64,000 nt of DNA from Ascaphus truei (Eukaryota > Chordata > Amphibia > Anura > Ascaphidae): assembly GCA_036426205.1 (NCBI GenBank), contig CM071568.1:37624770-37688769 (forward strand). Direction: 5' to 3'. Within the stretch, counting starts at the first letter, position 1. The number at the start of each line of letters is the position of its first letter. This document shows, in pieces, positions 1-64,000 of this stretch. The notes beneath the pieces were generated by a model. It was not told where the DNA came from. It saw nothing but the letters and a program-made list of their open reading frames with translations, and did not search any database. The translations under genes and the position numbers were made by a program.

Positions 1-204
1 CGAAAGGAGGATAGTGGTGAGACGGGAGTATAGCATATGGAAATAGAGAGAGAGAAGAGAGAGAGATAGATGATATATAGATATAGAGATTGAGAGAATA
101 TAACATAAGATATAAGTAATAAATAATAGTATGATAGAAATATAATATTTATTATTAAATTGATATTTGTATATATATGTATATATATATATTAATATAT
201 TATA
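1..204. repeat. AT/AG-rich low-complexity sequence
   Basis: Irregular runs of GA, ATAG and TA units with no clean period. It resembles microsatellite sequence damaged by random substitutions or base-calling error. No gene is visible. Confidence 0.6.
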
Positions 205-579
205 TACACATAAACATAAACAACTTTGCAAAGCGTCGTAAGAGCGTTGGATAGCCATTTTGGCATTGTAAAAAATTTACATAGGTAGCATTGCATAGCG
301 TTGGATAAGCCATTCGTTGTAAAACGAAGTGTTGTAAAACGAAGATTGCCTGTATTGTGAACCAAGGTCATTGTGCCATAAATGCCAAATGTCAGTGGTA
401 TAGAAAAATCACAGCCTATAAATGGTCAAATTGATGCAATGCAACAACAGTGAGTATGGATACTGAGTGCTCAATAAGAGCTCAGTCGAGGACGACCCAT
501 CTCCTCCTCTCCTCTCCCTATCCTACCACTATATGTGATTAAAACCAATACTAGGAGGGTAAATGTGAACAAGTGAAAG

Positions 580-870
580 AATAAAGTGCGCAGCTAAACT
601 CAATTATAAAGTGATAGGAAAAACTATGTTAATTTGAATCAGGTGCAACCTTGCACAAAAAATTTTACACACAGTGAATAAATATATGTAACATACAAAA
701 CGTAATGGTCTCAAAAAGGTGTCTGAGCTGTATCAATAGGGAGTGGCTCAACAGCCCCACAGCACTAGAGAAAAAAGACAAAAACAACAGCGCAAAAACG
801 CAAATAGTGAAGTATATCAAATATAAATAAATAAAAACTTTGAGCATCTAGGTCTAAATGTAGAATTCAA
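580..870. repeat. PLE-like terminal fragment (copy 1)
   Basis: AT-rich sequence with a run similar to GCGCAAAAACGCAAATAGTG, also found near 49690 and 29940, where it lies beside Penelope-like terminal repeats with hammerhead motifs. The assignment rests on that shared context; no coding part is present. The partner in copy 2 is at 15320-15605. Confidence 0.35.
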
Positions 871-1090
871 TATAAATGCCTTTCTCCCATGATGACTCAA
901 TGATTTGACCCTGTCCCTTTTATAGGGTTTTAAAACACCTTATAATAATTTTTATTTAAAAAAATAACTTTAACATATATATATTTATTTTTAATAAACA
1001 AATTTATTATGTTTTTTTCTTCATAAGTTTAAATTAATGTTTTAATATTTTTATCTTGTTCAATAGAATTACTTTCCATTACCGTTGCAG

Positions 1091-3440
1091 TCACAGGGGG
1101 TCATGCACTAAGTCGGTTAAGCCGTTTATTCAGGAATTTTTTTTAAGTCCAACTTTGCTCGTTCGTTACCCTGTTTGTGTTAAATTCTGCCCTTAAACGG
1201 GATGCACTAAGCAACGCAACCTTAGCGTACGCGAAAGTTGCGGTGATCAGAACACGTCAGCTCAAGGTAGACGCCAAAAAAGCTGGACTTTGAAAAAATG
1301 ATTGCTTTTCATTTTTGCATGTGCACCACCCATACAACAGGCAGGAGGGTGTCCCCGCAGCCATCCGGGGTCCGCTGGAGTCCCGGGGGTACCCACGGGC
1401 CTCGCGGTACCAATGTTGCGCCTCCAAAAATAATAAATAATATTTATAATTAAATACACCCCCCCTAACACATACAATACAGTAATGGGCAAAATTACTA
1501 TTATCCACATATGGATAATAATGCATTGCCCATTTTAATACAATAAATCAATAAATACAGTAAAAACATATTACACTTACCTTTTACAGGCACCCACGAT
1601 GAAGGCCGTTTCATCCTCATCTTATCCTGCCCATGCCCCCTCCGATGCTGCAAAACATACACAAGAATCAAAACAGCCAATGTAATGTCCCCAACCCTTA
1701 ATCACCTAGAGGTTTTAACAGCTACAGTATAAGGGGTTAACACCACCTTCAACCACACTGGGAGGCCCTACATACCCTCCCCACTAACCCCCCACCCCTT
1801 GAGGCCTAACCACCCTCAACCACAACCCAGCCGGGAGGCCTACACACATACCCTTGGGGTCAATACCCCCTCCCCCAGCCCCAGTACCTCACCCTATAGT
1901 GATGTCACATCCTTTTTAATCAAGTGTGACCTATCATATGGTACAGCAACCAATGGGATTGTCTTTAATCCATTCTTGTAATACCATATGATATGAGACA
2001 TGTGGTCTCATAAGGAGATAACGTCACAAACTTTAAAAAAAAAAAAGAGAGAGCTGTACCATCTGGGCCTAAAACGTACCATCTGGGCCTATATAAGGCC
2101 TGTTCCGTCTTCTTTTAGCTCAAGAAGGTGATGAGACAACTTCTGCTGTGGATTTACCATGGGGATCTACTGGATTGAAAGAAGATAGAAGATTAAAGAA
2201 AGAAGAAAAAAATCACAGATGAAGATAGGAGAAAAAGATGGAAAAAAGAAGATTTTGTACGTGATTGCTGTTCTTCAGGAGGATGGAGTCGGATTGCAGT
2301 GGATGACGTCGCGGGTCAAGAGTTACTGAAACGCGGGATTCGGAGGGTGAAGACTTTAAAGGTAAGAAAAGTATTGATGTATGTACAGATGCAGTGGCCA
2401 TTATTCTAACAATCATGGAGGCGTTTTAGTGTGCAATGCTTACTCCAAGCGGCCAATCACGCGAATGATTTGTTTGAATTTCATAGATCCCAATTTCCTT
2501 GGTGCATTCTTCGCGTTTCCATGGCCAGAAATGAATTAATTATAATGGTACAGTACTGTGTCAATTTGTAGGTGTTTTTAAAAACCAGAATACTAAAATG
2601 CAATTTTCTGCACATCGATAAAACACAAGTCAACACGCAGTAATGACGCGCTATGACATGGGTATTCCGAGGTATTCAACGCGTGATATGTTCCAATAAT
2701 GGCTGCTGCACCTGTAAATGTCTTTTTTCAGGTTTTTTTCATGGATTTATTTTATTTTTTTTATGTTTGTGATTGCCCATTGACTGATAATGTTTAATCT
2801 GTGCCCCTCTAGTACAGATAAATACAGTGACAGCCAATGCATTTTTTGCAAATGCTTGATTGAATTGATTGTTATTTTTTCGATTTTTGTTTATTGCTTG
2901 GATTAAATTGTTTTGAATTTGGAATGCTTGTTTTTAGTACATTTTAGGATTGGTTAGTGTTCTAAATTAATTATTTGTTTTGTTGGCTAGTGGTTTTATT
3001 TTTTAATTGATTGGTTGGCTAGTGATTATATTTCTTTAATTGATTGGTTGGATTGGCGTTTATTTATTTGTATTCTTATGTTTTGGAATAACATTTTAAT
3101 ATCTGTGTTTCACTGATAGATTAATGTAATTGATGATAGTAGAGGCTTTTTAGTTCTTTATTGTTGGGGTGTTTAGGTGCTTGTGTATTTCTTTATTATT
3201 TGTATTGTTTGTTAGTGTATTTGTATTAGGTTGACCATTGAGTGCTATAGTGGCTTATCAAGCCCATATTATATTGGGTATTGATATACCAATGTGCCAA
3301 TCAAGGGAAGGGGGTGGGTTATAGTGGGTATGGGGTGGGTCGTTATGGCCTCTGGGTGAGTAGTAGGGGGAACGGGGGTTAATTCCTTAATTACTGTAGC
3401 AGTATTAATCACTAAGGTGATTAAGGGGTCAGGGGCCATT
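1091..3440 (+). repeat. Dispersed repeat family F, forward copy (in duplication copy 1)
   Basis: Ordered modules seen again at 15845, 51327, 59194 and inverted at 12271 and 26748: a start resembling CATGCACTAAG; a palindrome around an ATTATCC/GGATAAT core ending TTTGCCCATT (about 1483-1530); a CACCCACGATGAAGGCCG segment; a damaged palindrome around CCCCTTAAT/ATTAAGGGG; TGTCACAT segments; a TATA-like CTATATAAGG (about 2089); and a purine-rich stretch ending in AAGGTAAGA. I do not recognise the family. It has no transposase frame and looks like a large non-autonomous DNA element. Confidence 0.6.
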
Positions 3441-3465
3441 AGATTGTATTATTATGTACAGAAAT

Positions 3466-3640
3466 TGCAAAAAAAAACAAGAGTTACACTCAGAATCTAC
3501 AGGCCTCAGTTAGCATGTTAAATGTTAAAGTTCATGCAGTACAATTAGAAAAGACTGACAAAAGTATGGAAGGGTAGCCTCTTCTCTCTTAAAAGAACAT
3601 GGCAGCAAGGCTTGGGTTTGCAAAGTTGTCATCATCCTCC
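3466..3640 (+). pseudogene. Tc1-like transposase fragment, HTH region (copy 1, frame-disrupted)
   Basis: Same sequence as 18254-18400 in copy 2, where it reads clearly, but several single-base indels break the frame here. It covers the second helix-turn-helix region that Tc1-family transposases use to bind their terminal repeats. No catalytic domain follows. It is a dead fragment; the copy 2 entry gives the residues. Confidence 0.55.
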
Positions 3641-4429
3641 GTTATGGGCTGGTTTTAAAACAGTGTTTATCAGTTTAATAGCTTCAAATATCATTACATT
3701 CCAACAGTGAGGCGATGGTTCTGTGTATACCTTGATATTGTCCATATTCTATCATAAATCATAGATATGTAGTTCCACTCCAGCTGCTAGTAATATTATT
3801 CTAATATTGAGCTATTTTAAGATGTGGTGGGCTTTTTTGCTACCCTGGCTATTTGCACAATTTGAGCTCTAACACCCTATTTTCAATTAAGTATAGGAGT
3901 GCTTATAATCACGAGAGGCAATTTGGTGCATATGTGATCTGATTTGTGACTTTTTATTTTTTATACACATGTTTTCGGTAATATATGTTTTAAGTATATA
4001 GTAATATAAAAAGTTATATTTTAATAGTGGTGGTGTGCATTTAAGTGAATTTCTTTGGGGCACAGTCTCTCTGTACAGTACTCCTAATTTTTCTACTGAT
4101 TCACTTTTCAGTTCCAGTTGCACCCATCTTACAATTATCGATTGTATTTGTTTAATTAACATTTATTATCACAATTAGTATGGTTTAGTCGATCACTTCC
4201 TAAACCCCCCCTCCTTGTTTTATAATATACAGTATCTTATCATCTTGCTACCAGTGTGTGATTAGAAAACATGTGCATGCACTATGTATATTCTTTGATA
4301 TCCTACAGTATTTGTTCCATTAAGTTTTTTTATTGTTGTTTTATTTATCTTTTGGTAAGGATTAAGAATTGACTATATGTACAGCATCTAATAGTGTATG
4401 TTTGTATTAATTCCATGACTTGTTGTCTC

Positions 4430-4640
4430 CTTCCTGAGGGGGTCAGTGTGGAACAGCGGATATGAGTTTGTGTTGATTCTGATTAGGTCTGGATCACACA
4501 CGCGTTATCACCCGGCATTTCCCTGGTTTCGGTTGGAGGTGGGGGGTTATATATACTCATACCTTTGATAGTGCAACATACTCTCTGACGAAGCACTGGA
4601 AGATGCGTGAAACGCGTTAGAGTAATTCTTTTTTTTCTCT
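4430..4640 (+). mobile_element. PLE-type terminal repeat with hammerhead (copy 1)
   Basis: A TATATATA stretch near 4550 lies about 30 bases before a hammerhead-ribozyme-like motif (4580-4623). A long T tract and an AATAAA follow. This arrangement is known from terminal repeats of Penelope-like retroelements, which carry minimal type I hammerheads. No PLE coding sequence is adjacent, so this is an isolated or truncated end. Confidence 0.55.
4580..4623 (+). ncRNA. Minimal type I hammerhead ribozyme motif (copy 1)
   Basis: Core CTGACGA at 4585-4591 and GAAAC at 4609-4613, then GCGTT as the short stem III and cleavage site. Stem I is a perfect 5-bp pair: ACTCT before the core and AGAGT after it. 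Stem II is short (GCA/TGC) with a loop of about eight bases. This matches the compact PLE hammerheads, which may work as dimers. Activity is inferred, not shown. Confidence 0.6.
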
Positions 4641-5945
4641 CTATCCATGTTGTCACATTTTTCAATAAATCATTTTTTAAACGAGTTTGGTATTGCAGCC
4701 TTACATTCATTGCGGCTGTGCTCCGTTTTTTATCCACGCGGAGTTTCTCTGCATCTACAGTAAAAAGCACACAATGTGTATTATGGTCCTATATGGGGAG
4801 TTATACTTTGTATTCCTACATGTAATTAATTGTCTTTTTGATATAATCATTTATTTACTTTAGATTTTGCAGTATTGGTCTTTCTCTTTATTTGTACTGT
4901 ATTATTTGGGTGAGATGCAGATATATTCAGCTAGCACTCTGCTAATTGTTTATCTTTCAAACAAGTGTTGTGTTTCAAGCTTTAATTCAAAGTAATAAAC
5001 ATAATAGCTGCTTCAAGAGAATGATCTAAGAAGTTAATCACCTGAAAATTAGAAATGTTAACTGCTGCTAGAAATAAAATGTATTGTTTTCCAATTTTGA
5101 ATAGGATGCCTCTCATTCATTATTTCAGTAGCGTTTTCATTAATACCATTTTCAATTTCATTAATAGAAACCAAAATTGTTCTTGGTGGTCCTGCTTTTA
5201 ACATTCATTCAATGACTATTATGTTATTCTAAATTTGCTAAAGGATCCTAGTTATCCATTAAGTCTTTATGGAACGCCCATGATAAATTACCAGCTGTTC
5301 TTCAATCTATTTTTCTGAATGTAAAGAGGAGTTTATACTGTTAGTAGAGATTGCTATAATGTATTATGTTTCAGGGACTAAATATTCCTTTCAGAATCTA
5401 ATCATTTTCTTAAAGAGTCAATACCTGAGTTTGTATTATAGTTTCTTAATATAGTAGACTTACTGTGTATGGAAAAATAATATTTCCTCTATCAAAATTA
5501 TGCCATGATTATCTATTGAGGTCAAAAAATAGTTGTGAGTCTAAATAAAAAAATATGCCTGGTTTGCTTTGGTGCATTTACATTCTAGAATGGCAACTGT
5601 ATCTCTCTTATTTTTAGTTATAAAGTTGAAACGTGTATAAAGCTCTTACAATATACATAGCTCTGTACATACAGTATATATTCAAATGCACAATGAGCCA
5701 AGCACCTTAAATCTTGCAATCTAATCTTTGGTGCCAAAAGCAGACACAAATAAAGTAAATTGGCCAAGGTCACAAGGAAATTACAACAGCATTGAACCAG
5801 GTTTCCTGATCAAAGGCAGCATCCACACCATTTTTAGAAGTCAGCTCCTTCTACTCACTGAGTCACACTTTAGCGCAATTGCCTGGAGATTCAAGTAGTA
5901 GTCGTTTCAAATATGAGCACATTCCAGTGTTAAATCGAAATAGAA
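4641..5945. other. AT-rich sequence without recognisable features (copy 1)
   Basis: About 1.3 kb matching 19446-20768. Only short chance frames; no splice-bounded coding segment, terminal inverted repeat or tandem array was noticed. Confidence 0.5.
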
Positions 5946-5947
5946 AA

Positions 5948-5962
5948 CTTATATATATATTA

Positions 5963-6001
<39 letters not shown>
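5948..6001. repeat. (AT)n microsatellite (copy 1)
   Basis: Nearly pure TA dinucleotide repeat. It corresponds to an interrupted AT/ATCT tract at 20771-20812 in copy 2 and differs in length and composition between the copies. Confidence 0.9.
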
Positions 6002-6004
<3 letters not shown>

Positions 6005-6560
6005 GAGAAAAGGAAAAAAGCGCCCGATTCTCGTTGATTAAAAGGTTACAAAAGGTTTAATAAAAAAATCATTCAGAGACCAAATTCAAACTCACAATTC
6101 GCCATAATATTAAAGCGTGGTATGAGATGAGACTCATCTCCAACACAGCTGGAGTGACCGCCGTCAGCTTGCTACGCTTGGAACACGTGACCTTCTGGGA
6201 CCTCACATGTCGGTGTTCTGTTGTGAAAGTCCTCCGGCAAACCCAGATGATAGCAGCGTTAGAGTTCCTGGTTCAGGGGAGGGTGCAGTTACACAATATA
6301 TTCCCAGCAAGAACGGCAGTCTTGTACTTCCACTGTTCCTTGGAAAAATGGCTCTCAAATAGCCACCGTGGGTCCTCTTCTCACCAGGGACCCTACGCGT
6401 TTCTTCCGCAACCGGATTTCATCAGGGGATGGACTTCAATGGGAATTGCTTACTATATGTAGTGTGTCAATGTCCAATCAAATTAGATCCGAATACTGGA
6501 TTCAATATCTGTCTTCAATTATTATGGATATTATGACCATTAAATGGTATTGAAAAAGCA
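6002..6560 (-). mobile_element. PLE-type terminal repeat on the minus strand (copy 1)
   Basis: The block contains a minus-strand hammerhead (6391-6428) and the flank GGTTTAATAAAAAAATCATT, an arrangement like PLE terminal repeats. With the plus-strand repeat at 4430 it makes an inverted pair about 1.8 kb apart. No intact reverse transcriptase lies between them. Confidence 0.45.
6391..6428 (-). ncRNA. Minimal hammerhead ribozyme motif (copy 1)
   Basis: On the minus strand the core is CTGATGA, then a 4-bp stem II (TCCG/CGGA), then GAAAC, GCG and a TA cleavage position. Stem I is CCC/GGG. The canonical CTGATGA/GAAAC core makes this the closest match to the textbook consensus in the window. It is preserved unchanged in copy 2 (21202-21239). 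Confidence 0.6.
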
Positions 6561-7349
6561 AGAGAATTGCACATATAATGTTAACATTGAAAAAAGATGG
6601 TAAAACATTTATTTGACAAACAAATTCTAAACACGAAAATATTAATTAGTACACAATTTATTTTGAACAGATCAGTTTAGATAGACAGTGTTGTTACATT
6701 TGCATTTTATTTATATTGATTCCCATACCACATAACTATATCACTGATTAGTCAAAATGGAGTATTGTTGAATTGGTATGCAGTATCAAATAGGGGTTGC
6801 ACATGTAGAATTAATTATAATTGTTTTGGCTTGTTAAGGACGAAAAAAACTGCATGGATGAATGAACATTATCTTAATATGATGGAATTACATGATAACT
6901 GATAATTGCCTCTCCTTAAATGTAAAGGAGAAGAGAGGAGTGATGAGCCGGACAATCAATGTGAAAGTACAACCTACTCATGAAGAATAGCAAGAACATG
7001 TAATTAAAGTAATTTATACAAAAAAATTAATAATAATCAAATGTGTGTGATGATTAATCATGAACACAGAAGATAAGAAAGAAAGAGAACAAACATGAAT
7101 GCAACGAACTCGAATTATTATGTAATAATTGGTCTTGATCTATATAAATGTATATAATGCTTGTAAGAATATTAACTTAAATGTCAACCTACCTGTGTTA
7201 AAATATTTTGTGCTTCCTACCTAATAAGGTGATGAAGTGATTATCTTAGCTAAAATAAATGTTGTGAATGTAGATAGTAAATGTATGTTTTATGAGTTAA
7301 TGTGAACTTAATTAAATTGTTGATGAATCGTGATGAAAATTATTTATAC
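6561..7349. other. AT-rich sequence without recognisable features (copy 1)
   Basis: About 790 bases of AT-rich DNA matching 21370-22168 in copy 2. No coding or terminal-repeat structure seen. Confidence 0.5.
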
Positions 7350-7963
7350 AACAGAAGACAGGGGTGCCCAATGCTACATCAAATTGACAAACATATATGG
7401 TAATGAGTATAAAGTTAAATACTTTGAATAATAGAAATAGTATATCTTGTTTTGTTTAGTTAAACCTTTGGCAAAAGCTGTCGGAAACGTCTGCATACAA
7501 ATGTCAAGTGTAAACCAAAAATGCGAGGTTCCTAACCTACAAACTGTGAACCCTTTCTGTTCTGGTTGTGTATGAGGGGAAGGAACTGCAGTGAGTCATG
7601 TCCATTCAGCAAGGTTGCCAAGAACCTCCAAGGTTTAAAAAGGTGAGGAGGGGCGAGTCTGGGGGGATGTGCCCCTAACCTCCATGGCTGTTACCAGTCA
7701 TAAGAAGAAATTGATATAACACAATTCCCAGATAGCTCAAACTCCTACATCCACCACATCATGATATATACAGTATTTATGACCAAAATGAGTGGCTACT
7801 GAGCTACTTGGCGGTTGTTATGCAGGCTTAGGACGCTTTGGCCAAAGGGGTTTAACTAAAAAACCAAGTACTTACTATTATTATTCAAGGATTTAAACTT
7901 TATACTCATTACCATAATGTTTGTCAATTTGATGTAGCATTGGGCACCTCTGTCTTCTGTGTA
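7350..7963. mobile_element. Fold-back element (copy 1)
   Basis: Two inverted arms of about 150 bases: 7350-7500, beginning ACAGAAGACAGGGGTGCCCA, and 7818-7963, its reverse complement. A second, inner inverted pair lies around the TCCTACATCCACCACATCATGA motif region (about 7740-7770) and 8010-8045. There is no coding capacity. The class is unknown; a MITE or fold-back transposon is likely. Confidence 0.65.
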
Positions 7964-8259
7964 CATCGTTAGCATTTGCCACACTCGGTAGCACTACATT
8001 TTGGCATAAATATATATTCATGATGTGGGTGGATGTAGGAGTTGAGCTATCTCGGGAATATGTGTGTAAAATATTTAGTAATAAACTGTTGATAGTTCTC
8101 TAAGTATTAATATTTTTAAGACAAACATATAGTGAAACATAGTGAATATTGAAAAAAATATTGTAATGTGTTAGGAGGCATAAATATATCCTGATAAGTT
8201 GATGTGCTTGTGGTGGAAAAATTATGCTGGAGTGGCTTATATTTGTTCGTCGAATTAGG

Positions 8260-8400
8260 AGGATTGTATAGATAGATAGATAGATATTATAGTATCTAGA
8301 GAGGATTAATATATATAGATATATATATAGATATATATTATTAGAGATGATCGGATATATAGATACATATGATATCTATACTATATATACATAACTATAT
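8260..8400. repeat. Noisy GATA/AT microsatellite (copy 1)
   Basis: GATA units run into irregular ATAG/TATA sequence. The equivalent in copy 2 (23061-23190) is mostly TA repeats. The discordance suggests sequencing error in simple repeats. Confidence 0.7.
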
Positions 8401-8635
8401 CACGCTCAAACCCCGTTATAAGCCGATCCATTACCAATCGGAATCCGCTTATAAACGCGATGCAAGCATGGCTTCCCAATTTTCGAATTTATGAATAATT
8501 TACCAAAACGATTATTGGGATTTTAAATACTTTATTGAACAATGCATACAAGTACTTATTTTCTAATGCGATCCGCTATAGTATGCGATGTGATTTCTTT
8601 GGACCCACAAGCACAGCGTTATAAGGGGTTTGAGG
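8401..8635. mobile_element. Small Tigger-like MITE (copy 1)
   Basis: Terminal inverted repeats CGCTCAAACCCCGTTATAA on the left and, inverted, GCGTTATAAGGGGTTTGAG on the right, flanked by TA-rich DNA. The size (about 235 bases) and ends resemble pogo/Tigger-type non-autonomous elements. Intact copy at 23195-23425. Confidence 0.55.
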
Positions 8636-8640
8636 CTTGT

Positions 8641-9040
8641 ATATATAATGGATAAAGATTTCAGTCCTCACATTTGGGACATTTTGTCCAAATATACTGT
8701 TAGTAACAATGACAAAACAACCCACTGCATTATTCATATTTAACAATGTAAAATCCAAAGGGGCACTACGTATCTAGGCAATCGAAGATCTAAGAGCTAC
8801 TCTTCCATCCTTAAAGGCTTTTTTTTCTTAATGTATATTAAACTAAGCATGAAAATGTTAGGAGATTGATAGTGTTGTGGTAGAGGCTTGAGCATGTTGT
8901 TGGATGGGCGGTGTTTGTGTGGGATGGTAGGGTTGGTATAGTGTTTTGGGTTTGTGGTAGCATGTGGGTGGGTTGTATTTTCTTGTAATATTTATATAAC
9001 TTAATATTTTTTATTTGTTCTTTTTTTAATACAAATGTTT
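8641..9040. other. Unassigned sequence (copy 1)
   Basis: Contains a G/T-rich stretch (about 8875-8960) that varies between the two duplication copies. Nothing recognisable. Confidence 0.4.
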
Positions 9041-9049
9041 GTATATCTC

Positions 9050-9290
9050 TTCTAATATTTGCCCATTCTCCTTCCTTCTTTTGCCTCTAAATTTTGTGGA
9101 CCCTGTCCTCACCTGCTTGCATTTTCTTACTCTATATTCTTTCCCAGAACCTCTACAATGGCTTCCACATACTGCTCAATCCCCACGAACCGCCCTCACA
9201 AATAACTACATGACTCCATGTGGGTGCAATGACTCATACGATCTTACTCTGCTCATACTTGTATTACTCGACTATTGTGCAGGATAAAAC
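9050..9290 (+). pseudogene. CR1/L2-type LINE reverse transcriptase fragment (copy 1)
   Basis: Broken frames recall the start of a non-LTR reverse transcriptase: a residue run around 'PLQWLPHTAQSPRTAL' and, after a frameshift, 'LLILVLLDYCAG', which resembles the LLILLDLSAAF-type motif of the first catalytic block. Copy 2 reads better at its first motif (23840-24065). No upstream endonuclease or downstream RT blocks are present, so it is a short dead fragment. Confidence 0.5.
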
Positions 9291-9918
9291 AAGTACTTGT
9301 AGAACAGGTCATAACAACATAATTAAATAACAAACATTTAAAAACTTAACTAAAGAACATTAACCACAGCTTTATCATCATTGTTCATTACTGGAAGGTG
9401 ACGAAACACCCAACATCCGCAGTTTTTGTTCACCAGTAGTGATATTGGCTTCCCATTGTGTGATGGATGGCTCAATTTTCCGCAGCCCTTTCATGTTTGC
9501 ATTTATTTTTTTTAAATCTCTTCCGATTCTGGAAGGTCCCACTAGGTGTATATAGATAGAAAACTGCTCGCCTATTGGATAGAAGGTCCTAATAAGGTAG
9601 GTGTGAAGGTGTTGCGGGTAATGAGCATATAACACAGAAGTGAACTAAGAAGTTTCAAAAGTTACCCCTCTATATGCAATCTAAACCAAAGCGTTATATA
9701 TATTCTCAGGCCCAAAGGATAGAATCCCATACCAGAAACTAAAAGCGAAGACGACGAAAAACAAAAAAGTTTTAATACATATTTAGTTATAAGACGTCAA
9801 AAAATGATTAAAATAAAATAGTTAACAAAAAACCCTCAGAGGGGCAGTGGAGACCAGATAGGGTATATCATTCATGTTGAATATTCTCGTTAGTAGTTTT
9901 ATATCAGAAGCATAACCT
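9291..9918. other. Unassigned sequence (copy 1)
   Basis: Matches 24066-24668 in copy 2. No coding or repeat structure recognised. Confidence 0.4.
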
Positions 9919-10640
9919 GTGACAGGACGGCATGTAGCAGAGGTCAGGGAACAGTCCACACGTGTAGTTTCAGAAATATGAAAACGTTCTAGTGGGCTTT
10001 ATTTCTCCACAGCAACATAACATGCGGGTACACTGTCCCTGTTAAACAAATAAATCCTGATACCATTGGGAGAAAAAACTAACTAACAAAGCTATGGGCT
10101 ATCTAGCAGGGCTGGCTTGCTAAACCATAAACAACCGTAAGAGTGTTTTTAAGCAGTCATGAAAAAATGAAACAAATCTTACTTTGGTTTGTTGAGTAAG
10201 TAGTTTGCTGTATCCGTCTGGCTAGCCGCACATATATCAGTGCTCTGGCTGAGAGAGCCAGCTACTGCTAGTAACAAGATCCTTTTCTACACTGCTGGCT
10301 TCTCAGGTGTTCAGCTTACATTCGACTACTAACTTCAGCACCTGATGTTAACCCTTAGTGAGTGGCTGGCATGAAGCACTCAGATCGAATATGTTCTCCC
10401 AGGGAGATGATAGGAGTTGACTTCACCTCTGTCTACAATAACCCTATGCTGCTTCTGTGTGTTAATTCACATGTTTGAATGCCTATGTTGATAACTGACA
10501 CATTGGCCTTTATATACGTTCTGTAACATGCAAACGCAAAGATGTTTTGGGCTCAGTTCCGAGTGGTATTAATTATATAATGATAGGTAACGGTCCCCTT
10601 GTGTACGGGACAACGGGAAAACAGGGATGTTGTCACGGCC
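9919..10640 (-). mobile_element. Possible LTR on the minus strand (copy 1, degraded)
   Basis: Equivalent of 24669-25327. On the minus strand a TATATA-like box (about 10510) precedes an AATAAA signal (about 10000), and the left edge reads TGTGACAGG. The right edge is obscured by indels. No target duplication was found. Confidence 0.3.
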
Positions 10641-12270
10641 CACTGGGGTAGTTATCCTACACTGTACATCAATTCCTAGAGTTAAACCACTTCTTTGTAT
10701 AGGTGTCATAGCTCCATAGACCTGGCTATCAAAAACACGTTATTCTAGGTCATAGATTATGTCTATTTAAAAAATATCCTTTGAGTGTCGTGTATCCCTT
10801 CCCACCCCATATTAATACACTAAGCAGTTTAGGATGTTGAGCCAATAGTGGTAAACTTGTACTGCAAGATAGAACGCTGAAATGGGTTGGTGAAACCCAG
10901 ACACCAACCAGTGTATATAATAGTAGCACAACCGCTACTCAAAATGCTGTTAGGATATAGCATGAAAACACAGTTGCTGCTTGTCATGAGGTGGGCCAGC
11001 CGTGGAAGTGCTGGCAACGCGGTGGATAGGAGAGAGGTGAAGGCGGATGTGAGTTGCGGGATGCGGCAAAAACCCGTCGGAGGCACAATGGAAGGTACTG
11101 TTACAACCCGTAGGGACATCTGGGGCACATGTCACCCGTTCGCTCCTCTCGTGATAGCACCCTCGAGGTGTACTATTCTGGAAGGTGATACGACCCTGGT
11201 GTGTGCTACATGGAGACCTTTTTTGAGTAAAATGTTAAATGGACAAGTGGTCGTTTGGGTTGATGGACACAATTGTGTTTTGCGATTACATGTGGCAGTC
11301 ATTGCCTTTTACATGTTCCTGTGGACTACCATGTACCTTAGTATTTATTTGCTACGTTCTAACTGTTGTGATGAATAATTGTGAAAACACAAAGAAACTA
11401 TTGATGTTACAGTTTGTTTATGTCTGCAACCCCTCCCCCATCCACAACCATTGTATTGTGTTAGGAGCACGGGACCAGTCTTCGGCTTAATTGCCAACAT
11501 CAGAAACATGTGGTTTAGGGATTTAAGCAAACCTAAAGTCACTTACCTTTTGCTAATAATGTCGATTGATTGTTTCTTGGTGCGTTCAGGTTGGCCCATC
11601 TGGCAGTCAATCACAATTTACATTAACAGTACCTTATCGATTGAATGTTCAGTACTGCATTTGCTACAGACCCAAAAATTCTTGTATTATTGAAACACAC
11701 ACCTCTTAGTTTACCGTTGAAGTAAGATATAATGACCTCCGTTTCTCCTGCTTAGATCTCTCAGTGCACTGGCCAGCCCTCATGGAGAACCCATCACCCT
11801 GAGTCATCTCTGCATTGAGTTGGGTGATTGAGACTTTTGAGAAGTACTGGACTGTATATACATTTACTGGTATCATTACAATATTGTTTAACGTATGTTA
11901 TTGTTGTAGTTAGTTAAAAAAATAAAAAACATAGAACTTGATAAGAAAAGAAATAGTAAAGAAACCAATTTAATAGCCCATTCGACCATTTTAAGTCCGA
12001 ATGTTTTGTCCCAGTCGCTACGTCACCCCCATCTAATCCATTAAATAATGCTCAGAGCACTACGAGCTTTTTGCAGCGTATAGGTTTTAATGCAAACAAA
12101 AAGCAAAAGACAGTTTTGGAGATTAAGCCAAACTCGTTTTCTCTTATGGGGGATCTATTGTTGTGATTTGTTGATTTGATGTGTTTGTGTGTTAGCACTA
12201 GCACTGTTAGTAAAACAAATATGAATATTGATATTTTCAGGTAACATTATTCAAAAATGCCTTTAACAGA
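10641..12270. other. Unassigned sequence, indel-rich (copy 1)
   Basis: Matches 25328-26747 but is much longer because of scattered extra bases. Open frames here (up to 163 codons near 10887) have no shared frame in copy 2, so they are not genes. One segment (10870-11230) is GC-rich. Confidence 0.5.
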
Positions 12271-14405
12271 CATTTAGGGGGCCTATTCTATGTATAGCCG
12301 CGATGTAGACCAACTTTCGAGGCTTGGTGATGGAAGCCAGTATGCCAAAAAAAGTTATACAAGCAAAGCTATTCAGAAGGCCTTGATAATGTGGCGATTG
12401 AAAGAATTAATCGCCCAGTTTTGGCTCTCACCCAAAAATTTTGCGGTTGTGCAGCGCTAGGCCCCCTCGTCACATGGTTTTGGAGAGAAATCGTGGAAAT
12501 TTGTTTACCTCAATGTTTTATCAAGGCTCTAGAATAGAATGCGGATTTTGTATCCAAAAGTTCAGCTCTCGCCAAAAAAAAGTTGGTGAGAAGATTGCAA
12601 AGAAGGGGACTTCGGGGACTAAAAGAGAATGCAAGGGCCAGAATGTCCAGTACTCTTTAACGCCATCCTGCTGTACCCACAACTGAAACATTCAAAAACA
12701 CAACAAGTCAAGATATTACTCCGTCATTTATACCAAATAACAGACCCGGACCCCACCCCCCACCAAATACAGGTTATACGTAATGGGCCATACAAATATT
12801 ATCCAGATTATGGATAAATCCTAATTTGCCTATTCCAAATATCAAAACATAGCATGCAAGCAAAATATATAAAGTAAATAAAAATCTCTCACCTCTACCA
12901 GCAATGTATGAAGGGGTGGTCCTCTATACCCCATCTTAAGGTATCTCAATGGCAGCAAGGGATGTTAGCAATAATAAATATAACCCCTAACCCCTGAATT
13001 CATCCATAGCGGTTAACAACCTGCTTATGGTAATTACGGAAGTTTAACCAACTTACCTGCTACCCATCCCATGGAGACCTAACTCACCACGGCCGGAAGA
13101 ACTCTCCTTACCACCCTTTTTCCAGTGGATTGGCACAGTGATTATATCAAACCCATATAATATGGGCAGAATAAGCCACGACAGCAGTCAGATGACCATA
13201 CCTTTAAAAAAAACATCAATTCAAGCACAAGATAGGAGAACACAACAATTAAAGAAGAATACAAGAGCACTAAACACCATAAGAAATAAAAAGAACTGGC
13301 CCAATAAGTATAGATTATTAGATAAAATGTGTCTGTTGTCTAAAATTTAGCATATGGTGTGAACTTGATGGAGGAAAGTCCTTTTTTTTTCAACCTCATC
13401 TACTGTGCTAAACTAATGTACTAAAAGCTTCAACATAGAGCACATCCAGTACAATTAATTCTATACACCAAAACAGCAGAATAAGTAAAATTGAATGTGA
13501 TCCCACATGACTTAGAATGTACAATGTAAAGTAAAATAACACCATAACCAAGTCAAAACAATTAAGAATGTAAAACGCTAAACCAAATCCAAAACAATGT
13601 AATAAAAAAACAAGCCCTCCAATATAAACCATTTAGTTAAAAAAATAAACCTAATATAAAAAAGTAACAATCAATTCAAAATAAGATATTTGCCAAAAAA
13701 TTACACTGCCCTGTCACTGTATTTATCTGATACCTCTAGGGACACAGGTTGAAAACTTAGCAGTTCAATGGGAAATGAAATGAAATAAAACATAAAAAGA
13801 AAGAAAATATACAATCAAAAAAAACTGAAAAGACAAGTGAAATACATCAATATTGTAATAATACCTGATTAGAAGTCTTCACCCTCCGTAATCTCAGCTT
13901 CAGAAGCTCTCAAACCGCGGTAGTTCATCAACCTCCATCCGCCGTTGGATGAATCAGCTCAGGTAAGAAACAATCTACTTTCTTCCACTTATTTTTCATC
14001 TTCATCATCTTCTGATTCGGGATTTCTTTTCTTCAGTTTCTTAATCTTCTTTTCTTGTAATCCCATTCCCCATGGTTGTCAAATCCAGGCAACAGAAGTT
14101 ACCTGTCGTACTTATGAGCTAAAATGAGAAAGAACAGGCCTGGTGAAGCAATTTGTATTGGCCAGATGGACAGTTTCCAATTCCATTACTTGGACGGATG
14201 ATATGTTGGACCGGGCTTCGTATTTTTTTTTAAGGGTTGTGATTCTGTCATCTCTCAGGGACGGTATGTCACAATTAAATAACACAGTTGGCTGCTTATC
14301 ACATGGTATTTAGCCAGTGAGGATTTGAAGAAATCCCATTGGTTCCTTGTGTACCATGTTCATATGTGTTCCATTTGTAAAAAAGGATGTGCCATCACTT
14401 TAAAA
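12271..14405 (-). repeat. Dispersed repeat family F, inverted copy (in duplication copy 1)
   Basis: Reverse orientation of the family-F modules: GGGGGCCTATTCTA start, palindrome near 12775-12830, and the TTCACCCTCCG / GGAGGGTGAAG module near 13880. With the forward copy at 1091 it gives a very long imperfect inverted arrangement inside each duplication unit. No open frame is conserved with copy 2. Confidence 0.6.
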
Positions 14406-14765
14406 GTTGGATGACAGCAATTGATAGCAATGGAAGCGCAATAATCTGTGCTGTTGAACGCAAGGTGGAAAGGCTAGTTGCAGGGTTTTAATAGGCCCAG
14501 CCAGAACACATATGTCGCCGGACAACAGCAGTAAACCCTGGAAAACTGGAGTGTGTCAAAGAAACAAAAACATAAATTGATATTGCTTGAGAAAAATGGT
14601 AGAGCTTATGCACAACCTTGGAAGGTTCCCAAATGTACGATGCAGGACATTACACTTTGAAAGTCTTACAAGTTCCTTTGTTCTACGTGCATTTTCTTTG
14701 GTGGTTACAGCAGTAACACAATCCCCTAAGTGGTCTCTCCCAGGAAATAATTGGACACATTTTAG

Positions 14766-14881
14766 CACACAAAATTGGGAGGTCCAGTTGGAGACTCGCA
14801 AGGATATAACATAATAAATAATATATTGTATAGTATAATATAATATTATAATATAATATTATATATGTATATATAGATATA
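14766..14881. other. Duplication junction, AT-rich
   Basis: Short AT-rich spacer between the end of copy 1 and the hairpin that opens copy 2. TATAATATAAT runs suggest a microsatellite. Confidence 0.6.
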
Positions 14882-14990
14882 CGCTCTTACGACGCTTTGC
14901 AGCGTTGTTTATGTGTACTGTATGTGTATGTGTGTATATATATATACACACACATAAACATAAACAACTTTGCAAAGCGTCGTAAGAGCG
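14882..14990. repeat. Inverted repeat at the duplication boundary
   Basis: Arms CGCTCTTACGACGCTTTGCA and, inverted, AAAGCGTCGTAAGAGCG, separated by TATATA/CACACA simple repeat. The right arm is the first sequence of the duplicated unit; in copy 1 only the right arm is preserved (about 218-246). A hairpin here may have promoted the duplication or misled assembly. Confidence 0.8.
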
Positions 14991-15319
14991 TTGGATAAGC
15001 CATTTTGGCATTGTAAAAATTTACATAGGTATGCATTGCATAGCGTTGGATAAGCCATTCGTTGTAAAACGAAGTGTTGTAAAACGAAGATTGCCTGTAT
15101 TGTGAACCAAGGTCATTGTGCATAAATGCCAAATGTCAGTGGATAGAAATAATCACAGCCTATAAATGGTCAAATTGATGCAATGCAACAACAGTGAGTA
15201 TGGATACTGAGTGCTCAATAAGAGCTCAGTCGGAGACGCCACCTCTCCTCTCCCTATTCCTACCACCTATATGTGATTAAAACCATATACTAGGAGGGTA
15301 AATGTGAACAAGTGAAAGA

Positions 15320-15605
15320 ATAAAGTGCGCAGCTAAACTCAATTATAAAGTGATAGGAAAAACTATGTTAATTTGAATCAGGTGCAACCTTGCACAAACA
15401 TTTTACACACAGTGAATAAATATATATGTAACATACAAAAAACGTAATGGGTCTCAAAAAGGTGTCTGCAGCTGTATCAATAGGGAGTGGCTCAACAGCC
15501 CCACAGCACTAGAGAAAAAAAGACAAAAACAACAGCGCAAAAACGCAAATAGTGAAGTATATCAAATATAAATAAATAAAAACTTTGAGACCTCTAGGTC
15601 TAAAT
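15320..15605. repeat. PLE-like terminal fragment (copy 2)
   Basis: Counterpart of 580-870, with the same GCGCAAAAACGCAAATAGTG motif. No coding sequence. Confidence 0.35.
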
Positions 15606-15844
15606 GTAGAATTCAATATAAATGCCTTTCTCCCATGATGACTCAATGATTTGACCCTGTCCCTTTTTATAGGGTTTTAATTAACACCTTTATAATAATT
15701 TTTATTTAAAAAAATAAACTTTAACATATATATATTTATTTTTTAATAAACAATTTTATTATGTTTTTTTCTTCATACAGTTTAAATTTATATGTTTAAA
15801 TATTTTTATCTTGTTCAATAGAATTACTTCCATTACCGTTGCAG

Positions 15845-18235
15845 TCACAGGGGGTCATGCACTAAGCTCGGTTAAGCCGTTTATTCAGGAATTTTTTCTA
15901 AGTCCAACTTTGCTCGTTCGTTACCCTGTTTGTGTTAAATTCTGCCCTTAAACGGGATGCACTAAGCAACGCAACCTTAGCGTACGCGAAAGTTGCGTTG
16001 ATCAGAACACGTCAGCTCAAGGTAGACGCCAAAAAAGCTGGACTTTGAAAAAATGATTGCTTTTCATTTTTGCATGTGCACCACCCATACAACAGGCAGG
16101 AGGGTGTCCCCGCAGCCATCCCGGGGTCCCCGCTGGAGTCCCGGGGTACCCACGGGCCTGCGGTACCAATGTTGCGCCTCCAAAAATAATAAATAATATT
16201 TATAATTAAATACACCCCCCTAACACATACAATACAGTAATGGGCAAAATTACTATTATCCACATATGGATAATAATGCATTTGCCCATTTTAAATACAT
16301 ATAAAATTCAATAAATACAGTAAAAACATATTACACTTACCTTTTACAGGCACCCACGATGAAGGCCGTCTTCATCCTCATCTTCATCCTGCCCATGCCC
16401 CCTCCGATGCTGCAAAACATACACAAGAATAAAAACAGCCAATGTAATGTCCCCTAACCCCTTAATCACCATAGCGGTTATTAACAGCTACAGTCATTAA
16501 GGGGTTAACCCACCTTCACCCACCACTCGGGAGGCCTACATACCCTCCCCCACTAACCCCCCACCCCTTGAGGCCTAACCACCCTCACCCACTACCCAGC
16601 CGGGAGGCCTACCCACATACCCTTGGGGTCAATACCCCCTCCCCCCAGCCCCAGTACCTCATCCCTTATAGTGATGTCACATCCTTTTTAACTAATGTGA
16701 CCTATCATATGGTACAGCAACCAATGGGATTGTCTTTAATCCCATTTCTGTAATACCATATGATATGAGACATGTGGTCTCATAAGGAGATAACGTCACA
16801 AACTTTAAAAAAAAAAAAGAGAGAGCTGTACCATCTGGGCCTAAAACGTACCATCTGGGCCTTATATAAGGCCTGTTCCGTCTCATTTTAGCTCAAGAAG
16901 GTGATGAGACAACTTCTGCTGTGGATTTACCATGGGGATCTACTGGATTGAAAGAAGATAGAAGATTAAAGGAAAGAAGAAAAAAATCACAGATGAAGAT
17001 AGGAGAAAAAGATGGAAAAAAGAAGATTTTTGTACGTGATGCTGTTCTTCAAGGAGGATGGAGTCGGATTGCAGTGGATGACGTCGCGGGTCAAGAGCTT
17101 ACTGAAACGCCGGGATTCGGAGGGTGAAGACTTCTAAAGGTAAGAAAAGTATTGAATGTATGTACAGATGCAGTGGCCATTATTCTAACATATCATGGAG
17201 GCGTTTTAGTGTGCACTGCTCTACTCCACGCGGCCAATCACGCGAATGATTTGTTTGAATTTCATAGATCCCAATTTCCTTGGGTGCAATTCTTCGCGTT
17301 TCCATGGCAGAAATGAATTAATTATAATGTGTACAGTACTGTGTCAATTTGTAGGTGTTTAAAAACCAGAATACTAAAATGCAATTTTCTGCACTCGATA
17401 AAACACAAGTCAACACGCAGTAATGACGCGCTATGACATGGGTATTCCGAGGTATACAACGCGTGATATGTTCCAATAATGGCTGCTGCACCTGTAAATG
17501 TCTTTTTTCAGGTTTTTTCATTGTATTTATTTATTTTTATGTTTGTGATTGCCCATTGACTGATAATGTTTTAATCTGTGCCCCTCTAGTACAGATAAAT
17601 ACAGTGACAGCCAATGCATTTTTTGGCAAATGCTTGATTTGAATTGATTGTTATTTTTTCGATTTTTGTTTATTGCTTGGATTAAATTGTTTTGAATTTG
17701 GAATGCTTGTTTTTAGTACATTTTAGGATTGGTTAGTGTTCTAAATTAATTATTTGTTTTGTTGGCTAGTGGTTTTATTTCTTTAATTGATTGGTTGGCT
17801 AGTGATTATATTTCTTTAATTGATTGGTTGGATTGGCGTTTATTTATTTGTATTCTTATGTTTTGGAATAACATCATTTTAATTATCTTGCTGTTTCACT
17901 GATAGATTAATGTAATTGATGATTAGTAGAGGCTTTTTAGTTCTTTTATTGTTGGGGTGTTTAGGTGCTTGTGTATTTCTTTTATTATTGTGTATTGTTT
18001 GCCTTAGTTATTTGTATTAGGTTGACCATTGAGTGCTATAGTGGCTTATCATGCCCATATTATATGGGTATGATATACCAATGTGCCAATCAATGGGAAG
18101 GGGGTGGGTATAGTGGGTATGGGGTGGGTCGTTAGGCCTCTCGGGTGAGTAGTAGGGAACGGGGGTTAATTCCTTAATTACTGTAGCAGTTATTAATCAC
18201 TAAGGTGATTAAGGGGTCAGGGGCCATTAGATTGT
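15845..18235 (+). repeat. Dispersed repeat family F, forward copy (in duplication copy 2)
   Basis: Cleaner copy of 1091-3440. Visible modules: CATGCACTAAGC start (15856); first palindrome at about 16242-16290; a CACCCACGATGAAGGCCG segment; second palindrome around 16450-16510; TATATAAGG (about 16864), about 30 bases before TTTTAGCTCAAGAAGGTGA; a purine-rich segment with GTAAGAAAAG (about 17140) that could be a splice donor; then T-rich sequence with a short GATTGGTTGGCTAGTG tandem repeat (about 17755-17840). This suggests a transcribed but non-coding element. Class unknown. Confidence 0.65.
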
Positions 18236-18253
18236 ATTTATTATGTACAGAAA

Positions 18254-18400
18254 TTGCAAAAAAAAACAAGAGTTACATCTCAGACTCTACAGGCCTCAGT
18301 TAGCATGTTAAATGTTAAAGTTCATGACAGTACAATTAGAAAAAGACTGAACAAGTATGGAAGGGTAGCCTCTTCTCTCTTAAAAGAACATGGCAGCAAG
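18254..18400 (+). pseudogene. Tc1-like transposase fragment, second HTH region
   Basis: The frame contains 'TSQTLQASVSMLNVKVHDST' and then 'IRKRLNKYGRVA', the typical second helix-turn-helix and GRPR-like link of Tc1 transposases. Tc1 enzymes are about 340 residues; only about 50 are preserved, without the DDE catalytic residues. It is joined directly to family-F sequence, so it is an inserted or captured scrap. It is also present, broken, in copy 1. Confidence 0.7.
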
Positions 18401-19229
18401 GCTTGGGTTTGCAAAGTTGTCATCATCCTCCGTTATGGGGCTGTTTTAAAACAGTGTTTATCAGTTTAATAGCTTCAAATATCATTACATTCCAACAGTG
18501 AGGCGATGGTTCTGTGTATACCTTGATATTGTCCATCTATTTCTATCATCCATTCAAGGATAGTATAGTGTTCCACTCCAGCTGCTAGTAATATCTATTC
18601 TAATATTGAGCTATTTTACTGATGTGGTGGGCTTTTTTGCTCACCCTGGCTATTTGCACAATTTGAGCCTCTAACACCCTATTTCTAATTAAGTATAGGA
18701 GTGCTTATACACGAGAGGCAATTCTGGTGCATATGTGATCTGATTTGTGACTTTTATTTCTTATTACACATGTTTTCGGTAATATATGTTTTAAGTATAT
18801 AGTAATAATAAAAGTTATATTTTAATAGTGGTGGTGTGCATTTAAGTGAATTTTCTTTGGGGCACAGTCTCTCTGTACAGTACTCCTAATTTTTCTACTG
18901 ATTCACTTTTCAGTTCACAGTTGCACCCATCTTACAATTATCGATTGTATTTGTTTAATTAACATTTATTATCACAATTAGTATGGTTTAGTCGATCACT
19001 TCCTAAACCCCCCCTCCTTGTTTTATAATATACAGTATCTTCATCATCTTGCTACCAGTGTGGTGATTAGAAAACATGTGCATGCATATGTATATTTCTT
19101 TGATATCCTACATTGTATTCTGTTCCATTAAGTTTTATTGTTGTTTTTATTATCTTTTGGTAAGGATTAAGAATTGACTATTTATGTACAGCATCTAATA
19201 GTGTTATGTTGTATTAATTCCATGACTTG

Positions 19230-19445
19230 TTCCTCCTTCCTGAGGGGGTCAGTGTGAACAGCGGATATGAGTTTGTGTTGATTCTGATTAGGTCTGGATC
19301 ACACACGCTGTATCACCCGGCATTTCCCTGGTTTCGGTTGGAGGTGGGGGTTATATATACTCATACCTTTGATAGTGCAACATACTCTCTGACGAAGCAC
19401 TGGAAGATGCGTGAAACGCGTTAGAGTAATTCTTTTTTTTCTCTC
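19230..19445 (+). mobile_element. PLE-type terminal repeat with hammerhead (copy 2)
   Basis: TATATATA (about 19352) precedes the hammerhead at 19384-19427, as in copy 1. A T tract and AATAAA follow. Confidence 0.55.
19384..19427 (+). ncRNA. Minimal type I hammerhead ribozyme motif (copy 2)
   Basis: Identical to copy 1: CTGACGA core, GAAAC, GCGTT, with the 5-bp stem I ACTCT/AGAGT. Perfect preservation in otherwise indel-rich DNA reflects either recent duplication or low local error. Confidence 0.6.
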
Positions 19446-20768
19446 TATCCATGTTGTCACATTTTTCAATAAATCATTTTTAAACGAGTTTGGTATTGCA
19501 GCCCTTACATTCATTGCGGCTGTGCTCCGTTTTCTATCCACGCGGATTCTCTGCATCTACAGTACAAAGCACACAATGTGTACTTATGGTCCTATATGGG
19601 AGTTATACTTTGTATTCCTACATGTAATTAATTGTCTTTTTGATATAATCATTTATTTTACTTTAGATTTTGCAGTATTGGTCTTTTCTTCTTATTGTAC
19701 TGTATATATTTGGGTGAGAGCAGATATATTCAGCCTAGCACTCTGCTAATTGTTTATCTTTTCAAACAAGTGTTGTGTTCTCAAGCTTTAATTCAAAGTA
19801 ATAACATAATAGCTGCTTCAAGAGAATGACTCTAAGAAGTTAATCACCCTGAAAATTAGAAATGTTAACTGCTGCTAGAAATTAAAATGTATTGTGTTCC
19901 AATTTTGAATAGGATGCCTCTCATTCATTATTTCAGTAGCGTTTTCATTAATACATTTTCAATTTCATTAATAGAAACCAAAATTGTTCTTGGTGGTCCC
20001 TGCTTTTAACATTCATTCCAAATGACTATTATGTTATTCTAAATTTGCTAAAGGATCCACTTAGTTATCCATTTAAGTCTTTAGGAACTGCCCATGATAA
20101 ATTACCAGCTGTTCTTCAATCTATTTTTCTTGATGTAAAGAGGAGTTTATACTGTTAGTAGAGATTGCTATAATGTATTTATGTTTCAGGGACTAAATAT
20201 TCCTTTCAGAATCTAATCATTTTCTTAAAGAGTCCATTACCTGAGTTTGTATTATTAGTTTCTTAATATAGTAGACTTACTGTGTATGGAAATAATATTT
20301 CCTCTATCAAAATTATGCCATGATTATCTATTGAGGTCAAAAAATAGTTGTGAGTCATAAATAAAAAAATATGCCTGGTTTGCTTTGGTGCATTTACATT
20401 CTAGAATGGCAACTGTATCTCTCTTATTTTTAGTTATAAAGTTGAAACGTATAAAGCTCTTACAATATACATAGCTCTGTACATACAGTATATATTCAAA
20501 TGCACAATGAGCCACAGCCCCTTAAATCTTGCAATCTAATCTTGGTGCCAAAAGCAGACACAAATAAAGTAAATTGGCCAAGGTCACAAGGAAATTACAC
20601 TAGCATTTGAACCAGGTTTTCCTGCATCAAAGGCAGCATCACCATTTTTAGAGTCAGCTCCTTTACTCACTGAGTCACCACTTTAGCGCAATTGCCTGGA
20701 GATTCAAGTAGTAGTCGTTTCAAATAGTAGCACATTCCAGTGTTTAAATCGAAATAGAAAACATTAAT
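19446..20768. other. AT-rich sequence without recognisable features (copy 2)
   Basis: Counterpart of 4641-5945. Nothing recognised. Confidence 0.5.
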
Positions 20769-20770
20769 AA

Positions 20771-20812
20771 AGATATATATATATATATCTATATCTATAT
20801 ATCATATCTAAT
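20771..20812. repeat. AT/ATCT microsatellite (copy 2)
   Basis: Interrupted TA and ATCT tract at the position of the pure (AT)n of copy 1. Confidence 0.85.
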
Positions 20813-20818
20813 CTAGTT

Positions 20819-21369
20819 CAGAGAAAAGGAAAAAAAAGCGCCCGATTCTCGTGTGATAAAAGGTTACAAAAGGTTTAATAAAAAAATCATTCAGACAAAT
20901 TCAAACTCACAAATTCGCCATAATATTAAAGCGTGGTATGAGATGAGACTCATTCTCCAACACAGCTGGAGTGACCGCCGTCAGCTTGCTACGCTGGAAC
21001 ACGTGACCTCTGGGACCTCACTGTCGGTGTTCTGTTGTGAAAGTCCTCCGGCAAACCCAGAGATAGCAGCGTTAGAGTTCCTGGTTCAGGGGAGTGCAGT
21101 TACACAAATATATTCCCAGCAAGAACGGCAGCTTGTACTTCCACTGTTCCTTGGAAAAATGGCTCTCAATTAGCCACCGTGGGTCTCTTCTCACCAGGTG
21201 ACCCTACGCGTTTCTTCCGCAACCGGATTTCATCAGGGGATGGACTTCAATGGGAATTGCTTACTATATGTAGTGTGTCAATGTCCAATCAAATTAGCAT
21301 CTCGTAATTACTGATTCAATCATCTGTCTTCAATTATTATGGATATTATGACCATTAAATGGTATGAAA
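20819..21369 (-). mobile_element. PLE-type terminal repeat on the minus strand (copy 2)
   Basis: Counterpart of 6002-6560, with a hammerhead at 21202-21239. No reverse transcriptase attached. Confidence 0.45.
21202..21239 (-). ncRNA. Minimal hammerhead ribozyme motif (copy 2)
   Basis: Minus-strand CTGATGA, stem II TCCG/CGGA, GAAAC, GCG and TA; stem I CCC/GGG. Same as 6391-6428. Confidence 0.6.
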
Positions 21370-22168
21370 AAGCAAAGAGAATTGCACATATAATTTAACA
21401 TTGAAAATAGATGGTAAATACATTTATTTGACAAACAAATTAAACTAGAAAATTTACATTAGTACACAATTTATTTTGAACAGATCAGTTTAGATAGACA
21501 GTGTGTTTACATTTGCATTTTATTTAATAGTGATTCCCATACCACATTAAACTAATTCACTGATTAGTCAAAATGGAGTATTGTGAATGGTATGCAGTAT
21601 CACAAATAGGGTGCACATGTAGAATTAATTATAATTGTTTTGGCTTGTTAAGGACGAAAAAACTGCATGGATGAAATGAACTTATCTTAAATATGATGGA
21701 ATCTACATGATAACTGATAATTGCCTCTCCTTAAATGTAAAAGGAGAAGAGAGGAGTGATTGGAGCCGGACAATCAATTGAAAGTACAACCTACTCATGA
21801 AGAATAGCAAGAACATGTAATTAAAGTAATTTATACAAAAAAATTAATAATAATCAAATGTGTGTGATGATTATATCATGACCACGAAAGAAAGAAAGAA
21901 AGAGAACAAACATTGAATCAAGAACTCGAATATTATGTAATAATTGTGTCTTGAATCTATATAAATGTATATAATGCTTATAGAATATTAACTTAAATGT
22001 CAACCTACCTGTGTTTAAAATATTTTGTGCTTCCTACCTAATAAGGTGATGACGTGATTATCTTAGCTAAAAATAAATGTGTGAATGTAGCTATTAAATG
22101 TATGTATTTATGAGTTAATGTGAACTTAATTAAATTGTTTGATGAACTTGTGATAAAATTATTTATAC
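21370..22168. other. AT-rich sequence without recognisable features (copy 2)
   Basis: Counterpart of 6561-7349; nothing recognised. A short GAAA run lies near 21890. Confidence 0.5.
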
Positions 22169-22766
22169 AACAGAAGACAGGGGTGCCCAATGCTACATCA
22201 AATTGACAAAACATATATGGTAATGAGTATAAAGTTTAAATACTTGAATAATAATAGTAATTACTTGTTTTTTTAGTTAAACCCTTTGGCCAAAGCGTCG
22301 TAAGCCTGCATACCAAATGTCAAGGTAAACCAAAAATGCAGGTCCTAACACTAAAACTGTGAACCCTTCCTGTTACCTGTGTATGAGGGGAAGGAACTGC
22401 AGTGAGTCCTGTCCATTCAGCAAGTTGCCAGAACCTCCCAAGTTAAAAAGGTGAGGAGGGGCGAGCTCTGGGGGGAGGTGCCACCTAACCTCCATAGACT
22501 GTTACCAGTCAGAAATTGATTAACACACATTCCCAGATAGCTCAAACTCCTACATCCACCACATCATGAATATATACAGTATTTATGCCAAAATGAGTGC
22601 TACTGAGCTACTTGACGGTTGTTATGCAGGCTTAGGACGCTTTGGCCAAAGGGTTTAACTAAAAAACCAAGTACTTACTATTATTATTCAAGTATTTAAA
22701 CTTTATACTCATTACCATATATGTTTTGTCAATTTGATGTAGCATTGGGCACCTCTGTCTTCTGTT
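22169..22766. mobile_element. Fold-back element (copy 2)
   Basis: Arms 22169-22320 and 22619-22766 are reverse complements (outer end ACAGAAGACAGGGGTGCCCA). Nested within and beyond is a second inverted pair, 22524-22610 and 22785-22865, sharing AGATAGCTCAAACTCCTACA. No coding capacity. Confidence 0.7.
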
Positions 22767-23060
22767 GTACTGTATACATTTGCCACACTCAGTAGCACTC
22801 ATTTTGGCATAAATATATATTCATGATGTGGTGGATGTAGGAGTTTGAGCTATCTGGGAATATGTGTGTTAAAATTATTTATAGTAATAAACTTGTGATA
22901 GTTCTCTAAGTATTAATTATTTTTAAGACAACAATATAGTGAAACATAGTGTAATATTGAAAAATATATATTGAATGTGTTTAGGAGGACATTAAATTAT
23001 ATCCTGATAAGTGATGTGTGCCTTGTGTAGAAAAATTAGGTGCTGGCTATATTTCCTGTC

Positions 23061-23190
23061 ACGTATATATTATATTATATTTATATATATATATATATAT
23101 ATAATTATATATCTATATATGTATATATATATTATATATATGTATATATAACTATATACCTATAAACTATATATATATACTATACTACAC
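23061..23190. repeat. (TA)n microsatellite (copy 2)
   Basis: Long TA/TATATG tract. It differs strongly from the equivalent in copy 1. Confidence 0.9.
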
Positions 23191-23194
23191 ATAT

Positions 23195-23425
23195 CACCGC
23201 TCAAACCCCGTTATAACGCGATCCATTACAATGCGAATCCGCTTATAACGCGATGCAAGCATGGCTCCCAATTTTCGAATTTATGAATACTTTACAAAAC
23301 GATTATTGGGATTTTAAATACTTTATTGCACAATGCATACAATTGTACATTATTTCTAATGCGATCCGCTTATAGTGCGATGTGATTCTTTGGACCCAAG
23401 CACAGCGTTATAAGGGGTTTGAGCT
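23195..23425. mobile_element. Small Tigger-like MITE (copy 2)
   Basis: Ends CACCGCTCAAACCCCGTTAT and (right, inverted) CAGCTCAAACCCCTTATAAC, flanked by TA. No open frame. The ends and TA target are consistent with pogo/Tigger-type MITEs; the exact family is not known to me. Confidence 0.6.
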
Positions 23426-23426
23426 G

Positions 23427-23835
23427 TATATATAATGGATTAAGATTTCAGTCCTCACATTGGGACATTTTGTCAAAATACTGTAGTAACAATGACAAAA
23501 CAACCCACTGCATTATTCATATTTAACATATATGTAAAATCCAAAGGGGCATACCGTATTAGCAATCGAAGATCTAAGAGCTACTCTTCCATCCTTAAAG
23601 GCTATTTTTTTCTTAATGTATCCATAAACTAAGCATGAAAATGTTAGGAGATTGATAGTGTTGTGGTAGAGGCTGAGCATGTTGTGGAGGGGGTTGTTTT
23701 GTGGGGATGGTGGGGTATAGTGTTTTGTGTTTTGGGTGTATTCATGTGGGTGGGTTGTATTTTTTGTAATATTAAAAATACTTAATATTTTTATTATCTG
23801 TTCATTTCTTCTAATACAAATGTTTGTTATCTCTC
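23427..23835. other. Unassigned sequence (copy 2)
   Basis: Counterpart of 8641-9040, with a G/T-rich stretch 23640-23760. Nothing recognised. Confidence 0.4.
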
Positions 23836-23839
23836 TAAT

Positions 23840-24065
23840 TATTGCCCATTCTCCTTCCTTCTTTTTGCCTCTAAATTTCTTGAACGCCTTCTCTCACCTG
23901 CTTCATTTTCTTACCTCATATTCTTTCCCAGATCCTCTACAATCTGGCTTCCACACTGCTCACTCCACCGAAACAGCCCTCACAAAATAACTAATGAACT
24001 CCATGTTGCAATGACAAAGATCATTACTCTGCTCATACTGTATTACTCGACCTTATTGTGCAGAT
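23840..24065 (+). pseudogene. CR1/L2-type LINE reverse transcriptase fragment
   Basis: The frame ends in 'PLQSGFHTAHSTETALTK', matching the QSGFRP.HSTETAL motif at the start of the reverse transcriptase of CR1/L2/Rex-type LINEs. A LIL-LLD-like block follows in another frame about 50 bases later. These enzymes copy element RNA at nicked target DNA. The open frame is 87 codons and lacks the YxDD catalytic block, so it is a non-functional remnant. Confidence 0.65.
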
Positions 24066-24668
24066 AAAACAAGTACTGTAGAACAGCATAACAACATATA
24101 TTAAATAACAAACATTTAAAACTTAACTAGAACATAACCACAGCTTTATCATCATTGTTCATTACTTGAAGTGATGAAACACCCCACATCAGCAGTTCTT
24201 TCACCAGTAGTGATATTGGCTTCCATTGTGTGATGGATGGCTCAATTTTCCGCCAGCTTCTCATGTTTGCATTTTTTTAAATCTCTTCCTATTCTGGAAG
24301 GTCCACATAGGTGTTATAGAAAACTGCTCGCCTATTGGATAGAAGGTCCTAAAATGGTAGGTGCAAGGGAGGTAATGAGCATATATTACACAGAGTGAAC
24401 TAAGAAGTTCAAAAGTACCCCTCTATATGCACTCTAAACCAAGCGTATATATATTTCTCAGGCCACAAGGATAGAATCCCTATACCAGAAACTAAAAGCG
24501 AAAGACGACGAAAAACAAAAAAGTTTTAATACATATTTAGTTATAAGACTCAAAAAATTGATTAAAATAAAATAAGTTAACAAAAACCCTCAGAGGAGCA
24601 GTGGAGACCAGATAGGGATATATCATTCATGTTGAATATCTCGTTAGTAGTTTATATCAGAGCATAAC
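24066..24668. other. Unassigned sequence (copy 2)
   Basis: Counterpart of 9291-9918. Nothing recognised. Confidence 0.4.
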
Positions 24669-25327
24669 TGTGACAGGACGGCATGTAGCCGAGGTCAGGG
24701 AACAGTCCACACGTGTAGTTTCAGGATAAATGAAAACGTTCAGTGGCTTTATTTCTCCACAGCAACATAACATGCGGGTACACTGTCCCTTTAAACAAAT
24801 AAATCCTGATCCACATTGGGAGAAAAACTAACTAACACAGCAGGCCTATCTAGCAGGCTGGCTTGCTAAACCATAAACAAACCGTAAGAGTCTTTTAAGC
24901 AGTCATGAAAACAAATGAAACAAATCTTACTTTGGTTGCAGTAAGTAGTGTGCTGTATCCGTCTGGCTAGCAGCACATATATCCATGTGCTCTGGTCTGA
25001 GAGAGCCAGCTACTGCTAGTAACAAGATCCTTTTCTACCTTGCTGGCTCTCAGGTGTCAGCTTACATCCTGACTACCTAACTTCCACCTGAGTTAACCCT
25101 TATGAGTGCTGGATGAAGCACTCAGACATATGTCTCCCAGGCGTAACTGATAGGAGTTGACTTCACTCTGTCACAATAACCCTATCTGCTCCTGTGTGTT
25201 AATTCAACATGTGATGCCCATGATAATGACACATTGCCTATATACGTTCTGTAACATGCAATAGGCAATCAGATGGTGGCAGTTCCGAGGTATTAATATA
25301 CAAAAAGTTCTTTGTAGTTGTCCCACA
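24669..25327 (-). mobile_element. Possible solo LTR on the minus strand
   Basis: On the minus strand the stretch begins TGTGGGACAACTAC and ends CCTGTCACA, with a TATATAGG box (about 25230) and an AATAAA signal (about 24750) in the expected order for U3 and R. No matching target-site duplication was found at the proposed ends, and no retroviral-type gene lies next to it, so the call is tentative. Confidence 0.35.
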
Positions 25328-26747
25328 CTGGGGCTATTCCTACTACACTTTAAACACCATCAATTCCTACGCAGTTAATACCACACTGTATTCCATACAT
25401 AGGGTGTCATAGCCTCCATAGATGGATACAAAACACTGTACTAGTGTCATAGTATATTCTATTTAAAAAATATCCCTTTGAGTGTATGTATCCCTTCCCT
25501 CACACCCATATTAATACACAAGCAGTTTAGGAGTGTAGCCAAATAGTGGTAACTTGTTACTGCATAGATAGAAGCTGAAATGGGTTGTGGCAAACCCAGA
25601 AACAAACCAGTGTATATAATAGTAGCACAACGCTACTCAAAATGCTGTTAGGATAGTGAAACACAGTGCTGCTTGTCAGCAGGGGGCCAGCAGTGAAGTT
25701 GCTGGCACAGGGGATAGGAGAGGGGAAGGGAGGGAGAGCGGGATGCGGCAAACCCTATCGGAGGCAAGGAAGGTACTGTATACAACCCGTATGGACATCT
25801 GGCACATGTCACGCCGTCGCTCCTCTGTGAAGTCACCCTCGAGTGTAATATTCTGGAAGGTGATAGACCCTGGTTGTGCTACAGTAGCTTTTGGATAAAT
25901 TAAAGGACAATTGTGTCATCTTTGTGATGACAATTGTGTCATCATTGCATCATTGCCTTTACCTGTCCTTTTGACTACCATGTACTTAGTTATTTAATTG
26001 ATCTTTCTCTGTTAGAAATAATTGACACAAGAAACTTGCTGTTACAGTTTTAGTCATGCAACCCTCCCCCCACCACACCCATTGTATTGTGCTTAGGAGC
26101 ACTGGACCAGCTTTAGCTTAATGCAAACATAGAAACATGTGGTTTAGGGATTAAGCAAACAAAGTCTTACCTTTTATAAATGATTGCTTGGTTGGTCAGG
26201 TTGTGCACATCTAGCATGACACAATTTACAAACAGTACCTTTCATTGCTGTTCAGTAACTGCATTTGCACAGACCAAAAATCTGTTCTTATTGAACCACA
26301 CACCTCTATAGTTTACAGTAAGTAAGAATACTGACCTCAGTTTTTCCTGCTAACTCTCAGTGCACTGCAGCCTCATGAGAACACCATCACCCTGAGTATC
26401 TCTGCCTGAGTTGGGTGATTGAGACTTTGGAAAGTACTGTACTGTATACATTTACTGTCATTACAATATTAGAAGTTGTAGTAGTAAAAAAAACATAGAA
26501 GAAACAATTTAATAAGCCCCCTTCACCATTTTAGCCAATGTTGTCCAGTGCTACTGTCACCCCCTCTACTCCCTAAATAATGCTTCAGAGCACAGAGCTG
26601 CAGCTATAGTTTAATGCAAACAAAAGCAAAGACAGTTTGGAGATTAAGCAAACAGTATTGTATTGTGTTATTTGTGAGCACTAGCACTTTATAACAAAAT
26701 GAATAGATATTTAGTAACATTATTCAAAATGCCATTTAACAGACATT
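25328..26747. other. Unassigned sequence (copy 2)
   Basis: Includes a purine-rich GC segment (25675-25760) and a short tandem duplication of GATGACAATTGTGTCATC near 25905-25945. No gene recognised. Confidence 0.45.
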
Positions 26748-28670
26748 TAGGGGCCTATTCTAGTAGCCTCGATAGACCACTTATCGAGGCTTTTGAGAAG
26801 CCATCTGCCCAAAAAAGTTATACAGCAAAGCTATTCAGAAGGCCTTGATAAGTGGCGATGAAAGAATTTAATCGCCCGTTTTGGCTCTCACCCAAAAATG
26901 CGGTGTGCAGCGATAGGCCCCCTATCACAGGTTTTGGAAAATCGTGCAATTTAGTAGCCTCAACTGTTTTATCAAGGCTCTAGAATTGCGATTTTATCCA
27001 AAATTCATCTCGCCAAAAAAAAGTTGGTGAGAAGATTGCAAGAGAGGGACTTCGGGACAAAAAATGCAAGGGCCAAATGCCAACTTCACCCATCCTTGCT
27101 ACCCACAATAAACATTCAAAAACACAACACAACTACTACCCTCCTCCTCTATCCCAAACAACCACCCCACCCCCCACCACATACAGTATAGTAATGGGCA
27201 ATACAAATATTATCCAGATATGGATAATATCTAATTTGCCTATTCAAAATCAAACATTAGCCAGCCAGCATAAATAAAGTAAATAAAATTCTACTTACCC
27301 CGCAATGATGAAGGGCGTCCTCATCCCCATACTCCAGGTCCTCCAATGGCAGCAAGAGTACAATAAAAAATACCCCTAACCCCTTAATCATCATAGCGGT
27401 TAACAACCGCTATGGTAATTAAGGAGTTAACCCCTTCCCTGCTACCCACCCAGGAGACCTAACCACCCACGCCGGAGCCTCCATACCCACCCTTTTTCCA
27501 TTGATTGGCACAGTGATATATCAAACCCATATAATATGGGCATGATAAGCCACGACAGCAGTCAATGACCAACCTTTTAAAAAAACATCATCAAGCACAA
27601 GAATACACAACAATTAAAGAAATAAACAAGCACCTAAACACCATAAGAATAAAAGAACTGGACCAATAAGTATAGATATAGGATAAAGTGTCTGTTGTCT
27701 AAATTTAGCATAGGTTGAACTTGATGGACGGAAGTCTTTTTTCAACCTCATCTACTGTGTAACTATGTAACTAAAAGCTTCAACTACACATCAATACAAT
27801 TAATCTAACACCAAAACAGCAGAAGAATAAAAATGATGTTATCCCAAATTACTAGAATACAATTAAATAAACACCTAACCAACAAAACAATTAAAGAAAT
27901 AAAACCGCTAACCAATCAAAAAATGTAATAAAAACAAGCCATCCAAATATATAACCATTTAGTTAAAACAATAAACATAAATATAAAAAATAACAATCAA
28001 TTCAAAATAAGAATTTGCCAAAAAATACACTGCCTGTCACTGTATTTATCTGTACCCTAAAGGGACACAGGTTAATACATTAGCAGTCAATGGGAAATGA
28101 AAAACATAAAAAGAAAATATACAATCAAAAAAACTGAAAAAGACAATTAAATACATTCAATATTTATCTTACCTTTAGAAGTCTTCACCCTCCGAATCTC
28201 AGCGTTTCAGAAGCTCTCAACCCGCGGCGTCATCCACCTCCATCCTCCGTTATGATCAGCATCAGGTAAAACAATCTACTTTCTTCCATATTTTTTCATC
28301 TTCATCCATCTTCTTCTGGATTTCTTTTCTTCATTTCTTCCATCTTCTTTTCTTGTAATCCATTCCCCATGGTAAATCCAGCAACAGAAGTTACCTTGTC
28401 GTCTTCTTGAGCTAAAATGAGACAGAACAGGCCTGTGACATCACATTTGATGGTCAGATGGTACAGTTCCAATCCAATTGGACGCTGTATCATGTGACCG
28501 GCTTCTAATTTTTTTTAAGGGTGTGATGTCATCTCCAAGGGAGGTATGTCACATATTAAAACCACATGGCTGATATCACATGGTATTATAGCCAGTGGGA
28601 TTGAAGACAATCCCATTGGTTCCTGTACCATGTTATATGTTCCATTTGTTAAAAAGGATGTGACATCACT
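26748..28670 (-). repeat. Dispersed repeat family F, inverted copy (in duplication copy 2)
   Basis: Carries, inverted, the same palindrome modules (about 27190-27245 and 27385-27440), the TTCACCCTCCG module (about 28185) and the TGTCACAT segments of the forward copy at 15845-18235. Reverse-complementing 27900-28480 gives sequence collinear with about 16880-17900. The two form arms of about 2 kb with about 8.5 kb between. Confidence 0.65.
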
Positions 28671-29935
28671 TTAAAGGATGCCAGCAATGAAGCAATGAAG
28701 AGCAATAATCTGTTGCTGAAGCAAGGTGGAAAGGCAGTGCAGGGTTTAAATAGGCCCAGCCAGAACATATTCGCAGGACAACAGAAGTAAACCCTGGAAA
28801 ACTGGAGTGGTCAAAAAAAAATGAATGCTGAGAAAATGGATGAGCATGCACAACCTTGGAAGGTCCCAAATGTACCTGCAGGACATTACACTTTGAAAGC
28901 TACAATCCTATGTCTACAGGTGCATTTTCTTTGTGGTCCGCAAACACAATCCCCTAAGCTGGTCTCCCAGGAAAATTATAAACATTTGCAATTGAGCCTG
29001 GACCTGCAGGAATTTCATTTTACAATCCAGCACAAAAAGTTCAGTGTCCACGGTAATGCCTGTGGACTTCAGCAACTAAAGTAACATCCATATGAGAATC
29101 CTTCTCATTCATAACACATGATATTTGTATAGCCTGGGTCCCCCCACGTCCTTCATCTGCCCCCTAAGTCTGGCTACAGTTGCGTCTGGCAGCGGAGGCT
29201 GGGGGAGAGCGTGGGGTGGTTGCTGCAGGTGACCTGATCGCTGGAGGTTACCGGCAGCTCCCTTTGCAGGGCGCCACCATCTTGGTCATGATCATGTATG
29301 CGCAGTGTAGTCATGCTAACGCATGCGCAGAGGTAGATCTGCAGGGGACTACAGCACCCCAAGATGCACTAGGACGATTGACCACATGGGCTGCAGCAGC
29401 CAATAGCGCGCCAAATTCTCCTGCTCAGAGATATAGATACTATTTGCACGCTGAGAGCATGCCAGTCAGAGCAAGGACATCACAGGGGTAGGGTGTGTAT
29501 GTGCAGGGTTTCAGTGGCCCCTGCAATAGACCATAAACCCCCGTTAGGCCCCAGCTAGGCCCCAACTCCCACATAGCTTGTGGTTGCAAATGGGACTTGC
29601 CCGTTAGACAGGGATTTTGCCCCACTTAGTACCATCAGTTCAGGTATACAGCCAGGACGCAGGTGCGGACTGGCGCTTCGGTGGCCTGGGACCAGACCAT
29701 CCTCTTGAGAGAGACTGTAATGGTGGAACACTCCTGCCGGACACCACCCAACGTGGAGACGGACTCAATGCTGACGGCATGGGACCGTATGGCCTACGTC
29801 TGCAATCTGCTTTACTAGGTGTCGGAGCACCCAGCAGGTACAAGTGCACCAATTGCCACACACACTGGTGGGACAGTGGTTTCTCACACACTTGGGTGGG
29901 AATTGCTACATGCTGGTAACGAGTGACTGGAGTAG
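28671..29935. other. Unassigned, partly GC-rich sequence after the duplication
   Basis: 28671-28985 is the end of the duplicated unit. 29100-29935 is unique GC-rich DNA with ATGCGCAG motifs (about 29295 and 29325) and frames up to about 108 codons on both strands that overlap one another. I see no recognisable domain and no splice-supported gene. Confidence 0.45.
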
Positions 29936-31170
29936 AGGAGCGCAAAAAATGGTAAAGAAAACACAAATGATACAGTCATTAATATTGTGAAATACCTGGC
30001 AAAGCAACTAGACAGCTCCAAACAACACTAGTAGTCCAAACACAGTGATACACAGATGCATTAGAACTTCTATCACTCTCACAACACAGCATACTTTACA
30101 TGCATGCCACATCTCGCCATGCAACGAACTCTTCAGCACTGGATGATCAGAGGGAACTACAAATATAAGAGAATAAAGACTCACACAGCCCTGTGTAAGT
30201 CTGTGCCCCAAAAAAGGTATCTTTCACTGGTTCTGACGGTCCCGTCCCTCTGTATGGGTGGACACTCGTGGTGAAGTGGATGCCCGTATGGATGACAAAT
30301 ATCCATATCTTACATTAGATAAAAATGTAAGTGCTACAGAGAATTTACATGTATAAAGAAAACAGTGGGTGCACCTGGCTGCTCCGGGCTGCGTCTCTCT
30401 TAGGTTTTTCTGCTAGCCGTGTCCGATGTGCAGGGCTGGAGTGTAGTAATTATTGAATACTACGAGGCTGGCATGAGTCACAAAGGTACACGTTACACGA
30501 ACAATGCGTTTCGTATCTCCCGATGCTTCGTCAGGCTCGGTAACATGTACTGCGGTCAGGTGGTCTGTTAAATGTCCTCCCAATTAATTTAATCAAATGA
30601 GAACACCTGCGCATCAGTCAATCAAGACCCTAATCATAGGTCACTAAGGGGCATGATGTTAACACAAGCAGGGGGTCATACAATCATCATTATATAGAAA
30701 TCAACATTAAAAACGTAACTAATAAAACGTAGAATTGATAAAACCAGAGTATAGTTCACACTGATCATATATACATCAAGTATAGTGGGTCAATCTACAT
30801 ACTCTGGCATACAGCTCACTAAACCCTGCACTCTGGAGGACAATACACACAATGCCATCCAAGTGGCCTATTTAACACTTACTATTAAAACTGCATATAC
30901 TCTCTATTGCAAGACATACTGTATCATATAAATTGGAAACCATTAAAACACTAATTCTATATTAAAACATTAAAAACAGTCTGATGATACTAGCAACATC
31001 CTAACACAGCGATTGTGATAGATGATGATGATAGTCTCTCTACACCTAACAGAAAATGGGCTGATATTACTCAAACAGATAAATGTATAAAAATATATAA
31101 AAAATATGTGAAGATTATGTTAAAATGCACCGACAGATGGACAGAAATCTAGATACAGAAAAGAAACCAC
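29936..31170 (-). mobile_element. Penelope-like element, 3' untranslated part and terminal repeat
   Basis: Lies downstream (minus strand) of the PLE endonuclease remnant at 31171. It contains a hammerhead (30498-30539) and a GCGCAAAAAATGGTAAAG run (about 29940) similar to other PLE ends in the window. The left edge is placed where that motif begins. Confidence 0.55.
30498..30539 (-). ncRNA. Minimal type I hammerhead ribozyme motif
   Basis: Minus strand: CTGACGA core, stem II GCATC/GATAC (one mismatch), GAAAC, GCATT. Stem I is CGAGC with GTTCG (5 bp including one G-U pair). It sits in the terminal repeat of a recognisable PLE, which supports the reading of the other copies. Confidence 0.6.
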
Positions 31171-31666
31171 TTAAATAAAAGCTCCTGAGTCCAAGTCCAC
31201 GTTTAGACACAATGGGCTCATTGTTTCTAATTTGTAGATCCAAAAGGATTCCTTTTGAGTCAGCCTCCTGACTCTGTCTCCTCCACACCAGTTTAGGGGT
31301 ACCATCTAGATAGCCCTGTATACAAGCCCCGAGGCATCTACTGCGTGATGCATACAGAAATGTTTGGAAATATTATGTCAGGAGGCGTCTTCTAATGTTG
31401 CCCATGTGTTCCAGTATGCGGACGCACACCGGTCTGGTGGTGCGCCCCACGTACTAGAGCCCACATGGGCACTGTAACATGTACACAACATGTGTAGTTT
31501 GACAATTTATGAAATGCTTAATTTCAAAGTTTTCACCAGTGGTATTTGATTTAAACCACATTTTTTCACTGGAAACCTGTTTACAAGCCTTGCAAGTATT
31601 GAATTTATAGAAGCCCTTGGCTCCTGAGAGCCAATTACAAGGTGTTTGAGTATGTTTTTTTTCTTA
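31171..31666 (-). pseudogene. PLE GIY-YIG endonuclease domain, decayed
   Basis: Across two or more frames the minus strand reads 'GFYKFNTCKACKQV', then 'VVYMLQCPCG' and 'YVGRTTRP', then 'RILEHMGNIRR', and near the end 'ESFWIYKLETMSPLCLNVD' before the TAA at 31171-31173. These match the Cys-containing linker, the GIY-YIG nuclease and the conserved C-terminal FWIY..LNTL.P.GLN motif of Penelope-like (Neptune-type) proteins. The nuclease nicks target DNA for reverse transcription. Frameshifts and stops (one just after CPCGL) make it inactive. It is upstream-interrupted by a solo LTR. Confidence 0.8.
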
Positions 31667-31671
31667 AGGAC

Positions 31672-32447
31672 TGTCAGGAAGCAGATCTCACGCAACACCT
31701 CCTTACCTGCCTCGGAGGTCGTTGCTGCCTCCCCTCATTCCCGCTGACGTGTCCTCAGCGTGGGACTTGGCGATCTCACCCAACAACAGTTCTTGCGTCC
31801 GCCATCTTGTCGGGGCGCGCTCAGGAGGATTTTACACAGCGCGCACCTCTGGCAGTCATTTATTCACTCAACCGGCCTTCTAGCCATGCCCCCCCGTGTA
31901 CAGCTGCAGCCCCGCTCCTGCTCTCACACTCCACAGCTGATCACAGGCAAGGATCACAGCCTGCACCAGTCACAAGGAGCTCCACGGCACCCCCCCGCTC
32001 TGCCTCCTTCCCTGATTTGTCCCTCCAGATATATAACCACTGTTCTCCCTGGGAATCTTTGCTCTGCATAGCTTCTGCTAGTTGGGCTAATATTCGTGTG
32101 TGCTCTTGTTCTTCGTATTCTTCAGTTTTGACCCGGCTTGGCTTTCTACTCCTCCTCTGGCTCTGGACCCCGGCTAACTCCTCACGACGCAGTCTCTCTC
32201 CGTCCTTCGATCTCGGCTTGCTCCCCTACCTCCCTGACCTCTGGCACCCTCGACCCCCGGCTACGGAAGTCACCACGATTCTTCTACTTCCGGACACGGC
32301 AAATACCTTAGTAAGGGAACCAAAAGACTCCTGGCTTGGCAACTACTACCACACTCCGGACACACCCCTCTGCTGTGGGTGTGTGGTATTATACTTTCCA
32401 CCTCAGTCTTGGGACGGGTCTGGTCTGCGGTCAGCACTACCGTGTCA
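31672..32447 (+). mobile_element. Solo LTR (Gypsy-type) inserted in the PLE
   Basis: Starts TGTCAGGAAGC and ends CCGTGTCA (TG...CA) and is flanked on both sides by the 5-bp direct repeat AGGAC (31667-31671 and 32448-32452). A TATATAA box lies at about 32030. The 313-codon frame across this region is an artefact of GC-rich LTR sequence. The PLE reading frame resumes on the far side, so the LTR arrived after the PLE. Assignment to Gypsy is from general composition and organisation; the boundaries are well supported. Confidence 0.8.
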
Positions 32448-32452
32448 AGGAC

Positions 32453-33000
32453 GCTGGGTGCTAGTGTGGTGCTACTGTAATTGGCTTTTGATGTTCCCCA
32501 CCTTTCTGAAAATTACCCTTGGGCGTTCTGATAAATGTCCTTGTAGTATAGGATCTTGTAATACTCAGTGCCAGTGTTTCTGAATAATTCTTTTAATTCT
32601 TTAGGAGTCCCTATTATACTATGTAATGAACGGGACCTCATAGCTAGTGACAGTTGGCTTGGTTTTGACACCAGCATCATGCTTCTATCTAGAAGGCTTG
32701 TTTTCATCTCTCTAGGGCGACTTTCTCAAGGGGGAAGTAAAATGGAGCTCAAAGGCTTGTTTTCACGAAGTCTACTTCCAATTTAGTCCTGTCATACTTC
32801 TCTCTAAGAATATATTCTTCAGGATTTCTGATTCTTCCTCAAATACGGCCCTATCGGTACGTTTCCGGCGTACACGTCTGAACTGCCCTATAGGTATATT
32901 CTCGATCCATTGTGGATGGTGGCAACTGGATTTTTGCAAATAATTATTACAATCGACTTTCTTGAAATATGTCTGTCTTAAGTTGGTTCTCTTCAAAGTA
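32453..33000 (-). pseudogene. PLE reverse transcriptase C-terminal part, decayed
   Basis: Minus-strand frames give 'LRQTYFKKVDCNNYLQKSS', 'HHPQWIENIPIGQFRRVRRK' and, in another frame, 'LHSIIGTPKELKELFRNTG'. These match the end of the Penelope-like reverse transcriptase (the YRKPT..N..L...S.HP....IP.GQ..R.RR region) and the thumb/linker. Between frames there is at least one shift. The PLE sequence stops abruptly at 33000, where the TA-flanked element begins. Together with 31171-31666 it is one element split by the LTR. Confidence 0.75.
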
Positions 33001-33276
33001 CAGTGGTGACCAACTTTATTCTAACTCGGCTAGCTCCGTGAATTTCAGAATATCCCGGTGATGTGCGGTTTTGTATCGTTTTCGCCCGGAGTGTATTGCG
33101 TTTTTTCGCTCCCGTGATTTAATCATTTTATTCCCTCTGTCTGCAATACTGCAATGCCGTGTAAAAACTCATGGGGGCGTTTGCGAGCTGTTGTCTTTGA
33201 AGTCTTATACCTTCGCGGTTCAACACAGTCTGTGCGTGCACGCGCAGTAATAGTAAAATTGCATATTTAATTTAAA

Positions 33277-34286
33277 TTGCCACGAGAAGGTCGCAATTTG
33301 CCATGCAATCCTGTCGCAACTAGGACTACATGGTGACCGAATCTGAGACCTCTAGGTTGAACAGAACCGGAGTTATGGGTTCCAGGTTTCTGCTCATTCT
33401 GACTTAGCCGTTTCAAAGCAGCGCGGGTTTCTCCGCCATTGCGCTCAATGGTAGGACCCTCCTCACCGGCGTGACCCTTTCTCGCCGCCATTACTGCTCG
33501 GACCCTGTTGGGGTCAAGTGAGAGGGTTCCTAACATCTAGGGGCAAAATGAATTTTATCTCTAGGTGCCCTAGAACAGAAGTTCCCACGCCAATTGACCT
33601 AGTTCCCACGCCAATTGCCGTAGTTCCTACGCCAATTGCGCGCTCATTGCTCTTTTTTTACAATGTTGCCGAGCTTGCGGCTTTGCGGTCAGACAGTAAA
33701 AAAACAGTGCAGCAATTCAACATGTTCTTTTATTGGTGGAGTCAGTACAAAAACATTTATTTACAAATACTGTACAATGTTGAAACATTTAAAGTGCACA
33801 GCAATTCTAACCATCAACACACAATAATACATACTGTACTGCAGCCTTTATTAAATTCTTCTGGCAGATTGAAATCGGAGAAACATGTATAAAATATTTG
33901 TAAAACATGGAGATACATGAAAAATGGACGTTTATTCTGTATGAATATTAATTTGTCTATAGAAAATCTACTGTTTGTTTTTGGTGCATGGGGCACAGGG
34001 AGTTAAAGTGACTTGCTTTTTATGTACTGTATTTGGGGGTTGTATTTGGGGGTTTATTCATCAAATTATTATGATGAACTGCCTTTTGAATTCAGTGTGT
34101 TAACTTTTCAGCCCACACCTCCAGAGTTTTTAATCCCTCCCTAGCCAAGCGTCAATCGGCTGAGTCACCCTAGCCTACCAACCCCCTCTCTCCACTGGGT
34201 CGTTAATCTTCTGCATATTGCCATTGTGTTCTTAAACCGCCCACAGCCGAGCTACAAAGACTCAGTACGCCTGTGTTTAATCACAC
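33277..34286. repeat. Long inverted repeat, left arm
   Basis: Reverse complement of 37035-37987, from the outer CCACGAGA/TCTCGTGG edge to the inner GTTTAATCACAC/GTGTGATTAAAC edge, with scattered indels. It contains AAT-rich and CpG-bearing parts but no credible gene. The arms enclose about 2.7 kb. Confidence 0.85.
33576..33640. repeat. 21-bp tandem repeat (CCACGCCAATTG units)
   Basis: Three units of about GTTCCCACGCCAATTGACCT. The same units recur at 36906-36970, inverted at 37655-37700, and degenerate at 38215-38280. Confidence 0.8.
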
Positions 34287-34830
34287 CATCCCCGCTTCCC
34301 CAACCCTTAGAGGCCTGTTTTGTTAACGGTAACGCTTTGGAAAATCCCCTCTCGAATTGGAAATGTAAATCTGATGTGCACAGCACAGTGAGAATTGAGA
34401 GTACACTGATATTGCATCAGGGTGTGAAAACATTTGTCAGTCAGTATGGTTTATAGTCACATGTTTTAAATACAATACAGTACATTCTTTAATATCTTTA
34501 AAATAAACATATATAAATATATGAAAACAACAAAAGAAAAGCAACCTTTTAAATAGCACACAGACATAAATGAAAGTGTAACAAAGGAAATTTTATTAAA
34601 GTGAATAAAACAGGGGATAAAGTTAAAAGGTGAGGGGGGCTCAACACTACCTAGACAATGTGGATCTGGAGGCAAGGGTCTAAGTTTAGATCCAAAGCAA
34701 GACATGCACAGGACACGGGAGGCTGTGTCTAAGCACACCTGTTTAACCATCAACCTACACTGAGATCTTGTGACCCCATGAAAAATCACCATATAATTTG
34801 TACAATGGTTGCATAGTGTGGGTACACAAG
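34287..34830. other. Unassigned sequence within the inverted repeat
   Basis: Loop side of the long inverted repeat. AT-rich, with a possible 108-codon chance frame on the minus strand. Nothing recognised. Confidence 0.4.
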
Positions 34831-35440
34831 TTGTAAAAGTAACAGAGTGAAAAATACGTCACCGCTCAGTGTGTAGATGTCACGGGCAAAAAGGTAGGTC
34901 AGAACTCCATGTCAGGTGGAAAAAGGTAGGGGCCCCCCTCAGCAAGACTCCCACTCCAACGTGTTTCGACGAGAAACTGTCTTCTTCTGGGAGTGGTGAG
35001 GGAGGAAATGAGCTAGATTTTATAGGGAAATTTTAGCAGTCAAATTCGCGCCATCAAATCAAAGAATTGCAAGCAGCTGTGAAGGGGAGGGGTGTCTGCT
35101 GGTAACACAGCGTCATTGGGTCTATTCTGAAAAGCTGTGGATGCCATTGGGCAATATAGGTCACATGATACTCACTACGTCTATCCCTATGTAAATTTGG
35201 GGGTGGTGCATGTGACGTCATGATGCTGTGAGCTTCTTAGCTCCACAAGCGACATGGAGCCTCCCACAGTGGCCCAAAGTAACCATAAGTCAGGGGGAAG
35301 TAAAATAAAGAATTGCAGCTAACATACAGCTGCCTGCTTCGTCCAGGAGCCGAATACACGAGTGATGCGCGTGACGTCATCGCGCTATGCGTGTATTGCC
35401 GTGCGGTTGCTATAGCAACCATGTAAACAATTTACATAGA
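34831..35440 (-). mobile_element. PLE-type terminal repeat
   Basis: Contains the hammerhead-like motif at 34953-34994 and flanking repeat-like sequence. The edges are approximate. It may belong to the PLE whose reverse transcriptase fragment lies at 36510 on the other strand, since PLEs often carry inverted terminal repeats. Confidence 0.4.
34953..34994 (-). ncRNA. Hammerhead-like motif, one core change
   Basis: Minus strand: stem I ACTCC/GGAGT (5 bp perfect), core CAGAAGA instead of CTGANGA, stem II GAC/GTC, GAAAC, ACGTT. The changed second core base probably destroys activity. Confidence 0.5.
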
Positions 35441-36509
35441 TAGTCCTGTCAAAACAGTATAGCAGGGCACACTTCCTACTTATTACAATAAAACGGAATG
35501 GTTGCTGCTAAAAGGGTATTTGCAGATGACTAATGATAACATACAAATACAGCTGTTATTACAAACAATATCTCTGTCATATCAGTCTATTGCTGAGCTG
35601 AGGGAGCACATCCTGACCAGAAGATCCTCCAATATCACATAGCATGTTGTTTAGGGATAAATCATGGATGTAGCCCCACAGAGTTTAATATTAGCAAAAC
35701 TGGCATACAGAGTGCTTAATACTACCCCTTCCATGACTATAAGGCACATATTTAGTTAAAAGTTGTTAGTACTAAGCGCATATCCATGCATGTAAATAAA
35801 TGTATGTATAAGATACATAAGTGCGGTTTCCAATGGCCATCTTAACATGGCAGATGACATCAAGGTTATTGTTGCAAACAGGTGTGTATCCTGTAGCAAA
35901 ATTACGTTAGTTGTGTATCTCTTGGTCACCAAACTTATACCGTAAGGTTAGAAAATGTGTCTTAGATGCATGTCACATAACACGCAAATGGCTGAGTGCC
36001 ATTGCATAATTCATGGATGGTGGCATAGATCTGTAGTGTAATTGCTTAAACTGCACTATTGCGGAATGGCAGAGGCATACAAACATTATTTACGCCACAC
36101 CGTAAGGCATTATCACTGTCTAAAAGCATAAGACCTGGCATGATTAGGTTCAAAATATTAATGTGAAAAAGAAAAAATGTGCAAAAGAAAAAATGTGCCC
36201 AATGTTGTCCAAACCATTTTATGGCATAGTTCTTTTTATTTAATAAATAGTTTTTATAGTCACTAGGAGTCTCTATGTTATACAGTATGTGCAGTGTGTG
36301 TATTAGTGTAGACCTGTTTTAACCCTACAGTGTTGCACTATGATCTGTGTCTGTTTGTGTTTTTTCCCCTATATGGCCTGTCAAGCAAGTGTGCTGATCC
36401 CCTGAGGAGTACAGGATTATCCAATGAACTTTTGGCGCCAGGTTTTTCTTTGTTTTCACTTTCAAAATATTAATGGTTCATAGCATGGATCTATTTTCAT
36501 AACTTACGC
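35441..36509. other. Unassigned sequence, possibly PLE 5' region
   Basis: AT-rich DNA upstream of the PLE reverse transcriptase fragment. It includes a CCTGAGGAGTACAGGATT motif near 36400. No open frame of note. Confidence 0.35.
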
Positions 36510-36838
36510 ATGGTGTCAAAGTTAATTCCCAAAATTAACCACCGGTTGACCATCCCACATTATATGTGCCGCTTCCTTGATTCATTTCTGTGCCTCGCAG
36601 TTGTTAATTTACCGTCTTATTTATGTGACACAATGGAGGTGCTGTCAAGGGTCGACTGCATCACGGTCGATGGGGATACTATCCTTGCGACTTGTGATGT
36701 GGAGTCCCTGTACACCTGCATCCCCCATCGGGAAGGTCTCCTGGCATCAAGATTCTACTTGTCTATGCAGGACATTACAGGTGACCTTCTCGATTTCCTT
36801 ATGGAATTATTACAATTCATACTCACCCACAACTATTT
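36510..36838 (+). pseudogene. Penelope-like reverse transcriptase fragment
   Basis: The frame reads 'VNLPSYLCDTMEVLS', then 'TILATCDVESLYTCIPHREG' and 'FLMELLQFILTHNYL'. This is the PLE finger/palm region around the first catalytic Asp (the CDVESLYTCIPH block). Reverse transcriptases of this family are about 700 residues; only about 110 are left. The expected next motif (a Q..GTAMG box) is missing because the frame runs straight into the repeat copy at 36839. Opposite in orientation to the PLE at 29936-33000, so it is a separate element. Confidence 0.8.
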
Positions 36839-37034
36839 GGGGTCAAGTGAGGGGGTTCCTAACATCTAGGGGCAAAATGATTTTTATTTCTAGGTGCCCT
36901 AGAACAGAAGTTCCCACGCCAATTGACCTAGTTCCCACGCCAATTGACCTAGTTCCCACGCCAATTGCGCGCTCATTGCTCTTTTTTACAATGTTGCCGA
37001 TCTATCGGCTTTGCGGTCAGGCAGTAAAAAAACA
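36839..37034 (+). repeat. Partial direct copy of the left inverted-repeat arm
   Basis: Matches 33512-33706 in the same orientation, including the 21-bp units, then switches at AAACAGTG to the inverted right arm. This junction looks like template switching or an incomplete gene-conversion or insertion product. Confidence 0.8.
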
Positions 37035-37987
37035 GTGTGATTAAACACAGGCGTACTGAGTCTTTGTAGCTCGGCTGTGGGCGGTTTAAGAACACAATGG
37101 CAATATGCAGAAGATTAACGACCCAGTGGAGAGAGGGGGTTGGTAGGCTAGGGTGACTCAGCCGATTGACGCTTGGCTAGGGAGGGATTAAAAACTCTGG
37201 AGGTGTGTGGCTGAAATAGTTAACAGCACTGTAATTAATTTGATGAATAAACCCCAAAATACAACCCCCAAATACAGTACATAAAAAGCAAGTCACTTTA
37301 ACTCCCTGTGCCCCATGCACAAAAAACAAACAGTAGATTTTCTATAGACAAATTAATATTCATACAGAATAAACGTCCATTTTTCATGTATCTCCATGTT
37401 TTACAAATGTTTCTCCGATTTCAATCTGCCAGAAGAATTTAATAAAGGCTGCAGTACAGTATGTACTGTATTATTGTGTGTTGATGGTTAAAATTGCTGT
37501 GCACTTTAAATGTTTCAACATTGTACAGTATTTGCAAATAAATGTTTTTGTATTGACTCCACCAATAAAAGAACATGTTGAAATGCTGCACTGTTTTTTT
37601 ACTGCCTGACCGCAAAGCCGCAAGCTCGGCAACATTGTAAAAAAAGAGCAATGAGCGCGCAATTGGCGTGGGAACTAGGTCAATTGGCGTGGGAACTTCT
37701 GTTCTAGGGCACCTAGAGATAAAATTTTGCCCCTAGATGTTAGGAGCCCCTCTCTTGACCCCAACAGGGTCCGAGCAGTAATGGCGATGAGAGAGGGTCA
37801 CGCCGGCGAGGAGGGTCCTACCATTGAGCGTAATGGCGGAGAAAACTTTGAACCGGCTAAGTCAGAATGAGCAGAAACCTGGAACCCATAACTCCGGTTC
37901 TGTTCAACCTAGAGGGCTCAGATTCGGTCACCATGTAGTCCTGGTTGCGACAGGATTGCATGGCAAATTGCGACCCTCTCGTGGCAA
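37035..37987. repeat. Long inverted repeat, right arm
   Basis: Reverse complement of 33277-34286. The CCAATTGGCGTGGGAAC units lie at 37655-37700. Confidence 0.85.
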
Positions 37988-38340
37988 CAGAACGGAGTCA
38001 GGGTAATGTTAAAGTTCAGGTTTCTGCCATTGACTTGCATGGCAGAAAAAAAGCCACTTTGGTAATGTGCTTTTAAACTGTCTTTTGGTACCTCCGGTTC
38101 CGGGGGTCGTGCAAGGCTGATATTTTGCCACTGTGGCAAGGGACCTTCCGCATGAGGGCAAGGCGAATTTCAACCCGCTCAGACCCACAGAACGGATTAT
38201 TTTAAATTATATTCGCGCAATTGGCGTGGGTACTACTTAGGGCCTCGGTCAAGTTCACGGCCAATTGGTGTGGGAACTTCTGTTCTAGGGCATCTAGAGA
38301 TAAAATTCTTTTTGCCCATTAATGTTAGGCACTGTATACC
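37988..38340. repeat. Third, divergent inverted fragment of the arm
   Basis: 38205-38330 again shows the GTGGGAACTTCTGTTCTAGG segment of the right arm, in degenerate form, after about 200 unique bases. Confidence 0.6.
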
Positions 38341-38406
38341 ACTGTACAGTATACTGTAGAAGACACATAATGAAATGATACTGAACATGTAGAATAAATG
38401 CATAGA

Positions 38407-38416
38407 TTTATTTATT
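38407..38416 (-). terminator. Poly(A) signals of forkhead gene 1
   Basis: Minus strand AATAAATAAA, about 95 bases beyond the start of the predicted last exon of the forkhead gene (from 38509). Confidence 0.5.
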
Positions 38417-38602
38417 CGGGTTTATTACACAGTATACTGTACGGCCGGAAAACATCAGCATACAGTACAATATTATCCATCGAAATCCCCCCATTAGCCG
38501 TTTTCTTTTCTGAGGAAAAACAAAAAAAAAAGTTTTAATGTACAGTTATGGTCAGCCCCCTAAAGAAGTACCCAGCCAGTCCCACCAAAATAATACGGCA
38601 AC

Positions 38603-39196
38603 TCACCATAGAAGTTCCCGTTCAGCTGGCGCCGGCGCCGGTCCACTGCCAGTCCAGCTTTCTTGATCATCCACGTCGATAGTCTGCAGCGGGACTAGTC
38701 CACCTGTAGTCAGCAGGTGAGGCTGGAAATCGCTTAGGTACATGCAAGCTTCATCAAAACTGCACGCGAAATCCGACTTAGACTCAGGTTTGTCACTGAC
38801 AGTGGGACCGTCATTGGAAGCCGGTGCCGGTGCTGGTGCTGGTGCATTGCTTGGCAGCGACTGTCGCTTCTTAGTTGTTTTTAACACGACCCTTCGCCTT
38901 TTGCCGCCTCCATGATCATAGATACGGGAAAAATCCGGTGATACACACCAATACCCTCCAACAAATTGGGGCTCAATACGGTGAAAACAGGGATCACTAC
39001 ATAACCTTTTCCTTACTGCACGCTTCCACGTATGAGGAGTTGGCAAAAATTTGTAAAAGTCATAGTTTTCGATAAAATACTGATAAATTTGAGCAACTGT
39101 TGCCATCTTATCATCTGTTGCATTAATCGCGGCACATATCAAATACGCGTAACTTCTGTCGGGTTTTTGGAAAGCGGGCTGCACTTGAACACTCAT
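38603..39196 (-). CDS. Transposon-borne forkhead (winged-helix) protein
   Basis: A 197-codon open frame. I start it at ATG 39194-39196 because the second copy (48855) starts at the same point; the frame is open further upstream without a better start. Residues about 11-110 are a forkhead domain: 'SYAYLICAAINATDDKM' (helix 1), 'IYQYFIENYDFYK' (helix 2), 'WKRAVRKRLCSDPCFHRI' (recognition helix and strand), 'GGYWCVSPDF' (wing 1), then a basic 'KRRRVVLK' tail. Typical forkheads have N and H in the WxNSxRHxL recognition helix; here these are R and K, so specificity should differ. A Pro/Ala linker and an acidic C-terminus, perhaps an activation region, follow. A GTGAGT donor at 38606 and a T-rich CAG acceptor at 38510 mark a 97-base intron; splicing places TG|A, a stop, at the junction. 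It probably binds element or host DNA in the nucleus. Confidence 0.8.
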   Translation of the reverse strand: MSVQVQPAFQKPDRSYAYLICAAINATDDKMATVAQIYQYFIENYDFYKFLPTPHTWKRAVRKRLCSDPCFHRIEPQFVGGYWCVSPDFSRIYDHGGGKRRRVVLKTTKKRQSLPSNAPAPAPAPASNDGPTVSDKPESKSDFACSFDEACMYLSDFQPHLLTTGGLVPLQTIDVDDQESWTGSGPAPAPAERELLW

Positions 39197-39406
39197 GGCG
39201 GGTGGGTCTCTGGAGAATACTGTAACTGAAACTGGTCTTTGTCTTTCTTTAATATGTATGAAAAGCCTAAATTGATACATTTTTGCAACCTCTTCCTTCA
39301 GTCTCAAGGCCAAGGCCAAGTTACAATAGCACACGTACAGTATAGTACAGTATATTTTTTAAACGAAACACCTGCAAGCCGACACATTACTGATTCGGCG
39401 CATTAC

Positions 39407-39613
39407 AATTCATGAATATCTGCCATCTGGCGGACACGCGAAGCATTGCAGAATATTATAATCCAAACCATTATCAATAAACGCATCAGCCGGGCATGAC
39501 CCGTGGCTGGGAACGCAAAAGGAGCGCGGCATGCTCCAGGTGAACAGCGTGACATTCCAGGAACAAGCCAGGTAAAAGCCGGTGATTTGTTAGAATAAAA
39601 GCTGCCGCAGCAG
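39407..39613. mobile_element. Right terminal region of element 1, likely forkhead promoter
   Basis: Shares ATTACAATTCATGAATATCT and a following 200 bases with 40262-40494 and 49028-49268. It lies directly upstream of the forkhead gene in both gene-bearing copies, so it may hold the promoter as well as transposase-binding ends. It ends GCCGCAGCAG before TA 39614-39615. Confidence 0.65.
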
Positions 39614-39713
39614 TACTGTAGTGCCAACGGTTATTCTCACACAAACCAGTGGCAATCGCCAAAAAGACCCACGTACATGCTGGGTTCATGCTGGGTATAT
39701 GCTGGGTCTAGTT

Positions 39714-39852
39714 TAAGGAATTTCTGCATTGACTAATGGCCCATCAGATTACCAGCGGGGGTCCCTTGCAGTCATATTCAAACTGAATGGTACTGCCAGG
39801 GACCCCTACTGTGTTAATCCGATGGGTCATTAGTCAATTCAGAAATGCCTTA
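39714..39852. repeat. Inverted repeat (hairpin) of about 140 bases
   Basis: Arms ACTAATGGCCCATCAGATTA and, inverted, TAATCCGATGGGTCATTAGT with AAGGAATTTCTG/CAGAAATGCCTT at the outer ends; the inner GGGGGTCCCT/AGGGACCCC also pair. Small MITE-like unit without coding capacity. Confidence 0.75.
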
Positions 39853-39964
39853 AACTTGCCTTAAACTGGCCAAAAAATGCAAGGAAATGCACAAAGCAGC
39901 GCACTGCCCAGGGACACGGGTGTATCAAAAATAAAATATAAGTTTATTATAAGTATATCAAGGT

Positions 39965-40004
39965 CTCCTTGATAAAGCACCTTGTTGTGTGAAACGCGTT
40001 GGAG
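39965..40004 (+). ncRNA. Degenerate hammerhead-like motif (PLE relic)
   Basis: CTCC/GGAG stem I, core TTGATAA instead of CTGANGA, GCAC/GTGT stem II, GAAAC, GCGTT. Two core bases are changed, so it is probably inactive. It marks another PLE terminal-repeat relic. Confidence 0.4.
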
Positions 40005-40091
40005 GGTTGTACCCCATTGTTTGCTATGTCTGACTGACAAAAATTTATATTTCCTTTGGTGACACCATTCCTTAATCCCTTGCCTATGCTA

Positions 40092-40494
40092 CACTGGCGA
40101 CACACTTTATTCGAGCTAGGCTAGTCCCACGAATTCGGGTATACTCGGGTGTATTGAGGTTTGTGACTGTTTTCTGCCTGAGTGCATTGCGTTATTTTCC
40201 AGGCAGGGATTGAAGCATTTTATTCCCGCTGGCTGCAATACTGCACAGTATATATATATATATATATACTGCATTACAATTCATGAATTTATGCCATCTG
40301 GTAGACACGCGAAGCGTTGCAGCCTATTAAATCCTAATCATTATCATTGAACAGATCAGCCGCCCGTCAGCCAGGCATGAACCATGGCTGGGAAGGCAAA
40401 CGCAATGGGGCTTGTCAGAGGTGAGGAGCGGTGCATTCCAGGTATCTGCCAGGTACATACTGGGTATTTGCTCGAATAAAGTGTGCCGCAGCAG
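40092..40494. mobile_element. MITE: deletion derivative of the forkhead-carrying family
   Basis: TA target at 40090-40091 and 40495-40496. Left end CACTGGCGACACACTTTATT; inverted right end CTGCTGCGGCACACTTTATT. Its first 160 bases match 33001-33165 and its last 230 match 39407-39613 and 49028-49268. A (TA)n run replaces the middle. It has no gene, but it links the left and right ends of the family and shows the family has been mobile. Confidence 0.75.
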
Positions 40495-40496
40495 TA

Positions 40497-40789
40497 TTTG
40501 CTTACCCCCCATCTCCATCTATAGAGGTCAATATCAGCCTGATGTTTTCACGTTTGCATCCGCAATCTATCATCTGATGGGTCAAATACCTCTCCCCATT
40601 TGTTGCTCCAGTCATTTGCTACCTTTCGAGTGACGATTCCTCCCACATCTCACTGCCTCCTACATATGCGATACTGGGCATTTTTTGGCCACATTTCCCT
40701 TCTTTTGAAGTGAAACTTCTTTCGTGGCACCTAGTCCTGATAGAGCAAAACTGGATAGATGGGGGGCGAAATGTGAAACGGAAGTGGCG
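40497..40789. other. Unassigned sequence
   Basis: Short stretch between the MITE and the CpG-rich block. Nothing recognised beyond a GATGGGTCA motif also present in the hairpin at 39714. Confidence 0.4.
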
Positions 40790-41215
40790 TCACCTAATGG
40801 ACGCCGCTCCGCTCACACGTCCCCTGTCCCCTATCCCCTGTCACATGCGGTGGCGACAGCCGCCGGCGCTGCTCCTAATCGCCGCCACACCCCCCCACAC
40901 ACACCCACCCACCACACACCCGGCTGCTGACATATGCGGCGCACCGCCGCTGCCATGCCGCACATGCGCAGTTGTGATGGCGCCGCTGACGGACACCACA
41001 AATGTGCAGAAGCGGCTGGCAGCGGCGTCGTCCCACCCACACGCTCCTCACGCCCATTGGCAGCGGCGCCATTCAGCCTTACACTGCCGCGGGCGTTCGC
41101 GGGCCCCTTGTGCCCGCAGGAAGCGGTGGCACATGGCGCAAACCCGGGCGCAACCCGCGCGGCACAGGGCCTCGGTCACTCATGCCCGTGCCGGGCGCAT
41201 GTACCCCGCAGGGGG
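40790..41215. other. CpG-rich segment
   Basis: Dense GCC/GCG sequence with an intact-looking 245-codon frame and several overlapping frames on both strands. Such overlaps are expected from high GC. No recognisable domain, and no splice or start context favours one frame. It could be a former promoter-type CpG island. Confidence 0.4.
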
Positions 41216-41295
41216 TGTGTGTGCGCAGATTGCGTGCGGGGTGTGTGTGTGCAGATTGCGTGCGGGGTATGTGTGTGTCTCTGTGTGTGTGTGTC

Positions 41296-41331
<36 letters not shown>

Positions 41332-41372
41332 TCTGTGTGTGTGTCTGTGTGTGTGCGCGCATGCTCAGAATT
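41216..41372. repeat. (GT)n microsatellite with GTGTGCAGATTGCGTGCG repeat
   Basis: Two units of GCAGATTGCGTGCGGGGT run into a long GT/TCTGTGTGTG tract. Confidence 0.95.
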
Positions 41373-41424
41373 TGCGTAAGGGGGGGAGAGAGGTGGTGCG
41401 CAATGTTACACCCCGCCCCTGGCT

Positions 41425-41950
41425 GCAGCTGGACACATACACACTGACTGACCCACCCACACACTGACTGACCCCCCCACACACTGACTGACACCCCCAC
41501 ACACTGACTGACCCCCCCACGCCACCCCACATACTGACTGACCCACCCACCCCACACACTGACTGAACACACACTGACTGACCCACCCACACACCCCCAC
41601 ACACTGACTGACCCCACACACACTGACTGACCCACCCCCCACACACTGACTCACCCACCCACACCCCCCCACACACTGACTCACCCACCCACACACCCAC
41701 ACACACTGACTCACCCACCCACAACCCCCACACACTGACTCACCCACCCACACCCCCCCACACACTGACTCACCCACCCACACCCCCCCACACACTGACT
41801 CACCCACCCCCACCACCCACACACACCGACTGACTCCCCCCACACACTGACTGACCCCCCCCCTTACACTGACTGACCCCCCCACACACTGACTGACCCC
41901 CCCACATCCCCCCACACTGACTGACCCACCCACACCCAGCCCACCCCCAC
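41425..41950. repeat. Minisatellite, CACACACTGACTGACC units
   Basis: More than 20 imperfect units of 16-30 bases built from CACACACTGACTGACCC or CACACACTGACTCACCC with a variable CCCACCCACACCCC spacer. Changes from ACTGACTGA to ACTGACTCA and back form blocks, so subtypes expanded separately. The long Val/Gly/Cys/Ser-rich frames on the minus strand are artefacts. Confidence 0.95.
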
Positions 41951-42840
41951 CCAAATGTCTCGTGTTCTCGAAGTCAAATACCACTGTACATGTGTGTGTG
42001 TGACTGCGCAGCCACTATGTTTGGTGATAGGCCTGGTTGGTGCACGTGAGTTGCAGGTTACCTGCCCGGGCTCCAGCCACGGGTACCGCGATAATAATCC
42101 ACACGATCCGACGGGGTCCTCCACACCGCGTGGGTTGAAAGTCCAGCGCAAACAATGTCACTCCTTGTCGCAGGGTCTTGGGTGGTGTTCTGAGCCCAGA
42201 ACCCACCTCACAGGGCCGCACGGCTTCAACACTGTGTCCCTGTCTATTCAACCAATAAATGGGGCAGTGTCCCTATCTAGGGCCTGTCCCTAAGCTCCAC
42301 AAGCTAATAGATGACTCAGGACCTAACTGGGACCTTGGGGGCTGCTGGCCTAATGCAGAGGGTCACTCACCCCTGCATCTACCTCCTACCCCTAGCTGGT
42401 CCGGATCCTGAGTGAGTGCGTGGCTGCAAAACCCCGCGAAATGTATCTACTTGCTAGCAGGGGAATCTGGCCTTCTCATTGGCTCCCTGGCGTCAGGTGT
42501 CTCTGCCCCTATGCACCCTGGGGGCTGGCCGTCTATTCTCGCGCATGCGCGAGCTATCTGGAACCTCCCGCGCTAGCTGACCTCCTGCGCATGCGCGAGC
42601 TACCTGTCATGGCGGCGCCCTGCTCCGCTAACCGCCGGGCCGGTGGCAACGCGATCGCGGCCTAGCGACGGCCCGATCGCGTCCCCGGCAACCGGCCTGC
42701 TCGCCGCTCGCGTCCCCGGCAACCGCCCGATCCGCTTCCTAACACCGGCCGCAATACAACCACGCGCGCAACGGGGAAGGAGGGGGTGAGTGCGCGAGGG
42801 GGACAAAGGAGGGGGACCTGGCTACATGTGTATCTCAAAT
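41951..42840. other. CpG-rich segment with paired NRF1-type sites
   Basis: GC-rich, CpG-dense especially 42530-42830. A direct repeat of about 46 bases carries GCGCATGCGC at 42541-42550 and 42587-42596, the palindromic consensus bound by NRF1. A CGATCGCGTCCCCGGCAACC unit repeats at about 42670-42725. This could be a promoter-type island or an LTR fragment. No gene is seen beside it. Confidence 0.45.
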
Positions 42841-43188
42841 CTTTAATCATTAAGAATATCCTGCAATTTTTTTTATAGCAATCAAATAACATTTCTGGGT
42901 ATTAACATTTCTATCACAAACTGTTTCCTTAAAGATTTTATTACAAAGTTGTAAAATAAAAAACCCACATAATACAGTCCCTTTATTATTCCACTCAATA
43001 TCTCTTTTACTCTGTTCAGTGAATTTACTGTACTGCTGTTGATAATGTTACATAAATCATGTTCAGAATTAGAAATTGTAATAAATTTGATATAAATGTC
43101 TATGAAGGAGTTTTACATGGGATGGAATTGAAAAAATAAACAAAATGATTATTAATTCACATCAGTATTATCAGATAAAAATTTCTTA
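42841..43188. other. AT-rich unassigned sequence
   Basis: No feature recognised between the CpG-rich block and the MITE. Confidence 0.5.
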
Positions 43189-43674
43189 GGGCCTCATGCA
43201 GAGAGCATAGAATTTTAAAATTGGCGAATTTCATAAAAAGTAGCTTTTTTGGAGAGTTTTATTCTCCATATGCAGAAAAGTGCGAATTCTGCTATGTTTA
43301 ACATGGATGCGTGTGGCGAGTTTAAATTGGCGAGATGCGCGCTTCAGAAAACGTTGTAAAAACAATCGCGCCTTTTTTCCCCCTTTACTATAGGCGGCGA
43401 GCGCCATCTTGCATCTTTTCCGGCGCGGCAAAAATGGAGAATCGCGCATTTTCTTGGCGGAACAGCGACTACATGCCGTTCGACCTCTCTGCATTCGGAG
43501 GTTTTAAAAAACGGCGAGATGGAGGGTCTCGCCAGCCGCGAAGGCGAGTTTTAGCAATAAGAAAAAACAAAATGGCGCGTTTTTCGTAACTCGCCATTTT
43601 CTGCCGGTTTCTGCGCGAAATTGTTATACAAAAATGGCGAATTTCGAAATAACGATGCTCTCTGCATGAGGCCC
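43189..43674. mobile_element. MITE with GGGCCTCATGCAGAGAGCAT termini
   Basis: The terminal inverted repeats are identical for the first 20 bases (GGGCCTCATGCAGAGAGCAT), then continue imperfectly through an AAATT.GCCA region. Flanked by TA at 43187-43188 and 43675-43676. The 486-base interior has no conserved gene. The TA target fits a Tc1/mariner or related MITE. Confidence 0.8.
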
Positions 43675-43676
43675 TA

Positions 43677-44801
43677 CGTCTGTGTCTAGCAGGTAGCCGA
43701 CAATATCTACCAGGTGCTCCGATGACAAGCGTTGTAAGATTAAATGCAGCATATAGTTCCAAACTGCTTTTGTATCTCAAATACAGTTTAAAATAAAAGC
43801 GTGACAGTAACATTGGAGGATTCAGGCAGCGTTAAGAGAAACAAATAACATTAAGATGACCCACCCCCCTTTTATACATGATTAAAAAAAAAAGAGGTTT
43901 CATTATCGGTTTGAACTAATCTCTTACCTTGCCCCTGTTTTTGACAAATCAATAATAAACAACATTTATTCTTGTTTTTCCCCTTATTGCGGACATTTTC
44001 ATATGTAATTGGACATATCATTGTGGTTGCTTATTTATGAAAACAGTTATCCGGTCTTGCGTATTAGATGTTTTGTCATATTTTTACATTTGCTAAAAGC
44101 AGAGTACAGATCTTGAAGAAATGCAAACACTGAGTATAATCTATTTCTATCTTCTACTTTGTAACTATTTCTGTGTTCATTTATCTCAATGCCTTATTCT
44201 TTCCTATGGTGGTTACTTGTATGGAAATTTATAAGGTTACTTATTTGTTAGTATGTTATATGTTAATATTCTTATCTGTTAGTCCCTAAAGCCGCATTTC
44301 CTCTTACTTTTTGTGTGTGTTTTTTAATAAATGGTGCAGTTCCTTACATTTATGGTAATGCAATTATCTAAGCTGCCGATAGATTCGTTCTCCCATGATT
44401 GATCAGCAATGATCCTGCATTCCAAGGCACACAATATGGCCGCCTATTTCAAAAGAGCAAGTTGTGTGGCTTCCAAAATGGCTGCTATAGCAACCCAAAG
44501 AAACATTTACATTAAAAATTATTAAAACGGGCATAAAGAGGGAAAACATTTTTTTAATCAAGTAAGTATTATCTAATACTACACCACTGATTTATATATA
44601 TATATGAGAACAAAGGATTTTGAATTAAATGTTGCTTTGTGTATATATGTATTGATATTTCTAAATTGTCTACTGTAATTACTGGCCACTACTGTATGTC
44701 CTGGGCACAGAGTTAAGACAAAGAATACATGGTTACAAATACAGTTACATAAACGTATAAATGTAAGGGTATACATTATATACAAGACATTGCATGCACA
44801 G
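43677..44801. other. Unassigned sequence left of the transposase
   Basis: AT-rich. I searched it for the left terminal repeat of the element-1 family (CACTGGCGACACACTTTATT) and found none. The left boundary of the three-gene element is therefore unknown. Confidence 0.5.
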
Positions 44802-45764
44802 TTAAAGATAATTTTTTGAGGGTTTCACCACTTTTCGGATATTATCCTTCAGCTGATGCCAGACCATTTCGATAGCATTGAAGTCTGGCGATCTGTCATT
44901 GGAGGGGAAAAAAAAGGAGAATTAGTTAAAGAGATACACAGTAAACAGAGGGAAAAATGTGACACGGTTACCGCACTTACTCCGCTGGCGTCTTTACCCA
45001 GTTGATACGGCAGGCAAGAATATGCGCAGTTGATGCGATGAGCTTCGGATCGTTGTCCTGGTAGAAACGGTGACCATCTGGGAATTCACGTGTGATGTAT
45101 TCCACAATCTCAGGCACTGTTTGCTCTTGGAAAAAAGCTTTATTCATGATTCCTGTAAAAAAAAAAGGAGAACTGCTCAAAATAATGCACACTACAGTAG
45201 TACAGTACAGTGCATAAGGCAACAGCATGTGACTTTGTGCATTATTATACTGTACCATCAAAGATAACGATGCATCCTGGTCCACGCTTAGAGATGGCAC
45301 CCCACACATGAATCTTTACTGGGTGTTTTGGACGCGGTTTCATAGATATGCGTCCTTTTTTGTGGAAAGCAAAGGTTGCAAATCTCTCCAGCGATAAAGT
45401 AGACTCATCAGTAAAGATGCAATCCTGAAAAGTTTCGCCACTATCAATCCATGCCTGTGCCTGGACCACTCTCTTGATCTTGTTGACGTCCCTTATCATA
45501 GGGTACGCTCTGTAATGACAAGGAATAATTTTATAGGTACAGTACAGTTTATTAAACCACACATTTACCTCCTGTACTGTCCAGTACTAACCTCACACGT
45601 CCATATTTCCATCCAATTCGGCGTCTCATCTTCTTGATGCTGGTCTCGGATACGGTTAGATTGTGATTTTTCAGCAAAGTGTCTTTGTCCCTTAAGGCAC
45701 TCTTCTCATCATTCTCTTCACTTATTTGGTCAACCAGAAGAGTTGTGCGAAAGGCGGCAGCCAT
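44802..45764 (-). CDS. Intron-containing Tc1-like DDE transposase
   Basis: Four exons: 45592-45764, 45256-45509, 44981-45152 and 44802-44892. The introns are 82, 103 and 88 bases, all GT-AG with T-rich acceptors, and joining restores one frame of 229 residues ending TAA. The 'SIKKMRRRIGWKYGRVR' part resembles the end of the second HTH. 'IRDVNKIKRV' follows. The catalytic triad is present: D92 in 'IFTDES', D175 in 'YQDNDPK' and E208 in 'SPDFNAIEMVW'; 'KPRPKHPVKIHVWGAISKRG' is typical of the family. Thirty-two residues lie between D175 and E208, where Tc1 enzymes usually have 34. Tc1 proteins are about 340 residues; the first HTH and the usual C-terminal tail are missing, so further exons or truncation are possible. 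ATG 45762-45764 is the first in-frame start. Confidence 0.85.
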
Positions 45765-46162
45765 TTCCAAGCCAAGGCCAAAGCGAAAGGCTAAGGCTAA
45801 TAAAGAAAACCTTCTGACGACTCCAAAGGCTAAGGCTTTTAAGAAGCCTTATTATGTCAAGAAGAAATTTGGTGATGTACACTAAAAGCAAAACAAATGG
45901 TCACCTTCTCCATCAGCCCCCGCTGCTGCTGCCGCTTTTCTCCCAGAAACCCAGAGGACACCTCCTCCATCACTCCTTGACGACGCTGCTGCTTCTCTCC
46001 CGGAAATCCACAGGCCACCTTCTCCATCACTCCTCGACGACTCTGTCGCTTCTATCCTGGAAATCCACAGGGCACCTTCTCCATCACTCTTCGACGACTC
46101 TGTCGCTTCTCTCCCGGAAAAACACAGGACACCACCTACTAGTCTGATTAACTCTGTCCAGT
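45743..46162 (+). pseudogene. Basic and Pro/Ser-repeat region upstream of the BEN gene
   Basis: One frame reads 'KPRPKRKAKANKEN', 'TPKAKAFKKPYYVKKKFG', a TAA at 45883-45885, then in the same frame four repeats of about 'PPSPSLLDDSVASLPEIHR' to a stop at 46160-46162. The Lys-rich part resembles linker-histone or AT-hook-type DNA-binding tails by composition only. No ATG begins it; the start could lie in an unseen exon. It overlaps the first exon of the transposase on the opposite strand. The internal stop suggests decay, unless an intron removes it. Confidence 0.45.
45950..46140 (+). repeat. Coding minisatellite, about 57-bp units
   Basis: Four imperfect units with CACCTTCTCCATCACTCCTC...GACGACTCTGTCGCTTCT cores, each a multiple of three bases, so unit changes keep the frame. 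This suggests expansion under coding constraint. Confidence 0.75.
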
Positions 46163-46198
46163 GAACACGTTTACCCTTTCACTGCCTATCACTCCTCA

Positions 46199-46564
46199 AT
46201 GACTTCTCTCCAGGGAACCCCCATCTCATCCTCTTCAGCACCCATCCACCCAGATGTCCACAGCACCCCATGCACAAGATCCAGCTCGTTAGACCGCATG
46301 CTGAATGGGTTAAGTGTCGATATCCCTGGGAACTCTATGCTGGGAAAGATAGATCTTCTTTTAGAGACCATGCTAAATATGGATCAATGGAGGGAGAAGA
46401 TGGATCAGCGGATGGAGAAGATGGATAAGCGCATGGAGAAGATAGAGACTGACATAGCGGGGATACATAATTTGCTTGGAGTTCATGCCCCTGTATCTCG
46501 GATGCCAGAGCAGGAGGGTGGCATGGATGGGATGATGGGACCTTCAACCTTCCATCACCAAGCG
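46199..46564 (+). CDS. Coiled-coil segment of the BEN-type protein
   Basis: Opens at ATG 46199. A Ser/Pro-rich start is followed by 'GKIDLLLETMLNMDQWREK' and repeated EKMD-RMEK units, a strong coiled coil suited to dimerisation. The frame then gives 'GIHNLLGVHAP'. It shifts by one base relative to the BEN frame somewhere near 46530-46560, where the other frame reads 'PSPSAPPPSEEYMFMY'. Either an indel or a splice joins them. With 46588-47127 this looks like one gene. Confidence 0.55.
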
Positions 46565-46587
46565 CACCCCCTCCATCAGAAGAATAT

Positions 46588-47127
46588 ATGTTCATGTATG
46601 CCGTTGACGAGGATGACATGACAACCTCGTCAAGACCACGCCAGGAGACAACACTGCCAAGGCGACCAATGCAGGAGGAAAGCATCCTCCCAGACAACCT
46701 ACCCTCACCCACCACCACAAGCACACCCACTCCCAAAAGAACACTTGCTCCCAAAATCCAACCCACATACGCTTGCATTGAGACGGTGCCCGACATCATC
46801 CCGCGCGAGCTGCCCCAGCCACTCAGGGAGAAGTATAGGTTTTCAAGTGCTGATATACCCCAGAGGCATGCCATGTTAATTTTCAAGCACCACGTGCCCT
46901 ACCCGGTGTACTGCGGGTGGGCCCACAATGTGATCTATGAAGGGAATCACGACAAAAAGGCTCTTCCTGAAAATTTAAGAAAGACTATTGTGGAGGAATT
47001 GCGGCTCTATTTTACAATTACTGATCCTTTAATGAAAGTCGTGAGAGACTCCATTAATGGCATTTTGCGGCATACAAGGCATCGGCCCTGGAAGGACAAT
47101 CTGCTGGGGATCCAATTCGCTGCGTGA
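46588..47127 (+). CDS. BEN-like domain protein of the transposon
   Basis: A 179-codon open frame to TGA 47125-47127; the frame is open upstream of ATG 46588. The first 80 residues are low-complexity Pro/Thr/Ser. The C-terminal 80 residues resemble a BEN domain: 'HAMLIFKHHVPYPVYCGW', 'KKALPENLRKTIVEELRLYF' and 'VVRDSINGILRHTRHR', matching the KK-L-P-K---I----- and ---INSK-R--R pattern. BEN domains bind DNA or mediate chromatin contacts, and also occur in some viral and mobile-element proteins. It lies between the divergent transposase and the convergent forkhead copy. AATAAA signals lie at 47237 and 47332. The assignment is by pattern, without a profile search. Confidence 0.6.
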   Translation: MFMYAVDEDDMTTSSRPRQETTLPRRPMQEESILPDNLPSPTTTSTPTPKRTLAPKIQPTYACIETVPDIIPRELPQPLREKYRFSSADIPQRHAMLIFKHHVPYPVYCGWAHNVIYEGNHDKKALPENLRKTIVEELRLYFTITDPLMKVVRDSINGILRHTRHRPWKDNLLGIQFAA

Positions 47128-47831
47128 TTGGTCATCTGTTAAAATGTTTATTTATTTCTGATTTGTTCATTGTTTTAAATTGTATTGTAATATGTTTGTG
47201 CTTACAGGATTTTTTTTTACTTACAGTACTCCACAAATAAAAATAATGTTGATTGTTGTAGATTGTATTCATACTGTCAATGTTTTTGCTTACTGGACAC
47301 CATTAATGTTTTTTTACTTACTGCACCCAACAATAAAACAAATTGCTGCTTGTTTTAAATATACCTGTATGTTTTTACTTACTGGACACTATTAATGTTT
47401 TTTTACTTACTGTACCCACCAGTAACTATGTACAGTAGTGTCCTGTACTATACAGTTCCATGAGGCATACTGTACAGTACTGTACAGTATACTGTAGGCA
47501 TGCACATTACAGTACATCAAAACAGTATTAAAACGCATTATCGGCATTAGTATTATTATTAGAACACACATACTGTACTGTAATACATGTACAGAATAAA
47601 TGCATACTTTTTATTTTTGGGGTTTATTATACAGTACAGTATGTAAAAAAGTATTGTATACTTTATGAAAAAAACAGCATACTGTTTCAGGTTTTCTATA
47701 AAGCTCACAGTTATTCTATCCTAATCAATAAAAATGGCACTGATTCAAATTCAGCAGTGTGCAAGCATTGTTACAAATAGCGGTATTATCCATCGAAATC
47801 CCTCCATTTGCCTGATGACAAAGTTTATTTT
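47128..47831. other. Convergent 3' regions of the BEN and forkhead genes
   Basis: Two AATAAA signals (47237, 47332) serve the plus strand. A repeated TTACTTACTG-A-CC-CCA-TAAT motif lies at 47280-47420, then TACTGTACAG repeats. From about 47560 the sequence matches 38386-38520 of element 1 (forkhead 3' exon and poly(A) region) on the minus strand. Confidence 0.6.
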
Positions 47832-48172
47832 CTGAGGAAGAAAAATAAAAGTATTACTGTAATGGTTAGTTCAAATTAATCAGTCCCCTAAAGAAGTTCC
47901 CACAGTCAGTCCCCACAGTCCTCTCGGTCAGTCCCAACAATAATTTTCTCAGGTGGGCGTCTCTTGTTCACATACTGTACACGCATGCACCTACAGTAGA
48001 TGTGATGAGACGCATATGTGTTTCAACAAGGTTCCAATACGCATGCGCCTAGCTGTCCACCAATTGTTCAGTATCTACTGCTGCTCAGCCAATGATATTG
48101 CTAGACTACATTTTGGCGAATTGTAACTAAAAGAATATAACTACTGTAAATAACCATAAGCAAAGCGATTGA

Positions 48173-48855
48173 TTACAGGAGAATCACTTTAATGTGCATT
48201 GATATTGATATGGTAAAAAGAGAATTGCTGTAAATACTGTACGGCAGCTGTACCCACCATAGACGTTGCCAATCGGTTGGCAGCAAGCCACTGCCAGTCC
48301 CGTCGTCTTGATTATATACGTAGTTGACAGGTGACAGTGGGCCCGCTACACCTGTAGTTGACAGCTTATGTAGCTGGAAATCGTTTTGGTACATGCAAGC
48401 TTGCTGGTATCTGTAGGCGGCAGGTATCCAGGCGGGGACAGATAGCAAGGGTTGCCGGTCAGCAGGTTTTCACTGACGGTCGGACCGTTATTGGAAGCCG
48501 GTTCTGGCGCTGGCGCATTTCTTGCCTGGGACTGACAATTCTTAGTTGGTTTTACCATGACCTTTCACCTTTTGAAGTCTCCATGATAAAAGATACTGGA
48601 AAATTCTGGCGCAACACACCAATACCCTCCTCTAACTCCGGGTGCAGGATCAATACGAAAAAAACACGGATCGATACATAACTTTTTCCTTATTGCACGC
48701 TTCCACACACAAGCATCTGGTGAAAATTTGTAAAAGTCATAATTGTCGATTATAATTGTGGCCATCTTCTCATCTGTTGCATTAATTGCAGCCCATATTA
48801 AATAAGCGTACGTTATGTCAGGTTTTTTGAACACGGACTGCAGTGATGCACTCAT
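48173..48855 (-). pseudogene. Second forkhead gene, decayed
   Basis: ATG at 48853-48855 begins the same N-terminus as gene 1. The domain keeps 'TYAYLIWAAINATDEKM', 'WKRAIRKKLCIDPCFFRID' and 'GGYWCVAPEF'. Eight residues (the helix 2 start, VAQIYQYF in gene 1) are deleted in frame. A stop or frameshift follows 'FYHGDFKR' at 48565; the Pro/Ala linker and C-terminus continue in two other frames. Substitutions inside the domain are mostly conservative (R/K, V/I, D/E), which suggests past purifying selection. The 3' intron is also conserved: ATG|GTGGGT donor at 48257 and CCTCAG acceptor at 47832, enlarged by an insert of about 300 bases. The donor again sets up the TG|A stop. Confidence 0.75.
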
Positions 48856-49027
48856 CTCTGAACTCTCAGGACAATAAAAAACCAGACACAGCGCATTTAG
48901 TTTTTAATATGAAAAGCCTAAATTGATACATTATTGTAACTTCTTCAGTACCAAGGTCAATTCACAATGGACCACTGTTTTTAAACACCTGCAAGTCGAC
49001 ACATTACTGAAGCACGTGTACTGTACT

Positions 49028-49268
49028 GTAGTGTACACATTAGAATTCATTACAATTCATGAATATCTGCCACCTGGCGGATACAAGAAGAATTGCAACA
49101 AATTCAATCCGAACCATTATTTTTAAACAGATAAAGCGAGGGTGACGCCGGCATGAATGCGACATGAATATGGCATGAATTTCGAATGAACGCGGTGAAG
49201 CACGTGGCATTCAGAAAAAGTCACTAAAAAATATCCTAGAAGTTTTAAAATAAAAGGGGCCACGGCTT
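49028..49268. mobile_element. Right terminal region of the three-gene element (element 2)
   Basis: Matches 39407-39613 and 40262-40494 (start ATTACAATTCATGAATATCT; end AAATAAAAGGGGCCACGGCT before TA). It is placed beside the forkhead gene exactly as in element 1. The element probably runs left from here through the transposase to an unknown boundary near or beyond 44800. Confidence 0.6.
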
Positions 49269-49270
49269 TA

Positions 49271-49680
49271 TATACAAACAATACTAAACAGAGATATTGG
49301 CATTGGTAATCTCTTTCTGATGTTCATCTGTGCATCCAACTTTATGCAGGAATCAACCTCAGAGGTGACATAAGTGTAGGGATGTGGTAGGAACCTCATA
49401 TGTGTGTTCAGTGTGTGTTCAGTTGGTGTTTTGACTCTGTTCAGGAGAGTCATGTGGAGGTCTGCAACAGTGTTGCAGAGGCTGATGCAATAGCTGTGAG
49501 TCTGTGCAGCTCAAGGCAGAGAGGCTCCGTTGAGGAACTACAACTCCCATGAGCTCCTGGGCAGTCACCTGACTTGAGGAGCCAATCAGAAGGCTAGAAT
49601 TACGGGAGGAGGAAAGGGAAGCATGGGGGAGAGACCACGCTAGTCAGAAGGGATCTGGAAGGTAAAGGAGGAGGGTAAAA
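49271..49680. other. Unassigned sequence
   Basis: Contains TACAACTCCCATGAGC, common in vertebrate repeats, and GCAACAGTGTTGCAG, similar to GCAACACTGTTGCAA within the LTR at 58280-58973. It may be an LTR fragment. Confidence 0.3.
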
Positions 49681-50280
49681 GACAAAAAAAAGCGCAAAAC
49701 GCAAATGGTGAAGTATGTCATAAAATAATTATTTTAGTGATAAGGAGGTAAGTATTCTGCGTACATTAAGGTTGAACAATAAAAGCATTCACGTGCAACA
49801 TTGCACGAAATTACCACACTGCGGTCATCTGGATGGAAGGTATAGCCCCAGTGGATGGTCTCCTGTCGCTGTCAAGATGTCATCTGCATCTCTCACAGCC
49901 TGGACGTTTCGCGATCAGCATCCAAAATCCTTGAGCTACTAGAGTCAACGCACCGCTCGAAACATCTGTTTCGGTGTGGAGCACTGTGTGCACGCCGCAA
50001 ATGCGGAAGTCTCTATAGCTAGCAGCGCACGTCCGTGCAGAGGCGCTCTCACTGCAGTCAGGTCGACCGGTGCACAGCAACAGCGTTCAGTCCCGGTGCT
50101 CGCACACGCCAATGACGTCACTTGTACACGGAACGCACCAGGCCAGTATTAAGTGCCGCAGATGCATACAAAAACTAACGTACTTAAACAGTACTAGCAG
50201 GTTAAAAGGTACCATATAATAAAATAATCCAACGCGTTTCGAAGCTAGAAATGCTTCTTCTTCAGGGAAAAAACCCTGAG
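49681..50280 (-). mobile_element. PLE-type terminal repeat
   Basis: AAAAAGCGCAAAACGCAAATGG at the left and a hammerhead (50227-50267) at the right, minus strand. No coding part. Confidence 0.5.
50227..50267 (-). ncRNA. Hammerhead ribozyme motif
   Basis: Minus strand: CTGAAGA core, a perfect 5-bp stem II (GAAGC/GCTTC), GAAAC, GCGTT; stem I CC/GG with weak extension. Core and stem II look competent. Confidence 0.55.
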
Positions 50281-51326
50281 CCACAGTAGGTTGCTGTGCT
50301 CCAGGGACGCCCGTAGTGGTAGCGATCAGTCACCTTACTGTGTAGGCAGTTAGGGACAAGCGTGCGGAGCAGGTTTGCTGGTGAGCTGCTTTGGACCAGA
50401 CAGCTGCACTGCGGACATCAAAGACAGGCAAGGTTTCGGCTGATCCTTTTCAAAGTATTACCGGTCACCGCCGTGACCGGAAGGTATTTACGTTAAGTGC
50501 ACCAACACCGGTCAACAGGCGCTGATTCCACCTTAGGCGTAACTCTTTGAGGACACTAGTGAGTGGCCAAAGGCCTAATACACTGAACACTCCTTTCTAT
50601 TAGTGCAAGGACACGGTGTGTGGGGCACGCGGTGATGGGACAAGGACATACTCATTAATAGCGTGGCTGAGCCACTACTGTACATGACAATCCTCATTAA
50701 GAGCGTGGCCGAGCCACTCACGTTATAAGAACATTATCATTTAGCTGAGTTAAGGTTATATTACGTTATATGTTATGTGTTGGGTTAGATGCTGGGTGTT
50801 AATATGATAGAGTGCTAAGGTATCGTGTATTATAGTAAAGTTGGTTGCATCATATGTGTGTGCATATGTTTCTTGCCCAGGGGAATCTCATATTACGGGG
50901 ATCCTGGGTAAGTGTAGGAGCTGCGCTAATAAGTGTTACCCCAGGCTACCAGCTACCGGAGGCTGAGATCTCCTGGAGCCGCAGGTGTGTGCAGTTACCC
51001 GTAGTCTCTTTTAGAGTGTCAGAAAAAGGGCTACATAAGGAAAACAATGGTGCAGATAGTATAAACAAATGATCTTTATAAACACTAAAAAGTCACATAA
51101 AAATGCTCTATTACAATGCCTTAATATATACTCGCATGGGTTAGAAGTTAAGACCCTATTCAGAGTTCAAAAGTTCTCATCACCGTCTGACCCGCACAGC
51201 GTCCCTTGTGACAAGTGTCGATTTATGGCATATGTCATTTCCAGTAACCCAGCTCCGGACCGGGAGAATGGTGTGATATCGTCAGCACTGGACAGTAGCA
51301 ATCTCGGTCTTAACTCAAAGGGGGCT
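50281..51326. other. Unassigned sequence, possible retroelement interior
   Basis: Mixed composition, with a twice-repeated AGCGTGGC-GAGCCACT segment (about 50660 and 50705) and a palindromic GGTCACCGCCGTGACC (about 50464). Frames up to 88 codons show no known domain. Confidence 0.35.
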
Positions 51327-51679
51327 ATGCACTAAGCTGTGATAAGTCGTTTTAAGAGCGCAAAGTGCTCTTAGAACGTGATGTTCCACCAAGCGCGATT
51401 CACAGAGCCGCGCTAACAGACACTTTGCGCTCTAAAAGTGACTTTTTTCAAGAATTTTTTCAAAGTCTAACTTTGCTCGTACAATCAGCTGTTTGCGCTG
51501 AATCCTGCCCTTCTGCTGGATTCACTAAGCTACGCAAACGTATCGTACTTGAAAGTTGCGCTGAATACAGCTCACCAGCTAAAGACAGGTGATAAAAAAA
51601 GCTGGACTTCGAAAAAATTCTTTATTTACCTTTTTGCAGGCGCAACACCCATACAACAGGCAGGCGGGTGTCCCTGGCT

Positions 51680-51800
51680 GACCCATCAGGGGTCTAGGGG
51701 TCCCACGAGTGTCCCCGGCTGACAATGCGGGTGTCCCTGCGGGAGTCCGGGGGTCCCCGCAGTGTCCGCGGGTGTCCCCGCGGGAGTCCCGGGGTCCCCG
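51680..51800. repeat. GC-rich minisatellite (GGTGTCCCCGCGGGAGTCC)
   Basis: Units of about 15-30 bases built from GTCCCCGCGGG and GGGTGTCCC. The same position in the duplicated region copies (1350-1400, 16105-16160) has only one or two units, so it expanded here. Confidence 0.85.
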
Positions 51801-52429
51801 CAGGCCTGCGGTACCAATATTATGCCTCAAAAAAAATAAACAATATTTCTAACTAAATACACCCCCCTTCCCCCGCCCCCTAACACATACAATACAGTAA
51901 TGGGCAAAATTACTATTATCCACATATGGATAATAATGCATTTGCCCATTTAAAATACATATAAATCACAATAAATACAGTAAATACATACTACACTTAC
52001 CTTTTCCAGGCACCCACGATGAAGGCCGTCTTCATCCTCATCTTCATCTTGCCCATGTCCCTCCAGTGCTGCAAAACATAGAAAACAATCAAAATAGCCA
52101 ATGTAATGTCCCCTATCCCCTTAATCACCTTAGCGGTCATTAACCGCTATAGTCATTAAGGGGTTAACCCACCCTCATCCACCACTCAGGAGGCCTGTAC
52201 ACCCTCCCGCGCTACCCACCCTGTGAGGCCTAACCACCCAGTACCCACAAGGAGGCCTACCCAGCCTTGCTTGGGGACAATACCCACTCCACCCACCCCG
52301 TTAACCACAATAAACATTACTATATTAAATAAACACTACATAACCCACCCCCTGTGCCCCCCCTTAAATACCTGATTTATTCTTTTCCATATAGGGTTAA
52401 TACCCCAGGCCCACAGGAGTCCCCGGTGG

Positions 52430-52740
52430 CCCTAACGGTTGACCGTAAGCCTCACAGTGGCCCATCAAAAGGTTTCAAACAGGGTATGGAGGCCTACGGG
52501 TTGTCCCTGCCAGGTGCCGTTATCAACCAGGTGGTCTTCGCGGGTCACCGTCTGCCACAATGGGGTCCCCACGGGTAGACCCGCGGGTGTCTGGGGAACC
52601 CCGGGTCAGACCCACAGGTGTCTCAGGGGCCTTGGGTGGTTCCCACGGGGGTCTGGGGGCCCTCGGGTTGTCCCTACAGGTCCCCGGTGCCCCCACAGTT
52701 GTGGGGCCACCGTTTTTCACCGCAGGTGTCCCCCGTGAGT
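52430..52740. repeat. GC-rich degenerate tandem repeat
   Basis: Repeated GGTGTCTGGGGAACCCC / GGGGCCCTTGGGTGGTTCCC-like units of about 45 bases. Overlapping frames on both strands follow from base composition. Confidence 0.6.
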
Positions 52741-53179
52741 TCGCCAGCCTGATACCAGTGGAAAGTCCGAGGAGACCTCAGGTGGTCTCCAGAAGTCCCT
52801 GCAGACCTAAGGAACCAACCCTGTATGTAAAAAAATAAACCTGTCCTATACATTTAAATACATAAATACCCTCCCCCCCCCAAACACATACAGTACAGTA
52901 ATGTGCATAATAACTATTATCCAGATATGGATAATAGATTATTTGCCCATTATGAAACACATAAAACAGCATAAATAAAGTAAATAAATAGAGTTCTACT
53001 TACCCCCTGGCAATGAGATGGGCAGTCCGGTCATCAAACGTCCTCCGTTGGCAAAAAAAAATTGCGATTATTTTCAAAGGCCAGTTAACCCCTTAATCAC
53101 TTTAGCGGTTAATAACCGCTATAGTAATTAAGGGGGTTAACCCACCATGCACAGATACCAACCCTTCACCCATTCATTT

Positions 53180-53380
53180 GTACAGTGGGTATAATATATA
53201 TATATTATGATCTATAGGGATAGCGAGAATATAGCGATATAGATGATATATAGAGAGGTTATATATAGATAGAAAGTAGATAATCTATATATGATACGAT
53301 ATGAGATATAGAGATAAAAACAATGAATATAATAATATAAAATATATATATATATATCTATATATATTAAGATTAGAATT
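53180..53380. repeat. Irregular AT/GATA low-complexity sequence
   Basis: TA and ATAG units without a stable period, ending in (AT)n and ATCTATATAT. Like 1-204 and 8260-8400, it may be a poorly resolved microsatellite. Confidence 0.7.
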
Positions 53381-53440
53381 TCATGTTTTTATTTATGCAT
53401 GTTTATGTAATCCTTTAACATGTATTTGTATATTGGTGAC

Positions 53441-54134
53441 ACAAAAGAAAGGGGTAAGTCACTCCTCTGGCCCGCCATGTCCCTGGTAGCTGAGGTTGTG
53501 CTTTGCTGCATTCTGTTTCTTTCTTAGGGGGAACAGAAGTTGCTTCTGGCAGTTCAATGTGCGCACTCCCCCTGGTGCACTCTAGAGGAGGGTCTCGTAG
53601 ACTTGTAGGCTGACCCAGCACAGGGGCGGAGTGAGTCATAGTCCATGAGGGCGCGGCTCCAGCTTTCGCGCCAACCTCCCCAACAGGGTGGGGTTTCCCC
53701 ATTGGCGCCAATCCTGGCCAACAATCAGCAAACTGCAAAGTAGCTGGACTTTCTGCAGCTGGCCTACGCGGTGTCCCGGGAACGCGGGAACCGCCATTTT
53801 GGTTAGTACTGTCTTTCTTCATTACATTTGAGGTAGCGTTTGGCTGTTTGTATATTGAATGATAACAAAGTCCATTTCGTTCCTCCCATCTAGCAACACT
53901 GTCGTCCTCACTAGTCTCGAGGTTACTTTCCCGAGAGCATAGACAGGACAAGCCCGGCGCAGCCACGGCTGTCACGCCAGTCTCCAACAGGCTCACAAAA
54001 GTCTCTTCTGTAACTTACTTTCTCCCTCCCATGGATGGTGAAAATAAAGTAACAACTTTTGGCGATCTCTAATAACTCTTGCCGACACTGGACGCACATA
54101 GGGGGTTCCCCGGGCAATAGGCACAATATGAGCA
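53441..54134 (-). pseudogene. LTR-element internal unit A (truncated)
   Basis: Equals 55770-56462 of unit B at high identity. On the minus strand it carries the first 190 codons of the unit frame ('GMTAVAAPGLSCLCSRES'-type start, 'LETSEDDSVARWEERNGL') and is cut off at 53441, where AT-rich sequence begins. It is separated from unit B only by a 344-base insertion. Confidence 0.7.
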
Positions 54135-54470
54135 AAACAAAAAACAAAAGAACAAGGCGCACAACGCACATAGTGTATTAAAGTATAAAATGTGACTTTA
54201 TGGTTAAAAGTAAATAATTCTGCGTACATAAAGTGAGAATAATTTACTTTTAACCATAAAGTCACATTTTATACTTTAATACACTATTGCGTTGTGCGCC
54301 TTGTTCTTTTGTTTTTTGTTAGTTCCTGGGGTGTCGAGCCACCCCCAGGACCCACGATTAGTGCCAGATCCACATTTAAGGTCCACAACATTGTTTGTTT
54401 AATCACGGTGCACTGTTCACTTGATATTTGTTGTCACTAGTTATTAGCTGCGCACTATCACTCTTTTCCA
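54127..54470. mobile_element. 344-bp insertion with long palindrome and 13-14 bp target duplication
   Basis: ACAATATGAGCAA is present on both sides (54125-54137 and 54470-54482) but only once at the intact unit junction (about 56452-56464). The insert starts with a 190-base palindrome: AACAAGGCGCACAACGCA and its inverse flank a GTACATAAAGTGAGAATAAT loop. A GC-rich part with CCACCCCCAGGACCC follows. The size and AACGCA-type motif resemble PLE ends, and PLEs make variable target duplications, but no hammerhead is seen. Confidence 0.75.
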
Positions 54471-56325
54471 CAATATGAGCAACATTACCCAAATTCCCAG
54501 ACGACACTCCCAATGTTCCTGGGAACCCAAAATTTGACCCAAGGCTCTTAGGCTCACACCCCACCATAACAGTACGATTGTCATCATTAGTGCAGTATAA
54601 CATTTGTTGCATAGACATTTCTCTCCCCGATCCCTCATCGGAGGCAAAACAGTCACCCCAGTCCAGATTTTCCCCAGTCCATTCTTCAGAAGTGGCTCGG
54701 GACTCCCCAGACAACCCTTGACTAGACTGGGACCCATAGGACAAAGTGACAGGGGCAGGGGTTTTAACTATGGCCGGGGGTTGGACATAGGGAAACACTG
54801 CCGGCATACGCGGGGCTACGACCCGCAACTTCTCGCTACCTTGCCCAGTACCATCGGACTGGCACTCCGGTTCACCCGTGTCCGTGTTCCCAGGCTTCCG
54901 CAGGGCCTGCCGGATGTTCCCGGCCCCAGGCGACCGGGTACAGCTGCTTGGCCGCGAGGACACGGCCATCTCTCTGGACTCGCCGCCATCTTGCGTTGGG
55001 TTCCCAACCGGAACCTCTTCCTCCAGAACGACATCCGCCACCGGAAGTGATGGTTCTGCTCTCCGCTCCGTCCGGGCCTGGGCTCGGCCTTTCTCCACCA
55101 TTTCCACTACTGGCGCCTGTGGGGGGTTAGGAGGTTCCTCACCACTCCGCTGGCTTGCGATGGGTTCCTCTGTGGTAGGCTGTACTGGCCGTTGTAGGGC
55201 ACACGGGCCTACATCAGGGTCCGCAGCAGATGGGATAAATGTCTCTTTATCTTCAGCTTCACTTGTGTGGTCCGCCGGCTGGCGCATCACCACAGCTGGT
55301 TGACTACTGTCTTCAGTAGTACAGGATGGGGGTAGGGACATCTCCGCAGGGGAACAGCGTCGGGGCGCTTCGCATTCACTGGTGGCCATCGGCCTGAAGC
55401 GGTCCTGCTCCGGCTGTACCAGTGGTAGCGATCCCCCTTCTCCCTGGGCAGTCACCTTACCCTTCGTTGATTCCGTCAGGAATGGCTCCATCAACTGGGG
55501 TTCCGGTTTTGGAACCGGATCTGGAGCCGTCTCGGTCATCGAGGCTTGGAACTCCTCACGCTTAGGCAGATAAGGGCTAGACACAAGCTGGTTTGCTCCT
55601 TTTGCAAAGAAAGTAGCTCCCCAAACAAGTTCTTTACCCAGAGATACACAATCAGAGTCCTCACACCTCAAGCTGGTGATTCCGTCATTGGATACTTCCC
55701 GGAATCCTTTAGGCAATGAATAACAGGCAAAGATCATATCACCCTTCCTCACTTTATGTATACACAGGCACAAAAGAAAGGGGTAAGTCACTCCTCTGGC
55801 CCGCCATGCCCCTGGTAGCTGAGGTTGTGCTTTGCTGCATTCTGTCTCTTTGTTAGGGGGAACAGAAGTTGCTTCTGGCAGTTCAATGTGCGCACTCCCC
55901 CTGGTGGACTCTAGAGGAGGGTCTCGTAGACTTGTAGGCTGACCCAGCACAGGGGCGGAGTGAGTCATAGTCCATGAGGGCGCGGCTCCAGCTTTCGCGC
56001 CAACCTCCCCAATAGGGTGGGGTTTCCCCGTTGGAGCCAATCCTCGCCAACAATCAGCAAACTGCAAAGTAGCTGGACTTTCTGCAGCTGGCCTACACGG
56101 TGTCCCGGGAACGCGGGAACCGCCATTTTGGTTAGTACTGTCTTTCTTCATCACATTTGAGGTAGCGTTTGGCTGTTTGTATATTGAATGATAACAAAGT
56201 CCATTTCGTTCCTCCCATCTAGCAACACTGTCGTCCTCACTAGTCTCGAGGTTACTTTCCCGAGAGCATAGACAGGACAAGCCCGGCGCAGCCACGGCTG
56301 TCACGCCAGTCTCCAACAGGCTCAC
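54403..56325 (-). pseudogene. Internal unit B frame of the LTR element (640 codons)
   Basis: The longest open frame in the window. It is Pro/Ser/Glu-rich, with no zinc knuckle, protease, RT or integrase motif. The frame opens at 56325 with GTG, and a TAA lies just upstream, so no natural ATG begins it; in unit C the same frame continues upstream through an ATG-containing segment. The last 21 codons come from the inserted element at 54127-54470. I read it as a gag-like or accessory frame of an LTR retrotransposon whose unit was tandemly copied, not a host gene. The unrepaired 5' stop makes expression doubtful. Confidence 0.6.
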
Positions 56326-56452
56326 AAAAGTCTCTTCTGTAACTTACTTTCTCCCTCCCATGGATGGTGAAAATAAAGTAACAACTTTTGGTGATCCCTA
56401 ATAACTCTTGCCGACACTGGACGCACATAGGGGGTTCCCCGGGCAATAGGCA

Positions 56453-57557
56453 CAATATGAGCAACATTACCCAAATTCCCAGACGACACTCCCAATGTTC
56501 CTGGGGACCCAAAATTTGACCCAAGGCTACTAAGGTTCACACCCCACCATAATAGTACGATTGTCATCATTAGTGCAGTATAACATTTATTGCATAGACA
56601 TTTCTCTCCCCGATCCCTCATCGGAGGCAAAACAGTCACTCCAGTCCAGATTTTCCCCAGTCCATTCTTCAGAAGTGGCTCGGGACTCCCCAGACAACCC
56701 TTGACTAGACTGGAACCCATAGGACAAAGTGACAGGGGCAGGGGTTTTAACTATGGCCGGGGGTTGGATATAGGGAAACACTGCCGGCATACGCGGGGCT
56801 ACGACCCGCAACTTCTCGCTACCTTGCCCGGTACCATCGGACTGGATCTCCTGTTCACCCGTGTCCGTGTTCCCAGGCTTCCGCAGGGCCTGCCGGATCT
56901 TCCCGGCCCCAGGTGACCGGGTACAGCTGCTTGGCCGCGAGGACACGGCCATCTCGCTGGACTCGCCGCCATCTTGCGTTGGGTTCCCAACCGGAACCTC
57001 TTCCTCCAGAACGACATCCGCCACCGGAAGTGATGGTTCTGCTCTCCGCTCCGTCCGGGCCTGGGCTCGGCCTTTCTCCACCATTGCCACCACCGGCGCC
57101 TGTGGGGGGTTAGGAGGTTCCTCACCACTGCAGGACTTTCTGCAGCTGGCCCACGCGGTATCCCGGGAACGCGGGAACCGCCATTTTGGTTAGTACTGTC
57201 TTTCTTCATCACATTTGAGGTAGCGTTTGGATGTTTGTATATTGAATGATAACAAAGTCCATTTCGTTCCTCCCATCTAGCAACACTGTCGTCCTCACTA
57301 GTCTCGAGGTTACTTTCCCGAGAGCATAGACAGGACAAGCCCGGCGCAGCCACGGCTGTCATGCCAGTCTCCACCAGGCTCACAAAAGTCTCTTCTGTAG
57401 CTTGTTCTTCTTCCATGCACAGGTCATATGCGTGTTCCTCGTTTGCCCGCCATCCTGGACTTTCTGCGCTCTGCAGATCCTCCATTCTGACGGTTCTCTC
57501 TAGAGGAGGGGCACGTTCTACCAAGGAGTGGTTCTGACTCTGTGCTGAACTACTCAC
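56453..57557 (-). pseudogene. Internal unit C (5'-most unit, 0.93-kb deletion)
   Basis: Matches unit B but lacks B's 55146-56078, with the break at CCTCACCACT / CTTTCTGCAGCTGG. The deletion shifts the frame after 'GPAAESPAVVRNLL'. Upstream it keeps the original start region ('MEDLQSAESPGWRANEEHA', 'MEEEQATEETFVSLV'), which A and B lack. So C marks the true 5' end of the coding region, while A and B are tandem copies joined through 'GNLGNVAHIV|PIARGTPYVRP'. Confidence 0.65.
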
Positions 57558-58259
57558 AGTGCAGGGGTGGGGCTCTGGTTTTCGCGCCCAACCCGGACAG
57601 AATTCTGCAACAATTTCTTGTACAGTCCTGGTGCTCGCCCGACTTGGCGGGAGCCGCCATTTTAGGTGTTACTCATTGCTTGAGAGAGCCTCCATTTTTG
57701 CGGTCGCCATTCTTTTCTCTGTTATAATTTCTGTTATCGCACATGGAGCTCCTCTCTGCGGGGCAGCTGCCACACCGATGCAATAAAATTCCTTGTGCAC
57801 CACCTTGTGTACCTAACGTAGATCTGACTCGTGTTTGCACTACCTCAGGCTAGGCTCACTCTCTCGGTGTCTACTGTTTCTCCTTCCTCCAGTCTGTGCT
57901 CCTCTCTTGGTAAGTGGTCTGGAATGGAGACTAGAGTACTCTGGCTCTTCCATGCAGTACTTTGGGCGTCGACCTACTGTTAGCTAGCCTAGCGCGGACC
58001 CTTCCAGAATTCCTGCCCTAAGTTACCAGTTTACCCGTTCAGGCATCCCCCACTAGCGCTACCTCAAGGCGACTAGGACAGCAATAGCCCCCTGCTCCAA
58101 ACCCACTAACCCCTGACGGATCCCAAGGCGTCTGTGCGGCCTGCAGCTCCAGCAGCTCCCCGACTACCCCTGGCTCCGTCCCACGCAGCACAAAGTGGCA
58201 GCAGACACGCTCCCTGTTTCCTAGCGTGTGCCTAGCAAAAGCCTGTCCTGTTAACAGGT
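57558..58259 (-). other. LTR-element leader region
   Basis: GC-rich sequence between the primer-binding-site-like sequence and the first unit frame. A minus-strand frame of 90 codons begins inside the LTR and crosses the PBS ('ALLRYLLTGQAFARHTLG'), so it is not a credible gene. Confidence 0.45.
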
Positions 58260-58277
58260 ATCTCAGCAGCGCCTCCA
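58260..58277 (-). other. Primer-binding-site-like sequence
   Basis: TGGAGGCGCTGCTGAGAT on the minus strand, two bases after the LTR end ACA. It begins with TGG, as most tRNA-primed sites do (complement of the tRNA CCA end). Confidence 0.55.
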
Positions 58278-58279
58278 AA

Positions 58280-58973
58280 TGTAACGGGTGGACCCCCCTT
58301 GTCTGACCCACCCAATCTCACATTGGCCCGTGTGGTCTAACTGGTCCCCATTACGTGATCGTGTATGGTGGTGCACCTGCAAGTAACAGGACTCCTGAGT
58401 CTCCCGCTTGATGGTATTAGGGGATGTCATCAGGACAGGTAGCTGAGGTAGTGGGTGCGAGTCCAACTTACTTCATGTGCAGCGCCTCCACCTCATCAGG
58501 ATCTGTGCTTCCGCAGGGAGATGGTCCTGGCGAGGAACTCCTTCTTGGTGGTGACTGCCACTGTTGAGTAATCTCACACTCACACAGTGGGGGTATCTTT
58601 GAACAGGGCATCTTTATTTGCATGGTATGGGCCAGCTGCCCCTCACAGATAGCAACTCAGCCGCTCATCTCTGTGCAGCACTCCATTAGGAAGGTCCCTT
58701 CTCCCTAATAGAGCTGCTTTCCACCTTTACTCTCAAAGAGATTCCCCAGCTTCTCTGGCTGCTGTAATCTCCTCTCCTGAGCTGCTTTGTCTCTCTCTTG
58801 AGCTGCTCTGTCTGTCAGCTCCTCTAACTCTGCTGCGTATGCTTACTGACTCACAGCTAGCAGGAGACACTGCAACACTGTTGCAAACCTTCACGTGCCT
58901 CTCACTGAACAGAGGCAGCACAACAACAGGAAACTGACTTCTAACTTTAGGCAGTGCTGTGTCCTATATCACA
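58280..58973 (-). mobile_element. 5' LTR of a retrotransposon (minus strand)
   Basis: Begins TGTGATATAGGACACAGC at 58973 and ends CACCCGTTACA at 58280, i.e. TGT...ACA. An AATAAAG polyadenylation signal lies at about 58610. The internal primer-binding-like sequence and long internal frames follow in the right order. No matching 3' LTR was found in the window, so the element is 3'-truncated, and no pol gene is visible. Confidence 0.7.
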
Positions 58974-59193
58974 CCCCAGAGAACAAGCCTGCTCTGTACC
59001 ACTAAGTGGGGGCACATTGCATGTTGTCACTTCCTTTGGGTACATATGACACCTCACCAGGGTGTGAGGGCAAACCTCATTGATTGTTGCTGGCAATCCT
59101 GCATACTTACCAGGTTTACTGCCAACATGAGAAAGAGATATGTACACCAATTTTAGACATGGCTACACATGCATAAATAAAAACATGAAATCT
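58974..59193. other. Unassigned flank of the LTR
   Basis: Short unique stretch; nothing recognised. Confidence 0.4.
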
Positions 59194-59499
59194 TTGGGGG
59201 CTATGCACTAAGCTCAATGCGTTTGCGTTCTGATGTTCAAAAAAGCACGTCCGTTAAAAAGTGAGGCCGGGGACGCGATTCACTAAGGCCTTGAGCCCAT
59301 ATTTTAATGTACGTGCTCAAAACACCTACAGCATATGTGTTTCTTTTTTTCTCCCTGCTAGCGTTCTTAAACTTTACGTACGCTAGCTGATAGAAAAAAA
59401 AGCTGCATGTAACATTTGCATGGAGATTTGCCATCTCCATGCGAGGCTGTTAAAGGCGATCTTACACTAAATAAATACATTTGAATAATAGTTTACATG

Positions 59500-59745
59500 A
59501 GCAGGGGGTCTCCGGAGCTGAACAGCATTGGTTCGGTCCGATGCCCCTCTACTTCAGAAAATACAGGCCCCGTTACGGGGTGCCGGTATCCCCTGCAGAA
59601 TTTCAATGTCCCGGTCACGTGACGCGGACGCTTGAAAGTGCAGGGGATACCGGCACCCCATAACGGGGCCTGTATTCCTGAAGTAGGGGGTCCTCGGACC
59701 TGAAACCAATGGTTCCAGCTTGGGGAACCCCCTGCACATACTACA
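59500..59745. repeat. Hairpin of about 245 bases within family F
   Basis: Imperfect palindrome: CAGGGGGTCTCCGGAGCTGAA... CCCCGTTACGGGGTGCCGGT... around a GGTCACGTGACG centre, with ACCGGCACCCCATAACGGGG on the right. Pairing is strong for roughly 60 bases per arm. Confidence 0.75.
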
Positions 59746-61619
59746 CTATGAACACATGTATAAAAAAAGATTTAACAAACATCAATACACGACCCCACCC
59801 CCTACCCCCTCCGCCCTAACACATACCGTACAATAATGTGCAAATTGACTATTATCCAGATATGAATAATAGATTATTTGCCCATTATTAAACAATGCAT
59901 TAGCAAAAAAGTTCAAACTCGTATTTTTTCTCAAAAGTAGCTATTCTAGTAGCTCTGATGAGATTATCGGAGCTCTGGAATTGTACATTTATCAAAGATT
60001 CATCTTACCAGCATAAGGGTGGCGAGATGCGTTCTGAGAGCAGGACTTGGAGCATTTTTCCTTCATCAGATTGAAGCCGGGAGTCTCCGGAGCTGATACA
60101 CAATAATATCAGCTCCGGAGACCCCTGGCTTCTATCTGATGCAATAAAAATACATTTACAGGCAGCTTCATTACCTTAACAGCTACCTGCTAAGGCAATG
60201 AAGGGGTTAACTGCCAGTGCATAGTTATTATGGGCAGCGGATGTGGTTGAAGATGGTATTTGGCCTGTGGTTAGTATTTAGGCCTTGCAGGGGGTTGTGG
60301 GAGGAGTTAACCCCTTCATTACCTTAGCGGATAAAATCGCTATGGTAATGTCGGGGTTATCCCCTCCTGCTACCCACCCGGTAGGCATAATTACCCACTG
60401 CAGGCCAAATTCCACCTTTACCCATCCCCGCTACCCACAATAAACATTACAACACAATACTAGCCCATACACCCATTCATTGCTAGTATGGTAACCTATG
60501 CCTTCAATGGAGCAAAGATAACCCCAATGGGACTGAATGGACACCCACTCTACCCCCAACAACCATAACAGTGAAGTACAATACAATAATGGGCACAATT
60601 ACTATTATCCAGATATGGATAATAGAGTATTTGCCCATTCAAAATAAAACATTATCCAGACAGTATAAAGTATATAAAACTTGTACTTACCCCTGCCAGG
60701 ATGAAGGCCGTCCTAATCTTCCTGCCCGTCCTTGTCCTCAGTTGACAGGAACTCAACAATAGAAAATACAATCTAATGGCCACTAACCCCTTAATCACCT
60801 CTGTGGTTATTACGGTATAGTAATTAAGGGGTTAATCCACTGTCCACTTGGTATATCTCACAATCCCATTGGTTCCTGTACCATGGGATGGTAGCTTTTT
60901 TTTAAATGATGTGACATCACCCTTAAAGATGATGTCACATCCTTTTAAAAAAATGTAACATGTCACATAGTACTTCAACCAATCAGATTGGGGACAATCC
61001 GATTGGCTGAAGTACAATGTGATGGCAGCCATTTTGGTTTAAGAATGTGATGTACCTCTCTTGGAGTTGACGTCACATCCTTAAAAAAAAAAAAAAAAGT
61101 CTGTCACATGGTACAGCATCCCATCAGATTGGAGCTGTACCATCTAAACTAAATGTGACCTCATTTTATCTTCAGAAGATTCCGAGACAACATCTACCTT
61201 TGGATTTATATGGATTTAAAAGTATTGTAAAGAAGATTTAAGATTGAAGAAAGAAGACTTTACCTGATGCTGAGGATCGCAGAGGATCGCATAGTATAGT
61301 GTCGCAGATAGTGAGCTTCCAGATACACCTGGAATTGGAGGGTGAAAATATTTAAATGTGAGAAAAATATTGAATGTATGTAATTTTTATTTGGCAGGAT
61401 TTTTTTATTGTATTTTAAAAATTTTATTTTTTGCTTGCCCATTGACTGCCAATTTATTTATCTGTGCCGGTATAGATAAATACAGTGACAGGCAATGCAT
61501 TTTTTGGCAAATGGTTGTTTTTAATTAATTATGTTTTCTATTTCTGTTTATTGTTTTGAGTTAATTGTTATGTATTTATAGGGCTTGTTTTTATTACATG
61601 CTTGGATTGTTTAAGTGTT

Positions 61620-61830
61620 TGATTTCTTTTATTTATGTGTTGTTTAGGCTTTTGATTTCTTCTATTCTTCTGTTTTTTTAGGCGTTTGATTTCTTTTATT
61701 CTTCTGGTGCTTAGGCTTTTGATTTATTTTATTCTTCTGGTGTTTAGGCTTTAGATTTATTTTATTCTCCTGGTTTTTAGGCATTTGGTTTATTTTATTT
61801 TTCTGGTGTTTAGGTTCTTGGGAATTTATT
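61620..61830. repeat. T-rich tandem repeat (about 48-bp units)
   Basis: Units of TGTTTAGGCTTTTGATTTCTT...TATTCTTCTGG repeated about four times with variation. Confidence 0.8.
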
Positions 61831-62560
61831 TTAGTGTTGTGTCTTTTTGGTGCTGTTTTTTTTTTGGGTTGCCCATACACTTCTATATTATATGGGCAAT
61901 ATGTACCACTGTGACAATTAATGGGTAGAGGGTGGGTATAGTTGCCCCGGGGTAGGTGTTTGGCCTTCCGTGTCAGCAGCGGGGAAAGGGGTGTAACCCC
62001 TTACTTACTTTAGCGGTGACTGAAGGATTGTATTTTTTATTGAACACCCAAAGTGTTCCCCGCACTCCAAATAAATGCGAAAGAATCAACGATACTTGAA
62101 ATGCTGATATGTATTAATGAACAAAAGTGAAAAAAATGAATTGACAATGTGCAAAAAAACGAAAATCACATAAAATGAACAGGAGCGGGAGGGATGTGAG
62201 GGAAGGGGGAAATGTAATATCACTAAAAGGTGAGAGAAATAATAAAGAAATCCCTAACGGGGAAGGAAGTGGGTACGGTGAGAAGCGGGTGGGGGCATTT
62301 TTTATTGTTGTGTTCCTGCCAACGGAAGACATGGACGTGAAGGATGGTGAGGAGGATGGCCTTCATCTTAGCAAGGGTAAGTGCAAGTTGTATTTACTTT
62401 ATGCTGGCTGGATAATCTTTTATTTGGAATGGGTAAATGAGATATTATCCAAATCTGGATAAAAGTAATTTTGCCCATTACTTTACTGTATGTGTTGGAG
62501 GGGGGGGGGGGTGGGGGGTTGTTGGGGGTAGAGGAAGTACATGGTAGGGTTGTTGTTGTT

Positions 62561-64000
62561 TTTTTCCCAGCTTAATTTTTTTATTTATTTTCCAAGCATA
62601 GATATACAGAAATAAAACATTAGAGGATGGGTATTGGGGGGGTGGGGGGAGTGGCTACATAAAATAAAAAGGGATAGCAGACGAGAGAGGGGGAACAGCA
62701 CAATGGTGAATCGATATTTCTTAATGCTTTACATAATTTTAACTTGGTATGCGTGAGCATTTTGGACGGCTTCGACGTTTGTAGTGGGAACCATTTCTGG
62801 GGGAACTGGATAATTGTAAAGAATCGTTTTACGTCACATTACGGGTAGGAGCGAGGGAAACTCCTGGCCCATCCCTAGCAAAGGCATATAATTGGTCTCG
62901 GGGGCCTACAGGCTCAAGGAGCCCATCTTCACCTGCATTGCTGACCCTCTATTGTACTCATCACCTGGCGGCTGTTCCGGGACGGGTGATAGAGGCGGGG
63001 CGGAGAGAAAGAACAAAAACAGGGGAAAGGGGACCAGAAAAGAAAAAGAGTGCGCATGGATGCGTCTCCAGAGAGACAGTTCTGATGCTCACCTGCCCTT
63101 GGGAACAAAATCTGGGGTGAGGGGAAAAAAAAGAACATGGGTAACTGTATCTTCAAGGACACAGACATACTTGGGGGTAGTGGCCAAGACTCAAGTGGTC
63201 TATTTCCCAAGCTCCAACCAAGGAGCTTCTTTGGTCCCTGGGCTTATTGTAAATATGAGACTAAACTGAATTCATATAGTGGGCGTAAACTTCACTAGTA
63301 AGTCATTAGTAACCGTATATTAATTTCAACCCGAAAACCTAAGATAATATATCAACATGTAATATTTTTGCATTTACTCTCGCAAAACCCATCTTTCGGT
63401 ACAACCTCAAATGAACTAAAACCAGAAAACCTAATTTGACATTTCAGCATATAGTATAGTACTTTTACAAATGATCTTTTAATACTAAAGCTACAAGGTG
63501 CTCCAGATTAGGAGACCCCCTAGCCCCCAGTTTTGGGCACTCAGCCTTACTCTTCTCTTAACAAGGTCTGATCTGTCCAGGAGACCTCACATAGATCTTG
63601 ATTCACAGGTAACAGGGGTCATAAATCAAAAGTCTTGGGGGCTGCCTGGTGGGGGGGGGGGAAGGATCCAATTACAGTATCCGGGCCTGCTGCTTAGATC
63701 ATGGTTTGGTTCCCTTGGTGGGTGGCTGTTTAGGCTTGTCCGCACTAAAAAGTCTCGGAGTGCTCCTAGGTAAGTGGGAAAGACCCAAAACTTGGACATA
63801 GGCATTGTGTTTAGCTCTGGGTTTGGCCATGATGGAGGCCATCTGGTTCGTTGGGGAGTTTGGTTGAGGTCCTGCAAGACCCAGGCCTACGTGGCTAAGG
63901 AAAGATTTGCCACCATCAGGTTTCTGAGTGTCTAGGGTCTTCCATTTTTGTCATACATGGGTCAGATAGAAAACGTCTATCTATATTTAATGTTGCAATC
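62561..64000. other. Unassigned sequence at the right end
   Basis: Includes poly-G runs (62502-62520, 63651-63662) and purine-rich sequence. One short ORF (63137-63298) starts MGNC but has no other support. Frames of 83-125 codons overlap on both strands. No recognisable gene or transposon end. Confidence 0.4.

Follow-up and report, generated by a model that had tools for sequence, protein, structure and literature searches.

The locus considered here lies in a window of the Ascaphus truei genome, the window being the whole 64,000-nucleotide stretch of DNA that was analysed, and it raises the question of whether a transposase gene, a divergent coiled-coil gene (here the B gene), and a forkhead gene that sit side by side belong to one Tc1/mariner transposon and, if so, what the two additional genes do in it. 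Comparison with other genome copies shows that the trio, its order, and its ends are those of a frog transposon, and that the interval 44812-49270 is a dead fragment of a longer one. We are highly confident in reading this interval as a dead copy of an abundant Ascaphus truei Tc1/mariner trio transposon with DD32E catalytic spacing, in which the forkhead and B proteins would serve as partners. Its features are as follows.

44812..49270, no strand: element C, a left-truncated, degraded copy of the three-gene transposon (homology to genome copies and right end)
44802..44892, minus strand: last transposase exon, with the catalytic E (DDE_3 match at E 7.8e-05, short of the curated cut-off)
44981..45152, minus strand: transposase exon with the second catalytic D (QDNDPK; homology to relatives)
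45256..45509, minus strand: transposase exon with the first catalytic D (FTDES; homology and a weak DDE_3 match, E 0.036)
45592..45746, minus strand: transposase exon with the second HTH (Tc3_2/RED-like; HTH_Tnp_Tc3_2 matches, under the curated threshold, in the relatives P0006 and P0007)
45746..45747, no strand: deletion junction (alignment to genome copies)
45747..47127, plus strand: B gene, a pseudogene in the window, divergent to the transposase (homologous relatives)
45899-46137, plus strand: 57-bp tandem repeats within the B gene
46771-47124, plus strand: conserved alpha-helical C-domain of the B gene, BEN-like by eye only
48225..48855, minus strand: forkhead gene, with the domain at 48567-48855 and the tail further left
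49048..49135, no strand: conserved right-end subterminal block (identity of about 80% with element A and 78% with element B)
49246..49270, no strand: right terminal inverted repeat, ending in TA (end alignment)

The initial annotation had bounded the element at 44802 and 49268. The right end is corrected to 49270 and the left bound to 44812, where homology starts in all eight aligned loci (8 of the 20 copies fetched); position 44802 is merely the transposase stop codon and falls outside the homology to genome copies. Roughly 2.3 kb on the left, including the left end, is missing from the window copy, and it is from the alignment of genome copies that the left end of element C is known to be lost. 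A candidate left end drawn from the window alone, at the TA site 44287 (17/25), tied with four unrelated TA sites and was set aside as chance. A further ~0.7-1.4 kb present in other copies, in which the first HTH exon and the beginning of the B gene lie, is gone at 45746/45747, a deletion mapped on copy L043 (3368 to 4113) and also on L031, L033, L037, L041, L045, and L047. The absence of the first HTH exon from the window transposase is therefore the result of an internal deletion in this copy. No match to the final ~50 amino acids of the transposase was found left of the last exon. The window copy is dead because the transposase end and the first HTH exon are lost, the B gene is broken, and the forkhead carries a deletion and a premature stop.

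The four-exon DDE transposase proposed for the minus strand was borne out: the exons and homologues were found, introns 1 and 3 are bounded by GT...AG, and the AG of intron 2 can be read directly in the sequence; with the first HTH exon counted, the full gene has five exons. The exons resemble Tc1-like transposases of Ascaphus, Xenopus, coelacanth, and fish, 385 of 500 candidate proteins match at E up to 0.001, and identity is 56% to Xenopus (Xenopus laevis LOC121396371) and 52% to coelacanth, with the Ascaphus transposases forming a clade of 100/100 support. A DDE transposase of Tc1-like fold is indicated by these homologous proteins and by DDE_3 matches, weak and below cut-off for the window exons and at E 1.4e-13 for the relative P0006. 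Among the 96 of 121 rows scored for catalytic spacing (25 were left out), 32 residues separate the second D from the E in the window copy and six relatives (7/96), 34 in 86/96, and 35-36 in 3/96. The DD32E triad lies within the Tc1/mariner range of about DD29 to DD41, and 32 with an E is not known as one of the named spacings of that superfamily. The initial annotation also held that the transposase lacks its first DNA-binding domain. This is so for the window copy and for 4/20 genome copies, which give no match to the first HTH exon, but not for the other 16 (the match being weak in two, L036 and L048), nor for the Ascaphus relative P0007, which aligns across this exon to the full-length Xenopus transposase P0006. 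An N-terminal bipartite HTH region is accordingly found in genome copies and is deleted for its first part in the window copy.

The right terminal region of element C recurs, as had been claimed, in two other elements of the window, ending at 39615 and 40496.

32999..39615, no strand: element A, a related unit with a TA-flanked left end (32999-33276) and a right end (homology)
38606..39196, minus strand: forkhead gene of element A, an open frame of 196 aa (Pfam E 2.1e-16, 60.2 bits, cut-off 27)
40090..40496, no strand: element B, a 407-bp non-autonomous derivative consisting of left and right ends only (end matches)

Other repeats, or rearranged ones, have taken the place of most of the interior of element A, where no transposase is seen within the window. 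A copy of element B is present in L034, its end matches being 97-98% identical. TA stands at both ends in 4/4 genome units with both ends, and also in elements A and B, as read from the ends alone. The inverted repeats, which start with TA, agree at 17-19 of 26 positions in the four units with both ends located. TA at the ends and terminal inverted repeats are thus both found, as expected of Tc1/mariner, judged from the ends themselves. K-mers picked from the forkhead part and element A recur in the transposase part of the window copy, a recurrence reached by 0, 1, and 0 of 542 overlapping control windows for K = 6, 7, and 8; the same signal was absent from the B gene part of this copy.

The 20 genome copies are ranks 2-21 of 150 scored transposase matches and were thus selected by transposase. 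The B gene is present in 16/20 and the forkhead in 15/20 (the domain in 12, the tail only in three); both occur together in 13/20, HTH, B, and forkhead in 12/20, and one or the other is absent from 7/20. Wherever it can be read, the order is transposase (minus), B (plus), forkhead (minus), right end, with HTH-B order kept in all 15 copies having both and B-forkhead order in 13/13. All three genes are enclosed by inverted ends starting with TA in L041 (8,415 bp) and L043 (8,618 bp). The initial annotation had called for a trio lying between matching TA-flanked ends, and this is what the same order in 13/20 copies and the two enclosed units provide; neither unrelated ends nor a trio that never occurs together was seen among the 20 copies. 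These counts are strand-filtered. The features in inverted orientation that they omit are the forkhead and right end of L049, a second forkhead and right end in L046, a left end in L032, and a weak tail match in L036. The control side, which scored 0/20, covers only ~2.2 kb, compared with ~6.9 kb on the gene side. True left ends number seven, the left-end match in L034 belonging to its nested derivative of the element B type and not being counted, and the right end of L041 was placed at 8568 by homology match, the end of a nested derivative also lying within that copy.

The fullest copies, of ~8.4-8.6 kb, consist of a left end followed by ~2.1 kb of apparently non-coding DNA, the three genes, and the right end with its TA. 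The longest frames in the left 2.1 kb are 80-116 aa in 7/9 copies and longer in L045 and L047, and L035, outside those nine, has a left-region frame of 165 aa. No fourth gene was found in this 2.1 kb: 12/12 tested frames meet stops in some copies, none of six left blocks holds a stop-free frame, and the likeness of frames from copy to copy reflects homologous DNA.

The B gene encodes a basic N-terminal part, the 57-bp tandem repeats, a coiled-coil-like stretch, and the conserved C-domain; in the window its frame is interrupted by a stop near 45886 and changes near both 46140 and 46535. The proposed plus-strand gene, divergent and containing coiled-coil-like sequence, is upheld, and the BEN label attached to it gained no confirmation from Pfam, PDB, or fold searches. 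The C-domain looks BEN-like by eye. BEN was not matched in the B protein by Pfam at E up to 10 (7 rows), nor in the C-domain among PDB sequences or by VIA-align, and Foldseek returned nothing below 0.001 for a low-confidence model of the C-domain (mean pLDDT 50); none of these absences is counter-evidence. Pfam gave nothing convincing on the B protein. The predicted protein P0129 combines a B part with a Myb-like domain, probably through a gene-model fusion.

The minus-strand forkhead gene is confirmed by Pfam, with PF00250 matching element C at 48565-48903 (E 1.1e-10, 41.9 bits, cut-off 27), so that both this forkhead and that of element A score above the cut-off for a FOX domain. The copy in element C has suffered an 18-nt in-frame deletion as well as the premature stop. 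The winged-helix domain is shared with FOX proteins such as FOXC2 and HNF3, but the recognition helix differs, aligning as WKRAIRKKLC in the transposon forkhead vs WQNSIRHNLS in FOXC2. The Asn and His of the FOX recognition helix contact bases; the Asn position is Arg in 6/6 aligned sequences and the His position is Lys in five of the six and Glu in P0001. The fold model of the element A forkhead protein is of low confidence (mean pLDDT 41). The forkhead pair of elements A and C, taken alone, gives a dN of 0.23 and a dS of 0.46.

Selection was judged from nucleotide alignments in all six frames, with 10 non-coding blocks (60 frames) as the control. The forkhead domain (dN/dS 0.43, 0.28-0.65), the B coiled coil (0.55, 0.34-0.88), and the B C-domain (0.53, 0.36-0.79) are under purifying selection, and the first HTH exon gives 0.51 (0.30-0.89) with 1 stop in 873 codons; an upper bound below 1 was reached in 3/60 non-coding frames. 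In-frame stops make up 0.1-0.5% of codons in the forkhead domain and tail, the B domains, and the HTH exon, and at least 1.1% in 60/60 non-coding frames. The forkhead tail showed no constraint in this test (0.93), nor did the B N-part (0.87) in a test on protein-level alignments that is biased low. That earlier test, in which forkhead and the rest of B came out at 0.48-0.63, was rejected because presumed non-coding left frames likewise scored 0.55-0.76, with 11/12 upper bounds below 1. The dN/dS of the transposase exons is biased by the way the copies were picked.

A transposase with both HTHs would bind and cut the transposon ends in a cut-and-paste manner, and the forkhead and B proteins may be element-encoded DNA-binding partners that help to assemble or regulate transposition. 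Like the Myb-like protein of Harbinger, they would act on the element itself, probably by way of its conserved subterminal blocks. One version of this, which we rate a little short of an even chance, is that a captured, re-specified forkhead and B became dedicated partners, with the transposase HTHs holding the outer repeats and forkhead and B the subterminal blocks, and that such an elaborate end complex allowed growth to 8.6 kb and derivatives supplied in trans. It is weighted lower because only the forkhead domain and two domains of B proved constrained. A serious possibility, though one falling somewhat further below even, is that forkhead and B are passenger genes that the transposon picked up from its host a single time, or that what they act on is host transcription or silencing, not transposition. 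The unconstrained forkhead tail and B N-part fit this, as do ends-only derivatives (element B and its copy in L034), whose existence means that forkhead and B are not needed in cis; against it, the frame-controlled test shows constraint and a depletion of stops in the forkhead domain and in two domains of B, and the two genes are kept together in 13/20 copies, which a pure passenger would not require.

That two or three separate elements (transposase and B; forkhead) merely inserted side by side in the window is very unlikely and already largely refuted by the genome copies, given the constant order in 13/20 and the single pair of ends enclosing the trio in L041 and L043, even though the left end is missing from the window copy, element A holds a forkhead between its ends but shows no transposase in the window, and forkhead copies of the element A type are very numerous. 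Least credible is a transposase devoid of its own first DNA-binding domain that needs forkhead and B to bind the ends. The gap in the window copy and the four copies with the exon unmatched would suit it, but it is refuted as stated by the exon's presence in 16/20 copies and P0007 and by its constraint and near-freedom from stops; with it falls the proposal that the partners make up for an absent transposase domain.

Tc1/mariner elements are textbook minimal transposons, most being 1.3-2.4 kb with a single gene. The frog element resembles them in its two HTH regions, DDE_3 catalytic core, TA at the ends, and inverted repeats, but differs in its DD32E spacing, five transposase exons, 8.4-8.6 kb length, and two extra genes. 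Membership in PIF/Harbinger was rejected, as the transposase matches DDE_3 and Tc3_2, not Harbinger, and the partners are forkhead and B. According to PMC9179366, the Harbinger Myb-like partner binds the transposon ends and is co-imported with the transposase; the proposed likeness is thus a transposon-encoded DNA-binding partner, in a system with another transposase superfamily and a single Myb/SANT partner. Another parallel is TBE of the ciliate Oxytricha, described in the available part of PMC4724952 as a three-gene Tc1/mariner transposon with one gene in opposite orientation, as in the frog, and all three under purifying selection. Its ends are telomere repeats and its accessory genes are others, a 22-kD protein of unknown function and a 57-kD zinc-finger/kinase protein, with no forkhead reported in that part of the account; Pfam found no such zinc-finger/kinase gene in the frog element and found the forkhead instead.

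A constrained forkhead domain in a vertebrate family would show that Tc1/mariner transposons can recruit transcription-factor domains as partners, in parallel with Harbinger and Myb and with the ciliate TBEs and other proteins. What would be new is a vertebrate Tc1/mariner family that carries a forkhead and one more gene besides its transposase, multi-gene Tc1/mariner elements being known from TBE (PMC4724952). Among the titles and opening lines of abstracts searched, no relevant paper linking forkhead or BEN to transposons was found, and the family may already be listed in Repbase. The transposon is also a route by which forkhead-type coding sequence has spread into over 100 loci in a vertebrate genome, at least 150 forkhead loci having been scored in Ascaphus truei at 93-100% identity.

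The window copy (element C) holds a minus-strand transposase remnant of four exons, a divergent gene on the plus strand (here the B gene, unrelated in name to element B) and a minus-strand forkhead gene, and its terminal region is common to the elements ending at 39615 (element A) and 40496 (element B). The features, from the reading of the window together with homology, are as follows.

44812-49270: three coding remnants, transposase (minus), B gene (plus), forkhead (minus)
49048-49135: conserved 88-bp subterminal block, ~81% identical to element A and 78% to element B

It is clear that element C is a non-working element. Its homology starts at 44812 in comparison with 8/8 copies aligned (of the 20 fetched from the genome), and ~2.3 kb is missing at the left, with the left end and the last ~50 transposase residues. 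At the junction 45746/45747, seven of the eight aligned copies carry ~0.7-1.4 kb extra, which includes the exon for the first helix-turn-helix domain (first HTH exon), and the eighth, L044, has a separate deletion of its own at this position. A stop and frame changes interrupt the B gene, and the forkhead gene has lost 18 nt and stops early. A repeat at 44694-44814, matched in copy L033 (7662-7774), adjoins the truncation point, and a likely MITE, whose 20-bp inverted repeats (GGGCCTCATGCAGAGAGCAT) are perfect, lies a short way left of element C at 43189-43674.

A transposase exon query against the 2.82-Gb assembly gave 9,538 first-look candidates, and the 150 scored all matched at E <1e-51 and at least 92% identity. 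Ranks 2-21 (rank 1 being the window) were fetched as stretches of 7.5-10 kb and searched with exon, domain and end queries, features being counted on the expected strand and side. The first HTH exon was found in 16/20 copies (weakly in L036 and L048, E 0.003 and 1.8e-4), the B gene likewise in 16, and the forkhead in 15 (domain in 12, tail only in three); B and forkhead occurred together in 13 copies and all three features in 12. The HTH exon precedes B in 15/15 copies with both, and B precedes the forkhead in 13/13. No B or forkhead match lay on the opposite side of the transposase in any of the 20 copies, where the control side covered ~2.2 kb and the gene side ~6.9 kb. Inverted features dropped by the strand rule are a forkhead with a right end in L049, an additional forkhead with a right end in L046, a left end in L032 and a weak tail match in L036, all of which look like neighbouring or nested elements. 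The right end was located in ten copies and the left end in eight, or seven once a nested derivative in L034 is removed. Both ends were located in four copies, in which each end starts with TA and 17-19 of 26 inverted-repeat positions match.

Copies with both ends located
L043: 8,618 bp, all three genes
L041: 8,415 bp, all three genes
L044: 4,827 bp, without the HTH exon and with only the C-domain of B
L031: 6,954 bp, without the forkhead

Given the constant gene order and the TA-starting inverted ends around the trio, we read the transposase, B and forkhead genes as belonging to one transposon, and the trio expected between matching TA-flanked ends was recovered entire in L041 and L043.

The transposase identity is secure by homology, with 385 of 500 candidate proteins matching at E <=0.001; among the 120 listed, the best is Ascaphus truei LOC142494660 (87% over 85% of the query), followed by matches such as Xenopus laevis LOC121396371 (56%) and a coelacanth protein (52%). 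In the window copy and six relatives (Xenopus, coelacanth, carp and three more), 32 residues separate the second D from the E, while elsewhere the spacing is 34 in 86 and 35-36 in three of the 96 scored rows, the remaining 25 of 121 not being scorable. The tree places the window copy within an Ascaphus clade of five rows (support 100/100), which Xenopus and Pseudophryne rows join with weaker support (89/83). Nearly all of the 160 aa of P0012, an Ascaphus gene model bearing the name muscarinic acetylcholine receptor M3 isoform X2, align with transposase exons of this family, and the naming is probably an annotation artefact.

The forkhead identity is also secure at the level of the domain profile (Pfam E 1.1e-10 in the window copy; 2.1e-16 in element A). 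The N-terminal part of the B protein is basic; the protein also has 19-aa repeats that vary, a coiled coil, and a C-domain that is helical and conserved. By eye, this C-domain resembles BEN, but Pfam, PDB and fold searches gave no support, and for this reason we do not call the protein BEN; of the BEN gene in the initial annotation, the plus-strand coiled-coil gene stands, and BEN is a candidate assignment. At E <=0.001, a word-based protein search found five relatives of B and four of the forkhead, all from Ascaphus truei, and distant relatives would escape this search because it requires shared 5-residue words. One predicted Ascaphus protein, P0129 (LOC142493368), joins the N-terminal part of B to a Myb/SANT-like domain, possibly because the gene prediction fused in part of a neighbouring element.

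Selection on the accessory genes was assessed by dN/dS. A first test on protein-level alignments gave 0.48 for the forkhead domain, 0.62 for its tail, 0.63 for the B coiled coil, 0.59 for the B C-domain, 0.87 for the B N-part and 0.25 for the transposase, and was rejected because presumed non-coding left-region frames gave 0.55-0.76 by the same method. The second test used nucleotide alignments, with all six frames of 10 non-coding blocks as control; it covered the coiled coil and C-domain of B, the N-part value coming from the biased first test.

Second dN/dS test: value (bounds; loci) and in-frame stops per codons
Forkhead domain: 0.43 (0.28-0.65; 13), 2/1143
Forkhead tail: 0.93 (0.64-1.46; 11), 2/857
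B coiled coil: 0.55 (0.34-0.88; 13), 2/1200
B C-domain: 0.53 (0.36-0.79; 14), 7/1515
First HTH exon: 0.51 (0.30-0.89; 15), 1/873
Transposase exon with second HTH: 0.40 (0.19-1.02; 20)

The transposase exon used for picking copies gave 0.03, a value biased by that choice. The upper bound fell below 1 in 3/60 non-coding frames, and the stop rates of all five coding frames are below the lowest of these 60 (8/699); the coding regions also show low dN/dS in reverse frame -1, where third codon positions are shared. From the frame-controlled dN/dS and the few stops, the forkhead domain and the two B domains are judged to be under constraint, and the forkhead tail is by the same measures an open frame without constraint at the amino-acid level.

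Of the 15,429 candidates from a forkhead search of the genome, 150 were scored, with identities of 93-100%; eight of these best-scoring 150 have an in-domain stop by our own count. Among them, copies of the element A type are very numerous and near-identical, many with open frames of ~210-225 aa, and they may form a non-autonomous subfamily that carries the forkhead alone. The interior of element A (33277-38340) contains inverted repeats (33277-34286 and 37035-37987) together with fragments that share homology with the full transposon in its left and spacer regions. On these grounds, element A may be a derivative that carries the forkhead and has been rearranged, instead of a nested insertion. 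The forkhead recognition helix departs from that of FOX proteins, whose Asn and His there are at contact positions. Across the six sequences aligned, Arg always takes the place of the Asn, and the His is replaced by Lys five times and by Glu once, so the target sequence probably differs from the FOX site.

Element B is a 407-bp derivative consisting of ends only, and because such a derivative exists with a copy in L034 (end matches 97-98% identical), the ends appear sufficient in cis. The transposase would bind the terminal repeats through its own two HTHs and then cut, and the forkhead and B proteins would work in trans, with the conserved subterminal block or transcription of the element as the most likely target. 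End binding by the partners had been suggested on the grounds that the transposase lacks its first DNA-binding domain; this reasoning fails, as the exon is present in those 16 other copies and aligned in a relative. The partner mechanism for forkhead and B is a proposal.

Three-gene Tc1/mariner elements, like the Ascaphus transposon in this respect, are described in ciliates (TBE; PMC4724952), and Harbinger has a DNA-binding partner protein that binds the ends (PMC9179366). In literature covered at the level of titles and abstracts, with Repbase outside the scope, no transposon carrying a forkhead or BEN gene was found described. As far as these sources go, the anatomy of this trio would be new, and a three-gene Tc1/mariner element and a DNA-binding partner are already known.

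Elsewhere in the window, direct repeats of 97-98% identity (53440-57403) lie within or next to a long minus-strand open frame (54406-56343, 646 aa), which had no Pfam match at E 0.01. A tandem duplication of ~14-15 kb, with 88% identity, occupies 164-14762 and 14910-28987.
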